Of a stretch of 64,000 nt of DNA, positions 1 to 64,000 are shown one piece after another (the stretch's first letter is position 1; every line of letters starts with the position of its first letter). Location: assembly GCA_905221605.1 (NCBI GenBank), contig CAJNDS010002109.1, forward strand, positions 532,168 through 596,167, read 5' to 3'. A model generated the notes under the pieces. The model did no database searches. It had not been told where the DNA came from and worked only from the letters and a program-made list of their open reading frames with translations. The stretch comes from Symbiodinium natans. Its lineage: Eukaryota; Sar; Dinophyceae; Suessiales; Symbiodiniaceae. Both the position numbers and the translations under genes were made by a program.

Positions 1-210
1 ATGAAAAAAACTCCAAACCCTAAAACCTCAACCCCAGATTCTGAGATTCTGTGCCCGCTGACTCGAAAGTCCTTCTCCGATGATCAAATTTGCATCGCCC
101 CTACAGCCTCATCCCTAAACCCTTTGACCAATGGAGGCATCTTATTTTAAAGTAGGGTTTAGGGTTTAGGGTTCAGCTTTAGGGTTTAGGGTTTATAGAC
201 TGTGACGCAC

Positions 211-311
211 CTGGCCTACTGCCATCCTCTGCAGCCCGCACTGTCGGCACCTGACTGCGTGGCAGCAGAAGTGGGGGGGCAACAGCTCCTCAGAGGTGCT
301 CCGTTCAGCCT
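211..311 (-). CDS. Possible single exon, unknown protein
   Basis: On the minus strand a 101-nt open segment is bounded by a good acceptor (pyrimidine-rich, ending CCCAG) and a consensus-like donor (CAG/GTGCGT). It reads Cys/His-rich (motif PPHFCCHAVRCRQCG), which could be a metal-binding piece. No partner exon was chained to it, so the frame is unproven. The surrounding 1-660 is telomere-like repeat. Confidence 0.3.
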
Positions 312-659
312 CTGGGAGGGGGTGTAGGTTCGTGGTTAGGGTTTGGTGTTTAGGGTTTAGGGTTTAGGTTCGTAGGGCCATGGGTATATTTCAGTTTAAG
401 GTTCAGGACTTAGGGTTCTCCCCCGGACCCTAGCCCGAGCTGCAAGATGATTTACTTGAGAAGTGAGAAGCTCCCCTTTAGTAAACGGGAACTGCATTGC
501 TCACGGGCCTTTGGGGTTTGGAGTTTGGGGGTGTAGGGTTCGAAGCTTGGGGCTTTGACTCAAGGGAGCAGAATTGGGGGTGCTTTAGGAGTATGCTGCG
601 GTGCTTGCGGTTTAAGGTGGTGTCTTGGAGCGATTGCGGTATCGCTGTTGTGCAAGATT

Positions 660-801
660 GTGTGCGCGTGCGCGTGCGCGCGCGCGGGTGTATTGTGTGT
701 ATTTGTGTGTATTTGTGTGTATTTGTGTGTATTTGTGTGTATGTGTGTGTGTGTGTGTGTATGTGTGTATGTGTGTATGTGTGTATGTGTGTATGTGTGT
801 A

Positions 802-833
<32 letters not shown>

Positions 834-1079
834 GGTGGGTGGGTGGGTGTGTGTGGGTGCGTGTGGGTGCGTGTGGGTGCGTGTGGGTGCGTGTGCGTGC
901 GTGTGGGTGCGTGTGGGTGCGTGTGGGTGCGTGTGGGTGCGTGTGGGTGCGTGTGCGTGCGTGTGCGTGCGTGTGCGTGCGTGTGCGTGCGTGTGCGTGC
1001 GTGTGCGTGCGTGTGGGTGCGTGTGGGTGCGTGTGCGTGCGTGTGGGTGCGTGTGCGTGCGGCGTGGGCGTGTGCGTGG

Positions 1080-1111
<32 letters not shown>

Positions 1112-1149
1112 TTGGAGGGGGGGGGAGGGGGGGAGGGGGGGGGGGGGGT
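660..1149. repeat. GT-rich microsatellite ending in a G tract
   Basis: Nested GTGTAT, GTGTGGGTGC and GTGTGCGTGC units run for almost 500 bp and end in an interrupted run of G from about 1117. All six frames through it are open but repetitive, giving Cys-Val or His-Thr repeats. I regard these frames as artefacts rather than genes. Confidence 0.9.
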
Positions 1150-1259
1150 CTTTTGAAGATCCACCACGCCCTTTTAAGCACCAGGAAGAAAATAGCGCCA
1201 GCGCGCGCCTCGTCACTCTTCAGCACAGCCCCAGGTCCTCCGCGACAGAGGACTGGCGG

Positions 1260-1480
1260 GCTGAAGGGTTCAGGCTTAGGACTTGTAGGGTTTATAGGGT
1301 TTTAGGGTATATAGGGTTTATGGGGTTATGGGGTTTACAGGGATTATGGGGCTTCATAGGATTTACAGGGTTTAGAGGCTTTAGGGTTAAGGGGGCTGAA
1401 GGCTTTAAATTCTCTTGTTTTGCTAAGGGTTTAGGGTTTAGGTTTAGGGTTCAGGGTTTAGCGTTTAGGGGTTCATTGCA
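1260..1480. repeat. Degenerate TTTAGGG-type block
   Basis: Diverged copies of the telomere-like heptamer with single-base changes (TATAGGG, TTCAGGG, TTTAGAG). It is typical of the filler between islands in this half of the window. The next 250 bp hold no feature I can support beyond a possible plus exon after the acceptor at about 1490. Confidence 0.7.
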
Positions 1481-1718
1481 GGACGGTTTAGACCTTGCTC
1501 TGTTGAACCACTGGCCGGTAGTAACCGTGCACCCTAAACAGCTCCAAAAACTAGAGCCTGAACTCAAATGTCCCTATGGGCAACCCAAATTCAACCCGAA
1601 AGGCAAGTAAAGTAATCCTCAAGAATATAGTAGCAGAGCTCTCAACCGTACAAACGCCTCAACCCCTAAAACCCCCCAAAGCATGCCATGATTCTGGGTA
1701 GATTCAGTGTCTGGTTTC

Positions 1719-1802
1719 GTGTTCCCCCTTACACTAACAGTCCTTCATAAGGGGTACTTTCATCCCTATTAAGGACTGCTAGTATAAGGGGGAACATCCC
1801 AA
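1719..1802. mobile_element. Palindromic element, family 1 (84 bp)
   Basis: The arms match as inverted repeats: GTTCCCCCTTACACTAACAG on the left and the complement (CTGCTAGTATAAGGGGGAAC) on the right, around a short core. Four further copies lie at about 8310, 18172, 57605 and 63204. It is non-coding and MITE-like. Confidence 0.7.
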
Positions 1803-2654
1803 TGTAGGTGTTTTGGGGTTTGCAGAGTTGAGCTGTTTGCCTCCTGGGTCGTCGCTGACAAGTCGGACGGGGCCGCCCACTGCTGTCAGAGCCTCAAACT
1901 CCGGACCCTAAACCCACGCCCAGGATTTAGGGCTTAGGGGCTTAGGATCTGCAAGACCTTTGGTTAGTAACTCCTGTTGCTGGAACGACCGGCTCTCGCA
2001 TGGTGGGTCAGGATTTAGGGTTTAGGTTTCGGGCTTTGAAAATTAGGGTTTAGGGCGCTTTCTAGTCTTGTTCAACCCTCTGCCTGCGGCCACTCAAACT
2101 TTTGAGTTGCATCCAAAACAGTAAGTATGATGGGAGCCACATGAGAAGTCGACTCCCTCTTTGAAAGTTGGTTTGGGAGAACTGAGGAGCCTCCTACAGC
2201 CCCCTAGCTTTCCGGCCATAACCCTAAACTAACCAAAGCCCTAAACCCTATAAAATCTAAAATATGCTTCCTTGTTGGGGTCATATTAAAAAATATTATG
2301 TTTATTCCTTCTTGGGAGTCTAATAGGACAAAAATGTAAATTATGACCAACAAGGACCCCAGAAATGACAGTCCAGACCGGCATCCTGGCATATCGATGT
2401 CCATATCAACACCGCCTATAACACACACACACACACACACATCATGATATGTACACCCAAAGGCTCCTATGTAGTACCTTTTTGGGGTAGTATACGATAA
2501 GCCTCTATAACAAACCCAAGCAGGAACTACATTGGAGCCTTTGGGCATAGCATAGCAAGGTAGCCATCAGAGGCAGTCAAGGTGAGGAGCTCTTGGGCTT
2601 CGGGTGCCCTCCCTTAGGGGCGGGCCTCCTCCATCGTTCTCCTCCTCGTCACAG

Positions 2655-2713
2655 CATGCTCCTGCGCGCCAGCACTGCCATGCAGGCTGACGGTCATGCT
2701 GAACAAGCAGAAG
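2655..2713 (+). CDS. Possible plus-strand exon at a hairpin
   Basis: A 59-nt segment follows a strong acceptor (CTCCTCCTCGTCACAG) and ends AAG/GTACCG. One frame reads as an alanine-rich helix (ASTAMQADGHAEQAE). The interest lies in the donor, which is the first bases of the perfect hairpin at 2713-2836. Without a partner exon the call is tentative. Confidence 0.28.
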
Positions 2714-2836
2714 GTACCGAGAGTAGGGTTTGCTGGATATAGGGTTTAGGGCTATTTGGGGTTTTGGCTTTTAAACCCAAAACCCCAAATAGCCCTGCCC
2801 TAAACCCTATATCCAGCAAACCCTACTCTCGGTACC
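2713..2836. repeat. Long near-perfect hairpin
   Basis: The sequence from GGTACCGAGAGTAGGG to about 2770 is repeated in inverted orientation and ends at GGTACC (2831-2836). The arms are about 55-60 bp with a loop of a few bases, and one telomere-like heptamer sits inside each arm. Its left edge coincides with a possible splice donor. Confidence 0.85.
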
Positions 2837-2946
2837 TAATTTAGGGCTCAAGGGGATGTGGGCTATACAGGTGGAAGCTTCGGCTTGGTTGGGATTTTGG
2901 GCATCGGATGCCCCCTCACCACCCCCCTTTCTTCCACCCCCTTTTT

Positions 2947-3048
2947 GGTTGTCCAGTAACCTGGGGGAACTAAAGGTTAACCTTTGGGATTTTAAAGGGG
3001 ATTCTATTAGCCCAAAAAGGTTAGAGGTTACCTGCTCTACTACTAGGC
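2947..3048. mobile_element. Palindromic element, family 4
   Basis: Imperfect inverted repeat built on CAGTAACC...AAAGGTTAACC and GGTTAGAGGTTACCTGCTC. Related copies lie at about 4340, 6607, 10030 and 30308. It is non-coding. Confidence 0.5.
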
Positions 3049-4297
3049 CTTGGTTCCTTATGATGTGAGTCGGTGTATGTCGATGATTCTTCCTCATTAG
3101 GGCTTATTCATGCTTGTTTGGGATCTTAGGTTGCCGTAATTTACGATGCTAGTCACATGATGAGTAAACATTCATGTGAAGAACCCTTAACCTGCAACAT
3201 TTTACCTAAGACACCGAACCTGCTTGTCACTTCCCTGCCCCCGGCATCAGATGAGCCTCGCATCCTGCTTGATCCGGCCACCTTTCGGGATTTGTTAACC
3301 CTAAACCCTAAAACCTAAGCCCAAAACCCTGGATCAGGGCTTCGGTTTAGGGTTTTGGGGTCTAGGAAAGCCACGAGACCCTTCTTGGTTCATGAAGGTG
3401 CACAGCGGCTTCCTTTAACAGGGGTAGCCTTTGTTGGGGCTCCTGTAACAAGGAATGTTACTATCCTATTTTGGGAGGGTAAATTCGAGAGCAAACTCCC
3501 ACATTGCTTGAAGGATTATACCATACACTACGTATGAGAGCTAACCCTATACCCTAAACCCTAGACCCTAAACTTTTAAGGATAGCCCGTAATGAACCCT
3601 ACAACCCGGAAGCCCTGAGACCCTATAGGGTTTAGGGTTTAGGGTTTAGGGCTTAGGGTTTAGGGCCCTGAGGGCTACGTAAGTTCCTATGCGGTGGGGT
3701 TTCGATGAGCGCTGGGCGTTGGGTAGGCTAAACCTTCAACCCCAAGGCGATTCGACCAGGGCTGGACTGCATGGTTGGGGGTCTAGGGTTTAGGCTTCCC
3801 TAACCCCTAAAGCCTAAACCCTAAACCCCAAATCCCCCAACTGTTCTAGTGAAGGCTTTAGGGTTCTGATTCTTCATATTTGTCATTTTTTCGGAGTGCC
3901 CAAACCTCAAACCCTAAGTAAGGGGTTTAGGAGACGACGGTAGCGCTTCAGGGGTCTAGAGCGCTTGGTTTGGGGCTTTCTGGCTTTGGGGGTTCGGGCT
4001 TTGTTTAGGCTACTAAAGTTTGGAGTTTCAGGTTGTTGGGTTTGGGGCTTCCGGGCTTTAGGCTGTGTGGGCTTTGGGGTTTGGAGTCTCTGCATCTTTA
4101 TTGGGCCGCGGCTCCGGGATTCGAGCTGCCGCTCAGGCACAAGAATTCGACAGGGCTGCGTTCCGTACCCTAAACCCTAAACCCTAAACCCTCAACCCTA
4201 TACAGTTTGGGTTCAAGGTGTAGCGCTAAAGAGTATCGTGGCATTTTGGCCCGCTTCGTCACACGACCCTGATCTGACTTTTTGTCTTCCATCGCAG

Positions 4298-4822
4298 CTC
4301 GCCGGTTCAGCAGCGTTGAGGTTCGGTTGCTTTACCCCCCTACTTAGTTGCTGAGTACCCTGGGCCGAAAAAAGATGCAAACCCCAAAAGATTAAAGGTT
4401 CCCTACTCAGCTACCAAGCCTAAACCCTAAACCCTAAACCCTAAACCAAATCCTGCAGCCTCCTTCAGACGTGGCATCTGCGGAGAGAGAGCTGCCATAT
4501 GGGCATGTTCCAGATCGCTCTATGGGAGGTCGCAGTTCCAGTCTCTCTGATCCCACGGGGCATTCATCTGTTGCACCTTAGGTTTAGGGTTGAGGGTTTA
4601 TAGGGCTTAGGGGACAGAACATCAAAGAGCTGATTTCAGGAACTTCAACTCAAGAAACCACCTGCAGCGAACCGTGAATGAAAGCTGGCGTGGCTCCTGA
4701 ATCCTAAAGTCAAGCCACGATGCGTGGTTGCGCAAGATCGGCGTTTGGCAGACTCCCGGCACGGAATCGTCAGTCTACATGTGCGCTTCAACCTTGAAAT
4801 GACGAGACTACCAGGGCTTGGG
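4298..4822 (+). CDS. Four-exon chain, plus strand, unknown protein
   Basis: Four islands chain with intact phases. The exons are 4298-4320, 4459-4528, 4640-4673 and 4737-4822. Acceptors are strong (TTTTTGTCTTCCATCGCAG before the first, GATTTCAG before the third) and donors are GTTCGG, GTCGCA, GTGAAT and GTCTAT. The joined product (about 70 residues) has no stop. It contains TWHLRRESCHMGMFQIALWE and, later, HGIVSLHVRFNLEM. No family is recognised. The first intron contains a family-4 palindromic element and telomere-like repeats. More exons probably lie on both sides (open plus segments near 3250-3293 and 4940-5080), but phases did not close. What is seen is the open frames and sites. That this is a real gene is inference. 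Confidence 0.42.
4340..4419. mobile_element. Palindromic element, family 4, inside an intron
   Basis: Arms TAGTTGCTGAGTACCCTGGG and a diverged complement (CCCTACTCAGCTACCAAG). It lies between the first two exons of the 4.3-kb chain. Confidence 0.5.
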
Positions 4823-5305
4823 GTCTATGGCGCCGGAAGCCCCCTATTGAGCCTAAACCCCCCAAAAGTGCTATAACCCCTCGACTGTTAAACGTTGAAT
4901 CCCTATAAGCCCTAATATAGAAAAAAAAAAAAAAAGCCCGCAGAACCACTTCCCAAAGTTACCGGCAAGCCGCCATTGATGCTGGCCCAGGGCACGAACT
5001 CCTGCGCCACACCAACCTAAGGGATCAAAAGTCCCCCCGGACCCTCGTGTACCGCCGAGGCAGTCCTTCTGCAATCCATAGTACTTGGGTTCGTACCCTT
5101 GATAGAAGCCTGAGAAAAGCTTTTCTCTTCATATACATACATATATATATATAAGTGACCTTAGCTTGGAACTTGATCCGAAAATTCTTCAGACAGAGTT
5201 CGAGAGAGCGGGCAGTGTAGGGTTTATAGGGTTTAGGGTGTTTGGGGTTTGGGGTTTGGGGCTTAGGCTTTGGGGTTGAGGGTTTGGGTTCCAAGGTCGA
5301 GCGGC

Positions 5306-5388
5306 AGCATAGCTGTCAAGGACCGTGGCGTGGCCCCAACCCTCCGGCACAAAGAGGATGTCTCCACATTCCTGGCGCGCGTGTTCAG
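5306..5388 (+). CDS. Possible plus-strand exon
   Basis: An open segment ends TTCAG/GTTTTC. The frame contains RHKEDVSTFLARVFR, with balanced composition unlike the repeat translations nearby. Start and phase are uncertain. It may belong to the same plus-strand gene as 4.3-4.8 kb. Confidence 0.28.
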
Positions 5389-5405
5389 GTTTTCGGGCTC
5401 AGGGA

Positions 5406-5553
5406 CTACTTGAAGGTTCATGGTACTTACTAACCGATTAGAACTGTACTTATAACCCTACTTATAGTATCCCTAAAGGGCCTGATAGGGGCAATTATAA
5501 GTAGGGTTATAAGCCCAGTTATAATTGGTTAGTAAGTACCATGAACCTTCAGG
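5406..5553. mobile_element. Palindromic element, family 2 (about 148 bp)
   Basis: Near-perfect terminal inverted repeats. The left arm reads GAAGGTTCATGGTACTTACT and the right arm AGTAAGTACCATGAACCTTC, each followed inward by ATTATAACTG-type sequence. This is the cleanest copy of the most abundant small element of the window; see also 12673, 15404, 17690, 30497, 31884, 57340 and 60742. Confidence 0.85.
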
Positions 5554-5859
5554 TATAGGATTCAACACAAGGACACGGGTATGTATTGGAGGTGCTTGGG
5601 AGCAGCCAGGATCCTTGACCCATTCCTGGGACGACCACCCCCAAAATCCCTCACCCGCGGCAAAACCCTCGGACCCTGGAGCCTCAAGGCTCTAACATAT
5701 CCCAAAACCGACAAAATCACGGGGTCATTTCTGCCATCAAAACCTGTGGAAATTATTGCTGAATGTCCTGGGGTGCCCTAAATCAGGGCTTGTGAAGGAA
5801 GCCCCTCAACCCCTTGGACGGAGGAAGTACTTTGGAAGCAGCCAATTAATTGAGTTGAC

Positions 5860-5942
5860 TTTAGGCCTAAACCGAGAAAGGAAGAGGGTGGGTGGCTTCA
5901 CCGCCTCAGACGGCGTGGGATGGGAGAAAAGTGTTAGATGGC
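5860..5942. repeat. Dispersed repeat, copy 1
   Basis: A roughly 85-bp segment (TTTAGGCCTAAACC...GGGAGAAAAGTGTTAGATGGCC) is repeated at 28378-28465 with about 80 percent visible identity. Function unknown. Confidence 0.6.
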
Positions 5943-6049
5943 CAAACCCCAAACCCCAAACCCTAAACCCCAAACCTCAAACCCTAAACCCCAAACCCTA
6001 AACCCCAAACCTCGAACCCTAAACCCGAAACCCGAAACCCCAAACCTTT

Positions 6050-6155
6050 AAACCCTAAAACCCTAAAACCCTAAAACCCTAAAACCCTAAAACCCTAAAA
6101 CCCTAAAACCCTAAAACCCTAAACCCTAAACCTAAACCCTAAACCCTAAACCCTT
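6050..6155 (-). repeat. CCCTAAAA/CCCTAAA array
   Basis: About eight octamers CCCTAAAA followed by heptamers. The locally pure octamer block shows local homogenisation of a variant unit. It immediately precedes the exon-like island at 6162. Confidence 0.9.
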
Positions 6156-6161
6156 ATAAAG

Positions 6162-6264
6162 CTCCTGGACCACCTCCAGGAGCTTCCCCGACTCGCGCAG
6201 CGCCTGGAACTCTGGGGTCCGCTCCTCAGCGAAGCAACGAAACAAAGGAAAGGGGCCCCTTTTG
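6162..6264 (+). CDS. Possible exon between two telomere-like arrays
   Basis: A 103-nt island is flanked directly by CCCTAAA on the left and TTTAGGG on the right. On the plus strand it reads a helix-rich 34-residue segment (motif LLDHLQELPRLAQRLELW) after acceptor TATAAAG and before donor G/GTGGAA. The minus strand also reads openly (FQALRESGKLLEVVQEL), so the strand is not certain. Either way, composition differs sharply from the repeats. Confidence 0.33.
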
Positions 6265-6273
6265 GTGGAATGG

Positions 6274-6379
6274 GGTTTAGGGTTTAGGGTTTAGGGTTTA
6301 GGGTTTAGGGTTTAGGGTTTAGGGTTTAGGGTTTAGGGTTTAGGGTGTAGGGTGTAGGGTTTAGGGTTTAGGGTTTAGG
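6274..6379 (+). repeat. TTTAGGG array
   Basis: Fifteen tandem heptamers with two TGTAGGG variants, in opposite orientation to the array 120 bp upstream. Confidence 0.95.
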
Positions 6380-6606
6380 CTTTGTAAGGTTTCGGGGTTT
6401 GGGGTTTAGGACTTAGGGTACCATGGGGCCCCTGCTTGCTTGGGTTTACGGGGGGGCATCCGAGGCTCCCAGGTCCCGGCAGGATCCAGAGACCAAGAGG
6501 CGGATTCCGGTGGCATGAGGAACCTGCCAGGCGATGTTTTGGTCCTAGAGTTTCAGGGTTTTCGGGCTTCGGGTTTCGGGCTTCGGGTTTCGGGCTTAAG
6601 GGATAC

Positions 6607-6704
6607 CCTAGCCCAAACAAGGTGAACCTTGTACATATATATATATATACATGTGGTAGGCTTCTATATCACCAAAATGGTTAAAGGTTCAGTCCCTTAG
6701 CTAT
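6607..6704. mobile_element. Palindromic element, family 4, with TA core
   Basis: CCTAGCCCAAACAAGGTGAACCTT ... GGTTAAAGGTTCAGTCCCTTAGCTA with a TATATA core. The related copy at 10030-10170 has the same arms and a longer TA-rich core. Confidence 0.45.
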
Positions 6705-7142
6705 TGTTGTTGCCCGGAAAAGGCAAGGATCCCTATATTTGTGAGGTGCAGGGTTTAGGGTTGAGGGGTTTGGTAAGGTTGAGGGCATTTCGGGTTACAG
6801 GGGTCAGGTTCTTGCCTTGCTTTTGTTTGGGGCCCAGGGCCCACCAGCGAGGCCGAGACTTTAGAAACCAAGGAACAACTTGGGACAACCTCCATCCGTG
6901 ACAATGCGAGGCCGAGCCCCAAGCCCGGAACCCGCTGAAACCCCTAAACCCTATACCCTAAACCCTAAACCCTAGTCCGACCCCCCAAACCACGAAGCTG
7001 TCGGGTTCCATCTGTTCACACGGATAATTAGAAGTTTCAGGGCTATAAGAGGTCTTGGGGTTTCAAAGTTCTGGTTCGAGTATAAAATGCTGCATGAAGT
7101 ACCCGGGAAATGGCCTGTACTGGGGGGCTGTCCAGGCTTCTA

Positions 7143-7262
7143 GCCCTAAACCCTAAACGCTAGACCCTAAACCCTAAACCCTAAACCCTAAACCCTAAAC
7201 CCTAAACCCTAAACCCTAAACCCTAAGCCCTAAACCCTAAACCCTAAACCCTAAACCCTAAA
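7143..7262 (-). repeat. CCCTAAA array
   Basis: About 17 heptamers, nearly perfect. It begins directly at the 3' edge of the JmjC-like exon (7265), so in gene orientation it is the start of an intron. Confidence 0.95.
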
Positions 7263-7264
7263 TC

Positions 7265-10200
7265 CTCCCGAGGGGCCATCGCTTCTGGCCCGCGTAGGAG
7301 GCGTTCACGGCCGCGTGGTGGGTGTGCATCGGGGCCCCGGCTCCCCGGAAGCCCACGCCCAGCTGCGGCATGCGCACGTGGGAGCAGTACTTCTCCTGTC
7401 GGCTTGGGGTTTGGGGTTTGGGGTTTGGGGTTTGGGGTTTGGGGTTTGGGGTTTGGGGTTTGGGGTTTGGGGTTTGGGGTTTGGGGTTGAGGGTGTAGGG
7501 TTTGGGTTTCGGGTGCTAGGGGTTCGGGTGTATGTAAGGTTTAGGGTCTTGGGTTTAGAAGGGGGGGAGATTTGTTGGGAGTTGTTGGGATCTCGTCGGC
7601 GGCTTCGGGTTGAGGGTCCTGTCGAGGAGCTTTTGAGATCATAATGGATAGGGGGGGGGGGGGGGCTCAAATGGGTTTTCTCGTTGGAGTAGAGTTTGCC
7701 GCTTAAATCCTAATCCCTAAACCCTGAACCTTCAAAGGGACTCTCTACCCCTATCCTCCTTCTTGCTTGCGCTTTGCTTGATCAGGGTTTATGGCTTTTT
7801 GGGGTTTTAGGATTGAGGCTTCGGGCTGTAGAGCGTTAGCAGATACTATGGAGTGTAGTTGCGCAGAGCGTGAGTCTGTAGTAGCAGGGTGAGCATTTCC
7901 TGGCGGCTCGAGAGGTACCGCTGGCGCTCTGACGGCCTCTAGCTGGCGTCTGATGATAGCAACTCCAGGGTAGCTACCATGGCTTCAGCCGGTTTGGGTG
8001 AGAGGGGTTCAGCCCGACCGTTGCAGGAATGCCAGGGAGAGAACCGCGATACTGACACCGACTGGTGTCTTATTTTAGATGTGAAGTGGGAGGGGATGAA
8101 GGCGAAGGGTTTAGGGTTGAAGGTTTAAACCCTAAACCCTAAACCCTAAACCCTAAACCCTAAACCCTAAACCCTAAACCCTAAACCGAATAAGGTCCCA
8201 GGGTCCATGAAGACCTGCCGCAGTGGCGCGGAAGCCTTCATCAGATCCCTCCGGCGGCGAAGGACAGTGGCATCAAAGACGTACCTGGGACATCAGCTTG
8301 CCGTGCATCGGTTGGGATGTTACCCCTTATACTAGCAGTCCCAAAAAAACTCGGGAATGAAAAGAACCCCTAATTATAATCCTAAACCCTAAACCCTAAA
8401 CCCTAAACCCTTTACTAAGGATTGTTAGTAATTATCAGGGAGAACATCCCGATGTATAGGGCTTAGGGTTTAGGGTTTGGGGGCGTCTGTGCTCTTCAGC
8501 TGGCTGTAGGGAAGAGCGGCAGATTCTCGATATTACGTCCCCGGATGTAAGCCCGACATTCTGCACTGGAACCCCAAAAGTCACGAAGCCTGGAACACCC
8601 AAACCCTAAACCCTAAACCCTAAACCCTAAACCCTAAAGCCTAAACCCTAAACCCTAAAAACCCTAAACCCTAAAAACCCTAAACCCTAAACCCCAAACC
8701 AACCCCGCTTCCCTGGCCCATCAACACTGGCCGAGGATGCAGAGGCGGGCTCTCCGGATCGCTTGAGCTCGCGTCTTCGGCGCGCCATACCTGCATGGGT
8801 TCCCCTACTACCCCCTTCTATACTACCCCCGCTAGGGTTAAGGGTTTAGGGTTTAGGGTTTAGGGTTTTTAGGGTTTAGGGTTTTTAGGGTTTAGGGTGT
8901 TTAGGGTGTTTAGGGTGTTTAGGGGGTTTAGGGTGTTTAGGGTTTAGGGTTTAGGGTTTAGGGTTTAGGGTTTAGGGTTTAGGGTTTACCATAATTAAGA
9001 CTGTTTAGGGATAATTAAGCTTAATCAAGGTTATTTAGCGGGGGGGGGGGGGGTAGTATAGAGGGGGGGTAGTAGGGGAACCCATGATACCTTGGGTGAC
9101 TTCAGCATCTCGGACAGCGTCCCCTCAACGGCACCGGGTAAGCCCATGTTCTTGGCCTCAGGAGACGGTTTAGGGTTTAGGGTTTAGGGTTTGGGGTATG
9201 GGGTTTAGGGTTTAGGGTTTAGGGTTTCCAGGCTTTGGGGGTATGGTTCAGAGCTGTCTTGGGCAGCCTTTGGGATCTGAAGCCTTGGGGGGTTCCGGGA
9301 TCATGTGGTGCGGTGACGCAAAGAAGCAGCTTCAATAGCAAAAAGTCGCTAAACCCAAAACCCCAAAACCCAACACCCTAAATCCTAAACCCTAACCTGT
9401 TAAACCCTAAACCCTAAACCCTGAACCCTAAACCCTAAAAACCCTTACCCGAAGAAAGTCGCGCTGAACACCAGAAGCTACCAGGTCGCATAGGGTACGG
9501 GGGCCGCCTGCACCACTTCTCTGCCAAGGGCAGACTCCAAAAAGCGGTAGTCAGACCAAGACATTGCCTGTGATTAGGGTTTAGGGTTTAGGATTTAGGG
9601 TTTAGGGTTTGGGGCTTAGGTTTACGGAAAGTTTGGGGGTTAGGGTTTGGGGTTTAGGGTTCAGGGTTTCGGGCGTAGGGTTTAGGGTCTGGGGTTTGGG
9701 AGGAATGATGCTACTGAGCGATCCACCCACCAAGCCCCACAAGCCCAAGCAGCAATAAATATCTAGACCCCCAAACGCTTGAACCCCAAAACCCGCAGTG
9801 TCGGATACTACTCACCATAAACCATCAACCCTAAGGGCCCTAAATAAACCCTAAACCCGTGAACCCCAAAACGCTTGAGACCGAAACCCTCAGGAAGGGA
9901 GTGCGAGCGCTACCTGGAATAACCTTGAAAAGCCCAAAAAACGAAACGGCACCTTAAAATTATTGGAAAATCTAACCTTTTTTGTGAAGGTACACTGGTA
10001 AATCCCGAAACAATAAAAACCTTAGGGGCTGAACACCCTAGCCCAAAATTAACCTTATATGTATATATATATATAAACAAATAAATAAACAAAGAAATAT
10101 ATAAATCTATCTCTCTCTCTATATATATATATACTAACCAAAAAGGTTAAAGGTTTCCTACCCATTCCCTAAGAAACCCTAAGCCCCAAACCCTCACACC

Positions 10201-12061
10201 CTCGGGTACGGCCAGGGCATCCTGGAATCTCGTCTGGCTTTTTTGAGGTCTGGCCTCCATGTGCCAAGCGCCTCCTTTGATCCTCAGCTCGGTCTAGGGT
10301 TTAGGGTTTAGGGTTTAGGGCTTAGGGCTTGGGGTTTAGGGTTTAGGGTTTGGGGGGTTTAGGGGGTTTAGGGCTTTACGAGGTTCAGGGTTCAGAGTTA
10401 CAAGGGTTTTGGGGTTTGGGGTTGAGGTTCCCGAAAAAAGGGTTCCTTTTGGGGTAGTTCTTTCAATGTGGGCCCTCCTGCTTCGGGTAGGCGAAGGGAC
10501 TTTGATTCGGAGTTGCCAACAGACGCTCTTGAATAGAAGGAAACGTTGCCATAAGGCCATGTCTCTTATGATTAGGCAACTTGTGCAATGGATCCCCCTA
10601 TGCCCTATAAAACGCGAACCCTGCTTTTTGGAAGGTGCTCGCCTGCAACTGTCTCGAAAAAGAAGACATTCAAAAGCCGGAAATCTTGAACCCCCCCCCC
10701 CCAGTGCCTTTGTCTCAAGGGTAGGAGCCAGCTTTGGCCCTAAACCCTAAAGCCCGAAACCCTAAACCCTAAACTTACCCCCACCCAAAAAGCACCAAGC
10801 CCCGCAGCCGAGAATCAGCACAGGCTGGTTCACTGAGACATACCTTGGCTGAACCCCTCCTACAAGTTTAACTTCTAGGCTCCTTATTGTAATTTCTACA
10901 AAAACCCAAAAGGTTAAAGTGCTAAGAGCCCTTTAGGGTTTAGGGTTTAGGGTTTAGGGTGTAGGGCCAGAAGAAACCCAAGAGACTGGCGCAAGAACGC
11001 CTCGCTCTCGAGGCTGAGCTGCTCAGACTGGATCGTGGGCACGTCGGAGCGCATCTGCTCCTTTTGAAGTCTGCGAACTTGAGGCCAGACTTAGGATCCC
11101 CTATGGTCCCTTTATGGGTTTAGGGTTTAGGGTTTAGAGTTTAGGGTTTAGGGTTTAGATCATGCCCTGCTGCATCCCAAGCCCTCAGAGCACTCGGCAA
11201 AGATCCGCTAGGTTAGGATCTGCGGTCCAGGTGCTGGGGCCTCTGGAATACTCTACTGAAGCCTGCACTGACCCAAACTTCCCTAATGCCCCTAGCCCCC
11301 AGAGGATTCGCTAGGTTTAAGGGCTTAGCGCAGCCTTGAACACCCCGAAACCTAAACCCCCCTCAAAACACCAAAAAAACCCCAAACCCACCCAAAACCC
11401 CAAACTCTGAATCCTAAACCCCAAACCCACTCACACACAAAAACACCAAACCCTGAATCCGAATCTCTGGATCCACAGGAAGGGCGCTCGGAGGATGCTT
11501 TCCACCGTGTGCCCGAAAGTGTCGGGGTCTTGGGCCTGGCTTAAGGGGTTTAGGGTTTAGGGTTTAAGGTTTAGGCTTGGCGGTTCAGGGGTTTCGGGGC
11601 TACATGGGTCCTAGGGTCCTAGGCGAAAGGCACCCTGGATGAAGCGGCGGGGTCAACATCTCTTACTGGTTCCTGGCTGGGTTTTTGGAAAGAAGGTTCC
11701 CGATATTCTGACATGTGCATGGATGCATAAACAGGACAACGAAAACCCGAAGGCAGCAACCCTTCACCGTAAACACCGAGATATGTCCACCCGCCAGGTT
11801 CAGGCATTGGGTTTTGATTTAGGAATCAGGGTTGGTAGTATGATACGAAGAATAAGAAAAAGATGATCGTATAGTATTATAACAAACTAACATACAATCT
11901 TACATAATCGTATATTAATAAGATACGAATATATACACATAGAGAGAGAGATATGCATATTAATGATTAATTTTACTACAAAAACATCACCATGTCACAA
12001 AGGGACGAAAGTTTTGTCGCCGCCTCCTTCTTGGATTCCGCGAGCTGCGTGGCCACCTCAC
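7265..12061 (-). CDS. Intron-rich gene with a JmjC/cupin-like exon
   Basis: Exons on the minus strand, 5' to 3': 12061-11991, 11535-11477, 11070-10978, 10282-10210, 9567-9482, 9329-9284 (GC donor, less sure), 9156-9091, 8790-8728, 8560-8537, then 7938-7847 and 7395-7265, which are not phase-linked. The first nine join with no stop and consistent phases. Readable pieces include VATQLAESKKEAATKLSSL, EQLSLESEAFLRQSLG and SDYRFLESALGREVVQAA. The last exon reads QLGVGFRGAGAPMHTHH then AAVNASYAGQKRWPL. This matches the core of JmjC dioxygenases, where Gly-rich sequence precedes the metal-binding HxH/D and a GxKRW follows. It would act as an Fe(II)/2-oxoglutarate oxygenase if complete; the distal His and cofactor residues were not located. 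Introns are telomere-like repeats and palindromic elements. The 5' end lies above 12.06 kb and the 3' end below 7.27 kb. The last exon would need a GA donor (AG/GATTTAG), a non-canonical site type reported in dinoflagellates. Confidence 0.58.
7403..7488 (+). repeat. TTTGGGG array
   Basis: Twelve tandem TTTGGGG heptamers, a variant of the standard unit kept pure within one block. It lies immediately upstream (in gene orientation) of the JmjC-like exon. Confidence 0.95.
8125..8187 (-). repeat. CCCTAAA array
   Basis: Nine heptamers between exon-like islands of the minus-strand gene. Confidence 0.95.
8310..8456. mobile_element. Palindromic element, family 1, with nested CCCTAAA
   Basis: The left arm GTTGGGATGTTACCCCTTAT and the right arm GGGAGAACATCCCGATG bracket a core that contains four CCCTAAA units. 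The telomere-like units therefore lie inside the element. Confidence 0.6.
8791..9090. mobile_element. Palindromic introner-like element forming an intron
   Basis: Arms GGGTTCCCCTACTACCCCC (left) and the complement GGGGGTAGTAGGGGAACCC (right) enclose TTTAGGG, TGTTTAGGG and a G run. The 300-nt stretch is exactly the intron between exons 9156-9091 and 8790-8728. On the minus strand the upstream exon ends AAG/GTATC and the downstream exon begins CAG/GTATG. GTAT is therefore present at both edges, as if duplicated on insertion and then used as donor. Confidence 0.6.
8834..8990 (+). repeat. TTTAGGG array with TGTTTAGGG variants
   Basis: Mixed standard and 9-bp variant units inside the introner-like element. 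Confidence 0.9.
10030..10170. mobile_element. Palindromic element, family 4, long TA core
   Basis: CCTAGCCCAAAATTAACCTT and AAAAAGGTTAAAGGTTTCC flank a roughly 80-bp ATATAT/CTCTCT core. It lies within an intron of the minus-strand gene. Confidence 0.45.
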
Positions 12062-12509
12062 CTGCTAGTCTGGAACAGCATAAAGCGACTGAGCCGCGGT
12101 TTAGGGATTAGGGTTTAGGGTTTAGGGTTCCTACAAGATTTTCTATGAAATGAAAAAACCTCTCAACTGTGCTTTGCGTTAAGCGTATGGAAATACGAGC
12201 CCCGCGAAAGCACTGACACTGGTGGGGGGGGGGGGGGGGGGTGTGGTCTGCTTCTTGATACCTCTCCATATTTCACTCGAAAATTCTTCATAAAGGTTCC
12301 CGCACAAGGGACCCTAATTTAGAGCAACCCCGCTCGTTGTCATGAAAGCGCATTCATTCAGTGCCAAACCATCCAAACCGTCAACCGTAACGGGGACGCC
12401 GCTTACATGTTCAACCCTTACCACACCCCACAGAAACCTAAACTGACTCAACCGATAATAAACCTTTCTTTCAAAGCACAGAGAAAATATGTACACATAT
12501 TTCTATTTA

Positions 12510-12566
12510 GATGTATATTCACATATATATATATACAAATATATATATATATATATATATATATTA
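12510..12566. repeat. TA-rich microsatellite
   Basis: ATATAT runs interrupted by ACAAAT. An open minus frame next to it (12314-12496, with RVEHVSGVPVTVDGLDG) may be an exon or chance. Confidence 0.7.
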
Positions 12567-12672
12567 ATATAATTCTGCCAATATCCTTTAACGCACAACC
12601 CAGTCGCGGTGACGCCGGGCAGCGGCCTGGGCGCGTGTTCTTCTGAATTTGAGGTTTGGGGCTTGGGTGTGT

Positions 12673-12726
12673 ACTTGGAGGTTCATGGTACTTACTAACC
12701 CAATTATAACTGTACTTATCAGGGGT
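12673..12726. mobile_element. Half copy of palindromic element family 2
   Basis: Only the left arm (CTTGGAGGTTCATGGTACTT then ACTAACCCAATTATAACTG) is present. It is followed by telomere-like sequence, and the right arm is absent or lost. Confidence 0.65.
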
Positions 12727-13216
12727 TTAGGGTCTAGGGTTTTAGGGGTGGAGGGGTTAGGGTTTACGGCTGCCCATTTGAATGGCTTCAGTGTTGAGGT
12801 TTTGAAGTCTGCTGTGAGCCACCAGCTTTCCTCAAAAGTCATCGCGGGCTCTTTCTTCAGAAGCCCCAAGCACCAGCAAGCATTCCGCGTCCCTGAAAAA
12901 ATTGGCTTGGGGATTAGGGCTAAGTCTTAATCAGTATTGGGAGATCAGCCCCTTCAATTTCTTCAACATTCTGCCATCGTCGGCACTTAGCCCGAGACCC
13001 TAAACCCAACCCTCAAACCCCAAACCCTAAACCCCAAACCCTCCCCAAACCCTAAACCCTAAACCCTAAACCCTAAACCCCAAACCCGAAACCCCAAACC
13101 CTGTAGGGCTGAGGGTAGACTCCGAGGCGCTACGTGCGCTGCTGTGCGACCATGCCGGTCCTGCTTTGGGAGGTTCGGGTCTGGGGTCCCCCTCTGTATG
13201 CATCAGTATGGGCCCT

Positions 13217-13333
13217 GAATTTGGGTTTAGGGTTTAGGGTTTAGGGTTTAGGGTTTAGGGTTTAGGGTTTAGGGTTTAGGGTTTAGGGTTTCGGGTTTAG
13301 GGTTTAGGGTTTAGGGTTTAGGGTTTAGGGTTG
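13217..13333 (+). repeat. TTTAGGG array
   Basis: About 16 heptamers, one TTTCGGG variant. Confidence 0.95.
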
Positions 13334-13888
13334 TATAAGTCCTCTGCAAAGAAGCTAACCCTCAGGGAACGCAGGGGGCGAGAGGGGGGGGGGGGGCCCT
13401 TTCGTAGGGGGTGCAACCTTGGTGCCAGTTTGCATCCCCTGATATCCTAAACCCCATCCAACCCTAAACCCCAAACCTTAAAACCCTAAACCCTAAACCC
13501 TACTCCCCAACTCCTTCACACCCTACCGAAAAATAGATGGGCCTTGGCAAACCTACGGCGAGAACTCTCCGCTGAGCTGGGGTTGCAAAGACCCGATACA
13601 CCTTAAGTAAGAAATACACCCGATGTTTTTTTCATTACGGATCCTTAATAGGATCATAAGGCATGTTCCTGAATCAAGGGGGATATTCGGCATCTTTGTG
13701 GGGGGCCGGGGGGGTGTCTTTGTGGGACTGGGGGGGAGGCCAAAGGGGCTTCTGGGAGCCCAAAGATTGAAGGTAGGGTTTGGGTAGTTTAGGTTAAGGG
13801 TTTATAGGTATTAGGGTGTAGAGTTTAAGGTTCGAGGTTTAGGGCCTTTAGGGTTTGGGGTTTGGGTTTAGGGCCCTACCCCTCCAAC

Positions 13889-13949
13889 CCGTCCTTCACA
13901 TCCTTGTCAGCCCCATTGCTCAGAAGCACCTCTGCACATATGGCGAGGT
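13889..13949 (-). CDS. Ankyrin-repeat exon
   Basis: A 61-nt minus-strand island with acceptor AATGAG and donor G/GTTGGA reads LAICAEVLLSNGADKDVKDG. That is the second helix and loop of an ankyrin repeat (xxVLLxxGADxxxKDxxG). It lies 640 bp beyond the ankyrin gene ending at 14587, or may belong to it if that end is wrong. Phase 2 in and phase 2 out do not fit directly onto 14739-14817, so at least one exon is missing. Ankyrin repeats bind proteins; no further function can be given. Confidence 0.5.
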
Positions 13950-14586
13950 CTCATTGTCGGGGTGTAGGGTTGAGGGCTGATTTTTGGGCATCTCAACCCC
14001 ACCGGCCCCCTCCCCCCTCCCCCCCACCGCCATGCAGGGGGCTGTTCAGTCCCACGACATCAACAGCACCCTAAAAAACCACGCCCCCACCCCCCCCATC
14101 CCACAACCCCCCACCCGCCTGCCCCTGTGTGCACTCAAGGCATAAACCCTAAACCCTAAACCCTAAGCCCTAAGCCCAAAAGCAACAGCCAAAACAAGGT
14201 CTGGCATGACCCTGGCCCCTCTCCCCCACCCACCCCTAACCCACAAAAACCCATAAAAAAATATGATGGTGCTGAAAACGAAGGTGGCGAAGGGGAGAGG
14301 TGGCCGGAGGAAGGAAGCGAGGCGACAGGCTGCTTCGAAAGGAGGGCGACGAAGCCAACTAAGAACCCAAGGCACCACAAATCCTCAAGGAAAGGCTATG
14401 CTGCTTTATGTCCTTTGCCGGAATTGCAGGGAATCTTAGGGAACATTTGCCCGGATTTCAAAGTACAAGCCTGCGCCTGCGCTATAGTCATAACTCTCTT
14501 GCCCTCCACCCCCTATGACTCACAACAAACTTCAGGGCAGGGTCCTTTTTAGGTCCTCCATTCCCGTGCTTGGGCCGGCCCGACTG

Positions 14587-15117
14587 TTATAAGATGGCCA
14601 GGTAGCCCTTATCAGCCCTAATGAGACGCAGAAGCCGATCCCTAGCTGTAGGGTCTAGGGTTTGGGGTTTAGGGTTTAGGGAACTCATGACCGTTTTTGG
14701 TCTAGCTTATCAACGCCCGAACGCTTTACAAGCCCTACGCATGTTGCACAGACGCCTCCACCATGTGTGCGTCGCCAGCACCCGCAGCGTGGTGCAGTGC
14801 CGTTCGCCCACACGAGTCTTGGCTTGCAACCTGAGCCGTGGGTGGGATTCGAGAAATCTTATTCAGCCCTAAACCCTAAAGTGGGCTTCCAGCTTTGGGG
14901 GGTTCCTGAAACTTCTCGCGGGTCCGGAAGACTCACGCCCGGATGTTTGGAAGGCTATAGGGCTTGTAGAGGGATGTCTGAGTTCAGCCCGAACCCTTGC
15001 AAGGTCTGCTTACTAAACCCTAAACCCTATACCCTAAACCAGGCTTCAGGGCCAAGGGCTGCGAGGACTTCCCACGCTTTTCTACGCCATACGCTGCGCT
15101 TCGAAGGGTTTAGGAAT

Positions 15118-15175
<58 letters not shown>

Positions 15176-16061
15176 GGGGGGGGGGGGGGGTGGGGGGGGG
15201 GGGGGGGGGGGGTGGGGGGGGTGGGGGGGGGTGGGGGGGGGTGGGGGGGGGGGGGGGGGGGGGGGGGGTGGGGGGGGTGGGGGGGGGGGGGGGGGGGGTT
15301 GTGGGGGGGGGGGGGGGTGTGTGGGGGGGGTGGGGGGGGGTGGGGGTGGGGGGGGGGGGGGGGGGGGGTCGCACATTGGGGGATCTTGTGCTTCATCGAA
15401 TATCTGCTTTACATGGAGGTTCATGGTAAGCACTAACCCCATAGTAACTGCACTTATAACCCACATATAACCACGTTTTTGGGCACCTAAGGGGCTTATA
15501 AGTGCTCTATAAGTGCAGCTATGACTGGGTAATATCCCTAAACCCTATAACCCTAAACCATAAATCCTAAACCCTAAACCCTGGACCCTAAACCCCAAAC
15601 CCTAAACACTAAGTACCATGAACCTCCAAGTACGTACATCGTTCCATTCGAGTTGCCAGGCTCTGCGCTGCCGGAGAGGACAGCAGCACGTCCTGAGTGC
15701 CGCTGTTAGAACATCCGGAACCCTGAGGATTTGCGTGCCTATACATTTTAGGGTTTAGGGTTTAGGGTTTGGGGTTTGGGGTTTAGGGTTGGGCCCTACT
15801 AGCTACCATATGGGGGTTTACGAAAATAGGGGACCCTAAAATAGAACCCCCAAAAGAGTAGGAATGGACCCCGATCAGGTATCCCCAATTTCGGACACCA
15901 CCATGTGATCAGGTAGGAAACCCCTGTAAAGCCCAAGTATCTACTGTGTACATAGATCCTTACGGGGGGGTTAGGGTTTAGGGTTTAGGGGTTAGGGTTT
16001 AGGGTTTAGGGTTTAGGGCACCATAAGCAGCGAGCATTTGGACATCCTGGCTATCACCAAG
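14587..16061 (-). CDS. Ankyrin-repeat gene, seven chained exons
   Basis: Minus-strand exons 16061-16022, 15738-15638, 15403-15375, 15093-15040, 14995-14937, 14817-14739 and 14641-14587. Every junction has AG and GT at the right side, and all phases agree (0/1, 1/0, 0/2, 2/2, 2/1, 1/2, 2/stop). The product has no internal stop and ends in TAA at 14587-14589. Exon six reads SCGRTALHHAAGAGDAHMVE, a canonical ankyrin repeat (GRTALHHAA, then helix 2). Earlier exons give RRAWQLEWNDIFDEAQDPP and RRKAWEVLAALGPEAW. Donors include GTACGT and GTGAGT. The introns are a family-2 palindromic element (15404-15637), a 250-bp C tract on the coding strand (15094-15374) and telomere-like blocks. The 5' end is above 16.06 kb. 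Whether 14587 is the true end is uncertain, because another ankyrin exon lies downstream. Confidence 0.65.
15120..15368. repeat. 250-bp interrupted poly-G tract
   Basis: Almost pure G on the plus strand with scattered T. It is intronic in the minus-strand ankyrin gene, where it reads as poly-C and would act as an extreme polypyrimidine tract before acceptor GCGCAG. The G strand could form quadruplexes. Confidence 0.9.
15404..15637. mobile_element. Palindromic element family 2 as an intron, with nested CCCTAAA
   Basis: Arms CATGGAGGTTCATGGTAAGC (left) and AAGTACCATGAACCTCCAAG (right) with inner GTGCAGTTA-type matches. The core carries about nine CCCTAAA-like units. On the minus strand the donor GTACGTACTTGGAGG begins at the element edge and the acceptor TGTAAAGCAG lies just past the other edge. 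Confidence 0.65.
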
Positions 16062-16084
16062 CTGTGAGCTTAGCAACTAGGGTT

Positions 16085-16565
16085 TGGGTGGGTGTGGGGG
16101 CCCTAACCCTCAAACCCCAAACCCTACAAAACCCCAGACACCGTAGACCTCAACCCCAAGCCCCAATTCACAAACCCTAGACCCTAAACCCCCAACCCCA
16201 AATCCCAAACCCCAAACCCTAAACCCCACCAACCAAAACCCAAAACCAAAACTCCACACCCCAAACCCCAAAAACCCTAACAAACCGGAACCCCCAAACC
16301 CTAAACCCAACACCCCAAACCCTAAACCCCAAACCCCTAACCCCGAAGCCCAAAAACCCTAAGGCCCAAAAATTCCTAAACCCAAAACCCTAAAGCCCAA
16401 AACCCTAAGGCCCTAAACCCAAAACCCCAAACCCTAAACCCTGAACCCCAAATCCTAAACCCTCAACCCCCAATCCCTAAAACCCTAAACCCCGAAGCCC
16501 CCTAAAGCCCCCAAACAACCTAAACCCTGAACCCTGAACCTTAAACCCTAAACCCTAAACCCTGA
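16085..16565 (-). repeat. Degenerate CCCTAAA/CCCCAAA block
   Basis: Nearly 500 bp of diverged heptamers and octamers with no island large enough to be an exon. Confidence 0.8.
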
Positions 16566-16674
16566 ACCCCCAAAAACCCTAAGCCCGGGGATCTGCGGCT
16601 GCCCGGCGCCACTCGGCCGCGGCCCCACGCGCGGCATCCCCGGGCTGGCCCTGAGGACCTGCCTGCAGCCACTA

Positions 16675-16830
16675 AGGGTTTAGGGTTAGGGTTTAGGGTT
16701 TAGGGTTAGGGTTTAGGGTTTAGGGTCTATAGGGTTTAGGGTTTTAGGGTTTTAGGGTTTTAGGGTTTTAGGGTTTTAGGGTTTTAGGGTTTTAGGGTTT
16801 TAGGGTTTTAGGGTTTTAGGGTTCAGGGTT
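16675..16830 (+). repeat. TTTAGGG then TTTTAGGG octamer array
   Basis: Standard units give way to about ten pure TTTTAGGG octamers, another locally homogenised variant. Confidence 0.9.
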
Positions 16831-17513
16831 TTGAGGGCTTTAGGGCTTTAAAGGGACCCGCCTCCAGCCACTGCGCTATGTCATGCGATGGGGGGGGGGG
16901 GGTTCCGAAAATAGTTTAGGGGATTAGGGCTTCGGACTCAGGGTTCAGGGTTTAGGGCTTAGTGAAACTCCAAGGAAGCGAGGTGGGTCAGGAGAAGTCA
17001 ATCGTATTTTTCTTCACATGCTGGCTTTTTTGCAAAGCCTTTGACCCAAACCCCAAACCCCAAACCCTAAACCATAATCCCTAAACCCATACTGACCAAA
17101 CTAAGGCCTCCAAATACCTGCCCTTTGTTCCCAATCCCAACATGGGGCTCTTCTGGGGGCTTCTTGTAGCGTAGAGCTTGGTTTGATCAGGGGCACACCG
17201 AAGCGGCCCACAATAGGGTTTAGGGTTTAGGGCTTAGGGTTTAGGGTTTAGGGTTTTTGGGTCCACCCCACCTGTCAAGGCTGGAAGGGCCTGTGGTTTG
17301 GGGTTTTCCGGCGCCGGCTTGGGGGAGGCTGTTCCCTTTAGGAGAGGACAGCTTAAAGACTCCCAAACCCTATAAACCCCTAAACACCCAAAAAGCCCCT
17401 AACACCCCTAAACCCTAAACCCAAAACCTAAACCCTACAAACCCCCCAATTAAAACCTAACCCCCTAATTAAAACCCCTAAACCCCAAACCTAAACCCTA
17501 TAAACTCCCAAAC

Positions 17514-17601
17514 CTCACAGCAAAGCCCGCCTCTTTGACCTTCCGAGCCGTGAGGCCGCCAAGGGAGGAGCTGGGCAGCGCCAGGAACTTGCGCGCAGCC
17601 T
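17514..17601 (-). CDS. Single exon, unknown protein
   Basis: The 88-nt minus-strand island has acceptor TTTTCCAG and donor AG/GTTTGG and is open in one frame (phase 1 in, phase 2 out). It reads AARKFLALPSSSLGGLTARK then VKEAGFAV, with ordinary protein composition. It lies upstream of the ankyrin gene on the same strand and could be one of its 5' exons, but I could not close the phases across 16.1-17.5 kb. Confidence 0.42.
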
Positions 17602-17689
17602 CTGGAAAAGACCGCCGGGGTTTAGGGTTTAGGGTTTAGGGTTTAGGGCTGTTAGGCTTCCTTGGTTCACAGTGTTTGTGCTCCTTCAA

Positions 17690-17820
17690 GGGAGCACCAT
17701 GGAATCTTCGGGACCCAATTCTAACTGTACCTAGAACCCACCTGAAGTGCCCTATTCTGGGTCTAAGTACAGTTAGAAGAACAGTTATAATTGGTTAGTA
17801 AGTACCATGAGCCTCCAGGT
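17690..17820. mobile_element. Palindromic element, family 2
   Basis: The right arm is intact (TTAGTAAGTACCATGAGCCTCC) and the left arm is diverged (GAGCACCATGGAATC). The inner CTAACTGTACCTAGAACCC/CTAAGTACAGTTAG pairs match. Confidence 0.6.
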
Positions 17821-17887
17821 AGGACTACCTAACCCACCCCTCCCCCCCCGCCCCTGAGACCCCCTTCCCTTGACAAAAGCCCTCAAA

Positions 17888-18044
17888 GCATAATCCTAAA
17901 CCCTAAACCCTAGACCCTAGACCCTAGACCCTAGATCCTAGACCCTAAACCCTAGACCCTAGACCCTAAACCCTATGCCCTAAACCCTAAACCCTAAACC
18001 CTAAACCCTAAACCCTAAACCCTAAACCCTAAACCCTAAACCCA
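17888..18044 (-). repeat. CCCTAAA/CCCTAGA array
   Basis: CCCTAGA variants are clustered in the first half and standard units in the second. Confidence 0.95.
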
Positions 18045-18171
18045 AAACAAATTCTAAAGCCAGAGCCATCCCACGGCCTTCTGGAGCGTGGCCTCTGGGC
18101 CTCCTTTCGATGCGGTGTCGGTGAGGCCCCACCTCTCTGACCGATGGAGGGCGTTGAGGGCTTGTGGGTTG

Positions 18172-18268
18172 GGATGTTCCCCCTGATACCAACAGTCCTT
18201 AAAAGGGATTATAGTACCCCTAGTATCATCCCTATTAAGGAATGTTAGTACAAGGGGGAACATCCCAG
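18172..18268. mobile_element. Palindromic element, family 1
   Basis: Arms GGGATGTTCCCCCTGATACC and TTAGTACAAGGGGGAACATCCC around a roughly 50-bp core with AGTCCTTAAAAGGG/ATTAAGGAATG. Confidence 0.8.
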
Positions 18269-18741
18269 TTTTGTTGGGTCTTGATTTTCGGTTTAAGGTT
18301 TAGGGTCGAGGGGGGGGGGGGGGGGGGGCCGGCCCTTGAAGTCTGATTCTACGGCTGAGGATGCAGCAAAGCTCCCCAAAGCCTTGAAACCCTAAGCCAT
18401 GTGGTGACTGATGAGCTTCCAGCGGGCTGCCCAGCGAGCTCTGAATGCCGCTTAGCTAAGGAATAGACCTAAACAGACAAGTAGGGATCCTGCATTTGGC
18501 TTTAGGTATATTCCAGATCTATAGGGGCTCTTCGGACCCCAAACCCAAAAACCCAAAAACTCTACAATCCCAAAACCCTAAAACCCTGTTTAAAAAAAGC
18601 TCTAACCCTTCCGTGTCATGCAAGTCTGGCAGCCACTGGCAACACCAAAGGCCACTGCACCGAATCTGACGAACATGCAACTAACCGCCCCAGCCACTGC
18701 AAGGAACCCGGTGGTCTGGGGTGGGGCTGACACGCACGTGC

Positions 18742-19490
<749 letters not shown>

Positions 19491-19540
19491 CCTCTACACC
19501 ACTACACCAACCAACACACACGCAGCCAGCTAAGCGAAAC

Positions 19541-19628
19541 CTTAAACCCTAAACCCTAAACCCTAGACCCTAAACCCTAAACCCTAAACCCTAAACCCTA
19601 GACCCTAGACCCTAAACCCCAAACCCTT
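19541..19628 (-). repeat. CCCTAAA/CCCTAGA array
   Basis: About twelve units. Confidence 0.95.
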
Positions 19629-19943
19629 GTAGCCCTGGGGGCTTCTGGAGCATCGCCGCCAGGCGGTGCCGAGGCGAGGCCGACAGGACACAGGAGAGTG
19701 GCGTCTGCTGATCTGGGGCTCCTGGGAGGGCATTAGGGGTTTAGGGGGTTTAGGAGGTTTAGGGCTTATATAGGGTTTAGGGTTAGGGCCTATAGGGTTT
19801 AGAGTTTGAGGTTAGGGCCTTTGGGGTTGAGGGTTTCGGGGGTTTGGGGGAGCTTAGGGATTTTGGGGGGGCTTTAGGGTTTGAAAGATTAGTGTGGGAT
19901 GCTCGAGATGTGAGTTTGGTGCTTGGGGGTGGGGGCCCTTAAG

Positions 19944-20065
19944 CTAAACCCTAAACCCTAAACCCTAAACCCTAAACCCTAAACCCTAAACCCTAAACCC
20001 TAAACCCTAAACCCTAAACCCTAAACCCTAAACCCTAAACCCTAAACCCTAAACCCTAAACCCTA
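19944..20065 (-). repeat. CCCTAAA array
   Basis: About 17 perfect heptamers. Confidence 0.97.
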
Positions 20066-20599
20066 TTCGGAGTCTCCCCTCCCTGCACGATGCTGCTCCT
20101 GTGGCGTGGGACTTGGGGTGCGCCCAGAGAAGCTGCGCATCACCTGGGCTTGCACAATTATGACCAGATTAGAGCACTTAAAGGGGCTTATAAGAATAAG
20201 TGGGTTATAAGTACAGTTATAACTATGACTGGGTGATAAGCACCCCGAACGTGCATGTTGCACCTGGTTGAGAAGTGGGGGCCCCTTGGAAACGGTAGCT
20301 CAGATATAGGAGGTTAGAGTATTCGAACCTAAAACGTACAGTACCCCATAAGAGCCTACCCTCAACCCTAAAACCCTGAAGCCCCAAACCCTGCACCCCA
20401 AACCCTTCACCCTAAACCCTAGTCGCCCTAATAAATCCTAAACCAAAACGCTAAACCCTAGTCGCCCTTATGCCCCAAAAAGTCTCCGTCACGGCCCTGG
20501 CGCTGCGAGTCTCTGGCCAGTCCCTTGCCCAGCTCAGCGTGGGCCGGCCTAGGGTCTGAGAGGTTTGGGGTCTTACGGTATGAGGGTACTAGGATGGGT

Positions 20600-20880
20600 T
20601 TTGGGTTTAGGGTTTAGGGTTTAGGGTTTAGGGTTTAGGGTACTACGGTATTAGGGTATTGCGGCTTGGGGTGTTCGGGTATTAGGGTATTCGGGTATGA
20701 GGGTACGGGGTATTAAGGGGTTTGGGGTTTTAGGGGATTCGGGTATTAGGGTATTTGGGTATGAGGGTATAAGTTGTTATTAGGGCAGCAGGATATTAGG
20801 GTATTAAGAGGTTTGGGGTATTCGGCTTAGCAGGGCATTAGGGCATTCGGGTATTGCGGTTTAGGGTATTCTCGTTTAGG
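20600..20880 (+). repeat. TATTAGGG/TATTCGGG variant block
   Basis: Telomere-like units in which the TTT is replaced by TATT, alternating with TATTCGGG. It is diverged and non-coding. Confidence 0.75.
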
Positions 20881-21540
20881 ACCCCAAACACTGGGGTCTG
20901 TGCATTTGGATCTCTTGGCTGCTGTTGAGGAACTTAAACGGAATTTTACCGACAAAATGTGGGTTTCTAGGGTTCAGGGTTCTAGGGTTTAGGGGTTTTA
21001 GAGTTTATGGTTTGGGGGTTCTTTACCATCTTGCTGCATTTGTCGCACGTAGGGGTTTTGTAGGGTTTATAGGGTTTGCGGTTCAGCGTCCACAGGGCTT
21101 AGGGCTGGTAGGGCTCAGGGTCTGGGCACCAAGGGTTTAGGGCTTTCTAGATCTACAGCTTCTTGGGACTTGGGCATGTGGGGTTGATAAGGTTTGGGGG
21201 AAGTTCGCACTTACGGAGGCACGGAGGGTTTAGAGAGCTTAGGGTGTAAAGTATAGTGTCCCGGCTCAGCATTTGGGGCTTCGGGCCTTGAAGGGGGATT
21301 TGCGTGGCCTAGCAGAGTTTTTACATCCCTGAGGCCTAAACCCTCCACCCTCAACCCTCAACCCCAACGTCTAAATCCTAAACCCTGAACCCTAAACACC
21401 AAACCTAAAACCCTAAACCCTGAACCCTAAACACCAAACCTAAAACCCTAAACCCGAAACCCCAGCTGTAGGCTTCCAAAAAGATGAAGGCCTTGCAGCA
21501 GCGCTCGCACGTGGCTCCTCGGGTAGGTTTGTGCTGCCTA

Positions 21541-21612
21541 CTGCTAAACCCTAAACCCTAAACCCTAAACCCTAAACCCTAAACCCTAAACCCTAAACCC
21601 TAAACCCTAAAC
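21541..21612 (-). repeat. CCCTAAA array
   Basis: Ten heptamers. Confidence 0.95.
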
Positions 21613-22118
21613 GCCAAGCCCCACAACCGAATCCCGAGAGGAGGGGTTGAAACCGAAAACCCGAAGCTTGCAAGAGCCTTGCGGGTGAGTTAGGGTTTAG
21701 GGTTTGGGGTTTGGGGTTTAGGATTTAGGGCCTTTAGGGCTTAGGATTCATAGAGTGTGCAGGGTTGATAGGGTTCGGAGTTTACGGTTTCAGTAGGATT
21801 TCGGGTTTAGGGTTCGGGGCTACTTAGGGGTATAGGGACTGTGTAGGGTAAATACCGGGGCTAACTAATGGAATGCGATTATGAGGGCACTTTCCAGGCG
21901 TCCCCTCCTTATATCCATTTAAACCTTACAAAGGATCACCCTGCCCCCAATCAAAAACAAAGAGTATGCGAACCCGGAACCGGAACTTCCCCCGACCCAA
22001 AACAACAAACTAAACCCTAAAAACCAAAACCCTACAAACCTTAACCACCCCCAAAGCCCAAACCCGAAAAGCAAAGCCCTCTAAAACGCCAAAACATAAA
22101 CCAAACTCTTGCAAACAA

Positions 22119-22212
22119 CCTGAACCCTAAACCCTAAACCCTAAACCCTAAACCCTAAACCCTAAACCCTAAACCCTAAACCCTAAACCCTAAACCCTAA
22201 ACCCTAAACCCC
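22119..22212 (-). repeat. CCCTAAA array facing a TTTAGGG array
   Basis: Thirteen heptamers. Together with the inverted array at 22305-22394 this makes a roughly 270-bp imperfect palindrome around a 90-bp GC-rich island. Confidence 0.95.
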
Positions 22213-22304
22213 CAAACCCAGATGTGCGTCCAATCTGACGCTGCGCCGGCATCCAGCAGCCGGAAGAGCTCCCCAACCACCTCAGGGAGGCGCTGCTTTA
22301 GACT

Positions 22305-22394
22305 TTAGGTTTAGGGTTTAGGGTTTAGGGTTTAGGGTTTAGGGTTTAGGGTTTAGGGTTTAGGGTTTAGGGTTTAGGGTTTAGGGTTTAGGGA
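22305..22394 (+). repeat. TTTAGGG array
   Basis: Twelve heptamers followed by a TATATA run. Confidence 0.95.
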
Positions 22395-23462
22395 TATATA
22401 TATATATATACATATAGATATGTGTGTATACTGTTCTTTTTGGAATGGGTTTGTAGGAGTTATAGGGTGTATCAAGTGTTTGGGGTTTGTAGGGTATATA
22501 GGGATGTTGGGGTTTGCAGGGTTTATGGGGCTTATGGGGGTTCATAGGGTTTAAAGGAGTTATAGGGTTTAGGGTTTAGAGGATTTAGAGGCTTTATAGG
22601 CTGTATTGGGCTTAAAGGGTATAGAAGGGGGTTTACAGGGGTTTTGTGCTGTAGGGTTTAAACAGGCCTTCAGGCTGGTTCGGGATGTGGGTTCCCCCCC
22701 CCCCCCCCCCCATGGAAGAACAACAGTATCTCTTTGCCTCATTGCTACAAGGTCTTTTGGGGTCTGAGGCAACCCTAAACCCTAAACCCTAAACCCTAAA
22801 CCCAAAACCCTAAAACCTAGGGTTGCGGACTTAGGGCTTACGCAGGGTTTCAGGAACTCCATTCGGAGACAAGCAAAGCATACAGGCGCATGCGATTCGC
22901 AGAAAGACGCGAGGAACACTTTCGGGTTTAGGGTTTATGGTTTAGGGTTTAGGACTCTCCCCAAGCATAGCCTTCCCCCGAGCGAGACTCTGCCAATGAT
23001 AGGGGCCATAAGAATTAGAATAGGGTTTCGGGGCTATTTTAGCATAATTATAGACTGACTTTGGGGGAAAAGTTATAGGAAAGTACTCCGGCCCCTATAT
23101 TATGCACCGTGCCCCAACTTCAAGAGGTTGTTGATGTCGTTGCTTGGTGTGTCAGGTGCAGCAATCTGTGCTTGGCGTGTTCCTGTTATCCTGACTTGAC
23201 ACCTGATGAACAATGCTTCGTTTCTGTTGAGTTTCAACTTAGTAGCCCCGCTACCATATTGGAATAAGGGTCCCCCTTTTTTGGCTGGTTACTTTATAAG
23301 GGAATCCAGAACCAAACAAGCGTAAAGGGTACCACTGGGCTGCCAAGACTAGGTAAGACACAGGTCTGGAGGCTCTTCTACTCCAGGTGCCTGCGCATCA
23401 CTGCCCCCAAAGGCGACCAAGTGGGCGCGAAAGGCGCGATACATGGCTGGAACACCCTCTAA

Positions 23463-23560
23463 CTCTATATCCTAAAATCATAGATAAGCTAGGGTATATA
23501 CAGTATATATATATATATATATCCTAAAATCATAGATAAGCTAGGGTATATACATTATAT
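23463..23560 (+). repeat. Direct repeat with TA core
   Basis: A 37-bp sequence beginning TCCTAAAATCATAGATAAGC occurs twice, separated by a (TA)n run. Confidence 0.8.
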
Positions 23561-23978
23561 ACCTTAAACCACATATAACTTCGGGGTACCTTATCTTGCA
23601 ACGGTCTTCGGCTCTTTTGGGAAGATGGACGCACCAGCACTGCCCAGCTTCCGGTGAGTCTTGAGGGGATGATAGGATGGCCCGTTTTAAAACCCTCTGA
23701 AGAACCCAGCCAGAGAGCCTTAACAAAAAAAAACTTAACTAAGGAATATACCTTAAGTTATAAAGGGATCCTTTACTACGGTGTAAGGAATATGCCTTAA
23801 TTAAGGGGTCTTGGGGCTCTTTGGGAATATTCCTACATGTGATCCTCTTAAACCCAATCAGGGAACATGCAAAATATCCCAACAACCTTCCTAGGATGCA
23901 TGTGAACGACGCATGGAAGGCTAGCTTTCCCTTCTGTGCGGCATCCTGCGAGCATCCTGAGCCTTCACGACCCCCAAA

Positions 23979-24050
23979 GGTTTAGGGTTTAGGGTTTAGG
24001 GTTTAGGGTTTAGGGTTTAGGGTTTAGGGTTTAGGGTTTAGGGTTTAGGG
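23979..24050 (+). repeat. TTTAGGG array
   Basis: Ten heptamers. Confidence 0.95.
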
Positions 24051-24303
24051 AACCCCAAATTCCTGAACCCATGTCGCAGCACGTCAAGAAGGGTTCGATG
24101 CTTCACCAAACGGGGGGGGGGGGGGGGGTAATTCTACAGCAGTGTTTTTTTTGGATCCTGTTCTTTGAGAACCTTCAGCCCAAAAGACCCTACACCATAG
24201 GCTAGGTCTTCCGGAATGAGTTTTGTGCATTTGTCCTTCCAGAAATACACCCATCGTGCAATCGGACAAAATGACCAGATAATATCAAGGCACCATGAGG
24301 TCT

Positions 24304-24401
24304 ATCATAGAAAGGAACCGACAAGGGGACTGACATAAGGTGCTGAGCGGCTATCATAGAAAGGAACCGAAAAGGGGACTGACTTAAGGTGCTGAGCGAG
24401 A
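24304..24401 (+). repeat. 49-bp tandem duplication
   Basis: ATCATAGAAAGGAACCGACA... ends GGTGCTGAGCG and is immediately repeated with two substitutions. Confidence 0.85.
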
Positions 24402-24829
24402 CCTGGCATACCAGGCCTATAAACCCAAAGATGCCAACCCCCCTATTTAAGGATTCTGTTTGTAAAGCAAAGGCAAGATCCTCTTACCATTTAAGGCATA
24501 TTCCGTAAGTAAGGGGTACTGGGCGCCTTGGGCGGATTGTGGGTTGGAGGACTTCGGGGCTTTTGGTGCTTAGGGTTTCGGGTTTAGAGTCTGAGCACAG
24601 GCAGTCAGCCCTCCGGCGCCATCGTGATTCCCGAAGCCAGGGGAAAGCGGTTTAGGGTCTAGGGTTTAGGGTTTAAGGTTTAGGGTTTAGGGTTCCCCCC
24701 CCCCCCGCCCCTTTCACATTGTGCGTTCCTGCTTCGCCCAAGCAGATCTAAGAAATCAGAGCCCAACCCAGAAAAAGCCATTCCCCCAAACAAGAACAAC
24801 AACAATCCCCAAGTCCAATTTCTGATCCC

Positions 24830-24906
24830 ATAGGGTTTAGGGTTTAGGGTTTAGGGTTTAGGGCTTAGGGTTTAGGGTTTAGGGTTTAGGGTTTAGGGTT
24901 TAGGGT
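24830..24906 (+). repeat. TTTAGGG array
   Basis: Eleven heptamers. Confidence 0.95.
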
Positions 24907-25558
24907 CCCCCCCCCCACAAGGACACACTCAGACCGGCCTGTAGGGATTTGGTGGCCAGTCCTATAATGTCGCGCTTCGGGCTTCGAGGGGTGGCGCACA
25001 GCTGTTGGGGGGGGGGGGGGGGGGGGGTTAAGGGGGGTTAAGGGGAGTTAAGGGGGGTTAAGGGGGGTTAAGGAGGGTTCAGGAGGGTTGGGGGGGTTGC
25101 GGGGGTTGGGGTGTTATAGGGCTTAGGGCTAAGGGCTTCGGGTTTAGGAACTTAATTGTTGCATGTGTTGGACTGCTGAACTCTGGGGAAATGGTGTGCG
25201 GGGGTGCTTGAAATGTCCCAGCGCTTTGTGGGGGATATCATGTTTTGGGGATGCCTCCATAATTCAAGGTATATTCCTCCATTAAGGAAAATTGAGCTCT
25301 TTGGGTACAATCTAGACCCAAAGTGTGCATGGGGTTTAGGGCCGAGGGTTTTGAGGCGTAGGGCTCCAGAATTTGGGGCCTTAGGGTTTGGGACAGTGTT
25401 TGGGCTCCAGGGTATGGAGCCTCGGGTTTATGGATTGAGCGAACTTTCTAGTTTCTAAATCGGATGGGACTCTTGGGGCGGGTGGGTGTTTTCCAACGCT
25501 CGATAAGTTGAAGGCTTGGACTTGAGATGCTGAACCCGAAACGCCGAAACTAAACTCC

Positions 25559-25932
25559 AAAACCCCTATACCCCTAAACCCCAAAACCCCTAGACCCCTA
25601 GACCCCTAGACCCCTAGACCCCAAAACCCCTAGACCCCTAAACCCCTAAAGCCTAAGTCCCTAAACCCTAGGGCCCCCTAAACCTTAAACCCTAAACCCC
25701 AAACCCCCAAACCCCTAAACCCCTGAACCCCTAAACCCCTAAAGCCTAAGCCCCTAAACCCCAGGGCCCCCTAAACCCTAAACCCTAAACCCTAAACCCT
25801 AAACCCCAAACCCCCAAACCCCCAAACCCCCAGACCCCCAAACCCCCAAACCCCTAAACCCCTAAACCCCTAAACCCCTAAACCCCTGAACCCAACCCCT
25901 AAACCCTAAACCCCAAACCCCCAAACCCCTAA
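25559..25932 (-). repeat. CCCCTAAA/CCCCCAAA octamer block
   Basis: About 370 bp of octamer and heptamer variants. The octamer CCCCTAAA dominates. Confidence 0.9.
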
Positions 25933-26520
25933 TGTTGCACCCGCTTCAGTGTAGATTGCCGCTATGAAGCGATTTTCCGGAAAAATATATTAGAAGTCCC
26001 CCCGTTGATGACGGTTACCCGCAATTGTGCGAAGTTCGCGGCCCGTGGATGAAGAACGGGCGGCCGGGAAGCCAAACAAAGGAAATAGTTTTAAATAAGA
26101 AACTCCGGAATTTTCTGGTGTCCGGCTTCATTTAAATTCCTTTTAAAGTTTAATTACGAAACAGGCCCCCAAACAATTTTGCAAGTGAGCAAGTAGCCCA
26201 TGAGCTGCCCTGATTCGCTTTAGTCAATTGTTTCGGTTACCCGCATTAGTCCGGCCAGGGAGCCACAAAGCCTGGAAAGCTTAGACCCTGAGGCCGCAAG
26301 GCCTCGACCTTCGACCCCTACCCGCCCTACCCCCAGACCCCAACCCAGCTTATAGAGGACACGCGCGAAAACCCCAAAATTGTTTGGACGCTAAAGCGAG
26401 TCCAACATTAACCCCCAAACGCCAAGTGAAAGGCGCCTCCTCGTCCAAGGCAGCGATGGGCGCAGACAAGCCGAAGCCCTGAAGCCCAAGCGGTGCCTTC
26501 GATTGCGTCCAAGCGCCAGG
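25933..26520. other. Unique stretch without recognised feature
   Basis: This 590-bp stretch lacks telomere-like repeats except at its edges. I see no convincing frame, hairpin or RNA. It could be a fragment of something captured, or an intron. Confidence 0.4.
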
Positions 26521-28377
26521 TTGGTGTAGGGGTTGAGGGTTGAGGGTTTAGGATTTAGGGTTTAGGGTCCTGGATGATAGGTCTAGTTTCTCACGTACCC
26601 TAAACTCGGCTCTCATAAACCTATGTCGGGAATTGCCTGCACCGGGTACAGTAGTGACGGTTTTGGAAATTGCGCTCCCAGTTAGTGGGTGGCTGGGGAA
26701 AGGGGGGGGGGGGGGGGGCGGGTACAGCACAGGGTGGTTCGTACGGGAGGCCTGAAACCAGGACACCTGTGACAGCAGTCGCCCTGAGCGTGACCTCTAT
26801 TTTCTTGGGGGGAGAGCGAAATTCAGGTTTGCTCGCTTCAGCAGGTTGAGGGTCTGGGGTAGAAAGCTGAAGATCTACTCTGAGCCCAAAACTGCATCTG
26901 TTGAACAGAACTGTACGCCCAACCCCCACCCCCCTCCAAGAAGAAAAAGCTATACCCCAAACCACAAAACCCTTAAACCACAAAAACCCAAAACTTCAAA
27001 ACCCCAAAGCCCCTACACCCCAAAACCCCCCAAACCCCGAAAACCCCAACCCCAACAAAAGCCTTGGGCCCTCATAAGAACCGAAAAGGAAGAGGAACCC
27101 AAAAGCTAGAAGGGCTTAGGGTTTAGGGTTTAGGGTTGAGGGCTTCGAGCCTCATCTGCCCGGGAGTTGGGAAGGCGCCCGTGGATGTCGAGGAAGTGGG
27201 GAGTCGAACCTGCTGAGCTCTGATTGAGGGCTTGGGGGTTACGGTTTTGGGGGGGGGTTAGGGCGTAAGGGGTTTGGGTGGGGTGGCCGCGGATTAAAGC
27301 GTGCATGCGACGCCAGAGCGTCCGCTGCACAGAGGCTACCCCAAACCCCTAAACCCCTAGACCCTACGCCCCTATGCACCCCTAAACCCTAAAGCCCGAA
27401 ACCCTAAACCCATACCCTCACCACCAAAAGCCAGAACTAGCGCCGGCCCTGCAGAGCCCGTGCTAAACCCTAAACCCTAAACCGTAAACCCTCAACCCTA
27501 AACCCTACACCCTAAACCCTAAACCCTCAACCCTAAGCTTCCTCAGCCCTGAACTTTCCGGGGTTTCGCGGCAGTTTCAGGGTCGAAGGCACACTCGACC
27601 CTTTTAAGCTTTAGGGTTTAGGGTTTAGGGCTTAGGGTTTAGGGTTTAGGGTTTAGAGTAAGGCTTGAAGCATTTCCCTCAAAGCCCTGAAGCTCCAAAG
27701 CTTTGCGGCCCCGGCTTGGGTAGCCGTTCGCCAGGTCGATCCAGTGCTGTTTTGCCTGCGCACCGAAGAGCAGGAGTTTAGGGTTTAGGGTTTTGGGTTT
27801 TGGGTTTAGGGTTTAGGGTTTAGGGTTGCCAACTGGAGGGTTTGGAGCTTACTGGGCTGTTGGGGGTCTTAGGGGTTTAGGGTGTTAGGGTGTAGATGTA
27901 CTACTCCTCACGATAGCTACCGAAACACCACGAAATAAACTCTCAGCCCCGCCCTCAGGCCCCTATAAACCTTAAACCTACGCAACAGGTCCATGCACAT
28001 CTTTAGTATATACTTGGGCCCTATTGCCAGGATATTGGAGCCCCTTCCAGGTACATGGCCCTAAACCCTAAACCCGAAACCCTAAACTCAGGGCCTAGGC
28101 CGCCCCCTGCATTGGGGGGCGGCGCTTAAGCCCTTTGACCTCGATGGCACAAGCCGACCCAGGTCGCTCGCCCGCCTCCCACAGCATGGGGGTCGGTAGC
28201 GCCCACGATGGGCCCGGTACCGGAACACGTTCTCCTCCGGACCACTGACCCTTTCAGAAGGGGTGCCTGGCCCGACCCCGCCCTTCGAGACCTTGCTGGC
28301 ACCTCCTGCAACCCTCCCTGATGCGAACCCAACGAACGTCAGGAAACTGAATAAGTTTTTAGAAGTGGACTGTTGTC

Positions 28378-28465
28378 TGAGTTTAGGCCTAAACCCTAAA
28401 AGGAATAGGTTTGGGTGGCTTTGCCACCTTGGACGGCGTGGGGTGGGAGAAAAGTGTTAGATGGC
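28378..28465. repeat. Dispersed repeat, copy 2
   Basis: Second copy of the segment at 5860-5942, with the telomere-like CCTAAACCCTAAAAGG in place of CCTAAACCGAGAAAGG. Confidence 0.6.
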
Positions 28466-29568
28466 CCTCCACAATCGGGCCAAAGCTGCTCTTCGCACCT
28501 CACGAAGCTTTCGAGCTTGTTCCGAAACCTAACCCCTTCAGCATCTACGCCCTATCACAGCAAACCCTAAACCCTAAACCCTAAGTAGGGCGAGTACCAA
28601 ACCCTCAAACCCTCATGACCCCCTAGGATCGCTTCAGCCCACTCCCCCCCCCCCACCCCACGGTTGCGTTCATTAAGGAGGGGGAAACACCCTAAACCCT
28701 TAAACCTGGGGCAGGAGGAATGTGGAGGAGGGAGCAGGCAGGTGGCAAGAGGGATCCTATAACTGAGGCCCTGCGCTTCCAGCCCAAACTGTAACTAGTC
28801 AGGGTTTAATCGAAGGCATGCACAGAGTAATGAACAGCCCCGTGATAAGTACGTCCCGCTAACACGGCTCGGCGCTCCCAGGAATGATCAAGAAGCTCCT
28901 GGAATGTCCACAGCATCGTGGAGCCTGCAGCTTTCTTTGCCCTTCCATGTCTCTTTGGCAGTCATGAGGCAAGGCCTACTTGGGAGTTTCTAATACTTGT
29001 ACTTAGGGGTCCCCCTTTGGAATAAGCCGCCGCCCCCGGACACGAGAATCCCACACGAGGACCCACAAAGGGCCCCAAAGCATCGAACGCCCCCCAAAAT
29101 CTTAAACTACAAAGACCCTGTACTTACCCGGACCAAAAGTTTTTGACGACCGAGACCACGAGCCTCCAAATTCCGGCCGCCGCCTCGCGGATGCAGACAA
29201 ACAGTGGCTCAGGGTTTTGGGGTTTGGGGTTTAGGGTATTGGGGAGTTTTAGGGCAAGCGCTTCGTCCGCGCGATTCTTCCGCTTTGGAATCTATACACC
29301 CTAAATGGAGCCCTGCTATACCACCTGCAAAGCAACCCTTAAGCCTTAAGCTCTCCTAAACTCCCTAAACCCTAAACCCCCAGACCCTAAACCCTAAACC
29401 TTGTGGTGCCAATTCGGGGATCTTGGCGTCGCTCGCAGCGGCTTTAGGGTTTAGGGTTTAGGGTTTAGGGTTTAGGGCACAAGAACGGCGTCGGGCTTCC
29501 TGTCTTCAACTTCTGCAGGCGCCTGCTCTATCTCTCTCTCCCGACTGGAGAGCCGAAGCCGAAACCCC

Positions 29569-29662
29569 GGTTTAGGGTTTAGGGTTTAGGGTTTAGGGTT
29601 TAGGGTTTAGGGTTTAGGGTTTAGGGTTTAGGGTTTAGGGTTCAGGGTTTAGGGTTTAGGGT
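29569..29662 (+). repeat. TTTAGGG array
   Basis: Thirteen heptamers, one TTCAGGG. Confidence 0.95.
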
Positions 29663-30307
29663 CGGACGAACTTGCAACATCGTAAATCCCTACAGTACTA
29701 AGCCAAAAAACCCTGGACTCTCAAAAGCTAAGAGCTGGCCTCTGAAAAAGAGAGGCGAGGATGAGTGAGACGGTGTGGCCGCACTGGCCACACGGGCCTT
29801 GGCATCGTCTGGGGGCTCTGAAAACTTTGTGGCTGAGCAGTTGACTTTAAGGGGTTTGGAGTTTGATGATGTTTTTTCGGTTGAGGATTTTTAAGGTAGA
29901 TTATCTGGGGAAACCATGATTAGAGGTAGCTTATATGGGGGAAACCACTCACAGATCCTAGCCTCACAGTTTAGCGCCCGGATCTAGGTAGCTCGAGGCA
30001 GGGCCTGGAAAATCCAGGATTCTGAACATTCAGTGTCCTTGGGCTGGCCATCAGGGCTTGTAGTAAAAATTCCCCTAAGGGTTTAGGGTTTAGGGTTTGT
30101 TTGGGGTTTGGGGTTTTGGGGTTTAGGGTTTGGGGTTTAGAGCCTTTTCTCTGAGAGCGGCAGGTTTCCCCACGTAACGTCGGGTCTGGCATGCGCGAGC
30201 TTCGCTCATCTGGATTGAGAGTCGGCGCGCGCTGCGCATTGCCACGAGAAGCCGCTGTTCCCAGGGTCCCGGGCGCCTCGTAACTCCCAGAAGTCGGGCG
30301 TTACGGC

Positions 30308-30408
30308 CTAGTTGCTGAGTACCCTGGCTCAAAAAAGGTTAACCTTTCCATCAGGGTAGGATTGTGTATACCCGTAAAGGTTCAAGGTTATCTCCTCAGC
30401 TGCTAGGA
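30308..30408. mobile_element. Palindromic element, family 4
   Basis: CTAGTTGCTGAGTACCCTGG ... AGGTTATCTCCTCAGCTGCTAGG. Its left arm is almost identical to the copy at 4340. Confidence 0.6.
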
Positions 30409-30496
30409 AAGTGTATGTCCCAAGTCCCAAAAGCCCCCGCACCCAATACTTGCTAATTGGTAGAGGCCATGCCGCGCAACTGTCTAGGTTGCCCAG

Positions 30497-30624
30497 TACT
30501 TGGAGGTTCGTGGGTACTTATAGCCACAGTCAGAAGTCTACCTATAACCTACTTAGGGGACTTAGGGGGCTTATAAGTAGAGTTCTAACTAGGGTTATAA
30601 GTACCATGAACCTCCAAGTATCCC
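30497..30624. mobile_element. Palindromic element, family 2
   Basis: ACTTGGAGGTTCGTGGGTAC and GTACCATGAACCTCCAAGTA with inner TATAACC/GGTTATA matches. Confidence 0.8.
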
Positions 30625-31178
30625 CAAACCCTAAACCCTTAAACCCTAAACCCTAAACTGGGACAAGAGTAACCTGCGACTAAAAAGAATGCCCTGTCTT
30701 GCTGAAAGGGGTTTACAGGGGAGCCCCTAGACCCCCCCCCCCCCAAAAAAACCCTACACCCTAAACCCTAAACCCGCTTGGTGAAGCTCAGTGGGACTTT
30801 GTGGGAACCCGGAGTCCCTAAGTTCCGACGTTTAGGGTTTAGGGTTTAGGGTTTAGGGTTTCGGGTTTAGGGTTAACTGCCCTGAGAAGGGGCTCAAAAA
30901 CAGGTTTGGGTTTCTGGGTTGCTGTAGAGGTTTCAGCAGCTCGACCCAAGAGTAACCAAGGAATAAAAGGGTACAGGACCTTGTAAGGGAACCCAAACCT
31001 TAAGCCAAAGGAACTAGGGTTCAGGGTTTAGGGTTTAGGGTTTAGGAAATAAGGGCCCACTCTGGGTCCTTGTCAGGGTGCTTGGAATGTCGAGGCAGAG
31101 GCCCCGCAGCTTTCGATTTATTTCAGGTCTGGACGCATTGAAAACTCAACAGACCTCATCATACACTAGGCTGGCCCT

Positions 31179-31290
31179 TAAAACCCTCTGAAAAAATATT
31201 CTGAATACGATCCTCTTAAACTCAATAGGGGAAAATATAAAATGTCCCAAGGGCCTACCTAGTACACACCTGCCTGCGAATGCCAGGTTA
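31179..31290. repeat. Dispersed repeat family (copy 1 of 3)
   Basis: CCCTTAAAACCCTCTGAAAA ... GATCCTCTTAAACTCAATAG ... GGGCCTACCTAGTAC. Related copies lie at about 23830-23900 (partial) and 61965-62072. Confidence 0.6.
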
Positions 31291-31883
31291 AATTGGAGCC
31301 CTTGTTAGAGCATCCGCCCAGCTAAATTTGACCTGGGCTCCGTGTTTGAATAGGGTTTAATGCTTGGTGCTCAGGGTTTAGGGTTTAGTGTTTAGGGTTT
31401 AGGGTTTTGAATAGGCTTTAATGCTTGGTGCTCAGGGTTGTAGCTTCGTAGTTGGCAGACGGGTCCGGCTTCGGTCTGAGGGAAGTCTTGTGGCAATGGT
31501 GTTTCGAGGCTTGCAGACTTTACGGGGTCAGGGCTTTTTTGGGGGATAGGAATTTGGGGTAAACCCTGAACCCTAAACCCTAAACCCTAAGTTTTCTGCA
31601 CCTTAGGTGCCGGTCCACGAATTACGCACTCCAGCAGCTCAAGCGCAGGGCGTCCGAAGCGTTGCTTCGCTGCCTCATCCCCGGCAAGTCCAGCTGGAGC
31701 TAGCAGGGGGAAAGCATGATGTTCCTTGGCGTTTTCAGGGTTCAGGGGTTCGGGGTTCAGGGTTCAGGGTTTAGGGTTCAGGGTTTAGGGTTTAGGGTCT
31801 AGAGCCCAAACACATTTCGGCCACAAACCCGGATCCCCAGAACGCTCTCTTGCCAAAAAAACGCCTGTCGGGCTGCCAGGCCT

Positions 31884-32240
31884 ACTTGGAGGTTCATGGT
31901 ATTTACTATCCCAATTATAACTATACAAACCCGGATCCCCAAAAATAGCAGGGTTCCGTTATGATAAGGACACCATCAGTGTACCCATAACTTTGGAAAC
32001 CCCCATACTTGGAGGTTCATGGTATTTACAAACCCAATCAGGGTTTTAGGTTCCCTTACAAACCCAGTTGAACCAAAAAGGGCACCCTTTTATTCCTCGG
32101 CTACCCTTGGGTCGAGACCCCTCAACCCCTAAAGCCAGCATGGTTTTTGCTAACCCACTTGTGACTGTACCTATAGCCCAATTATAGCCACATCAGCCAC
32201 TTATAACTGGGTGAGAAGTACCTAGAACCTCCAAGTACCC
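31884..32240. mobile_element. Rearranged cluster of family 2 elements
   Basis: Two left arms (CTTGGAGGTTCATGGTATTTAC at about 31888 and 32009) and one right arm (AAGTACCTAGAACCTCCAAG near 32216) with inner TATAACTG pieces. The arrangement suggests nested or recombined copies. Confidence 0.55.
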
Positions 32241-32379
32241 CTACACCCTAAACACTAAACCGTAAACCTTCAACCCTAAACTCTAAACTCTAAAACCCTA
32301 AACCCGAAACCCTAAACCCTAAACCCCAAGTATATACTGCCAAGTCAAGCCTCCACCTCCCCCAAGAAATATCACCAAT

Positions 32380-32580
32380 ATTATCACACATTATTTATTC
32401 AAAAAAACAACATAAATGGAGTATATTGAATTATGATATTTTAAGATATATTTTTGAATATGGTAATTTTGAAGATTTATTTTTTTAATTTTATATTTAT
32501 TTTTTATTTTTTTTAATATTTTCAATTTCATTTGATTGTTTACAATTTGCGCCAATAATTAATGATACTCGAAGACCTAC
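32380..32580. other. AT-rich unique stretch
   Basis: About 200 bp of 80-90 percent A+T (runs of TTTTTATTTT). No frame or repeat is seen. Confidence 0.6.
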
Positions 32581-33839
32581 TACTGTAGTAGGGGTTTTGG
32601 AGTACCCCTGTGGCGGAAGGCTTTCGGACCTCTGTGAAATAAGCCCTGTCTTAGGGTTTAGGGTTTAGGGTTTAGGGTTTGATTACAGATATAGGACTCA
32701 CACAGCTTCTGGAGTTTCCAGAGGCCAGAACATGGGGGAGACAAGGGCCCTTCTTGTGCAACAACTCGACTACAACGCCGATAAGGAACAGCACCCCTCA
32801 ACCCTAAACCCTAAACCCTACTACCTAACCCCAAACCCTTCTCCCCTGTACAGATGTCTTAGATAGAGAAAAAGGTATAGAGAAAGAGATAGCTATAGAT
32901 CCAGATACAGATGCAGATGCCGAAGCAGATACAGATAAATCTGTACATATATGTGTGATATGTACATATATGTGCGTCAGAACACAAAGAGACAGTAAAA
33001 CTACAGAAAAGTGGGCTCCCATGACAGGCCCTTCTGTGTGTGTAAATGTGCCTATCACGGTCTTGGCCCCCTAAAACCTGAACCGCTGAACCCTAAACCC
33101 CTAACCCCAAACTAATCCCCTCTAACCGAAACATAAAACCCCCCCTCACTCAAATTTAAATATATAATGGGGGGTATTTAATATTAGGGGGAGGGGGGGA
33201 GGGTTTAATATTGGGGGGTGGGGGATTACAGTCTGTGGGCCAAGTTTCTCCGGAGCATCCGGGAGACCATGAAAAAGTGTGCGTTTGAACGCACCGGTCG
33301 TGCGGTTGAATTCCTGAACACAGGACAGTGTTAAGGTTTCAGGGTTTAGAGACTTTAGGGTGCAGGGTATAGGTTTAGTGTTTGGGGTTTAGGGTGTGAA
33401 TCAGGGTACACGCGCGTGCGCACACAATCGCCCTTGCACCTACACCCCAACTCCCTAACCCCCTTACGAACAAGAACCTAACCATGGATTGAATTTGGGT
33501 AATTCGAGCCCTACATGTACCCTAAAAGCCCTCCGCGGAAACGCGACAGAAAACGAACAGGAGCCCTCCTATATGGGGGTTTACGAAAATGGGACCCCAA
33601 ACCCTAAACCCTAAACCCTGAGCCCTAAACCCTAAACCCCCATATATGAACCACGACGGAAGGTTGAGTCGAGAACGGCTCGTCCCCTTCAACTCTAATT
33701 GCCCTTAGAGGCCCTTAAAGGCCCTGAACCCCAAACCCTAAACCCTAAACCGTAAACCCTAAACCCGAATTACAGGCGGGAGGGTTTTTTTTTTTTAAAG
33801 GTGTGGCTCGGACGCTTTTTTTAAACGGTGTGGCTCAGC

Positions 33840-34475
33840 TTGGCTTCGCAAATACTGTAAATAGCAGCATTTCTGCGTTTAGAGAGGCTGCAAATACTGT
33901 AAATAGCAGCATTTCTGCGTTGTCAGAGGCTTCAAATACTTGAAATGGCATCATTTCTGCGTTGTCAGAGGCTTCAAATACTGCAAATAGCAGCATTTCT
34001 GCGTTGTCAGAGGCTGCAAATACTGTAGATAGCAGCATTTCTGCGTTGTCAGAGGCTGCAAATTCTGTACCAATACTGTAAATAGCAGCATTTCTGCGTT
34101 GTCAGAGGCTTCAAATACTGTAAATAGCTGCATTTCTGCGTTGTCAGAAGCTTCCAAGACTGTAAATAGCAGCATTTCTGTGTTGTCAGCGGCTTCCAAT
34201 ACTGCAAACAGCAGCATTTCTGCGTAGTCAGAAGCTTCACATACTGTAAATAGCAGAATTTCTGCATTGCGTTGGCTGCAAATACTGTACGTAGCAGCAT
34301 TTCTGACATAAAATGTATGTAGCAGCATTTCTGGGTTTTTCAGACGCTGCAACGAAGGGCACTAAATAGCAGCATTGCTGTGTTTTCAGAGGCTTCAGAT
34401 ACTGTAAATGGCAGCATTTCTGCGTTGTCAGACACTGCAAATACTGCAAATAGCAGCCTGTCTGTGTTTTCAAGG
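33840..34475. repeat. 42-bp tandem repeat, about 15 units
   Basis: The unit reads CTGTAAATAGCAGCATTTCT then GCGTTGTCAGAGGCTGCAAATA. Because 42 is a multiple of three, the minus strand gives open 14-residue repeats (e.g. SDNAEMLLFTVFEA) in more than one frame. Units diverge and frames break, and there is no start or neighbouring exon. I therefore record it as a minisatellite, possibly from an ancient repeat protein. Confidence 0.85.
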
Positions 34476-34597
34476 TTGGATATAAATCATATGCTGTTAT
34501 ATAAACATGTATATAACAATTGTTATTTAACTATATTTATTATTGTGAAAATTGTATATGATAATATGCTATTTAATTTTAAAAAAGATCATACACT

Positions 34598-34910
34598 ATC
34601 TATCTGTCTATCTATCTATCTATGTATCTATGTATATGTATCTATGTATCTATGTATCTATGTATCTATGTATCTATGTATCTATGTATCTATGTATCTA
34701 TGTATCTATGTATCTATGTATCTATGTATCTATGTATCTATGTATCTATGTATCTATGTATATATATCTATGTATCTATGTATCTATGTATCTATGTATC
34801 TATGTATCTATGTATCTATGTATCTATGTATCTATGTATCTATGTATCTATGTATCTATGTCTATGTAAAGAGGTATATATGTATATATGTATGTATATA
34901 TATATATTTG

Positions 34911-34941
<31 letters not shown>

Positions 34942-35036
34942 GTATATATGTATATATATGTATATATGTATATATGTATATATGTATATATGTATATATG
35001 TATATATGTATATATGTATATATGTATATATGTATG
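34598..35036. repeat. GTATCTAT then GTATAT microsatellite
   Basis: About 34 GTATCTAT octamers, then GTATATAT/GTATAT units. It abuts the AT-rich satellite. Confidence 0.95.
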
Positions 35037-35069
35037 TGAGAGGGGCCTTTGGGGTCTATTTGGACACAA

Positions 35070-37505
35070 TACATTAATTAATTTAATTCATTTAATTCTG
35101 CAGCCAAGTCGCACCGAATTAAATGAATTAAATGAATTAATTAGTTAATTCATTTAATTCATTTAATTCTCCAGGCAAGGCCCCGAATTAAATGAATTAA
35201 ATGAATTAATTAATTAATTCATTTAATTCATTTAATTCTCCCGGCAAGGCCCCGAATTAAATGAATTAAATGAATTAATTAATTAATTCATTTAATTCAT
35301 TTTAATTCATTTAATACATTTAATACATTTAATTCTGTAAATGGCCTGAGATCTCCCGTCCAGAGGCTCGATTTAATTCATTTAATTCATTTAATTCTCC
35401 AGGCAAGGCCCCGAATGAAATGAATTAAATGAATTAATTAATTAATTCATTTAATTCATTTAATTCTCCGGGCAAGGCCCCGAATTAAATGAATTAAATG
35501 AATTAAATCGGGCCCCTCTTATCCGAGATCCCAGGCTATTTAAAGAATTAAATGAATTAAATGAATTAAATGAATTAAATGAATTAAATGAATTAAATGA
35601 ATTAAATGAATTAAATAATTAAATTTAAATGATTTAAGGCCCCGAATTAAATGAATTAAATGAATTAATTAATTAATTCATTTAATTCATTTAATTCTCC
35701 CGGCAAGGCCCCGAATTAAATGAATTAAATGAATTAATCTGTAATTAATTCATTTAATTCATTTAATTCATGTAATTCTCCAGGCAAGGCCCCGAATTAA
35801 ATGAATTAAATGAATTAATTAATTAATTTATTTAATTCATTTAATTCTCCGGGCAAGGCCCCGAATTAAATGAATTAAATGAATTAAATCGGGCCCCTCT
35901 TATCCGAGATCCCAGGCTATTTAAAGATTTAAATGAATTAAATGAATTAAATGAATTAAATGAATTAAATGAATTAATTAGTTAATTCATTTAATCATTT
36001 AATTCTCCAGGCAAGGCCCCGAATTAAATGAATTAAATGAATTAATTAATTAATTCATTTAATTCATTTAATTCTCCCGGCAAGGCCCCGAATTAAATGA
36101 ATTAAATGAATTAATTAATTAATTCATTTAATTCATTTACATTTAATACATTTAATTCTGTAAATGGCCTGAGATCTCCCGTCCAGAGGCTCGATTTAAT
36201 TCATTTAATTCATTTAATTCTCCAGGCAAGGCCCCGAATTAAATGAATTAAATGAATTAATTAATTAATTCATTTAATTCATTTAATTCTCCGGGCAAGG
36301 CCCCGAATTAAATGAATTAAATGAATTAAATCGGGCCCCTCTTATCCGAGATCCCAGGCTAAATGAATTAAATGAATTAAATGAATTAAATGAATTAAAT
36401 TAAATGAATTAAATGAATTAAATGAATTTAAATGAATTAATTAGTTAATTCATTTAATTCATTTAATTCTCCAGGCAAGGCCCCGAATTAAATGAATTAA
36501 ATGAATTAATTAATTAATTCATTTAATTCATTTAATTCTCCCGGCAAGGCCCCGAATTAAATGAATTAAATGAATTAATTAATTAATTCATTTAATTCAT
36601 TTAATTCATTTAATACATTTAATTCTGTAAATGGCCTGAGATCTCCCGTCCAGAGGCTCGATTTAATTCATTTAATTCATTTAATTCTCCAGGCAAGGCC
36701 CCGAATTAAATGAATTAAATGAATTAATTAATTGATTCATTTAATTCATTTAATTCTCCGGGCAAGGCCCCGAATTAAATGAATTAAATGAATTAAATCG
36801 GGCCCCTCTTATCCGAGATCCCAGGCTATTTAAAGAATTAAATGAATTAAATGAATTAAATGAATTAAATGAATTAATTAATTAATTCATTTAATTCATT
36901 TAATTCTCCAGGCAAGGCCCCGAATTAAATGAATTAAATGAATTAATTAATTAATTCATTTAATTCATTTAATTCTCCCGGCAAGGCCCCGAATTAAATG
37001 AATTAAATGAATTAATTAATTAATTCATTTAATTCATTTAATTCATTTAATTCATGTAATTCATTTAATTCATTTAATTCATTTAATTCATTTAATTCAT
37101 TTAATTCTGTAAATGGCCTGAGATCTCCCGTCCAGAGGCTCGATTTAATTCATTTAATTCATATAATTCTCCAGGCAAGGCCCCGAATTAAATGAATTAA
37201 AAGAATTAATTAATTGATTCATTTACTTCATTTAATTATCCGGGCAAGGCCCCGAATTAACTGAATTAAGTGAATTAATTAATTAATTCATTTAATTAAT
37301 TTAATGCTCCAGGCAAGGCCCCGAATTAAATGAATTAAGTGAATTAATTAATTAATTCATTTAATTCGTTTAATTCTCCGGGCAAGGCCCTGAATTAAAT
37401 GAATTACATGAATGAAATGAACGAAATGAATGAATTAATTAATTCATTTAACTCATTTAATTCTCCGGCCCAGGCCCGGAATTAAATCAATTAAACGAAT
37501 TAAAA
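35070..37505. repeat. AT-rich palindromic satellite with higher-order repeat
   Basis: The basic roughly 70-bp unit is itself palindromic: AATTAAATGAATTAA ... TTAATTCATTTAATT around a TTAATTAATTAA centre. Units are joined by a GC spacer CTCC(A/G/C)GGCAAGGCCCC. Two other spacer modules recur: CTGTAAATGGCCTGAGATCT (35335, 36158, 36625, 37107) and ATCGGGCCCCTCTTATCCGA (35508, 35887, 36330, 36796). These define a higher-order period near 465-480 bp in the right part and irregular spacing in the left. It decays after 37240. No coding potential. Confidence 0.95.
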
Positions 37506-37534
37506 CGGCCCCCCTAGGCAATGCCCCTGCATCA

Positions 37535-38120
37535 TTTGGGATTTGCTTTACTTATCCCTTCGATTTCCCTCAGACTTCCCCTTAATAAATTCCCTTTACT
37601 TTTTATCATTGTTTCATTTTAGCGGCGCGTTTTATATTTGGTAAGGTCACATAGCTATTGTACGCGCAGTGAGTGATAAATAAACTTAGTTCTTTAGGAC
37701 CTGGTGCGCGTTGTGTACCTTTTCATTCATGCAACTTAATAATCTCAGCACAGAAAAAAAATAAATGAGTTACATCTGGCCTGCTTTTGAACACATCACA
37801 TAGCTGTGCCTCACACAATAAAGTGCGCACCTATTGACAAACGGCCTTTTTAAGGGGATTTTTTCCCTCTAAAAGCCTGGTGTAAGGGACGTCCGATTTC
37901 CCTCAAATTCCCTTTCATTTTCCCTTAGACCTCATGCGATTCTGGTGACTGCTGTAAAAATCCCCTAAACCATTCCCTTAAATCACTTGGGTTTCCCCTA
38001 TTTATCCCTTTAATTTCCCCTAGATTTCCCCTTAAAGTCCTTCAACGTTTCCCTTTATAACTTCCCTTTACTTATTGTCCTTGTTTCATTTTCGCCGTGT
38101 GTATTATATTTTATAGGATC
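37535..38120 (+). repeat. Imperfect direct repeat, T/C-rich
   Basis: A segment with TTTCCC/TTCCCCTTAA, CCCTTTACTT and TTGTTTCATTTT occurs at about 37535-37650 and again at 37990-38120. It fills the space between the satellite and the next gene. Confidence 0.6.
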
Positions 38121-38889
38121 TTTATCGGGAAAACAGAATCCTTTAGGGTTTAGGATTTAGGGTTTAGAGTTTAGGGATTGGGGTTTAGGGTAACTTCTTG
38201 TATTGCCACAGTCAAACATTAAGGAGTGGCCCAAGCCCCCAACCACGCCTCTACGCATCCCTCTCAATATTTGATTTGGGTTTAGGGTTTAAGGTTTAGG
38301 GTCCATCCTCTGCCTAGCAATTCGCTGCAGGTACGGCCCTCGGACGCGGTTTCGGATGTTGGCAGCACTATTGAAGGGCATAGTCTACGGTTTAGGACCT
38401 TCAGATGTCAAACCCAAGGGTTTCGCAGTTTAAGGTATGCGGGGTTCGGTCAGGGTATCAGGCTTTTGGGGTCTAAGGTTCTGTTTCGCTAGCAGATGCT
38501 AGGGACATATGCTCGGGACCCTAAACCCTAAACCTTAAACCCTAAACCCGCGCGGAGCCTATACCTTGGAAAGAATTTACGCAGAAGCCTCTATGCGAGA
38601 TACTACTCTCTGTAGTAAGCCCTAAGCCGTAAACCGCATCATGAACTGTTCTAATCAAAAAAGTCAGAGATACCATATGTGTCCAAGGGGATTCCTGGTG
38701 TCAAGGATAAGCCTCGTTTAGATTGTAGGGTTACAGACAATTTTCCATATGTTCTCTGCTATGTGATCCGTAACATACAAACAATGTAATCGCACATCCT
38801 AAGCAAAGTGAGACAGACGAGAACATTTGCAAATAGTTTTCGGCTCCCTCCAGCGTGGTTTCGCGCGGGCGCTCCCCTTTCGGCGTATC

Positions 38890-39346
38890 ATGGGCTTGAA
38901 AAAGCTTCAGAAGAAGATCAAGAAGGCTGAGGTGGAGCTGGAGGTTCGACAGCTCGAGGAATCCAGGCTGAACCAAGTAATTCTCAGTTTTGTTTTTTTT
39001 TCTCCATACTCGTCTAGTTCCTTAATCGCAGGTAAAGAGTGCAGAAACTCGTCGCGACGCAGCCAAAGACAGACTTCAGCTGCTGCGTGACCGGCTAGAT
39101 GAGCAGCAGTCGGAGTTGCCTAAGCCGTCTCACTCGCGAGCCGTGAAAACCCCCAAGACGGCCCCCACTACTAAACCAGTGCCCAAACGACGTCCGCTCG
39201 ACCCAACGCGGTGCCCTGCGTGCCAACAAGAAGAACGTAAGAGGCTAGGCCTCATTAAGGGTACTTCGGCGAAGCACTGGGGCACTTGCTCAAAGGGATG
39301 GAAGACGTCCAAGCCATCCTCTACGGATGCGTCAGAATCAGACTAA
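38890..39346 (+). CDS. Small two-exon gene: coiled coil plus Cys/His cluster
   Basis: Exon 1 is 38890-38976 from the first in-frame ATG, the intron is 38977-39031 (GTAATT...TCGCAG, 55 nt with a T-rich tract), and exon 2 is 39032-39346 ending TAA. The 133-residue product starts with a charged helix (LKKLQKKIKKAEVELEVRQL) that continues across the splice (RDAAKDRLQLLRDRLDEQQ). It then has a basic Pro/Thr linker and a C-terminal CPAC-x17-HWGTC cluster likely to bind zinc. That suggests a dimeric nucleic-acid or protein-binding factor; no family is recognised. It lies just outside the repeat-poor interval that contains the transposon and may be cargo or a neighbour. The strong splice sites and frame continuity across the intron are the main support. 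Confidence 0.6.
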
Positions 39347-39717
39347 GACCAAGCACGTTTTCCAAGCGTGAGTTCTCCAAAACTCTCAAGACTGTCTGAG
39401 TGCGCTTGCCACTAGAAAGGCTTCTTCAGCGCTCACTCACCAAGTTCTTTAAGGCTTGACTCCGCGAGCTCTTCTCGCTCAGCACGAAGCACGCCTGCAG
39501 CGGTACTAAAAAGATCTCTTCTTAAAGGGTAGCTTAGAGAACACCCAGAACCCTTGAGGCACGGCATCCCACGCTCAAGCTTTCGCAATTATTTGCGATT
39601 TCCGGCAGGGTGTTTAATCTTCTGTGCGTTTGGTGATTTGTTTGTTAATTCATCATATGAGTACGGGGTAGAACTATCGGGACCATGAGTTAAGGCGGGA
39701 AGCCGTATCAATCCAAG

Positions 39718-39825
39718 ATGGCACGCAAAGGCGGTTACACCGCGCATCGTACTGAGGTCAAGCCCTCGGACGCTGGAGCAGGGGCGTCAGACGCATTTAC
39801 GAAGTATCAGAGTGAGGTCCCCTAA
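39718..39825 (+). CDS. Short ORF or first exon
   Basis: ATG-started frame of 35 codons (MARKGGYTAHRTEVKPSDAG...) ending TAA. A possible donor GTGAGG lies before the stop (CAGA/GTGAGG). The last third is duplicated at about 39850-39890 with a broken frame. Composition is protein-like, but nothing else supports it. Confidence 0.22.
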   Translation: MARKGGYTAHRTEVKPSDAGAGASDAFTKYQSEVP

Positions 39826-39935
39826 ACACCAAACCCTAAATCCCACACCCTGGGGCGTCAGACGCTTTTAAGAAGTGTTAGAGTGAGGTCTCCTAAATAC
39901 TAAACCCCAAATCCCGCTCCCTAGCCCCTAATCCT
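39775..39935 (+). repeat. Tandem duplication of about 70 bp
   Basis: GGGGCGTCAGACGC...GAGTGAGGTC, then CCCTAAA-like tail, occurs twice with small differences. Confidence 0.7.
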
Positions 39936-40284
39936 AAACCCAAAATTTCAGTCCCAATGTATGTATGGGGTTTAGTGAACCCTTAAACCCTAAATTTCAA
40001 GCAGTGATATCTCATCTCTATACGGACTACATGTTCAACATGTCCTCGTATTGTGTATATCATGTACGCAAAGCTGCGGAACGCAGGCCTTTGTGTAGTT
40101 TGTATTCGGATGCATCTAATAATCTCACATCTTCTATGTTCAACTGGCGTATATGATTTCGTGTGCTTGGGTTTGAATTTTTCAAGTTTTTATAATAAAG
40201 CTTTGCTCGAAGTGAATAGGTGTTTTTCTTTGTATTATTTATGCCTTTCAAGCAGGAAAGTAGTGCATCGACTAGCTTAAGTAG

Positions 40285-41640
40285 AAGTGCCATGTCTACA
40301 CGACGGGCCACTCAGGGCTGTCGGATTCAGCGCGTGCTTTATGGCGGTGGAGCCTTTGTGGTTTCTGGCTTCGATATGCTGCCTGTTGGGCAAGGTTTCC
40401 GTCTTCATGACATGCCAGTATAGCATCAGCAGTGAGTGCTACATGGCGGGGGAGGCTTTACGGATTCCCGATATGCTGTGCGCTGAAGAAGCGTTTTGTC
40501 CTGACTTGCTTGATTCGCCGGTTGGTGCGTAGCGAAGCGAAGCACTGAAAGCGTCTCGTTGTTGCCTTGAGCACAGTGTGCAATGTCGAGGCTTTTACAG
40601 CTCGCAAGGTCTGCAAAGGGCAGAGGTAGGTTCTTGCCAGGTTCGTGCTTTAGATTTGCCCACTGCCTCCCCATGCGGTCCGGGAATTGGTTAGTTCCAT
40701 GCTAGGATGGCCTACATCAGCTAAACTGCTCGATTTGCGCATCCTCGGAAAATGATGCACAGGGCGTCAGGGGGTCGTGAGGGCTAACGGGTGGGACTCT
40801 TCTGTGAATACAACTCTAGAGACAAGAGCTATTTAAGTTTTAGACTTATGACATCCGTCCGTGATCTCTCTTGAGTCCGCTTGAGGCTCTTTCCAGTGGA
40901 GCATTAGATTTCAAAAGCTATGTGGCTGACTGCTGAAGACGGTCAATTGTCTTGGTACAGTAACGGACGCAGAAGCACGGTGTGCTCTGTGGTGGCGGAA
41001 ACCCTGGTCCGACGGGCTACTCAGGGCTGTTGGTTTCCGTTTTCGCGATGTGCTGGTATAACGTCAGCAGGGCGTGCTTCGTGGTAGAGGAGCCTTTGTG
41101 GGCTTCTGGCTTCAATACGAAGTGCAACTTGGAGTTGTGGGTTTCAGTCTTTACGAATGATACTAGTGTAGCATGCTCAAATAGAAGTGCCATGGTTACA
41201 CGACGGGCAACGCAGGGCTGTCGGACTCAGTCTCTGCGACGTACTAGTCTAGCATCAGCAGAGCGTGCTTTGTGGTGGTGGAGTCTTCGTGGGTTTCTGG
41301 CTTCCATACGCTGCGTGTTGGGGCAAGGTTTTCGTCTCCATGACGTACGAATAGCGTCAACAGTGAGTGCTACATGGCGGGGAGGATTTATATATTCCGG
41401 ATATGCTGTGCACTGAAGGAGCGTTTTGTCCTGACTCGCTTGATTCGCTGGTTGGTGCGTAGCGAAGCGAAGCACTGAAAGCGTCTCGTTGTTGCCTTGA
41501 ACACAGTGTGCAGTGTCGAAGACTTTGCAGCTCGAAAGGTCTGCAAAGGGTAGAGGTAGGTTCTTGCCAGGTTCATGCTTTAGATTTGCCCATTGCCTCC
41601 CCATGCGCTCCGGGAATTGGGTAGTTCCATGCTAGGAACG
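40285..41640 (+). repeat. Large imperfect direct repeats (5' repeat region of the element)
   Basis: A roughly 270-bp block (ACATGGCGGGGGAGGCTTTA ... TAGTTCCATGCTAGGA) at 40438-40706 recurs at 41368-41636 at about 90 percent identity. Diverged shorter units containing GCGTGCTTTGTGGTGGTGGA recur at about 40335, 41060, 41260, 41710 and 42015. Open frames here are shared repeat frames, not separate genes. Together with the 236-bp array downstream, this brackets the transposon coding region. Confidence 0.75.
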
Positions 41641-42199
41641 TTAGGGTTTTTAGGTTTGGACCCCCAGAACGTTGAGGTTTTCAGGTTTGGACCCCCGCAT
41701 AAGCACAGTGTGCTCTGTGGTGGCGGGAACCCTGGTCCGACGGGCTGCTTAGGGCGACACTAGTATAGCATCAGCGGTGTGTGCTACATGAGGGCGGATC
41801 CGTCTAGGATATCGAGGCTCATTCCACTTTCAGTATTCCGATTCTAGTACAGTGTAACCGTTCATTGCTTACAGAAGCTCTATGATTACCTGCTGACAAC
41901 TGTCGATTGTCTTCTTCGCAGAGGTGGCGGAGACCCTTCGGGTTGCTGGTCCAACCGGCTACTCAGGACTGTTAATTTCAGTCTGTGTAACGTACTGGTA
42001 TAGCGTCAGCAGGGCGTGCTTTGTGGTAACGGAGCCTGTGTGGGTTTCTGGCTCCAATACGTTGCGTGCTGGGCCGGCTTCACTATATACGTTGCACGCT
42101 TGATGTATACGTTGCACGCTTGATGAAGGTCATCACCTCGACAGGCAATACCTTCGCTGGGCTTGACTGATGGGCAAGACGGTGTGTTGACGACAGCAT

Positions 42200-43600
42200 G
42201 TTGCGGCACTCTGAATGTATGGGTAGATTAGCCTTGGATTCCAATCCAACGTAACCGTTTACTGCGTCAAAAGACGGAGCGTTGGAGTTCTTATAAAATC
42301 ATATAGAAGCTCTATAGTTGACTGCGGAAAACTGTTGGTTATTTTCCGGGTACAGTGCCAGAGACACAACCACAGCGTGCTCCATGGTGATAGAAACCCT
42401 TTGACAGTCGCGCAGCGCGTTGGACTCGCTGCTATGTGGGAACATTTCCTCGAGAAACAGTCCCTGCTCTGCGCGGGCATCGCAGGAAAGCATGCTGTGA
42501 TACATGTATGCTCCGCTATCCGACGGCTCGAGTCTTGCGTTGTTACAGCCTGAAATTGCTTGAACGAAACTTGACTGCACTGCAAGACTCGAGACTGTGA
42601 GAGACAAGAGGACGTCATCTGTTGTCTCCAAGGTTGAACCAGCTATTTGGTTTTGGTCGCGCGCGTAGCCTAATTGTGGAAAGCACGTTTCGAGCACGAA
42701 GCGTACTGTCGTGACCTACACTGAGGCCCATGGCTCGATTCTCAACCATTACCTGGTTTGCGGATGACGATGACGATGACCACTCAACGTCCTAAGCCCA
42801 CGTCGTTATGGTTCCTGCGAAAAAAAAACCGCCATGAACGTGAGGTCCGTGGAGCCTCCCCTCGAAAGGGGAAAGACACGGCGCCTCTCGGCTAGCGGCC
42901 TTGTTTGTGTAATGATCTATCCGAAAGCACTTCTCAGAAGCATGCTAGGAGTCTTCGTGGCGTATCAGAACCGATGGGTGAGGCCAGTGCCGAGTGTTTC
43001 AAATGTCAAACAGTTCGGACTCTCACGCAGCGCTCTATCAAGGGTCCAGATATCTCCCGACGAGATCTCGCCAGGGCCTCATACCCCTCTGATGCGCGCC
43101 CCTGTATACTATATCGACACCATCAGTCGTGAGGACCCACGTAAGTCCCGTCGAAACGTCTGTCGGAGCGTGGCAGTCTCAGAGAACGCCGCGCTTGCCC
43201 TGTGGAGCCTCTATGTGTGCGATATATGGGACATACCGCGCAGGTCGAACTCCAGCATGTACGACACGAACTCTGAAATGATCGACACCGGCCGCTGGCC
43301 GCAGGAGGAGTGTGTGCCCAAGATATCTAGGGAACCCTGTCACGAGCGGGTGTGGGGGGGGAGGGGGTAGAATTACGGTAGAATCGCTGCGATGCGCTTA
43401 TAAGTAACTTATAAGGCCTGCCGCCGCGGCCGCTGCCGACCCGCTTTTTGATGAGTTCGGAGCTGATAGCAGGAATGTGTTTTGCGAGTTACTACTTCTA
43501 CACCCTGCATCATCATGCAAGGTCCGTGTCCGAAGAAGACCCGAGCACGCCAAACCCCAAGCCACATATGACCACGAACGTTCTTGGCTTTCACGTGACT
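42200..43600. other. Low-repeat stretch upstream of the transposon genes
   Basis: No clear gene. A 178-codon plus frame at 42834-43370 starts with ATG but has uneven composition, and a competing frame lies at 42905-43132. Either may contain exons of the transposon's first gene. An A9 run at 42819-42827 decides the frame from an upstream ATG (42809): with eight A the frame would continue. Confidence 0.3.
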
Positions 43601-43625
43601 GACCCATCGAAAGGCTTTCTCCGGA

Positions 43626-45685
43626 GATAGAGACGCCCGCGCTGGACAAACTGCTCGCAAACGAGCCGCCGCCCTAGAACAACTTGTGAGTGCATGCAAG
43701 CGTGGCCACATGTGTCCGAGGTTGCACACCTATCCTTCCTGGTGTCGATTGCGTGCCTTCGCCCCACGGTGCCCTCTAGACACGCTCCTGAAGCTGGAGC
43801 ACACACCTCAGCTTCTCTTAAGGCTTTACATTCAAGGCTCACTGACACTATCGCCTAGGTCGGCCGCCGCTGAATCCTGGACAGACCTGAGGTGAGCGGT
43901 TCAGTCCGTTTGCGTTAGACCTGATCCGTGCGTCGTCAAGATGTCAATCACGCTTGATCAACGACTTTATTCAGCCTTCGGTGCAGCGGCGAACAGTGCT
44001 GAGGCGACCTCCGCCCGTGCCAGCGCGGAAGTGTGTCCCAGACGCATCTCAGTCAGTCATCGACCGTCATGATTGTGTTCTCCTGCGCAACAGGGGTTTA
44101 TATCGGCTATGGTCACAAGCTGAGCGGAAGCGACTGCTCCTGCAGCTGGGCTGCAAGTGGCCTGTCAAAGTACGAGATACGAGCCGCAATAATTTGCAAG
44201 CTAACTGATTCAGGCGACAGCTTGGTGCATGCTGTGGCCGCCCGCCTACGCGGCAAGACGACCTCTCACTTGACACCCTCAGTCGCAACCTGCTTACAAT
44301 GGAAACCTTGAATTTGTTCAATGTCTTTAACCAGCCAGACTCAGGATGGGCCAAACTGGAAGAGAATCTCAAGGAGAGCCTGGTATAGCGGCTTCAACGT
44401 ATACCTCGGAGGCGCGGAGGCAGTTGTTCTCCGAAGAAGCTGCCGGATTAAGTCACTCCCGCAGGGCAACCGCGGCGCAAGCCCAGCAGGGCTTCCAAGA
44501 AGAATGACCCAGGCCAGCTCTCGGGCATGGCTGAGTCGACAGTGTCCACATGTATACGTCGAACACAAGCTTGGCTAATTTGAAGGGCGCGTGCTGTCAC
44601 ATCGGAGGCGACGTTCGCTACGAGGATACCTGCCTCCCTGACTCCTTCAGGGCTATGGGGTTGAAGGTCGCTATCAATGGGCACGGCCCTTTTTTTGCAT
44701 TGCGTGATGGCAATCAGATGCTGGCCCCTCTGCAGTGCCGAGTCTGGATGAAGTATAACTGTAGGACAAGCAAATGAATCAATGTACAACCGCTACATGA
44801 CGTGGGCTCAGTGATCCGAGGCACACCATCCGTCGCATCTCCGACCCTGACACTGACCTGAACCCAGGAAGATACGTGCTGTATCGACAGAATCACTTCT
44901 GCGGACTACGAATCTTCGATGACGGATCATGTCACGTGACCACGAGCCACCGGACGCAAGACAACCTATGCATTGATGTCGCCGAGTTAGACCTTGGGTT
45001 TTATGAGGCTGTCTTCGTCGTAGAACCTATGGCATGTGGCGCAGGAGATAGGAAGAAGGATGAAATCATCATTGAGGACAAGGCAGGCGGTTCCCCCGGT
45101 GTACACGCGTCTGACTCCGAAGAGTCGTACAACAAGTTAGTGCAGTATATTGACCAGTACGTTATCGTCCACAGAATCCAACACATCGAGAGCGTGGCCC
45201 TCACTTACATTCAGGAGCTCGTGACCTGTCCTGAATTATGGTTTCATTTCCCCAACCCACTCCGCACCCAGATTGATAAACGCACGTGGCGACATTTCAT
45301 GGACTGCTTCGAGTGCAAGGCTAACAAGGTAACGGAACTCGTGGATCCACAGATTCTAGTTTCTGGCCTACGTCCTTCCGCTCATGGGGCCCGACATGCG
45401 CATTCTATATCAGATGTAGATCGGGCCGTCAAGAGAGTCGGTGCCTGGGCACGGATGATGATCCGGCTGTTGGGTTGCGATGATACGGTCAGACTGTTGT
45501 CACCTGTTGACCCTGCCGTTTCTAAAAGAACGTGGGAGAAGCATCTCTTCGACGTCCGCAGAAGCCGGGTGGTCGTGACTCGGACGATCCCATCTTCTGT
45601 GGACACATCATCAGCAGCCCGCAAGCAAGACTTCCTGGGCGGCATGACCGGGAAGTCTGCCTGTCTCCCTAGCAGAAGCTCCTCG
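43626..45685 (+). CDS. 5' exons of the transposon polyprotein (partly resolved)
   Basis: A plus exon ending at 43685 (RKRAAALEQL, then donor GTGAGT) can join in phase to 43941 (MSITLDQRLYSAFGAAANSA). Several frames between 44030 and 44750 look coding but are cut by introns I could not place. The best is 44550-44750 (motif TCLPDSFRAMGLKVAING), which can join through GTATAA...GGAAG to 44872-45685 (YVLYRQNHFCGLRIFDDGSC, then YEAVFVVEP). A Cys in CLPDSF and a His in NHFCGL separated by a short domain resemble the Cys-His arrangement of small deubiquitinase-type peptidases; this is a guess from spacing only. The last exon ends QDFLGGMTGK followed by SSS and a donor at 45686 or 45688, which can join in phase to the next exon at 45789 or 45791. 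Confidence 0.45.
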
Positions 45686-45788
45686 GTGTAACTGGAAAAT
45701 AAACACATGTACGAGCCAGCAATCTGTCTGTGTAGTTATGCTTCAGGCTTTCTTATAATTGCAAGCTAATCTACCCATAGATTCAGAG

Positions 45789-47624
45789 AGCTACAACATG
45801 CTGTTGTCAACGCACCATCTTGCCCATCAGTCAGGTCCAGCGAAGATATTGCCTGTCGAGGTGATGACCCTCATCATGCGGTATCGCAACGCCTTCCACC
45901 AAGGTCCTGTCGCACCTGCGGATCTGACCAGTAGATGCCTGGAATACTCTGGCTTGCAAGCACGCATAATCAGTTTCTGCGTTGATACAACCTCCGATGA
46001 CGAGGACATGTTTTGGATCATTCCCGCTCGGCATGCCTTGGCGTGTTGTGCTAGATTCACATGCGCTGAGAGACTGCGACATCCGGTACCAGCGCAGGCG
46101 CACAGAGTGCGGTGTGTATCGCCGAGACTCCAGATTGATGCTCTGCATGACGACCCTGACTTCATTGACTATCTAGGCGGGGTGAGCCACAGGGCTGGAT
46201 TCCAGTCGGCTGCGTCCCTTTCGTCTCCTCGTACACGTGCAGCTCCGCTGTCTACGTCACTTCCAGTTGAAGTGTTGGGATGCATGCCCGGATACTTCTT
46301 CGACTACCACTACCTGCATGCTTTAGCGATGGCATCTCGGGCGATGCTTATGGCGACTCGGAACAAGGCACATTGGAGTGGTCTACATGTGAACGCCGAC
46401 CAGCCGAGTCTGGAGGTGGCGCGCAGGTTGAGGTCCGTCGTCGACCTTTCGTCGAAGGCTAAAATGATCAGTGTCAATTTGCGTCAGCTCGCCATGCTCC
46501 TTTCGCCAATACCAGCTACTCTCAGGCTGCGCTGGGACACGGTTCCATTGCAGCCGCAACCTCGCCCCCGCAATCTTCTTTTTGCTTGTCGCTCGAGAAG
46601 GCCTATGATGGGTTTTGCCGATTTTGATCTATTCTTGCCGGCCAATGTGCGAGGTATGTATGTTGGGGTCAGAGAATGGAACGGGCAAAGACGATCTTAT
46701 TGCAGAGTCGATAACATCTTCCATGAAAGCATTACCTGGTCTGTTGGAATTAATGACTTTCCGGCCAGACCGCACATGTCAGCCAGCGTGCATGCACCAG
46801 TTCCCAATGCTCTTAACAGGTTACACTTGAAGTGGGATCAGCGAGCCTTTTCGATCGGGCTGAATGGAGTGGGTGTCGCTCGCGCTCGACTCATAGACGG
46901 AGAACACGGTGATGCTGCGCCGCCACTTTCGTGCGTGTTCTTCATGGCTTTCGGACATGGAAGACATCAGCAGCCTTTTCTGCAGTTCAGCGCAGTACCT
47001 TCAGCAGTTCAGCCCAATAGCAGAATCAGATGCGGTTTCTGCAACCAGCAACACTCGCTACTGCCATCGCGCTGGAGCGTGTGTCCTGTGTGCAGCACAT
47101 GGGTCTGCTCGTCACATATCGGACAGGCGCAAGCGACCAACTGTCCAAACTGTGTGATGAGACTACAGGACTACTTGGGAGGATCATCTGGATTTCACCG
47201 GGATGATGGATCGACTTGTCGCCATGTCCCTCTGTGTCTAGAAGTTCAGGATTGTCTGGGAGGAGCTTCAGCTTTCGCAGGTGCTTTGGAGAAGAGTTAT
47301 CAGCGTTTCGTGCCAGGGTGTATCATATTTAAGTCCTGTGCTTCCCGCCCCACAGCGAGCAATTGCTGGGTTAGCCAAGGCGTATGGCCCAAGCCTTTGC
47401 CAGATATGGTTGGCAGTGTCATCGCGAGCAATTCTCCGAGTGAGCCGTTCTTCCAAATGACAGAGAACCCAGCAGCAGACGACACGGATGGCCTGGAGTC
47501 GTGTTCCGCACTGGCTAACATCAATCCACACGAAATAGACGCAAGACTTCGTTTCCAGACCGAAGGACACGCTTATTTCTTCGATGAAGAGAAGGTCGAC
47601 ACAAGTGCCAGGTCCTTATTTGAT
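45789..47624 (+). CDS. Polyprotein N-terminal part: F-box-like and zinc-ribbon modules
   Basis: Open from 45759; the exon probably starts at 45789 or 45791, or translation starts at ATG 45798. It contains two F-box-like starts (LPVEVMTLIMRY and, near residue 167 counting from 45759, LPVEVLGCMPGYFF). A beta-rich stretch with SPRY/lectin-like flavour follows (WSVGINDFP, FSIGLNGVGVARARL). Then comes a metal-binding cluster near residues 425-465 (CGFC, CPVCSTWVCSSH, CPNC) resembling a RING or zinc ribbon. Three xLGG motifs (46167, 47166 and 47247) lie between modules. The exon ends SARSLFD at donor GTGCGT, and the join to the next exon restores VTSLIHEY, the start of the nuclease domain. F-box and RING-type modules point to ubiquitin-pathway contacts; that is inference. 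Confidence 0.6.
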
Positions 47625-47677
47625 GTGCGTTATGCGCTGTCTGGGTTTTAAGCTTGGGTCTGTTCCGTTCCGTCTAG
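47625..47677 (+). other. 53-nt spliceosomal intron
   Basis: GTGCGT...CCGTCTAG, phase 0, with a TAA in frame. Removal joins FFDEEKVDTSARSLFD to VTSLIHEYAAVFDAW. The H-x-Y-x-x-x-E...SVTSLIH pattern is typical of the N-terminus of RecB-like nucleases in mobile elements, so the join is supported by homology as well as by frame. Confidence 0.75.
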
Positions 47678-50085
47678 GTTACTTCGCTGATTCACGAGTA
47701 TGCCGCAGTGTTCGATGCATGGCAGGCCGTGCAAACCATGAAGGCAGGCAAGAACTGGCCCCGGCCGGAATATGCTGTCTCAGACATTCCAGTAGATGTC
47801 ATCCTGCTGAAGCTGATCGATTCGCCTGGCAGCGTCCGTGAGAAATTGACCGAGGTTCTCCAGCATCAGCCTTTGGATATTGAGAGCCTTTGCACTGAGC
47901 TCATCCGACATCGTGAAGAGCTTTCTAACTGGGATGACATTGTGCAGGAAATCATGCTTCAGGATAATGAAATCTTTGATCTTTGGAAGAAGAAGTCATC
48001 TCAAGCATGCAATGCCGGGACATGGATGCATTCGATGCTCGAGCACATGATGAACGGCTCCGACATAATCCCTGGACCTATGACGAATGAGCTGAACATG
48101 GCTATAGACTTCCTGCGTGACCTACACGACGGGATGCCTGGACTGGTCGCCTATAGGTCAGAGTGGACCATTCACGCAAGCCAAGAGAATCTGGCAGGAT
48201 CTATCGATTTGGTTTTACTCGACAGGAGTGATGATAAGTTAGTGCTGATAGACTGGAAGCGCAGCGAGAAACTACCCCATAAATACAACAGCTATGGGAA
48301 GTTCATGATGGAACCGCTGCAAGACATTCCGGACTGCCAGGGCCACCATTATAGATTGCAGCTTAACATCTACAAGTGGATTCTTGAAAGCTACTACTCC
48401 AAGAAGGTGAAGGGTATGAAGGTTGTGTGCGCCTATCCAAATTCATGTAACGAGGCTTTCGTGGATGACGTGCCTGACTTGACAATTACCGTCGACCGGC
48501 TAATGAAACATCGCCGAGCTCACTTACAAGCCAAAGGGCCAGCGTGCGATTTTTCGCAAATACCTGACACAGCTGATCTGGCCGAAGAAGAAAGGATCCA
48601 TCTTCCTGGTCTGCCAAGCGTGCAAGCGTTGCCAGAGACAGCAACAGCCATTGCGCAGGACACCCTGTTGGCGCTACAAGAGGAAGCCGGAAGCACCGAC
48701 GAAGGCTTTCAAGTGTTCCTGCGTAAAAGGCGTGAGATGAAGGGCGCCAGCGGCAATGCACGGCTATTTCAAGACATGTTTACGACCAACGACAGTCTTC
48801 TTCAAAGAACCCTCGACCGAGAGCCAGCTGATGCCTTACAACCGCCTGAAACCATCCTGCAAAACACGAGACGTGGCATAGAACAGGTTACTGAGCTGCA
48901 TCCTACCTGGTCATCCGAGCTGCTGCGCCTGTCACTTGTTGCCGGCTACCTCTGCCAAGCCCGCATAGGTGACAGACCCATGCTGGCAGACTGCGCTGGA
49001 CTTCTTTGGATGATGGAGGGCGAGAGACATATTCGTGTTCACAACGGTTTCTGCTACGTGTACGACGAGGAAGGTACATTTCTTCCATTTGGCGGGGTCC
49101 CTCCCGAGACTGTTCTGAGAAGGGTGCATGCATTTTGCACCCGTCTTGAAGGCCTTCTCCTGCTCATGCCATCCCGCACCAAGAGACAGCCTTCGCATTT
49201 ACTGGATGCAATCGCGGCTAAAAGGCAAGAGTTTCCGTCTGATGATGCTTTCCTGGAGCACTGTACGGGTAATGTTACGCAGGGCAGATCCAATATCGAT
49301 CAGTATCAGCGATTGGATTCAGCTGCGCCTGAAGACACAGCAGAGGAGCATTCGCTGCAAGTGGCGCAGGAGGTTAGTGGGGATGGACGAGAGCCTTGGA
49401 CTGTCTCTGTGGCTGATAGAGTCTGGAAAATCTCGCGCGCTCTCCGATCCGAGCTGACGCAAACCAAGCTGATATCCCTCTTGGTGGAATGGTGCGAGAC
49501 GCCCGACCAAAGACAAAGCTGCCTGTGCTATCAAGACTTGTGTGTCAGATACGATGCCGACCGTGACACAGCAGTGAAGGCCGTCCCGAAAGCATCCTCG
49601 AACGACTGTTACATCAAGATTCCACATGCGTTGAAAGATCCTGTGCTAGAGGAGAACGTCCTGCGAGTACGCAAATTCTACTCGCAGACATTCTGGTGCA
49701 ACTTCGACGTTTTCAGGTGCTGCATGGCTGCAGCCGCGTTAGCGAAGAGGGGCTTCAACGTCGACAGATGCTTTATCGGCATATCCCCAGGCGGGGTCGG
49801 CCAAAGCCTCTACTCCTTGCATTTGGCTGCAATGTTTGGCAACAATCATTCTTTCTTTGACCCGAATGTCTGGCACAACGACGAGGAACTCCGCAAGCAA
49901 GTGGAAGGATTTGCACGCTGTTGTGTCATAACGGGGCAAGAGGCGCCGGAGTCCTCTCGTAAATTGCATCTGGATCTATACAAGACAACTATGAGTGCTG
50001 ACGGGATCATGGGAAGGAAACCTTATGGGTACACCACGCGAATGTTTTCGATCTGCGGATGGCTGCCCGGCTACAAGCATGGTTG
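47678..50085 (+). CDS. PD-(D/E)XK nuclease plus SF3-type helicase
   Basis: Counting residues from 47708: a RecB/Cas4-like nuclease fold occupies about 1-275, with GTWMHSMLEHMM (His108), LAGSIDLVLLD (Asp167), VLIDWKRS (Asp182, Lys184) and HHYRLQLNIYKWIL (Gln218, Tyr222). These are the conserved acidic/Lys and QxxxY positions. A linker and a helical D5-like region follow. The helicase NTPase core then has a Walker A-like FIGISPGGVGQSLY (691-702), an acidic motif CCVITGQEAPE, and a sensor region DGIMGRKPYGYTTRMFSICGW. The invariant Walker A lysine is Gln699, so ATP hydrolysis is doubtful unless this is sequencing error or divergence. The helicase continues across the next intron. A nuclease-helicase pairing next to a polymerase indicates a replication module. 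The frame is open for about 2.4 kb. Confidence 0.72.
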
Positions 50086-50160
50086 GTAACATGAATATTG
50101 CTTCTTCACGGGTGGGTGTGCGTGGGTTTAATGTATTGTTCTACTTTAGACTGTGCCAAG
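50086..50160 (+). other. 75-nt spliceosomal intron
   Basis: GTAACA...TGCCAAG, phase 2. The join gives HGWKRLELNRMMMFAGV. GWKR-x-E-x-N is the end motif expected for this SF3 helicase type, which fixes the acceptor at 50159-50160 rather than the earlier TTTAG. Confidence 0.7.
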
Positions 50161-53093
50161 GAAGAGATTGGAGCTGAATCGAATGATGATGTTTGCTGGT
50201 GTCAACATCGGAAACTTCAACTCCATTCTGCGTCGCGCGCTTGTGTGGAAAGCAAAAGCCAGGTTTATGCCTGCGCGGTATCTACACAATCACCCAGGCC
50301 ACGAGGAAGCTGGTATTTTTGAGGCCGACCCGTCCCTCAGCAAGTTCCTGTCGTCCACACAGGCATCGATTGCTGGACTTCGTCTCCAACATGCATTCGA
50401 GCTGCAGTTTAACAAAGAGCAGTGTTACCAGCTCATTGATGAATATGTGAACAGCGGGGATGACTACCTGACAGAGGATACTATGCGAACGGCCTGTTCT
50501 CTGCCAATTCGTCAAAAGACAAACGACACTGACGCAAGTGTGGGCAATCTCCTTGCAGGCTCGAATTCACAGGATGAACGCGACCGAGGACAAGCTGAGT
50601 GGGATAATTTGACGAACGCCATTACACAAAAAATGTTGGAGACTCAGATAGACGCTTTATCCTTTTATGAGTTCAAGACAATGACGTTTTAGTGCCAGAT
50701 CCCAAACCTTCCGAAGTCATCTCTCTGGGACGAACTGCAGAACAAGAACTTCATGATGAAGTGCGTGCTCAGGACAACCAAAAGCAACAAGGAGAGGCCT
50801 GGAGGTTTGTTACCGTTGATCACATTCAAGAAGCCACTGGACAGCGTCATCGATGTCTCTCGATCCAGCATGTTGGTTTTCCAGGAACTACATAATATTG
50901 TATCCCTGACGGAGTACATCAACAAGTTCCCTGCGCGAGCATCTAACGTCAGCGTAGTCATGAACTACCTTAAGCAAGCGCTAAGTGAAAAAAAGGCAAA
51001 AGGCCGACCCGGTATATCTGCCAAGACGGAGAAGAGTGGTTTAGAAAAGAAACTTCAGAAGATGAAGGAGTACGAAGCATCTCTGGAATATTACATGAAT
51101 TTGCCTCGGGCAACAAAGAGAAGACGTGTGACAGGCAAGACCGAGTCGGTTCCCGAACCAGTTCCGGCAGACCCTGGTCTCCATGCCCTGGATGTAACGT
51201 ACCACTACGCCGACAAAAGCAATGTTCGGAGTCGCAGGTATACCAAAAGGGCAGGCGCTCAGTCCGCGCCAAGAAGAGTCCAACACAGAACCTTGTCGGA
51301 GCACACTTGCGATCTGGACATCGCGAACTGCTGCCTGACGATTCTTCAGCAGCTCATCGTCAAGATGGAGCCGACCCCATGCCTACCAAAGGATTTGCGG
51401 TCTGTGCTGGATAAATGTGTCGAGGATCGAGATGGGTTCGCACGCGACTGTCTGGACATGTCGCCGGCAGAGGCAAAGGCCATGATCAACGTCGTTTTTA
51501 ATGGGGGTGCCCCGCCTGCTGGTGTGCAGAACGACTACGTCCGGAAGCTTCAGTCCTTAGGGATCTACTGTCGATGGCTCGCGTGTAACGCTTTGCCGGA
51601 CGATTTCGACAAGTTAACCGCGGATGCCAAAAAAAAGCGACCGATGGCGTCCACGCTCCATCTTTTCTGGACCTCCGTGGAAGACGCTATCATCGATGCC
51701 TGGCTAGAGGTCTTGGGTCCGTTCTCGCCCAAGCATATGTCCTTACATTTTGATGGTGTTAGGATCGACAAAGCTGTCGTTGAAAACAACGCCGATCTCA
51801 TTTATAGATGCGAGAAGACCATCGTTGACAAGACCGGGTTCAGTGTTCGTATTGTGCAGAAGACCACAAGTACAATCGCAGGTCTGTTTGCTGCAAGAGC
51901 TGAGACTGTCATTTCTTTAAGATCGGTACCACCGACATTGATTCAAGACGGCAATTGTATACCGTGCGCCATGTGGCATCTATTTTCAAAGAGTAGAGCG
52001 GAGATCGATGCAACCTTCAGCAGTGCGGACAGAAAGGAGAACGCCGACGCAGTCGAGCAAGGGTTTCGCTCCTACAGAGCATGCGCCACTATGGCAAAAA
52101 GAGACATCCACGCCTGTCTGGGTCTTCCAGAGTCGGAAGTCGACAAGTTCATCTTGCATTTTGAGAACGATGGCAAACCTCACTGCTTGGCTGTACAGTA
52201 TAGTGCCACCAGAGATCACGTGTCTGTGCTAGATGGTGCAACGCACTCTCGGCTCACGTCGAAGAATTTTACCTCGTCTGTTCTCGATGGGATAGACTCA
52301 TCAACAGCAGTGAGCTTCTGGGAACAAGAAGTGGGGAGAGCTGGCGCCGCTGTAATGCTGCTGGATCTTAAAGCTGGAGCGAAACACGCAGCCCCCGATA
52401 AGGGCAAGGCGGGCCATGCTTCAGCAGCTTTCTCGGAGAGGACTAGGCAAAAGCCAGGTCTAGTTCACTCAGATGTCAGCGAGAGCGCAGGGTCGGATGC
52501 AGAAGACGCCGGCGCCGTGTCGCCTTCTCAATGCGCCATGTTTGAAGACGAAGATGAGGGTCTGATGTTTTCGGAGAATATACTGGAAAAGATGGCCGAG
52601 GAAGTCCGCGTCTACGTGGAAAAGTTGCCGTCAGGTGGCAGGAACATGAGAATCGGGGGCAAACATAAATGCAGGTTGTGCCCCTTTCGAGTTTTCAACA
52701 AGAAGGATGGACTTTTGACTCATGTCCGCAAGTACCACACTGACATCAACCAATATGTATGCTCCGGCACTAAGCAGATGAAGGTGATTCTCGCCCTGCA
52801 CGATCATGCTGCAGGACTCCAGACACCAGTCCATCAATATCTTCAAGAGAGCGCACGGCTCATGGCAGACACGGTGGTCCTGCCTTCAACTACGTCTCGC
52901 AACTACATAGATAAGACGATCAGGTTACTTTTCAAGTCCAGTGGTCCAGAGTATGTCAGCGTCTCGGAGCTGGGCAAGACAATAGTGGCTCGCCGAGTTC
53001 GGAATATTTACTACGACAAGTCTTTTGCCGAGATGCTGTTCCAAGAGGTACTGATGCATCATGTTCAGGCTGGATGCACAGCTGTTGACTTGT
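50161..53093 (+). CDS. Helicase C-terminus, TV-Pol-like polymerase, OTU-like peptidase, C2H2 finger
   Basis: One frame runs 50161-53093 with a single TAG at 50690-50692. Before it: the helicase C-terminus (FMPARYL, FEADPSLSKFL). After it, counting from 50753: a coiled basic segment; a polymerase palm with HTCDLDIANCC (Asp187, Asp189, Asn192), AKAMINVVFNGG (Lys242) and SLHFDGVRI (His332, Asp334). These resemble motifs A, B and C of family A-like transposon/virus polymerases (TV-Pol; Iyer, Abhiman and Aravind 2008). Next is an OTU-like peptidase with QDGNCIPCAMWHL (Cys402) and KPHCLAVQY (His477). An acidic linker follows, then a C2H2 finger at 640-662 (C-x2-C-x13-H-x4-H). After the finger, QYVCSGTKQMKVILALHDH leads into the transposase N-terminus. 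Polymerase plus peptidase plus helicase in one chain is characteristic of large self-synthesising transposons. Confidence 0.72.
50690..50692 (+). other. In-frame TAG inside the polyprotein
   Basis: The codons on either side are in the same frame and read smoothly (FYEFKTMTF, then CQIPNLPKSSLWDELQNKNF). No GT-AG intron that removes the TAG restores the frame. Either a nonsense mutation, readthrough, or a real boundary between two proteins. Confidence 0.7.
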
Positions 53094-53162
53094 GTGAGTA
53101 TCACGCGTGAATAGAAATCATAAGATATGTCCATTCGTCCCGACATTTCTTGCAGGTTCGAG
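53094..53162 (+). other. 69-nt spliceosomal intron
   Basis: GTGAGT...TTGCAGGTTCGAG, phase 1. Alternatives (donor GTATCA at 53098, acceptor CCCAG) also keep frame. The strong GTGAGT favours this one. Confidence 0.6.
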
Positions 53163-54598
53163 CTACCTGGCCCAGACTGCATCTTCGAGCTCACGAAGCT
53201 GGCAATCAGCTCTCTTCTCTATATCCCACTCACACTCGGCATTGGTGGCCACTTCTTGAGGATGTCGCGTATTCAGCTGCAGTGCAAACGAAGATGAAGC
53301 AAATGATGGATACTCTTCTCGACAACAAGGAATGGCTCTACGTGAGTGTGGATGCAACGCTTAGAACATGCCTCAAACTCAAGGGTCAGGAGTCATATCG
53401 TGCACCGAAGGCGGCTCGAGATGCTGCTCCGTTTCCTGACACCACAGCGTGGAGACGGCTCCTTACAGTCCGAGGTCGTACCGGAGCTGTGCTGCTAATG
53501 GCGCCTCTGGCAACTGAGAAAGCAGAGCATGTCGTGGATGAGTTCCAGCTTAGCTTCTCAGAAGCTTCCTTGGCACAAATCGAATTTCTCGCCACAGATC
53601 AGCCATCTCCGAAGTTGTTCTCGCAGTTGCGTAGCATCTGCGCGAGTCTGAAGCGCGTGGCCCTCGACCCAATCCATCTCGCAATCGTGTATGAGTATGC
53701 ACATTGGAACAAGCGAACGGCTGGTTCTAGGATGCTGCGATCACTTCTGCGAAAGGTGCTAGCCATTGACGCAAGCAAGACCGCTAAGAACTGGGGCACC
53801 ATGTTCACCGGCAGCAATCCTTCACCGCTGAGCCAAGACGAGGAACGTGCGCGAGATCACATATGGCACCGGACTATGCCCAAAGCCGAGGCTGAGGCAT
53901 ACATGTCGAATCTGTGCACTGATGTTCCCTTTTACAGCCGCCTTGAATTCATAAGGGGTCTAGCAGCTTTGTGTAGCTTGAAGCCAGAGGAAGTTGGCAG
54001 AAAGGTAACCGCCGCCAACAAAGAGGTGTTTAAGATCCTCTGGTCAGCCGTTGCGCCGGACCGCCTCGAATGGTTGTGGAACAACCTTCGGCTACGACAT
54101 GGCATGACTCCGCAGGAAAGAGCATTTCTACCCAGTGGGACTTCCTCGAATGAGGCTCTTCACGCGGAGATCAATGCATGGTTGCGCACAGCCAACTCCC
54201 TGCACAGATCCACGCTTCTCTTGAAGCTGCGTCTAATGCACTACCGCAAGTTACTAGCGCATCACGTTGCCATGTGCTTTCCCTTTGCTAGAGTCACGGC
54301 TGAAGGTGTCATTTTGTCGCGTGCATTAGCCAAGCCTTTATGGTCTGAGGCCAGCTGGCTAGCTTGGTGTAACGAGCAAAAGGATAATGGAAAAGGCCCG
54401 CAGAACAAGGCTGAACTTCCACTTGTCCGTGCTCGTGAGGAGGAGGCTTCTGTAGTGCGGGTCTGGGCTCAAAAGAAGCCGGCTTCTAAGCGAGGGTATG
54501 TCAAGCGCACACCCTTCAATGCGAAGCGGCAACACCAAGTTCAGGTCGGGGGCATCAAAAGAAAGTGCCGTCGGCCGGTAAGTGCCGGATCTAACTGA
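53163..54598 (+). CDS. DDE-type transposase
   Basis: A 478-codon exon ending TGA. Counting from 53150: WPRLHLRAHEAGNQLSSLYP at the start, then LYVSVDATLRTCL (Asp68), EFLATDQPSPKLF (Asp150), RVALDPIHLAIVYEYAHW (Asp173) and GTSSNEALHAEINAWLR (Glu335, Glu340). The spacing of acidic residues within predicted beta-strand contexts, with a helix-borne Glu at the end, fits an RNase H-fold DDE transposase. Asp68, Asp150 or Asp173, and Glu335 are the likely triad. The C2H2 finger encoded just upstream would be its DNA-binding arm. The C-terminal 60 residues are basic. The zinc finger and transposase halves are split by the 69-nt intron. It would cut and join the element ends, which were not identified. 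Confidence 0.72.
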
Positions 54599-55320
54599 GC
54601 TCGTGACAGATGCGCGTGTGGAAAATTGAGTTGCTCTGGTGACAGTTATGCCTGATGAGTCCATAGATGACGTGGTCTCGTGTTTATTTTCGGAGTAGCG
54701 TGAAGGTCGGCTGATTGGATTGGGCATCGTTTGTCGGCTGTTCTGCTGATCTGATGCGTGACATGCTTTGGCATGGGTTCGGTTCGGGATTATGTGAACT
54801 ATCAAGAGATCATGTGAGAGTGAAACTTGATCCAATGGCATGGCTGCGGCCCTCCCATGCTCGTCATCAGGTCTGCGAAGGGTTCGGTGTATCTGTGTTT
54901 TCGTTGCAACTGACGCCTCGCTTGTCTTTCTTCGTATGACGTTGATTGGATCTTATGTTCTGGAGAGCCATAGTTTTTAGGCGAGTTGTTGTTGTCGACG
55001 GGTGCGAGGTCCGGAAGAGGTCCTGCTGTCCCTGCTTCTTCTTTTTCTTCGTTCGTCGAATTGACTTACCATGTGCTGGAGGCCATCTTTGTGGGACCGT
55101 GAGACGCGGGGCTTCTGACAGTGTGTGTTCTTCTCCATGGCAGAGGTTGAGGCCATGTCGTCGAAAGGGGGGCAGTTAGCTATTCCTTGCTATAGCTCGT
55201 CTCGCTGGATCCGGCTTCGCGAGAGGCTTTGGCACACATTCATTTTTCATGGAATGGGTATGGTGGAGCACATGATTGTGTTGGGAATGGATCTTTGGTC
55301 GTTCCTTGAGGCTGAGACCT
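54599..55320. other. 3' flank of the transposon coding region
   Basis: About 720 bp without repeats or convincing frames. It probably contains the 3' UTR. Confidence 0.4.
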
Positions 55321-55321
55321 T

Positions 55322-56270
55322 CATATAGGTGGTTTACCGAGGCTAGGATCTTCGTATAGGTGGAATTGGTCACTTCCTGAGGCTGGGACCTTCATATAGG
55401 TGGAATTGGTCATTTCCTGAGGCTGGGACTTTCGTATAGATGGAACTGAATTTTGGCTGGAAAAAGAGTCACCGGCCGAAGAGGCCAGGATGTCGAAGGT
55501 GTCGAAAGCGATACCGTTCCTTATCCCATAAATATTCTAATTCCCTCATTGACTCCTCATATAGGTGGTTTCCCGAGGCTAGGATCTTCGTATAGGTGGA
55601 ATTGGTCACTTCCTGAGGCTGGGACCTTCATATAGGTGGAATTGGTCATTTCCTGAGGCTGGGACTTTCGTATAGATGGAACTGAATTTTGGCTGGAAAC
55701 AGAGTCACCGGCCGAAGACGCCAGGATGTCGAAGGTGTCGAAAGCGATACCGTTCCTTATCCCATAAATATTCTAATTCCCTCATTGACTCCTCATATAG
55801 GTGGTTTCCCGAGGCTAGGATCTTCGTATAGGTGGAATTGGTCACTTCCTGAGGCTGGGACCTTCATATAGGTGGAATTGGTCATTTCCTGAGGCTGGGA
55901 CTTTCGTATAGATGGAACTGAATTTTGGCTGGAAACAGAGTCACCGGCCGAAGAGCCAGGATGTCGAAGGTGTCGAAAGCGATACCGTTCCTTATCCCAT
56001 AAATATTCTAATTCCCTCATTGACTCCTCATATAGGTGGTTTCCTGAGGCTAGGATCTTCGTATAGGTGGAATTGGTCACTTCCTGAGGCTGGGACCTTC
56101 ATATAGGTGGAATTGGTCATTTCCTGAGGCTGGGACTTTCGTATAGATGGAACTGAATTTTGGCTGGAAACAGAGTCACCGGCCGAAGAAGCCAGGATGT
56201 CGAAGGTGTCGAAAGCGATACCGTTCCTTATCCCATAAATATTCTAATTCCCTCATTGACTCCTGACAAG
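55322..56270 (+). repeat. 236-bp tandem repeat, four units
   Basis: Each unit contains two or three internal copies of TCCTGAGGCTGGGACCTTCA-type sequence and ends with ATTCTAATTCCCTCATTGAC. One unit lacks a base (GAAGAGCC versus GAAGACGCC). Identity between units is above 97 percent, so the array is young. Open frames here are repeat-derived. Confidence 0.95.
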
Positions 56271-57150
56271 GAGCGAAATAGTAACTATACCACAAAAGTT
56301 AATACAATGCCTATATCCATCGCTTGTGTGATGAAAGTTGCGCTTGCGAAGACACACCCAAAGCATCAATCGAGACGGAGAAGAAGGAAGCCAGGCCAAA
56401 GATATGACGGGCGAAATCGCTCAGATGGAACCATGAGAGGGTGAGACATATTCTCCGCATTCTTCTGGTTATAGCGAGTCATTGATTGATAATGGATCAC
56501 CGAAATGGCGATCTATTCTTTCATTCTTTTTACCGGGGCTCTTGGCCCCCGTCATTGAGACCTACAGTTGCGTTGTGTGGCGAGATCTCTTGTGAATTGC
56601 GACATCTACAGAGCCCGCCCGTGATGGTTCCTGTACCTCAGTTTGCGAGGGTTTGGAATGGCGGCGCCCTACTTGTCACGTGCGAAGAGTATGGAATGGT
56701 CATGGCTACCACTGGAGACCCTAGCCCGGAACCGATTCAGATCCTTGGTGAATGCACGACACACCCTGCAGTCCTGCATGCAAAGGTCTGGAATGGCTAG
56801 GGTCTAAAATAGTGTGGATGTCTATGTCAGGCCCAGGGTCTACAATGGCGAGTTCAGGTTCTGGCCGCTCATTCTGAGGGCAGTACTTCAATATAAAGGA
56901 AATGGCCAAATGGACCCTAAAGGTCTCGGCCACATATATATATATATGCACATGTATATATGCACATGTATATATACATCTTGCTTCGAAATACATATTA
57001 GCAGAGGCATATACTGCACAGGCCCCACACTTCTTTCCTATTACACTGCACACAAGCCCCACACTTCTTTCCTGAGGTTTCGGGTTGAGGGCTGCCGCAT
57101 CTAGGAGTCAGGGCTGCCGAGGAATGACAAAACGCAAGCCTCGTCTGTCT
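56271..57150. other. Repeat-poor stretch, no gene recognised
   Basis: Short imperfect repeats of GTCTGGAATGGC/TATGGAATGGTC (56640-56840) and an ATATAT/GCACATGTATAT run (56930-56980). No supported frame. Confidence 0.4.
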
Positions 57151-57152
57151 GT

Positions 57153-57315
57153 TTAGGGTTTAGGGTTTAGGGTTTAGGGTTTAGGGTTTAGGGTTTAGGG
57201 TTTAGGGTTTAGGGTTTAGGGTTTAGGGCTTAGGGCTTAGGGTTTAGGGTTTAGGGTTTAGGGTTTAGGGTTTAGGGTTTAGGGTTTAGGGTTTGGGGTT
57301 TGGGGTTTAGGGTTT
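57153..57315 (+). repeat. TTTAGGG array
   Basis: About 23 heptamers with CTTAGGG and TTTGGGG variants. It marks the return of telomere-like sequence after the transposon interval. Confidence 0.95.
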
Positions 57316-57339
57316 TTCTGGGCCTTGAAAAGGAAACCT

Positions 57340-57475
57340 GCTTGGAGGTTCATGGTACTATGGTACTTGGACCAAGTATAACTGTACCTTATAACTGTAC
57401 TTATAGCCATATGAGGGCTGAAGGGGCTCATAAGTGGTTTATATGTACAGCTATAATTGGTTCATAAGTACCCCT
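57340..57475. mobile_element. Palindromic element, family 2
   Basis: The left arm CTTGGAGGTTCATGGTACTA and inner TATAACTGTAC/GTACAGCTATAATTGG match. The right end is replaced by CCCTAGACCCTAAACCC. Confidence 0.65.
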
Positions 57476-57604
57476 AGACCCTAAACCCTAAACCCTAAAC
57501 CCTAAACCCTAAACCCCTCCACCTCCACGTACCCTTTAAAACACACGAGCGAGGGTGCCAGTAGAAGCTCGGCACATTTTGGAGGGGCTCATAGTAAGGC
57601 TTAC

Positions 57605-57752
57605 ATGTTGCGATGTTCCCCCCTGATACTAGTTTAGGGTTTAGGGCTTGGGGCTTCGGATGTTCCCCCCTTATACTAACCCTCCCCCCCCCCCCCATTA
57701 TCATCCCTCTTAAAGGACGATAAGTATAAGGGTGAACATCCCAACTTCTACG
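57605..57752. mobile_element. Palindromic element, family 1, nested copy
   Basis: Two left arms (GATGTTCCCCCCTGATACTA and GGATGTTCCCCCCTTATACT) separated by TTTAGGG-type sequence, and one right arm (AAGTATAAGGGTGAACATCC). Telomere-like sequence lies between the two left ends. Confidence 0.6.
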
Positions 57753-57974
57753 GACACTCAGCCATAAACCCGAAACCCTGAACCCTAAACCCCAAACCCT
57801 AAATCCTGAATGTGCCATGTCGGTTGCTGTCCTCGCGCACCGGGGTTGCCCACGTCTCCGCAGTGAAAGCCGACGTCGCAGCACGCGACGCCCACGGCCC
57901 AGAATTGAATCGGACCGGGTTCTGAGTTCTGAGAAGGGAGGGTTTAGGGTTTAGGGGTTATTCGGGGTTCAGCC

Positions 57975-58440
57975 TTAAGGCAATCGCAAGCACCATGTCC
58001 CCAAATTGACGAAATATTGACGAACATTTGAACATAGCGAATCTCAAGCACCATTGTTGAACAATCCCGCTTGCCTCTTGCAACGAGCACGGTGGAACAA
58101 ACCCTCCTTCAAAAAAGCAAGCACCTTGTCCGTAAGGTGATTGATTGAACAAAATCTGCTGCCACAAGGAAAATCGAAAGCACTGTGTCCTCAGTTCTTT
58201 GAACAAACCCCTTTCACAAAAACACATCGCAAGCACCGTGCTCATAAGAGTATTGAAAAAAAACACGTGCTCCAAAATCACAAATCACAAGCACCGTGTT
58301 CCTAAGATCGTTGAACGAACTAGTTTCAAAAATGGCCGCTCGCCAGCACCGCCTCCCTATTTTTTAAAAATTTGAGTCCCTTTCAGAGTCATAAATCCCA
58401 AGCACCGAAACAGCAAATCGCAAGCACCGTGTCATCCTCT
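57975..58440. repeat. Degenerate tandem repeat, about 65 bp, seven units
   Basis: Units share AATCGCAAGCACCGTGTCC...TTGAACAAAC, with 60-80 percent identity. AT-rich, no frame. It stands out from all other repeats in the window. Confidence 0.75.
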
Positions 58441-58844
58441 CTCCTTCAAGTGCCCCCAAGGGGATTTAGCACAAATTGCCCTTCAAGATCACTGGTGGGA
58501 GTTTGCGAAACTAGGGGAAGACCCCCAAATAGTAGGATCCCCTTATAAAAAGGACCCCAGCAAGGTACCCTAAACCCTAAGCCCCAAACCCCAAAACCTA
58601 ACTTCGTAATCCCCCAAATCCCAAGCTTCGCGTGTAAACCCTAAACCCTAAACCCTAAACCCCTAAACCCCAAAACCCCTAAACCCCTAAACCCCTAAAC
58701 CCTAAACCCCTAAATAAACCCCTCAACCCCTAAACCCTAAACATCTAAACCCCTGCCCCCGAAGACGCTAAGACACGTGAGCCGGTGATGGGCGCAAGGC
58801 AGAGCATCTCGCCGTCGCCTTTGGGCAGAAGTGAAGGGCTTGAG

Positions 58845-58973
58845 GGTTTGGAGGTTTAGGGTTTAGGGTTTTAGGGTTTAGGGTTTAGGGTTCAGGGTTC
58901 AGGGTTCAGGGTTCAGGGTTCAGGGTTCAGGGTTTAGGGTTTAGGGTTTAGGGTTTAGGGTTTAGGGTTTAGG
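58845..58973 (+). repeat. TTTAGGG/TTCAGGG array
   Basis: A block of six pure TTCAGGG units lies between standard units. Confidence 0.95.
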
Positions 58974-59022
58974 GGCCGCCGACCCTGGCGGCGTGTTGGA
59001 TGGGAAAAGGAGGTGAAAACCT

Positions 59023-59092
59023 CCCTCCCCCCCCCCTACCCCCCCCCCCCCCCCCCCCCTACCCCCCTACCCCCCCCCCCCCACCAACTTTG
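59023..59092. repeat. Poly-C tract with TA interruptions
   Basis: Runs of C broken by TA in CCCCCCTACCCCC pattern. Confidence 0.9.
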
Positions 59093-60035
59093 GCATCCTG
59101 TGACCTAACGAACGCGTTTAAACCTTTCAACTATGCTCCAGCGGGGTCGGCGGCTTGAGCCGGAGGCTCTTAAATTTAGGGTTTGGGGTTTGGGGTTTAG
59201 GGTTAAGGGTAGGTTTCAGGGTTGAGGGTTTGCGCTGCAGACCTTGCAGACCTGGTAAAATAGGGGCCTTGATAATTAGAATAGGCTTTTTTTTTTTTTT
59301 GGGGGGGGGGGGTTTGGGGGTGGGTGGGGGGTATTCAAGTTTAACTCTAAAGGGACCATAAGGGAATACTTGGCTGCACTTAGGAGGGTAGATATAAATT
59401 AAATTTTTAGCTGCATTATTTTTATTTAAAAAAACAAACCCAAAAAGGCTAAGGATCTAAAGTGACACTAAAGCACCACAAAAGAATACGATTAGTAAGT
59501 ATTCCGACCCCGAGTGTTGCTGGCAACCATAGAGGTCTCGGAGGATCATGGACACTGCTCGTTTTAGGTGAAGATTTTGCACCAGATGATTTGGTGCTGG
59601 TGGTAGTGGTGGTGGTGGTGGTTGCTGACTCTAGTGGCCGTTGCAAGGGTCTCTGGTGAACATCTTCCAAAACCCAGGCCCTTCTTGAGCCGACAGTTCT
59701 CGCCTTTGCGCAACGATGGAGGGCAAGGCCCTCAGTGTCGATGCAGATGCTCTGGTCATCCGGCCCCCTTGCTCACCCATGCGCGTTGCGGAGCCCCGTG
59801 CTTCCTAGCAGTCGGCAGTTGCGGGCTGAGATTATTCAGTTGGCAGCTGCAGGCCACATTCTATGTGGGTGAGGTGGGGCCACAAACTGCCTCAGTGCCC
59901 TCAACACACCCCCTCTCTTTGACCGCCTGCAGGGGGTGGCGGCTGCAACGTGCTGTGAGAGGACATATGAAGTAGGGTTTATATTCCTTGTATCCCTGGA
60001 GTCTCCGAAGAGCTGTCCGAGCAAGAAGCGAAAAA

Positions 60036-60461
60036 CTAAAGCACACCACTAAGCCGCTCCAAGTCCTTCACGAGCATCAAGAGGACAGAGCGCACTTCAC
60101 TAACACGTGAAACGAGAGCATGCGGAACACATTGTCTCCGATGAAAGTTGATGAGAAACTTTGAAAAGTTTGGACATCTCAAGTGGCACGCTATACAGAA
60201 ACCGTCCCGAGCAGTGACATCAAAAGGGAGAACAAAGTGCTTGCCCTTTTGCCAATGATCAATGAGACATTTCCACCTAGAAAGAACAGCTTTCCTCCAT
60301 TTGGAAAAAGCAAAAGGGGAGCGACAATTATCCTTGCATAATTGAACGACGCCGTCATAAGTGAGATTCGTAACTGAATTTCACAAGAGACTCAACAATG
60401 GCCTCCAGCTTAGGCAGGCCAGAGTCATCCAAAGTGACAGAAACATCAGCAAAACTGCAGC
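60036..60461 (-). pseudogene. Frameshifted coding remnant, unknown protein
   Basis: On the minus strand one frame is open 60461-60358 (FADVSVTLDDSGLPKLEAIV), then stops. A second frame opens at 60380 and runs to TAG at 60036-60038 (about 114 codons). It contains SPFAFSKWRKAVLSRWKCLI, ARDGFCIACHLRCPNFSKFL and VLLMLVKDLERLSGVL. The two frames read as one protein interrupted by a one- or two-base slip near 60358-60380. The Cys spacing (CIACHLRC...HRRQC) suggests metal binding. There is no ATG near the 5' end, so an upstream exon is missing. Amino-acid composition is clearly protein-like and unlike the neighbouring repeats. Family not recognised; it may come from a mobile element gene. Confidence 0.6.
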
Positions 60462-60741
60462 CTGTATTCCTTGTATCCCCAAATGGACACCCAATACATA
60501 CACCCACCAATAATAAAAGGAACCTTGTATACACTCACCAAGAACAGTCATATAAACCGTGCTTCCTATGGGAAAGGTAGTTCGCTAAGGCAGCCGGCGC
60601 CAAGACCGGCTTCTCCTTTGTCGGGCTCCTGTCCATGGGCTGATGCTCCCGGCTGCGATTTCGAGCCGCAGGCAGGCGATAGCTTCTTTGGACCTCACCC
60701 ATCCTCTGCAGTGTGTGGCTACGGAGATGAGACCTATAGCC

Positions 60742-61036
60742 TACTTGGAGGTTCATGGTGCCTGTCAAGCAACTAGAGCTGTACTTATAACCGTACTTAT
60801 AACCATCTTAGGGAACTTCAGGGGACGCACATGTGGGGAATAAGTACAGTTAGAACTGCTTACTAAGTACCCTATAAACACTAACCCTAAAGCATAAACC
60901 CTGAAGCCTAAACCCTAAACCCCAAACCCTAAACCCTAAACCCCAAACCCTAAACCCTAAACCCTAACTAAACCCTAAACCCTAAACCCCTAAGTACAGT
61001 TAGAAATGGTTCACAAGTACCATGAACCTCCAAGTT
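60742..61036. mobile_element. Palindromic element family 2 with telomere-like insert
   Basis: Left arm ACTTGGAGGTTCATGGTGCC, inner TAAGTACAGTTAGAACTG, then about 120 bp of CCCTAAA units, then TAAGTACAGTTAGAAATGG and right arm AAGTACCATGAACCTCCAAG. The inner arm is present twice, which fits a tandem or nested event at the CCCTAAA core. Confidence 0.7.
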
Positions 61037-61114
61037 TAGGCCCTGCCCATCCCGAACACTTGCGACAAGCACCCAGGGCTTGCTCGACTTGGAAGCCGCG
61101 ATGGCGTCACAAGA

Positions 61115-61205
61115 CTAGGGTTTAGGGTTTAGGGTTTAGGGTTTAGGGTTTAGGGTTTAGGGTTTAGGGCTTAGGGTTTAGGGTTCAGGGTTCAGGGTTC
61201 AGGGT
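61115..61205 (+). repeat. TTTAGGG array
   Basis: About twelve heptamers, with TTCAGGG units at the end. Confidence 0.9.
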
Positions 61206-61964
61206 TGATGGGTTCAGGGTTTAGGATGTGAGTGCTGAGCCTTCGCGGTACTTCACGGCGCGAGACACATCGACCGTGGCATCCTTGCTGGGATGCTTTG
61301 GGCTTTCTACGGCTTGGGGTCGGGGGGTTGAAAGGTGTAGGGTTTAGGGTCCAGGGTCCAGGGCTTAGGGTTTGGGGTTTCGGGTTTAGGGTCTAGGGTT
61401 TAGGGTTTAGGGTTCAGGGTTCAGGGTTTAAGGCTGTTGCTTGAAGAGGTTTGGGATTTAGGGCTTCGCACATGGAGGAATCTAGAGTGCAGGGTCTTGG
61501 TATGGGCAAGATAGGTTCCTGAACGGTTGGACATTTTGAAGGTTTAGGGTTTAGGGTTTAGGGTTTGGGGTTTGGGGTTTAGGGTTTAGGGTTTAGGGGT
61601 TTAGGGTTTAGGGTATAGGGTTAGGGCTTAGGGTTTGGGTTTTAAAGGTCTACGGCTTGCTTGACTAAACACGCCTACGAAGTCAAAAAGGGCTTCCAAG
61701 CAGGGTTTAAGGTTCAGAGCCTCGGCTTTACGCATGCGGTGTGAGCTTGTCTCTATGGGGTTTAGGGATTCGGGTTTTTTGGGGTTTAGTAGGTTTAGGG
61801 TTTCGGGTTTCGGGTTAAGGGTTTAGGGTTTAGGGTTTAGGATTTAGGATCAGGATGTAGGGTGAGGAGTTGGGGCAGGCCGGAACCTCCCTGCAGGACT
61901 GGCATATTGTTCCTGCAAGCAGCACTCTTCTTCCCGGAGCAAGATGCTCCCATAGGGTCGCCCT

Positions 61965-62072
61965 CAAAACCCTCTGAGAAGTATTCCTGAACATGATCCT
62001 CTTAAGCCCAACAAGGGGAAAACAGAAAGAAATATCCCACTTGGGCCTGCAACTAGACCCTGCCTGTAACAC
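61965..62072. repeat. Dispersed repeat family (copy 3 of 3)
   Basis: Matches 31179-31290: CCCTCAAAACCCTCTGAGAA ... GATCCTCTTAAGCCCAACAA ... GGGCCTGCAACTAGAC. Confidence 0.6.
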
Positions 62073-62337
62073 CCAAACCCTGAACCCTGAACCCTGAACC
62101 CTAAACCCTAAACCCTAAACCCTAAACCCCAAAGCTTCCGCTCTACCTTCTACACAGGCCTGCGTAAAGTGCAGCTCCCCGGCGTCGAGGAATTTCAGGG
62201 CCTAGGGGCTAAGAGCTTGCGGCTCAGGGAGCTTAGGGTTGAGGGTTTAGGGTTTAGGGTTGAGGGTTGAGGGTTGAGGGTTTAGGGTTTATAGGGTTTT
62301 TAGGGTTTTTAGGGTTTGGGGTTTAGGGTTGGGGGCC

Positions 62338-62530
62338 TAAAGGGCTTAAAGGGCTTAAAGGGCTTAAGGCGCTGAAAGGGCTTAAGGGGCTTTAAGGGCT
62401 TAAAGGGCTTAAAGGGCTTAAAGGGCCTAAAGGGCCTAAAGGGCCTAAAGGGCCAAAAGGGCCTAAAGGGGCTTAAAGGGGCTTAAAGGGGCTTAAAGGG
62501 GCTTAAAGGGGCTTAAAGGGGCTTAAAGGG
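62338..62530 (+). repeat. AAAGGGCTT / AAAGGGGCTT tandem repeat
   Basis: About 20 units of 9-10 bp with sub-blocks AAAGGGCTT, AAAGGGCCT and AAAGGGGCTT, each locally pure. Distinct from the telomere-like unit, although it shares the G run. Confidence 0.95.
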
Positions 62531-62725
62531 CCTGTCGAATTAGGGTTGGGGGTTTTCGGGCTTAGGAGTCTACCGGTTTCGGGGACTTAGGGTTTATAGG
62601 CCTTTTTTGATTGTGTTCGTCAATAGGTTTAGGGGTTCAGGGCTTTCGGGCCGGGCTTCTGGGGCTCAAGGGTTCAGGGCTTTCGGGGGCTGGAGTTGAC
62701 TGATTGCGGGTCCTTTGGGCGGTTT

Positions 62726-62998
62726 AAGGTTTAGGGTTTAGGGTGTTAGGGTTTAGGGTGTTAGGGTTTAGGGTTTAGGGTTTAGGGTTTAGGGTTTAGG
62801 GTTTAGGGTTTAGGGTTTAGGGTTTAGGGTTTAGGGTTTAGGGTTTAGGGTTTAGGGTTTAGGGTTTAGGGTTTAGGGTTTAGGGTTTAGGGTTTAGGGT
62901 TTAGGGTTTAGGGTTTAGGGTTTAGGGTTTAGGGTTTAGGGTTTAGGGTTTAGGGTTTAGGGTTTAGGGTTTAGGGTTTAGGGTTTAGGGTTTAGGGG
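62726..62998 (+). repeat. Longest TTTAGGG array (about 270 bp)
   Basis: Almost perfect heptamers after two TGTTAGGG variants. About 36 units. It is internal to the window, followed by 1 kb of non-telomeric sequence, so it is interstitial here. Confidence 0.97.
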
Positions 62999-63203
62999 CG
63001 GGGTTCAGGACTTGGGTCCTTCTGAAGGCTTTTGGCCTTAGGGCTCCGGGGGTCTCAAGGAACCCTTGCACAATAGGTTTAGGCTGTAGGGTGTAGGGTT
63101 TGGGGTTTTAGGGATACAAGCTCCATGTCCCCCATCGCGCCAAAGCTGAGATCCCAGAAACACAAGGTCGCTGCGGCCAAGGTTTTTAGGGCTTAGGGAT
63201 TGG

Positions 63204-63465
63204 GATGTTCCCCCTTGTACGAACAGTCCTTAATAGGGATTGTCGTGCCCCCTACTAGAATAGAGTGACGGTATGTGCATATTGTACATATATACCTATA
63301 CCTCTAATTCCTTCTGTGTATTACAATCAAGAATAATGGTCATAATAATCCAAAACAACAACAATAATCATCATATTCATAATCATCATCATAAGAATCA
63401 TAATCATAACAATAATAATCATAATCCCCATTAAGGACTGTTAGTACAAGGGGGAACATCCCAAC
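63204..63465. mobile_element. Palindromic element family 1 with AT-rich insert
   Basis: Arms TTGGGATGTTCCCCCTTGTA and GTACAAGGGGGAACATCCCAA, inner AGTCCTTAATAGGGATT/CCCCATTAAGGACTG. A roughly 150-bp insert rich in AATAATCATCAT units fills the centre. Confidence 0.8.
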
Positions 63466-63816
63466 TTAGGGATCTGTAACCCCCTCTCCCTAATCTTAAA
63501 CCCCCCCCCTACCCCCTACCCCCTAATATTAAATACACCCCGGGCTCGACCCAATCCAACAAAAAGCGCTCAAGGCTGGGTTGGCCCTTGTAAAGCCTAA
63601 GAAGGAAAATACAAAAGCTCCAAAAAGCCAACCTAGCAGCCCTAAACCCTAAACCCTAGACCCTAGACCCTAAGCCCTAAGCCCTAAGCCCTAAACCCTA
63701 AACCACATCCCAAAAGCCAACTTAGTTGAAGTGTTCAACTGCTGCCCGCATCTTTCGCCGAGACTAGAACTCAATGGGATCGACAAGGGTGCCTCCGGCC
63801 CATGTACTCCAACAGC

Positions 63817-63880
63817 CTAAACCCTAAACCCTAAACCCTAAACCCTAAACCCTAAACCCTAAACCCTAAACCCTAAAACC
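63817..63880 (-). repeat. CCCTAAA array
   Basis: Nine heptamers. Confidence 0.95.
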
Positions 63881-64000
63881 CTAAGAAAGTGAGGGCTTGC
63901 CTACATAGGCCATGAGCCACCTCGGAATGAAAAAAAGGTTCCCGTTTTGTTTGAAAAAAGTGGCTCATAAGGAAGGAATGAGGGGCCTTCTCTGGGTCCT

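Follow-up and report, generated by a model that had tools for sequence, protein, structure and literature searches.

Polinton/Maverick transposons are elements of 15-25 kb that combine their own polymerase with a DDE-type integrating enzyme (PMC6431247). The element described here, which lies in a 64,000-nucleotide stretch of Symbiodinium natans DNA (the window; contig CAJNDS010002109.1, positions 532,168 to 596,167), resembles them in these respects, but differs in its one polyprotein, its putative A-family polymerase of the TV-Pol type and its AT-microsatellite target. The TV-Pol elements of bacteria and Sputnik likewise couple a TV-Pol to a D5-type helicase, and those of bacteria adjoin transposases, integrases or resolvases (PMC2579912). 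In the window element, by contrast, the helicase-like domain comes ahead of the polymerase, the DDE motifs occur in the same predicted chain and so does a nuclease, a type of fusion that TV-Pols are stated never to show (PMC2579912).

Helitrons and Helentrons with OTU or VTD peptidases are alike in joining a large fused replication protein to a ubiquitin-type peptidase (PMC9741609, PMC6431247), but they employ an HUH endonuclease and a rolling circle, whereas the window element has a putative DDE enzyme and inverted repeats. MuTAnT Mutator-like transposons insert into TA microsatellites, carry inverted repeats and occur as autonomous and short copies; their target duplications are 9 nt long and one 833-aa protein is encoded by the autonomous element (PMC4486113), in contrast to the window element, for which only even duplication lengths fit. 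Teratorn (piggyBac and herpesvirus) also couples a cut-and-paste transposase with a viral replication module (PMC5601938), but it spans ~180 kb, carries around 90 additional genes (PMC6431247) and has different enzymes. The CcPol-MP primase of SCC elements is an A-family polymerase of the TV-Pol group that primes DNA together with a partner and lies next to a helicase within a mobile element; unlike the window element, this system is bacterial and consists of separate proteins, with an SSB-like partner and serine recombinases (PMC10061031).

A review of giant transposons suggests that a nucleic-acid-primed polymerase and primase joined to an integrase could yield new giant elements (PMC6431247). 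Priming of DNA was predicted for the TV-Pol group (PMC2579912) and shown in one bacterial complex (PMC10061031). With a putative TV-Pol fused to a putative DDE transposase, the window family looks like such a case and would give, in testable form, a second origin for self-synthesis in eukaryotic transposons. We consider it probable that the element is a self-contained multi-copy DNA transposon, whose polyprotein would be cut into modules and which would copy its own DNA and insert in AT microsatellites.

Ends, copies and insertion sites

A preliminary description had confined the feature to 43626..54598; the mobile element is twice that size, with ends fixed by near-identical copies.

35036..56933, + strand: complete mobile element, 21,898 bp; ends common to near-identical copies in C385 and C254
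35036..35063, + strand: left terminal inverted repeat, GTG-N7-CCTTTRGGGTCYATTTGG; pattern search in own genome
35073..37513, unstranded: left subterminal satellite, ~69-bp spacing; also in a 6.3-kb non-autonomous copy
55321..56264, unstranded: right subterminal tandem repeat, ~236-bp unit, four copies
56906..56933, - strand: right terminal inverted repeat, AT repeat outside; copy comparison and pattern search

The terminal inverted repeats are imperfect, and their pattern finds 83 matches in the own genome vs 0 for the reversed pattern used as control. All outer flanks that were read (10/10 on the right, 4/4 on the left) are AT-rich microsatellites. Because these flanks read ...AT/GTG and CAC/AT... 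(the slash marks the element boundary), odd target-duplication lengths are excluded, unless the repeats changed later; the duplication is apparently short, 2 bp in the window copy. The 6.3-kb non-autonomous copy has the same ends as the window element.

Multi-copy homologues with conserved ends, for which a search of related genomes was proposed at the outset, are found in the own genome with shared ends, inverted repeats and microsatellite sites. The element is a multi-copy mobile element with recent copies there, and its family accounts for some of that genome's repeats. Two copies are joined head to tail with exact ends and are each other's closest copy; such a pair could be a product of assembly or of unequal crossover. 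The shared ends, inverted repeats, microsatellite sites and non-autonomous derivative agree with the initial view of a non-Polinton transposon in which a spliced gene unites a replicative-type module with a DDE transposase. New here are the element ends, the microsatellite targeting, the same-ended non-autonomous copy and the conserved Gly-Gly sites between modules described below.

Layout of the polyprotein gene

Conserved coding sequence was found from ~44.6 kb, not from 43,626 as first supposed.

44616..44732, + strand: short conserved stretch ahead of the main frames; tblastn matches in two other families
44801..45688, + strand: conserved N-terminal frame ending near the DFLGG site; 32% identity to the C1669 family
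45759..47606, + strand: exon, N-terminal module (F-box-like, SPRY-like, RING-like Cys/His; labelled by eye) and start of nuclease; 78 own-genome matches
47607..47677, + strand: predicted intron 1, GC...AG/G, 71 nt; junction as in P0139 and P0150
47678..50061, + strand: exon, PD-(D/E)XK nuclease, linker and helicase-like domain; PHROG_298, Pfam PDDEXK_1
50062..50160, + strand: predicted intron 2, GC...AG/G, 99 nt; relatives continue GW-KRLExN
50161..50689, + strand: exon, end of helicase-like domain and linker to polymerase; fused relatives
50690..50692, + strand: in-frame TAG of the window copy; sense codon in 3/3 other copies
50693..53068, + strand: exon, TV-Pol-like polymerase, Cys peptidase, C2H2 finger; relatives, profile, alignment
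53069..53155, + strand: predicted intron 3, GC...AG/G, 87 nt; relatives (e.g. P0043, P0063) continue HH..-VKSxWPRL
53156..54598, + strand: exon, DDE transposase with D 53351, D 53597, DPxH 53666-53677, E 54152; alignment of 59

Across the open frames of 45759-54598 the order on the + strand is nuclease, helicase-like P-loop, TV-Pol palm motifs, Cys peptidase motifs, C2H2 finger and DDE motifs. Counted from the exon that starts at 45759, the summed exon lengths correspond to a polyprotein of ~2,860 residues, to which the upstream exons would add. The three short introns proposed earlier are retained as predicted GC...AG/G introns, all of which fit the continuity of relatives. Introns of this form are a dinoflagellate type. 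GT-AG introns were first considered and then discarded, since GC donors are the ones that agree with the continuity seen in relatives. An intronic origin of the stop at 50690 was ruled out by the sense codon found there in three copies.

One continuous multi-domain chain had also been claimed. The domain order on one strand and relatives that span several of the domain junctions as one chain uphold this in part, but the window copy itself is not one clean chain because of its in-frame TAG, which is absent from 3/3 other copies. Intron-less relatives in the own genome have an uninterrupted frame of 1,731 aa from nuclease to zinc finger (3/3 copies read). Another frame in the same genome, 2,972 aa long, extends from the N-terminal module to the zinc finger. 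Fusion of the zinc finger to the DDE domain is based on P0005, P0007 and other relatives. At 53/86 DDE places the N-terminal module is found upstream in the same orientation, compared to 0 on the opposite strand; this count left out 3/89 DDE and 8/78 module matches (further or weak pieces). A Pfam search with the exon at 45759..47606 gave no match.

Frames conserved between the window family and two others all fall in the polyprotein gene, except for a weak 37-aa match to one of the two at 39026-39343 (E 3e-4), and no frame that begins upstream of 37,600 or downstream of 55,300 matched the other families. The polyprotein gene is the element's single recognisable gene; a 451-aa frame of the C1669 element is without counterpart in the window element. 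No Pfam or PHROG match to PolB, a retroviral-type integrase or capsid occurs among the window element's exons. Together with the confinement of conserved frames this supports the view that the element is not a Polinton/Maverick.

Predicted domains

The nuclease region matches the PHROG_298 exonuclease profile at E 3.7e-17, which supports the PD-(D/E)XK assignment made from the window alone; Pfam PDDEXK_1 follows at E 6.9e-4, under the Pfam cut-off, and is matched by 11/33 relatives (best E 1.4e-4). The domain behind it is less clear.

49772..49816, + strand: P-loop FIGISPGGVGQSLYS, Gln replacing Lys; Gln in 21/21 relatives aligned across the P-loop

In place of the Walker A pattern GxxxxGK[ST], the window element reads SPGGVGQS. 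The alignment behind the count of 21 covers all relatives collected rather than pattern-picked rows and includes P0133, a near copy of the window's. ATPase activity is doubtful because of this constant Gln, which raises a clear biochemical question. A helicase profile scored 28.1 vs at most 24.0 in 100 shuffles, with the P-loop and the following motif in register and a probability of 11-13%; the phiadh profile reached 30.8 vs 26.7 in 30 shuffles. The P4 profile alone (29.6 vs 26.1 in shuffles) aligned off the motifs and a mis-trimmed profile (18.9) fell below its shuffles at 23.5; both count against a helicase. The D5/SF3-like assignment is thus weak: of the SF3-like helicase suggested initially, a P-loop-like site and an above-shuffle profile remain, whereas the usual Lys is absent and the probability low.

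51311..51328, + strand: polymerase motif A, DLDIAN; relatives' alignment, profile
51476..51517, + strand: polymerase fingers motif, KAMINVVFNGGAPP; relatives' alignment, profile
51740..51757, + strand: polymerase motif C, SLHFDG; read by eye, relatives

For the polymerase, comparison of 22 family rows with 6 reference rows (hhalign) gave a score of 51.0 and a probability of 87.6, vs 25.5 for the best of 40 column shuffles and 15.1 for the reversed profile. Near duplicates (P0001, P0012) and the misaligned P0014 were left out, and the first reference, Ma-LMM01 MAP_030, was taken for the TV-Pol named in PMC2579912 by its motifs and a neighbouring transposase. Hairpin Arg, motif A Asp, fingers Lys and motif C Asp occur in order (RRY...GAQ..RR, DLDIxN, GKxxINxVxNGG, SLHFDG); motif C lies outside the profile alignment and was read by eye only. 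At the level of sequence, these data support the TV-Pol type named in the preliminary description. Scans of viral contigs with the polymerase alignment and with the DDE exon returned no relative, and genome-contig scans with TV-Pol queries returned no new relative and one known plasmid only.

51947..52183, + strand: Cys peptidase core GNC ... PH; Cys 23/23, His 22/22
52664..52738, + strand: C2H2 zinc finger; Pfam zf-C2H2_4 E 0.061, below cut-off; 11/62 relatives at E <= 1

The invariant Cys and His, in order, point to a Cys peptidase, as proposed; its OTU membership is unproven, as relatives do not conserve the OTU-type Asp ahead of GNC and no OTU catalytic-domain profile is among the matches listed for exons and relatives (25/28 and 25/47 families). 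A VTD-type peptidase is not favoured, the Asp-x-His motif not being seen in the peptidase alignment. Among the matches listed (25/47 families), Pfam gave none above cut-off for peptidase, N-terminal module or transposase, with the exception of single relatives (a ubiquitin fusion, ankyrins). Sequence profiles searched against the PDB found zinc fingers and weak matches, the latter taken for chance.

The transposase exon has at least 89 matches in the own genome. D66, D148, D171-x2-H174 and E333 are present in 100% of the 58-59 rows having a letter, and the order of the invariant D, D and E, with inverted repeats on the element, favours the DDE transposase predicted earlier. Weak superfamily matches were DDE_Tnp_ISL3 in 2/62 relatives (best E 0.07) and TNP-like RNase H in 1/62 (E 0.0097). 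A Mutator-like (MULE) enzyme is not supported: no MULE model is among the matches listed (25/47 families for relatives), and the flanks exclude a 9-bp target duplication unless the repeats changed later. KDZ/Zisupton elements have an 8-bp target duplication.

Putative processing sites, proposed mechanism and rival explanations

45611..45661, + strand: Gly-Gly site SAARKQDFLGG/MTGKSA
46149..46199, + strand: Gly-Gly site FIDYLGG/VS; C1669 has FDYLGG/S at the matching place
47151..47201, + strand: Gly-Gly site LQDYLGG/SS, behind the RING-like CxxC; family comparison
47232..47282, + strand: Gly-Gly site VQDCLGG/AS
48722..48748, + strand: linker RKRREMKGA, conserved in relatives; may be a processing site or a nuclear signal
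52358..52381, + strand: LLDLKAGA following the peptidase, conserved (Gly in 23/23); may be a processing site

The N-terminal region of the window has four Gly-Gly sites in 912 aa, vs a mean of 0.014 and a maximum of 2 in 20,000 shuffles; the test joined two exons end to end, their splice being assumed. The site at 47151..47201 is conserved as D-[YF]-[LV]-G-G-[SA] in 4/4 families compared, and D-x-[LV]-G-G-[SA] also occurs between duplicated modules of one relative's frame. The strong signal is confined to this region: DxLG[GA] has 14 matches in all 97,083 residues of relatives, a mild excess by estimate. Conserved Gly-Gly sites between modules suggest self-processing; a DNA transposon would here rely on a polyprotein with ubiquitin-like cleavage sites. 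The G/A motifs may be linkers or nuclear signals only.

Cleavage at the Gly-Gly/Gly-Ala sites might be the work of the polyprotein's own Cys peptidase or of deubiquitinases of the host. The excised or nicked element would then be copied by the nuclease, the D5-like ATPase and the TV-Pol, which is of primase-polymerase type, the C2H2 finger would perhaps guide the DDE transposase to the inverted repeats, and the transposase would insert the copied product into AT microsatellites, while the F-box/RING-like module could engage the host ubiquitin system. We tentatively propose, short of an even chance, that such elements form a class of their own among self-synthesising eukaryotic transposons. A single polyprotein that cleaves itself would carry nuclease, helicase-type ATPase, TV-Pol, ubiquitin-type peptidase and ligase modules and the integrating DDE transposase; the elements would replicate as end-joined circles or concatemers, insert in AT microsatellites and form a large part of dinoflagellate repeats.

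An ordinary cut-and-paste DDE transposon with captured virus-type replication domains, serving end processing or gap repair or no longer active, would likewise have inverted repeats, a short apparent target duplication and a same-ended non-autonomous copy, and the P-loop Lys lost in 21/21 relatives fits it. We regard this as unlikely, because replication domains are odd passengers when relatives with as little as ~27-30% identity retain the polymerase Asp residues, the nuclease region and the domain order; the exact head-to-tail pair speaks against it too. It is very improbable that the element is an endogenous virophage or Polinton-like virus, whole or as a remnant, that acquired a transposase. 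Sputnik joins a TV-Pol to a D5-type helicase (PMC2579912) and many such insertions are reported in dinoflagellates (PMC10120064), but the domain order is unlike that of Sputnik, whose helicase is C-terminal. The conserved frames lie in the polyprotein gene save the one weak match, no capsid or packaging model is among the Pfam/PHROG matches to the exons, and the short copy read has only its ends in common. Polinton-like viruses also join a TV-Pol to a D5-type helicase. That separate genes of one locus, or wrongly chained exons, underlie the layout is hardly credible: three introns and one in-frame stop in the window copy would suit it, but fused relatives oppose it and the uninterrupted 1,731-aa and 2,972-aa frames refute it from nuclease to zinc finger.

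A variant within the transposon reading, and compatible with it, is that the peptidase is a deubiquitinase protecting the element's proteins, the Gly-Gly sites being cut by host enzymes or being chance linkers. OTU and VTD deubiquitinases occur in Helitrons, and a protective role has been proposed for Helitron and herpesvirus enzymes (PMC9741609). The relative P0019, with ubiquitin domains fused behind its peptidase, is in keeping with such a role. We find it plausible though not favoured, since the D-x-[LV]-G-G-[SA] motif recurs between the duplicated modules of one frame and, in each of the families compared, follows the RING-like CxxC at an equivalent position.

Architecture and predicted splicing of the polyprotein gene

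Long open frames on the + strand at 45759-54598 bear out the order of domains claimed in the preliminary description, from the nuclease to the DDE transposase. The start proposed there (43626) does not find the same support, as conserved coding is detected in the window only from 44.6 kb onward. When exons are searched separately, the nuclease exon has 37 relatives, the polymerase exon at least 25 and the transposase exon at least 107 (8,000 best candidates scored for each of the latter two). Wherever the source gives an organism for a relative, it is Symbiodinium or Cladocopium. Together with the splice type, the relatives point to a dinoflagellate of the Symbiodiniaceae as the source of the window.

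Mapping the window exons onto these protein relatives displays the fusion piecewise. Single chains join the nuclease and polymerase exons (P0136, P0139), run from helicase to zinc finger (P0006), or comprise polymerase, zinc finger and DDE in succession (P0005, P0007). In the window's own genome (759 Mb, 2,543 contigs), a second family carries an unbroken frame of 1,731 aa spanning nuclease through zinc finger in 3/3 copies read, and the family on contig C391 has one 2,972-aa frame (L137:375-9290) with the N-terminal module twice, followed by nuclease, polymerase and peptidase. The fusion from nuclease to finger is therefore independent of splicing guesses. The three introns proposed for the window copy match the continuity of the relatives' chains, and each predicted intron restores it with a GC start and an AG end before G:

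47607-47677, + strand, predicted intron 1
50062-50160, + strand, predicted intron 2
53069-53155, + strand, predicted intron 3

For Symbiodiniaceae introns, one review gives GC/GA-AG borders as 25-74% (PMC11453091). The claim of one continuous chain finds piecewise support in the fused relatives and unbroken frames, but the window copy itself contains an in-frame TAG at 50690-50692. This codon lies outside any intron, because 3/3 other copies carry a sense codon at that place. In the C254 copy the nuclease exon contains a separate stop and the preceding exon has gaps; a 9-base gap lies in the most upstream frame of one C385 copy.

Outside the polyprotein gene, comparison of the window frames with two other families yields a single weak match (39026-39343, 37 aa, E 3e-4). 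In the C1669 element, a frame of 451 aa (L117:6262-7614) lies ahead of the polyprotein frames and has neither a window counterpart nor a Pfam match, making it possible that some families hold an additional gene or exon.

Domains and putative processing sites

The nuclease assignment is supported by a match to the PHROG_298 exonuclease (3.7e-17), and Pfam PDDEXK_1 matches occur in 11/33 relatives. Relatives of the nuclease part are also found fused with ankyrin repeats (P0157, P0165-P0168). The polymerase is probably of TV-Pol type, as claimed: the window family has the landmarks that Iyer and others give for TV-Pols (PMC2579912), and its profile scores 51.0 (probability 87.6) against six TV-Pol-type references, with 40 column shuffles reaching at most 25.5. 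These references were gathered from a Microcystis phage protein, which we took for the TV-Pol of that paper. Large Erwinia and Dickeya phages and a viral contig (L004, L005, L006) each encode an unnamed TV-Pol-like protein with GGGFQ, NxDM and HDGAL motifs, that of L004 and L005 being PHROG_30690.

The SF3-like helicase assignment is weak. Against phage D5-type helicases the domain scores 28.1, versus at most 24.0 in 100 shuffles, with P-loop and downstream motif in register; however, the probability is low, other helicase runs are poor, and the P-loop Lys is replaced by Gln in 21/21 relatives aligned across the site, as well as in C1669, C2117 and C391. The Cys peptidase keeps its GNC in 23/23 and its His in 22/22 sequences, but its OTU-like label lacks an OTU model among the matches listed. 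One relative, P0019, has ubiquitin-like domains behind the peptidase (Pfam ubiquitin, E 1.7e-20). The C2H2 finger is represented by matches in at least 11 of 62 relatives, all of them sub-threshold. In agreement with the earlier claim, D, D, DxxH and E of the predicted DDE transposase are invariant across 59 aligned sequences.

Within the own genome, 78 places match the N-terminal exon (45759-47606). At 53 of 86 DDE places the module is found upstream and in the same orientation, mostly at a distance of 7-9 kb; it is downstream at 4 and on the opposite strand at 0. On visual inspection the module looks like an F-box, a SPRY-like region and a RING, labels without any supporting Pfam model. The 912 N-terminal residues contain four D-x-L-G-G sites (shuffle mean 0.014), and the site behind the RING-like CxxC reads LQDYLGG-S, LQDYLGG-S, LADYLGG-A and LMDFVGG-S in four families. 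In C391 this last kind of site separates the two duplicated modules. A Gly-Ala motif, RRxxxGA, lies between nuclease and helicase, and another, LLDxxAG, follows the peptidase, its Gly conserved in 23/23. From these motifs we infer that the polyprotein would be cleaved after Gly by a ubiquitin-type peptidase.

Element ends, copies and target sites

Alignment of copies gives sharp element ends at 35036 and 56933, bearing imperfect inverted repeats (GTG-N7-CCTTTRGGGTCYATTTGG). Multi-copy homologues with conserved ends, which the preliminary description proposed to seek in related genomes, are found within the own genome. Four DDE places have 99-100% identity, and C935 adds a fifth locus, where the N-terminal exon matches at 100%. 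Between the long copies, identity across the longest aligned blocks is 99.5-99.85%, indicating recent movement or duplication. In the family C1669/C1860/C69 the transposase is 63-64% identical and the ends match those of the window element (C1669 element length, 22,814 bp); a 52%-identity family, compared at the right end only, is similar there.

AT-rich repeats form the outer flanks at 10/10 right ends read (window, one C385 copy, C254, C1669, C1860, C69, C2117, C2389, C391, C2456) and 4/4 left ends read (window, C1669, C1860, C2456); the junction between the two C385 copies, consisting of the two letters AT only, was left out of these counts. The window flanks are compatible with a 2-bp AT duplication and those of other copies with even lengths. 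They are incompatible with the 9-bp duplication usual for Mutator types, a test limited by later repeat change.

The inverted-repeat pattern occurs at 83 places in the own genome, versus 0 for the reversed control. Hand reading of this list gives 10 inward-facing pairs of left-type and right-type ends: the window, one C385 copy and eight spanning 6.3-16.7 kb. The sole one read among these eight, a 6,260-bp element (L138, C2456:211901-218260), has the ends and the left satellite in common with the window element but no tblastn match for the exons tested; judged by its sequence, it is a typical non-autonomous copy. A larger group of ends, 56/83 when counted by hand, has the sequence ATGTGGCATGGACCTTTAGGG or a close variant of it.

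Proposed mechanism and relation to known elements

On the basis of element anatomy, the transposase would most likely release or nick the element at its inverted repeats and later put the copy into an AT repeat. Between these steps, the nuclease/ATPase/TV-Pol module would probably copy the element, as judged from domain identity and the C385 pair. There, two copies stand head to tail (C385:112001-153640, L020-L024) with the junction CCAC-AT-GTGAG, a 2-bp AT between the ends. Such a product would be expected from replication via an end-joined circle or concatemer. Local insertion into AT beside an existing copy could also give the pair, as could unequal crossover. The two copies are mutually closest, with 13 mismatches in 15.5 kb versus a greater distance to other copies. 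Assembly error could likewise account for the arrangement. The contig terminates inside one of the two copies.

The view that the element is not a Polinton stands, membership failing on the defining genes as far as tested. Membership among MULEs fails on the profile matches listed and, unless the repeats changed later, on target duplication length. An element with the nuclease-to-DDE fusion did not appear in listings and passages from the open-licence literature, and one may already be named in subscription papers, preprints or Repbase. Interstitial telomere-like repeats of the TTTAGGG type, and variants of them, are also numerous on both strands of the window (1-64000).
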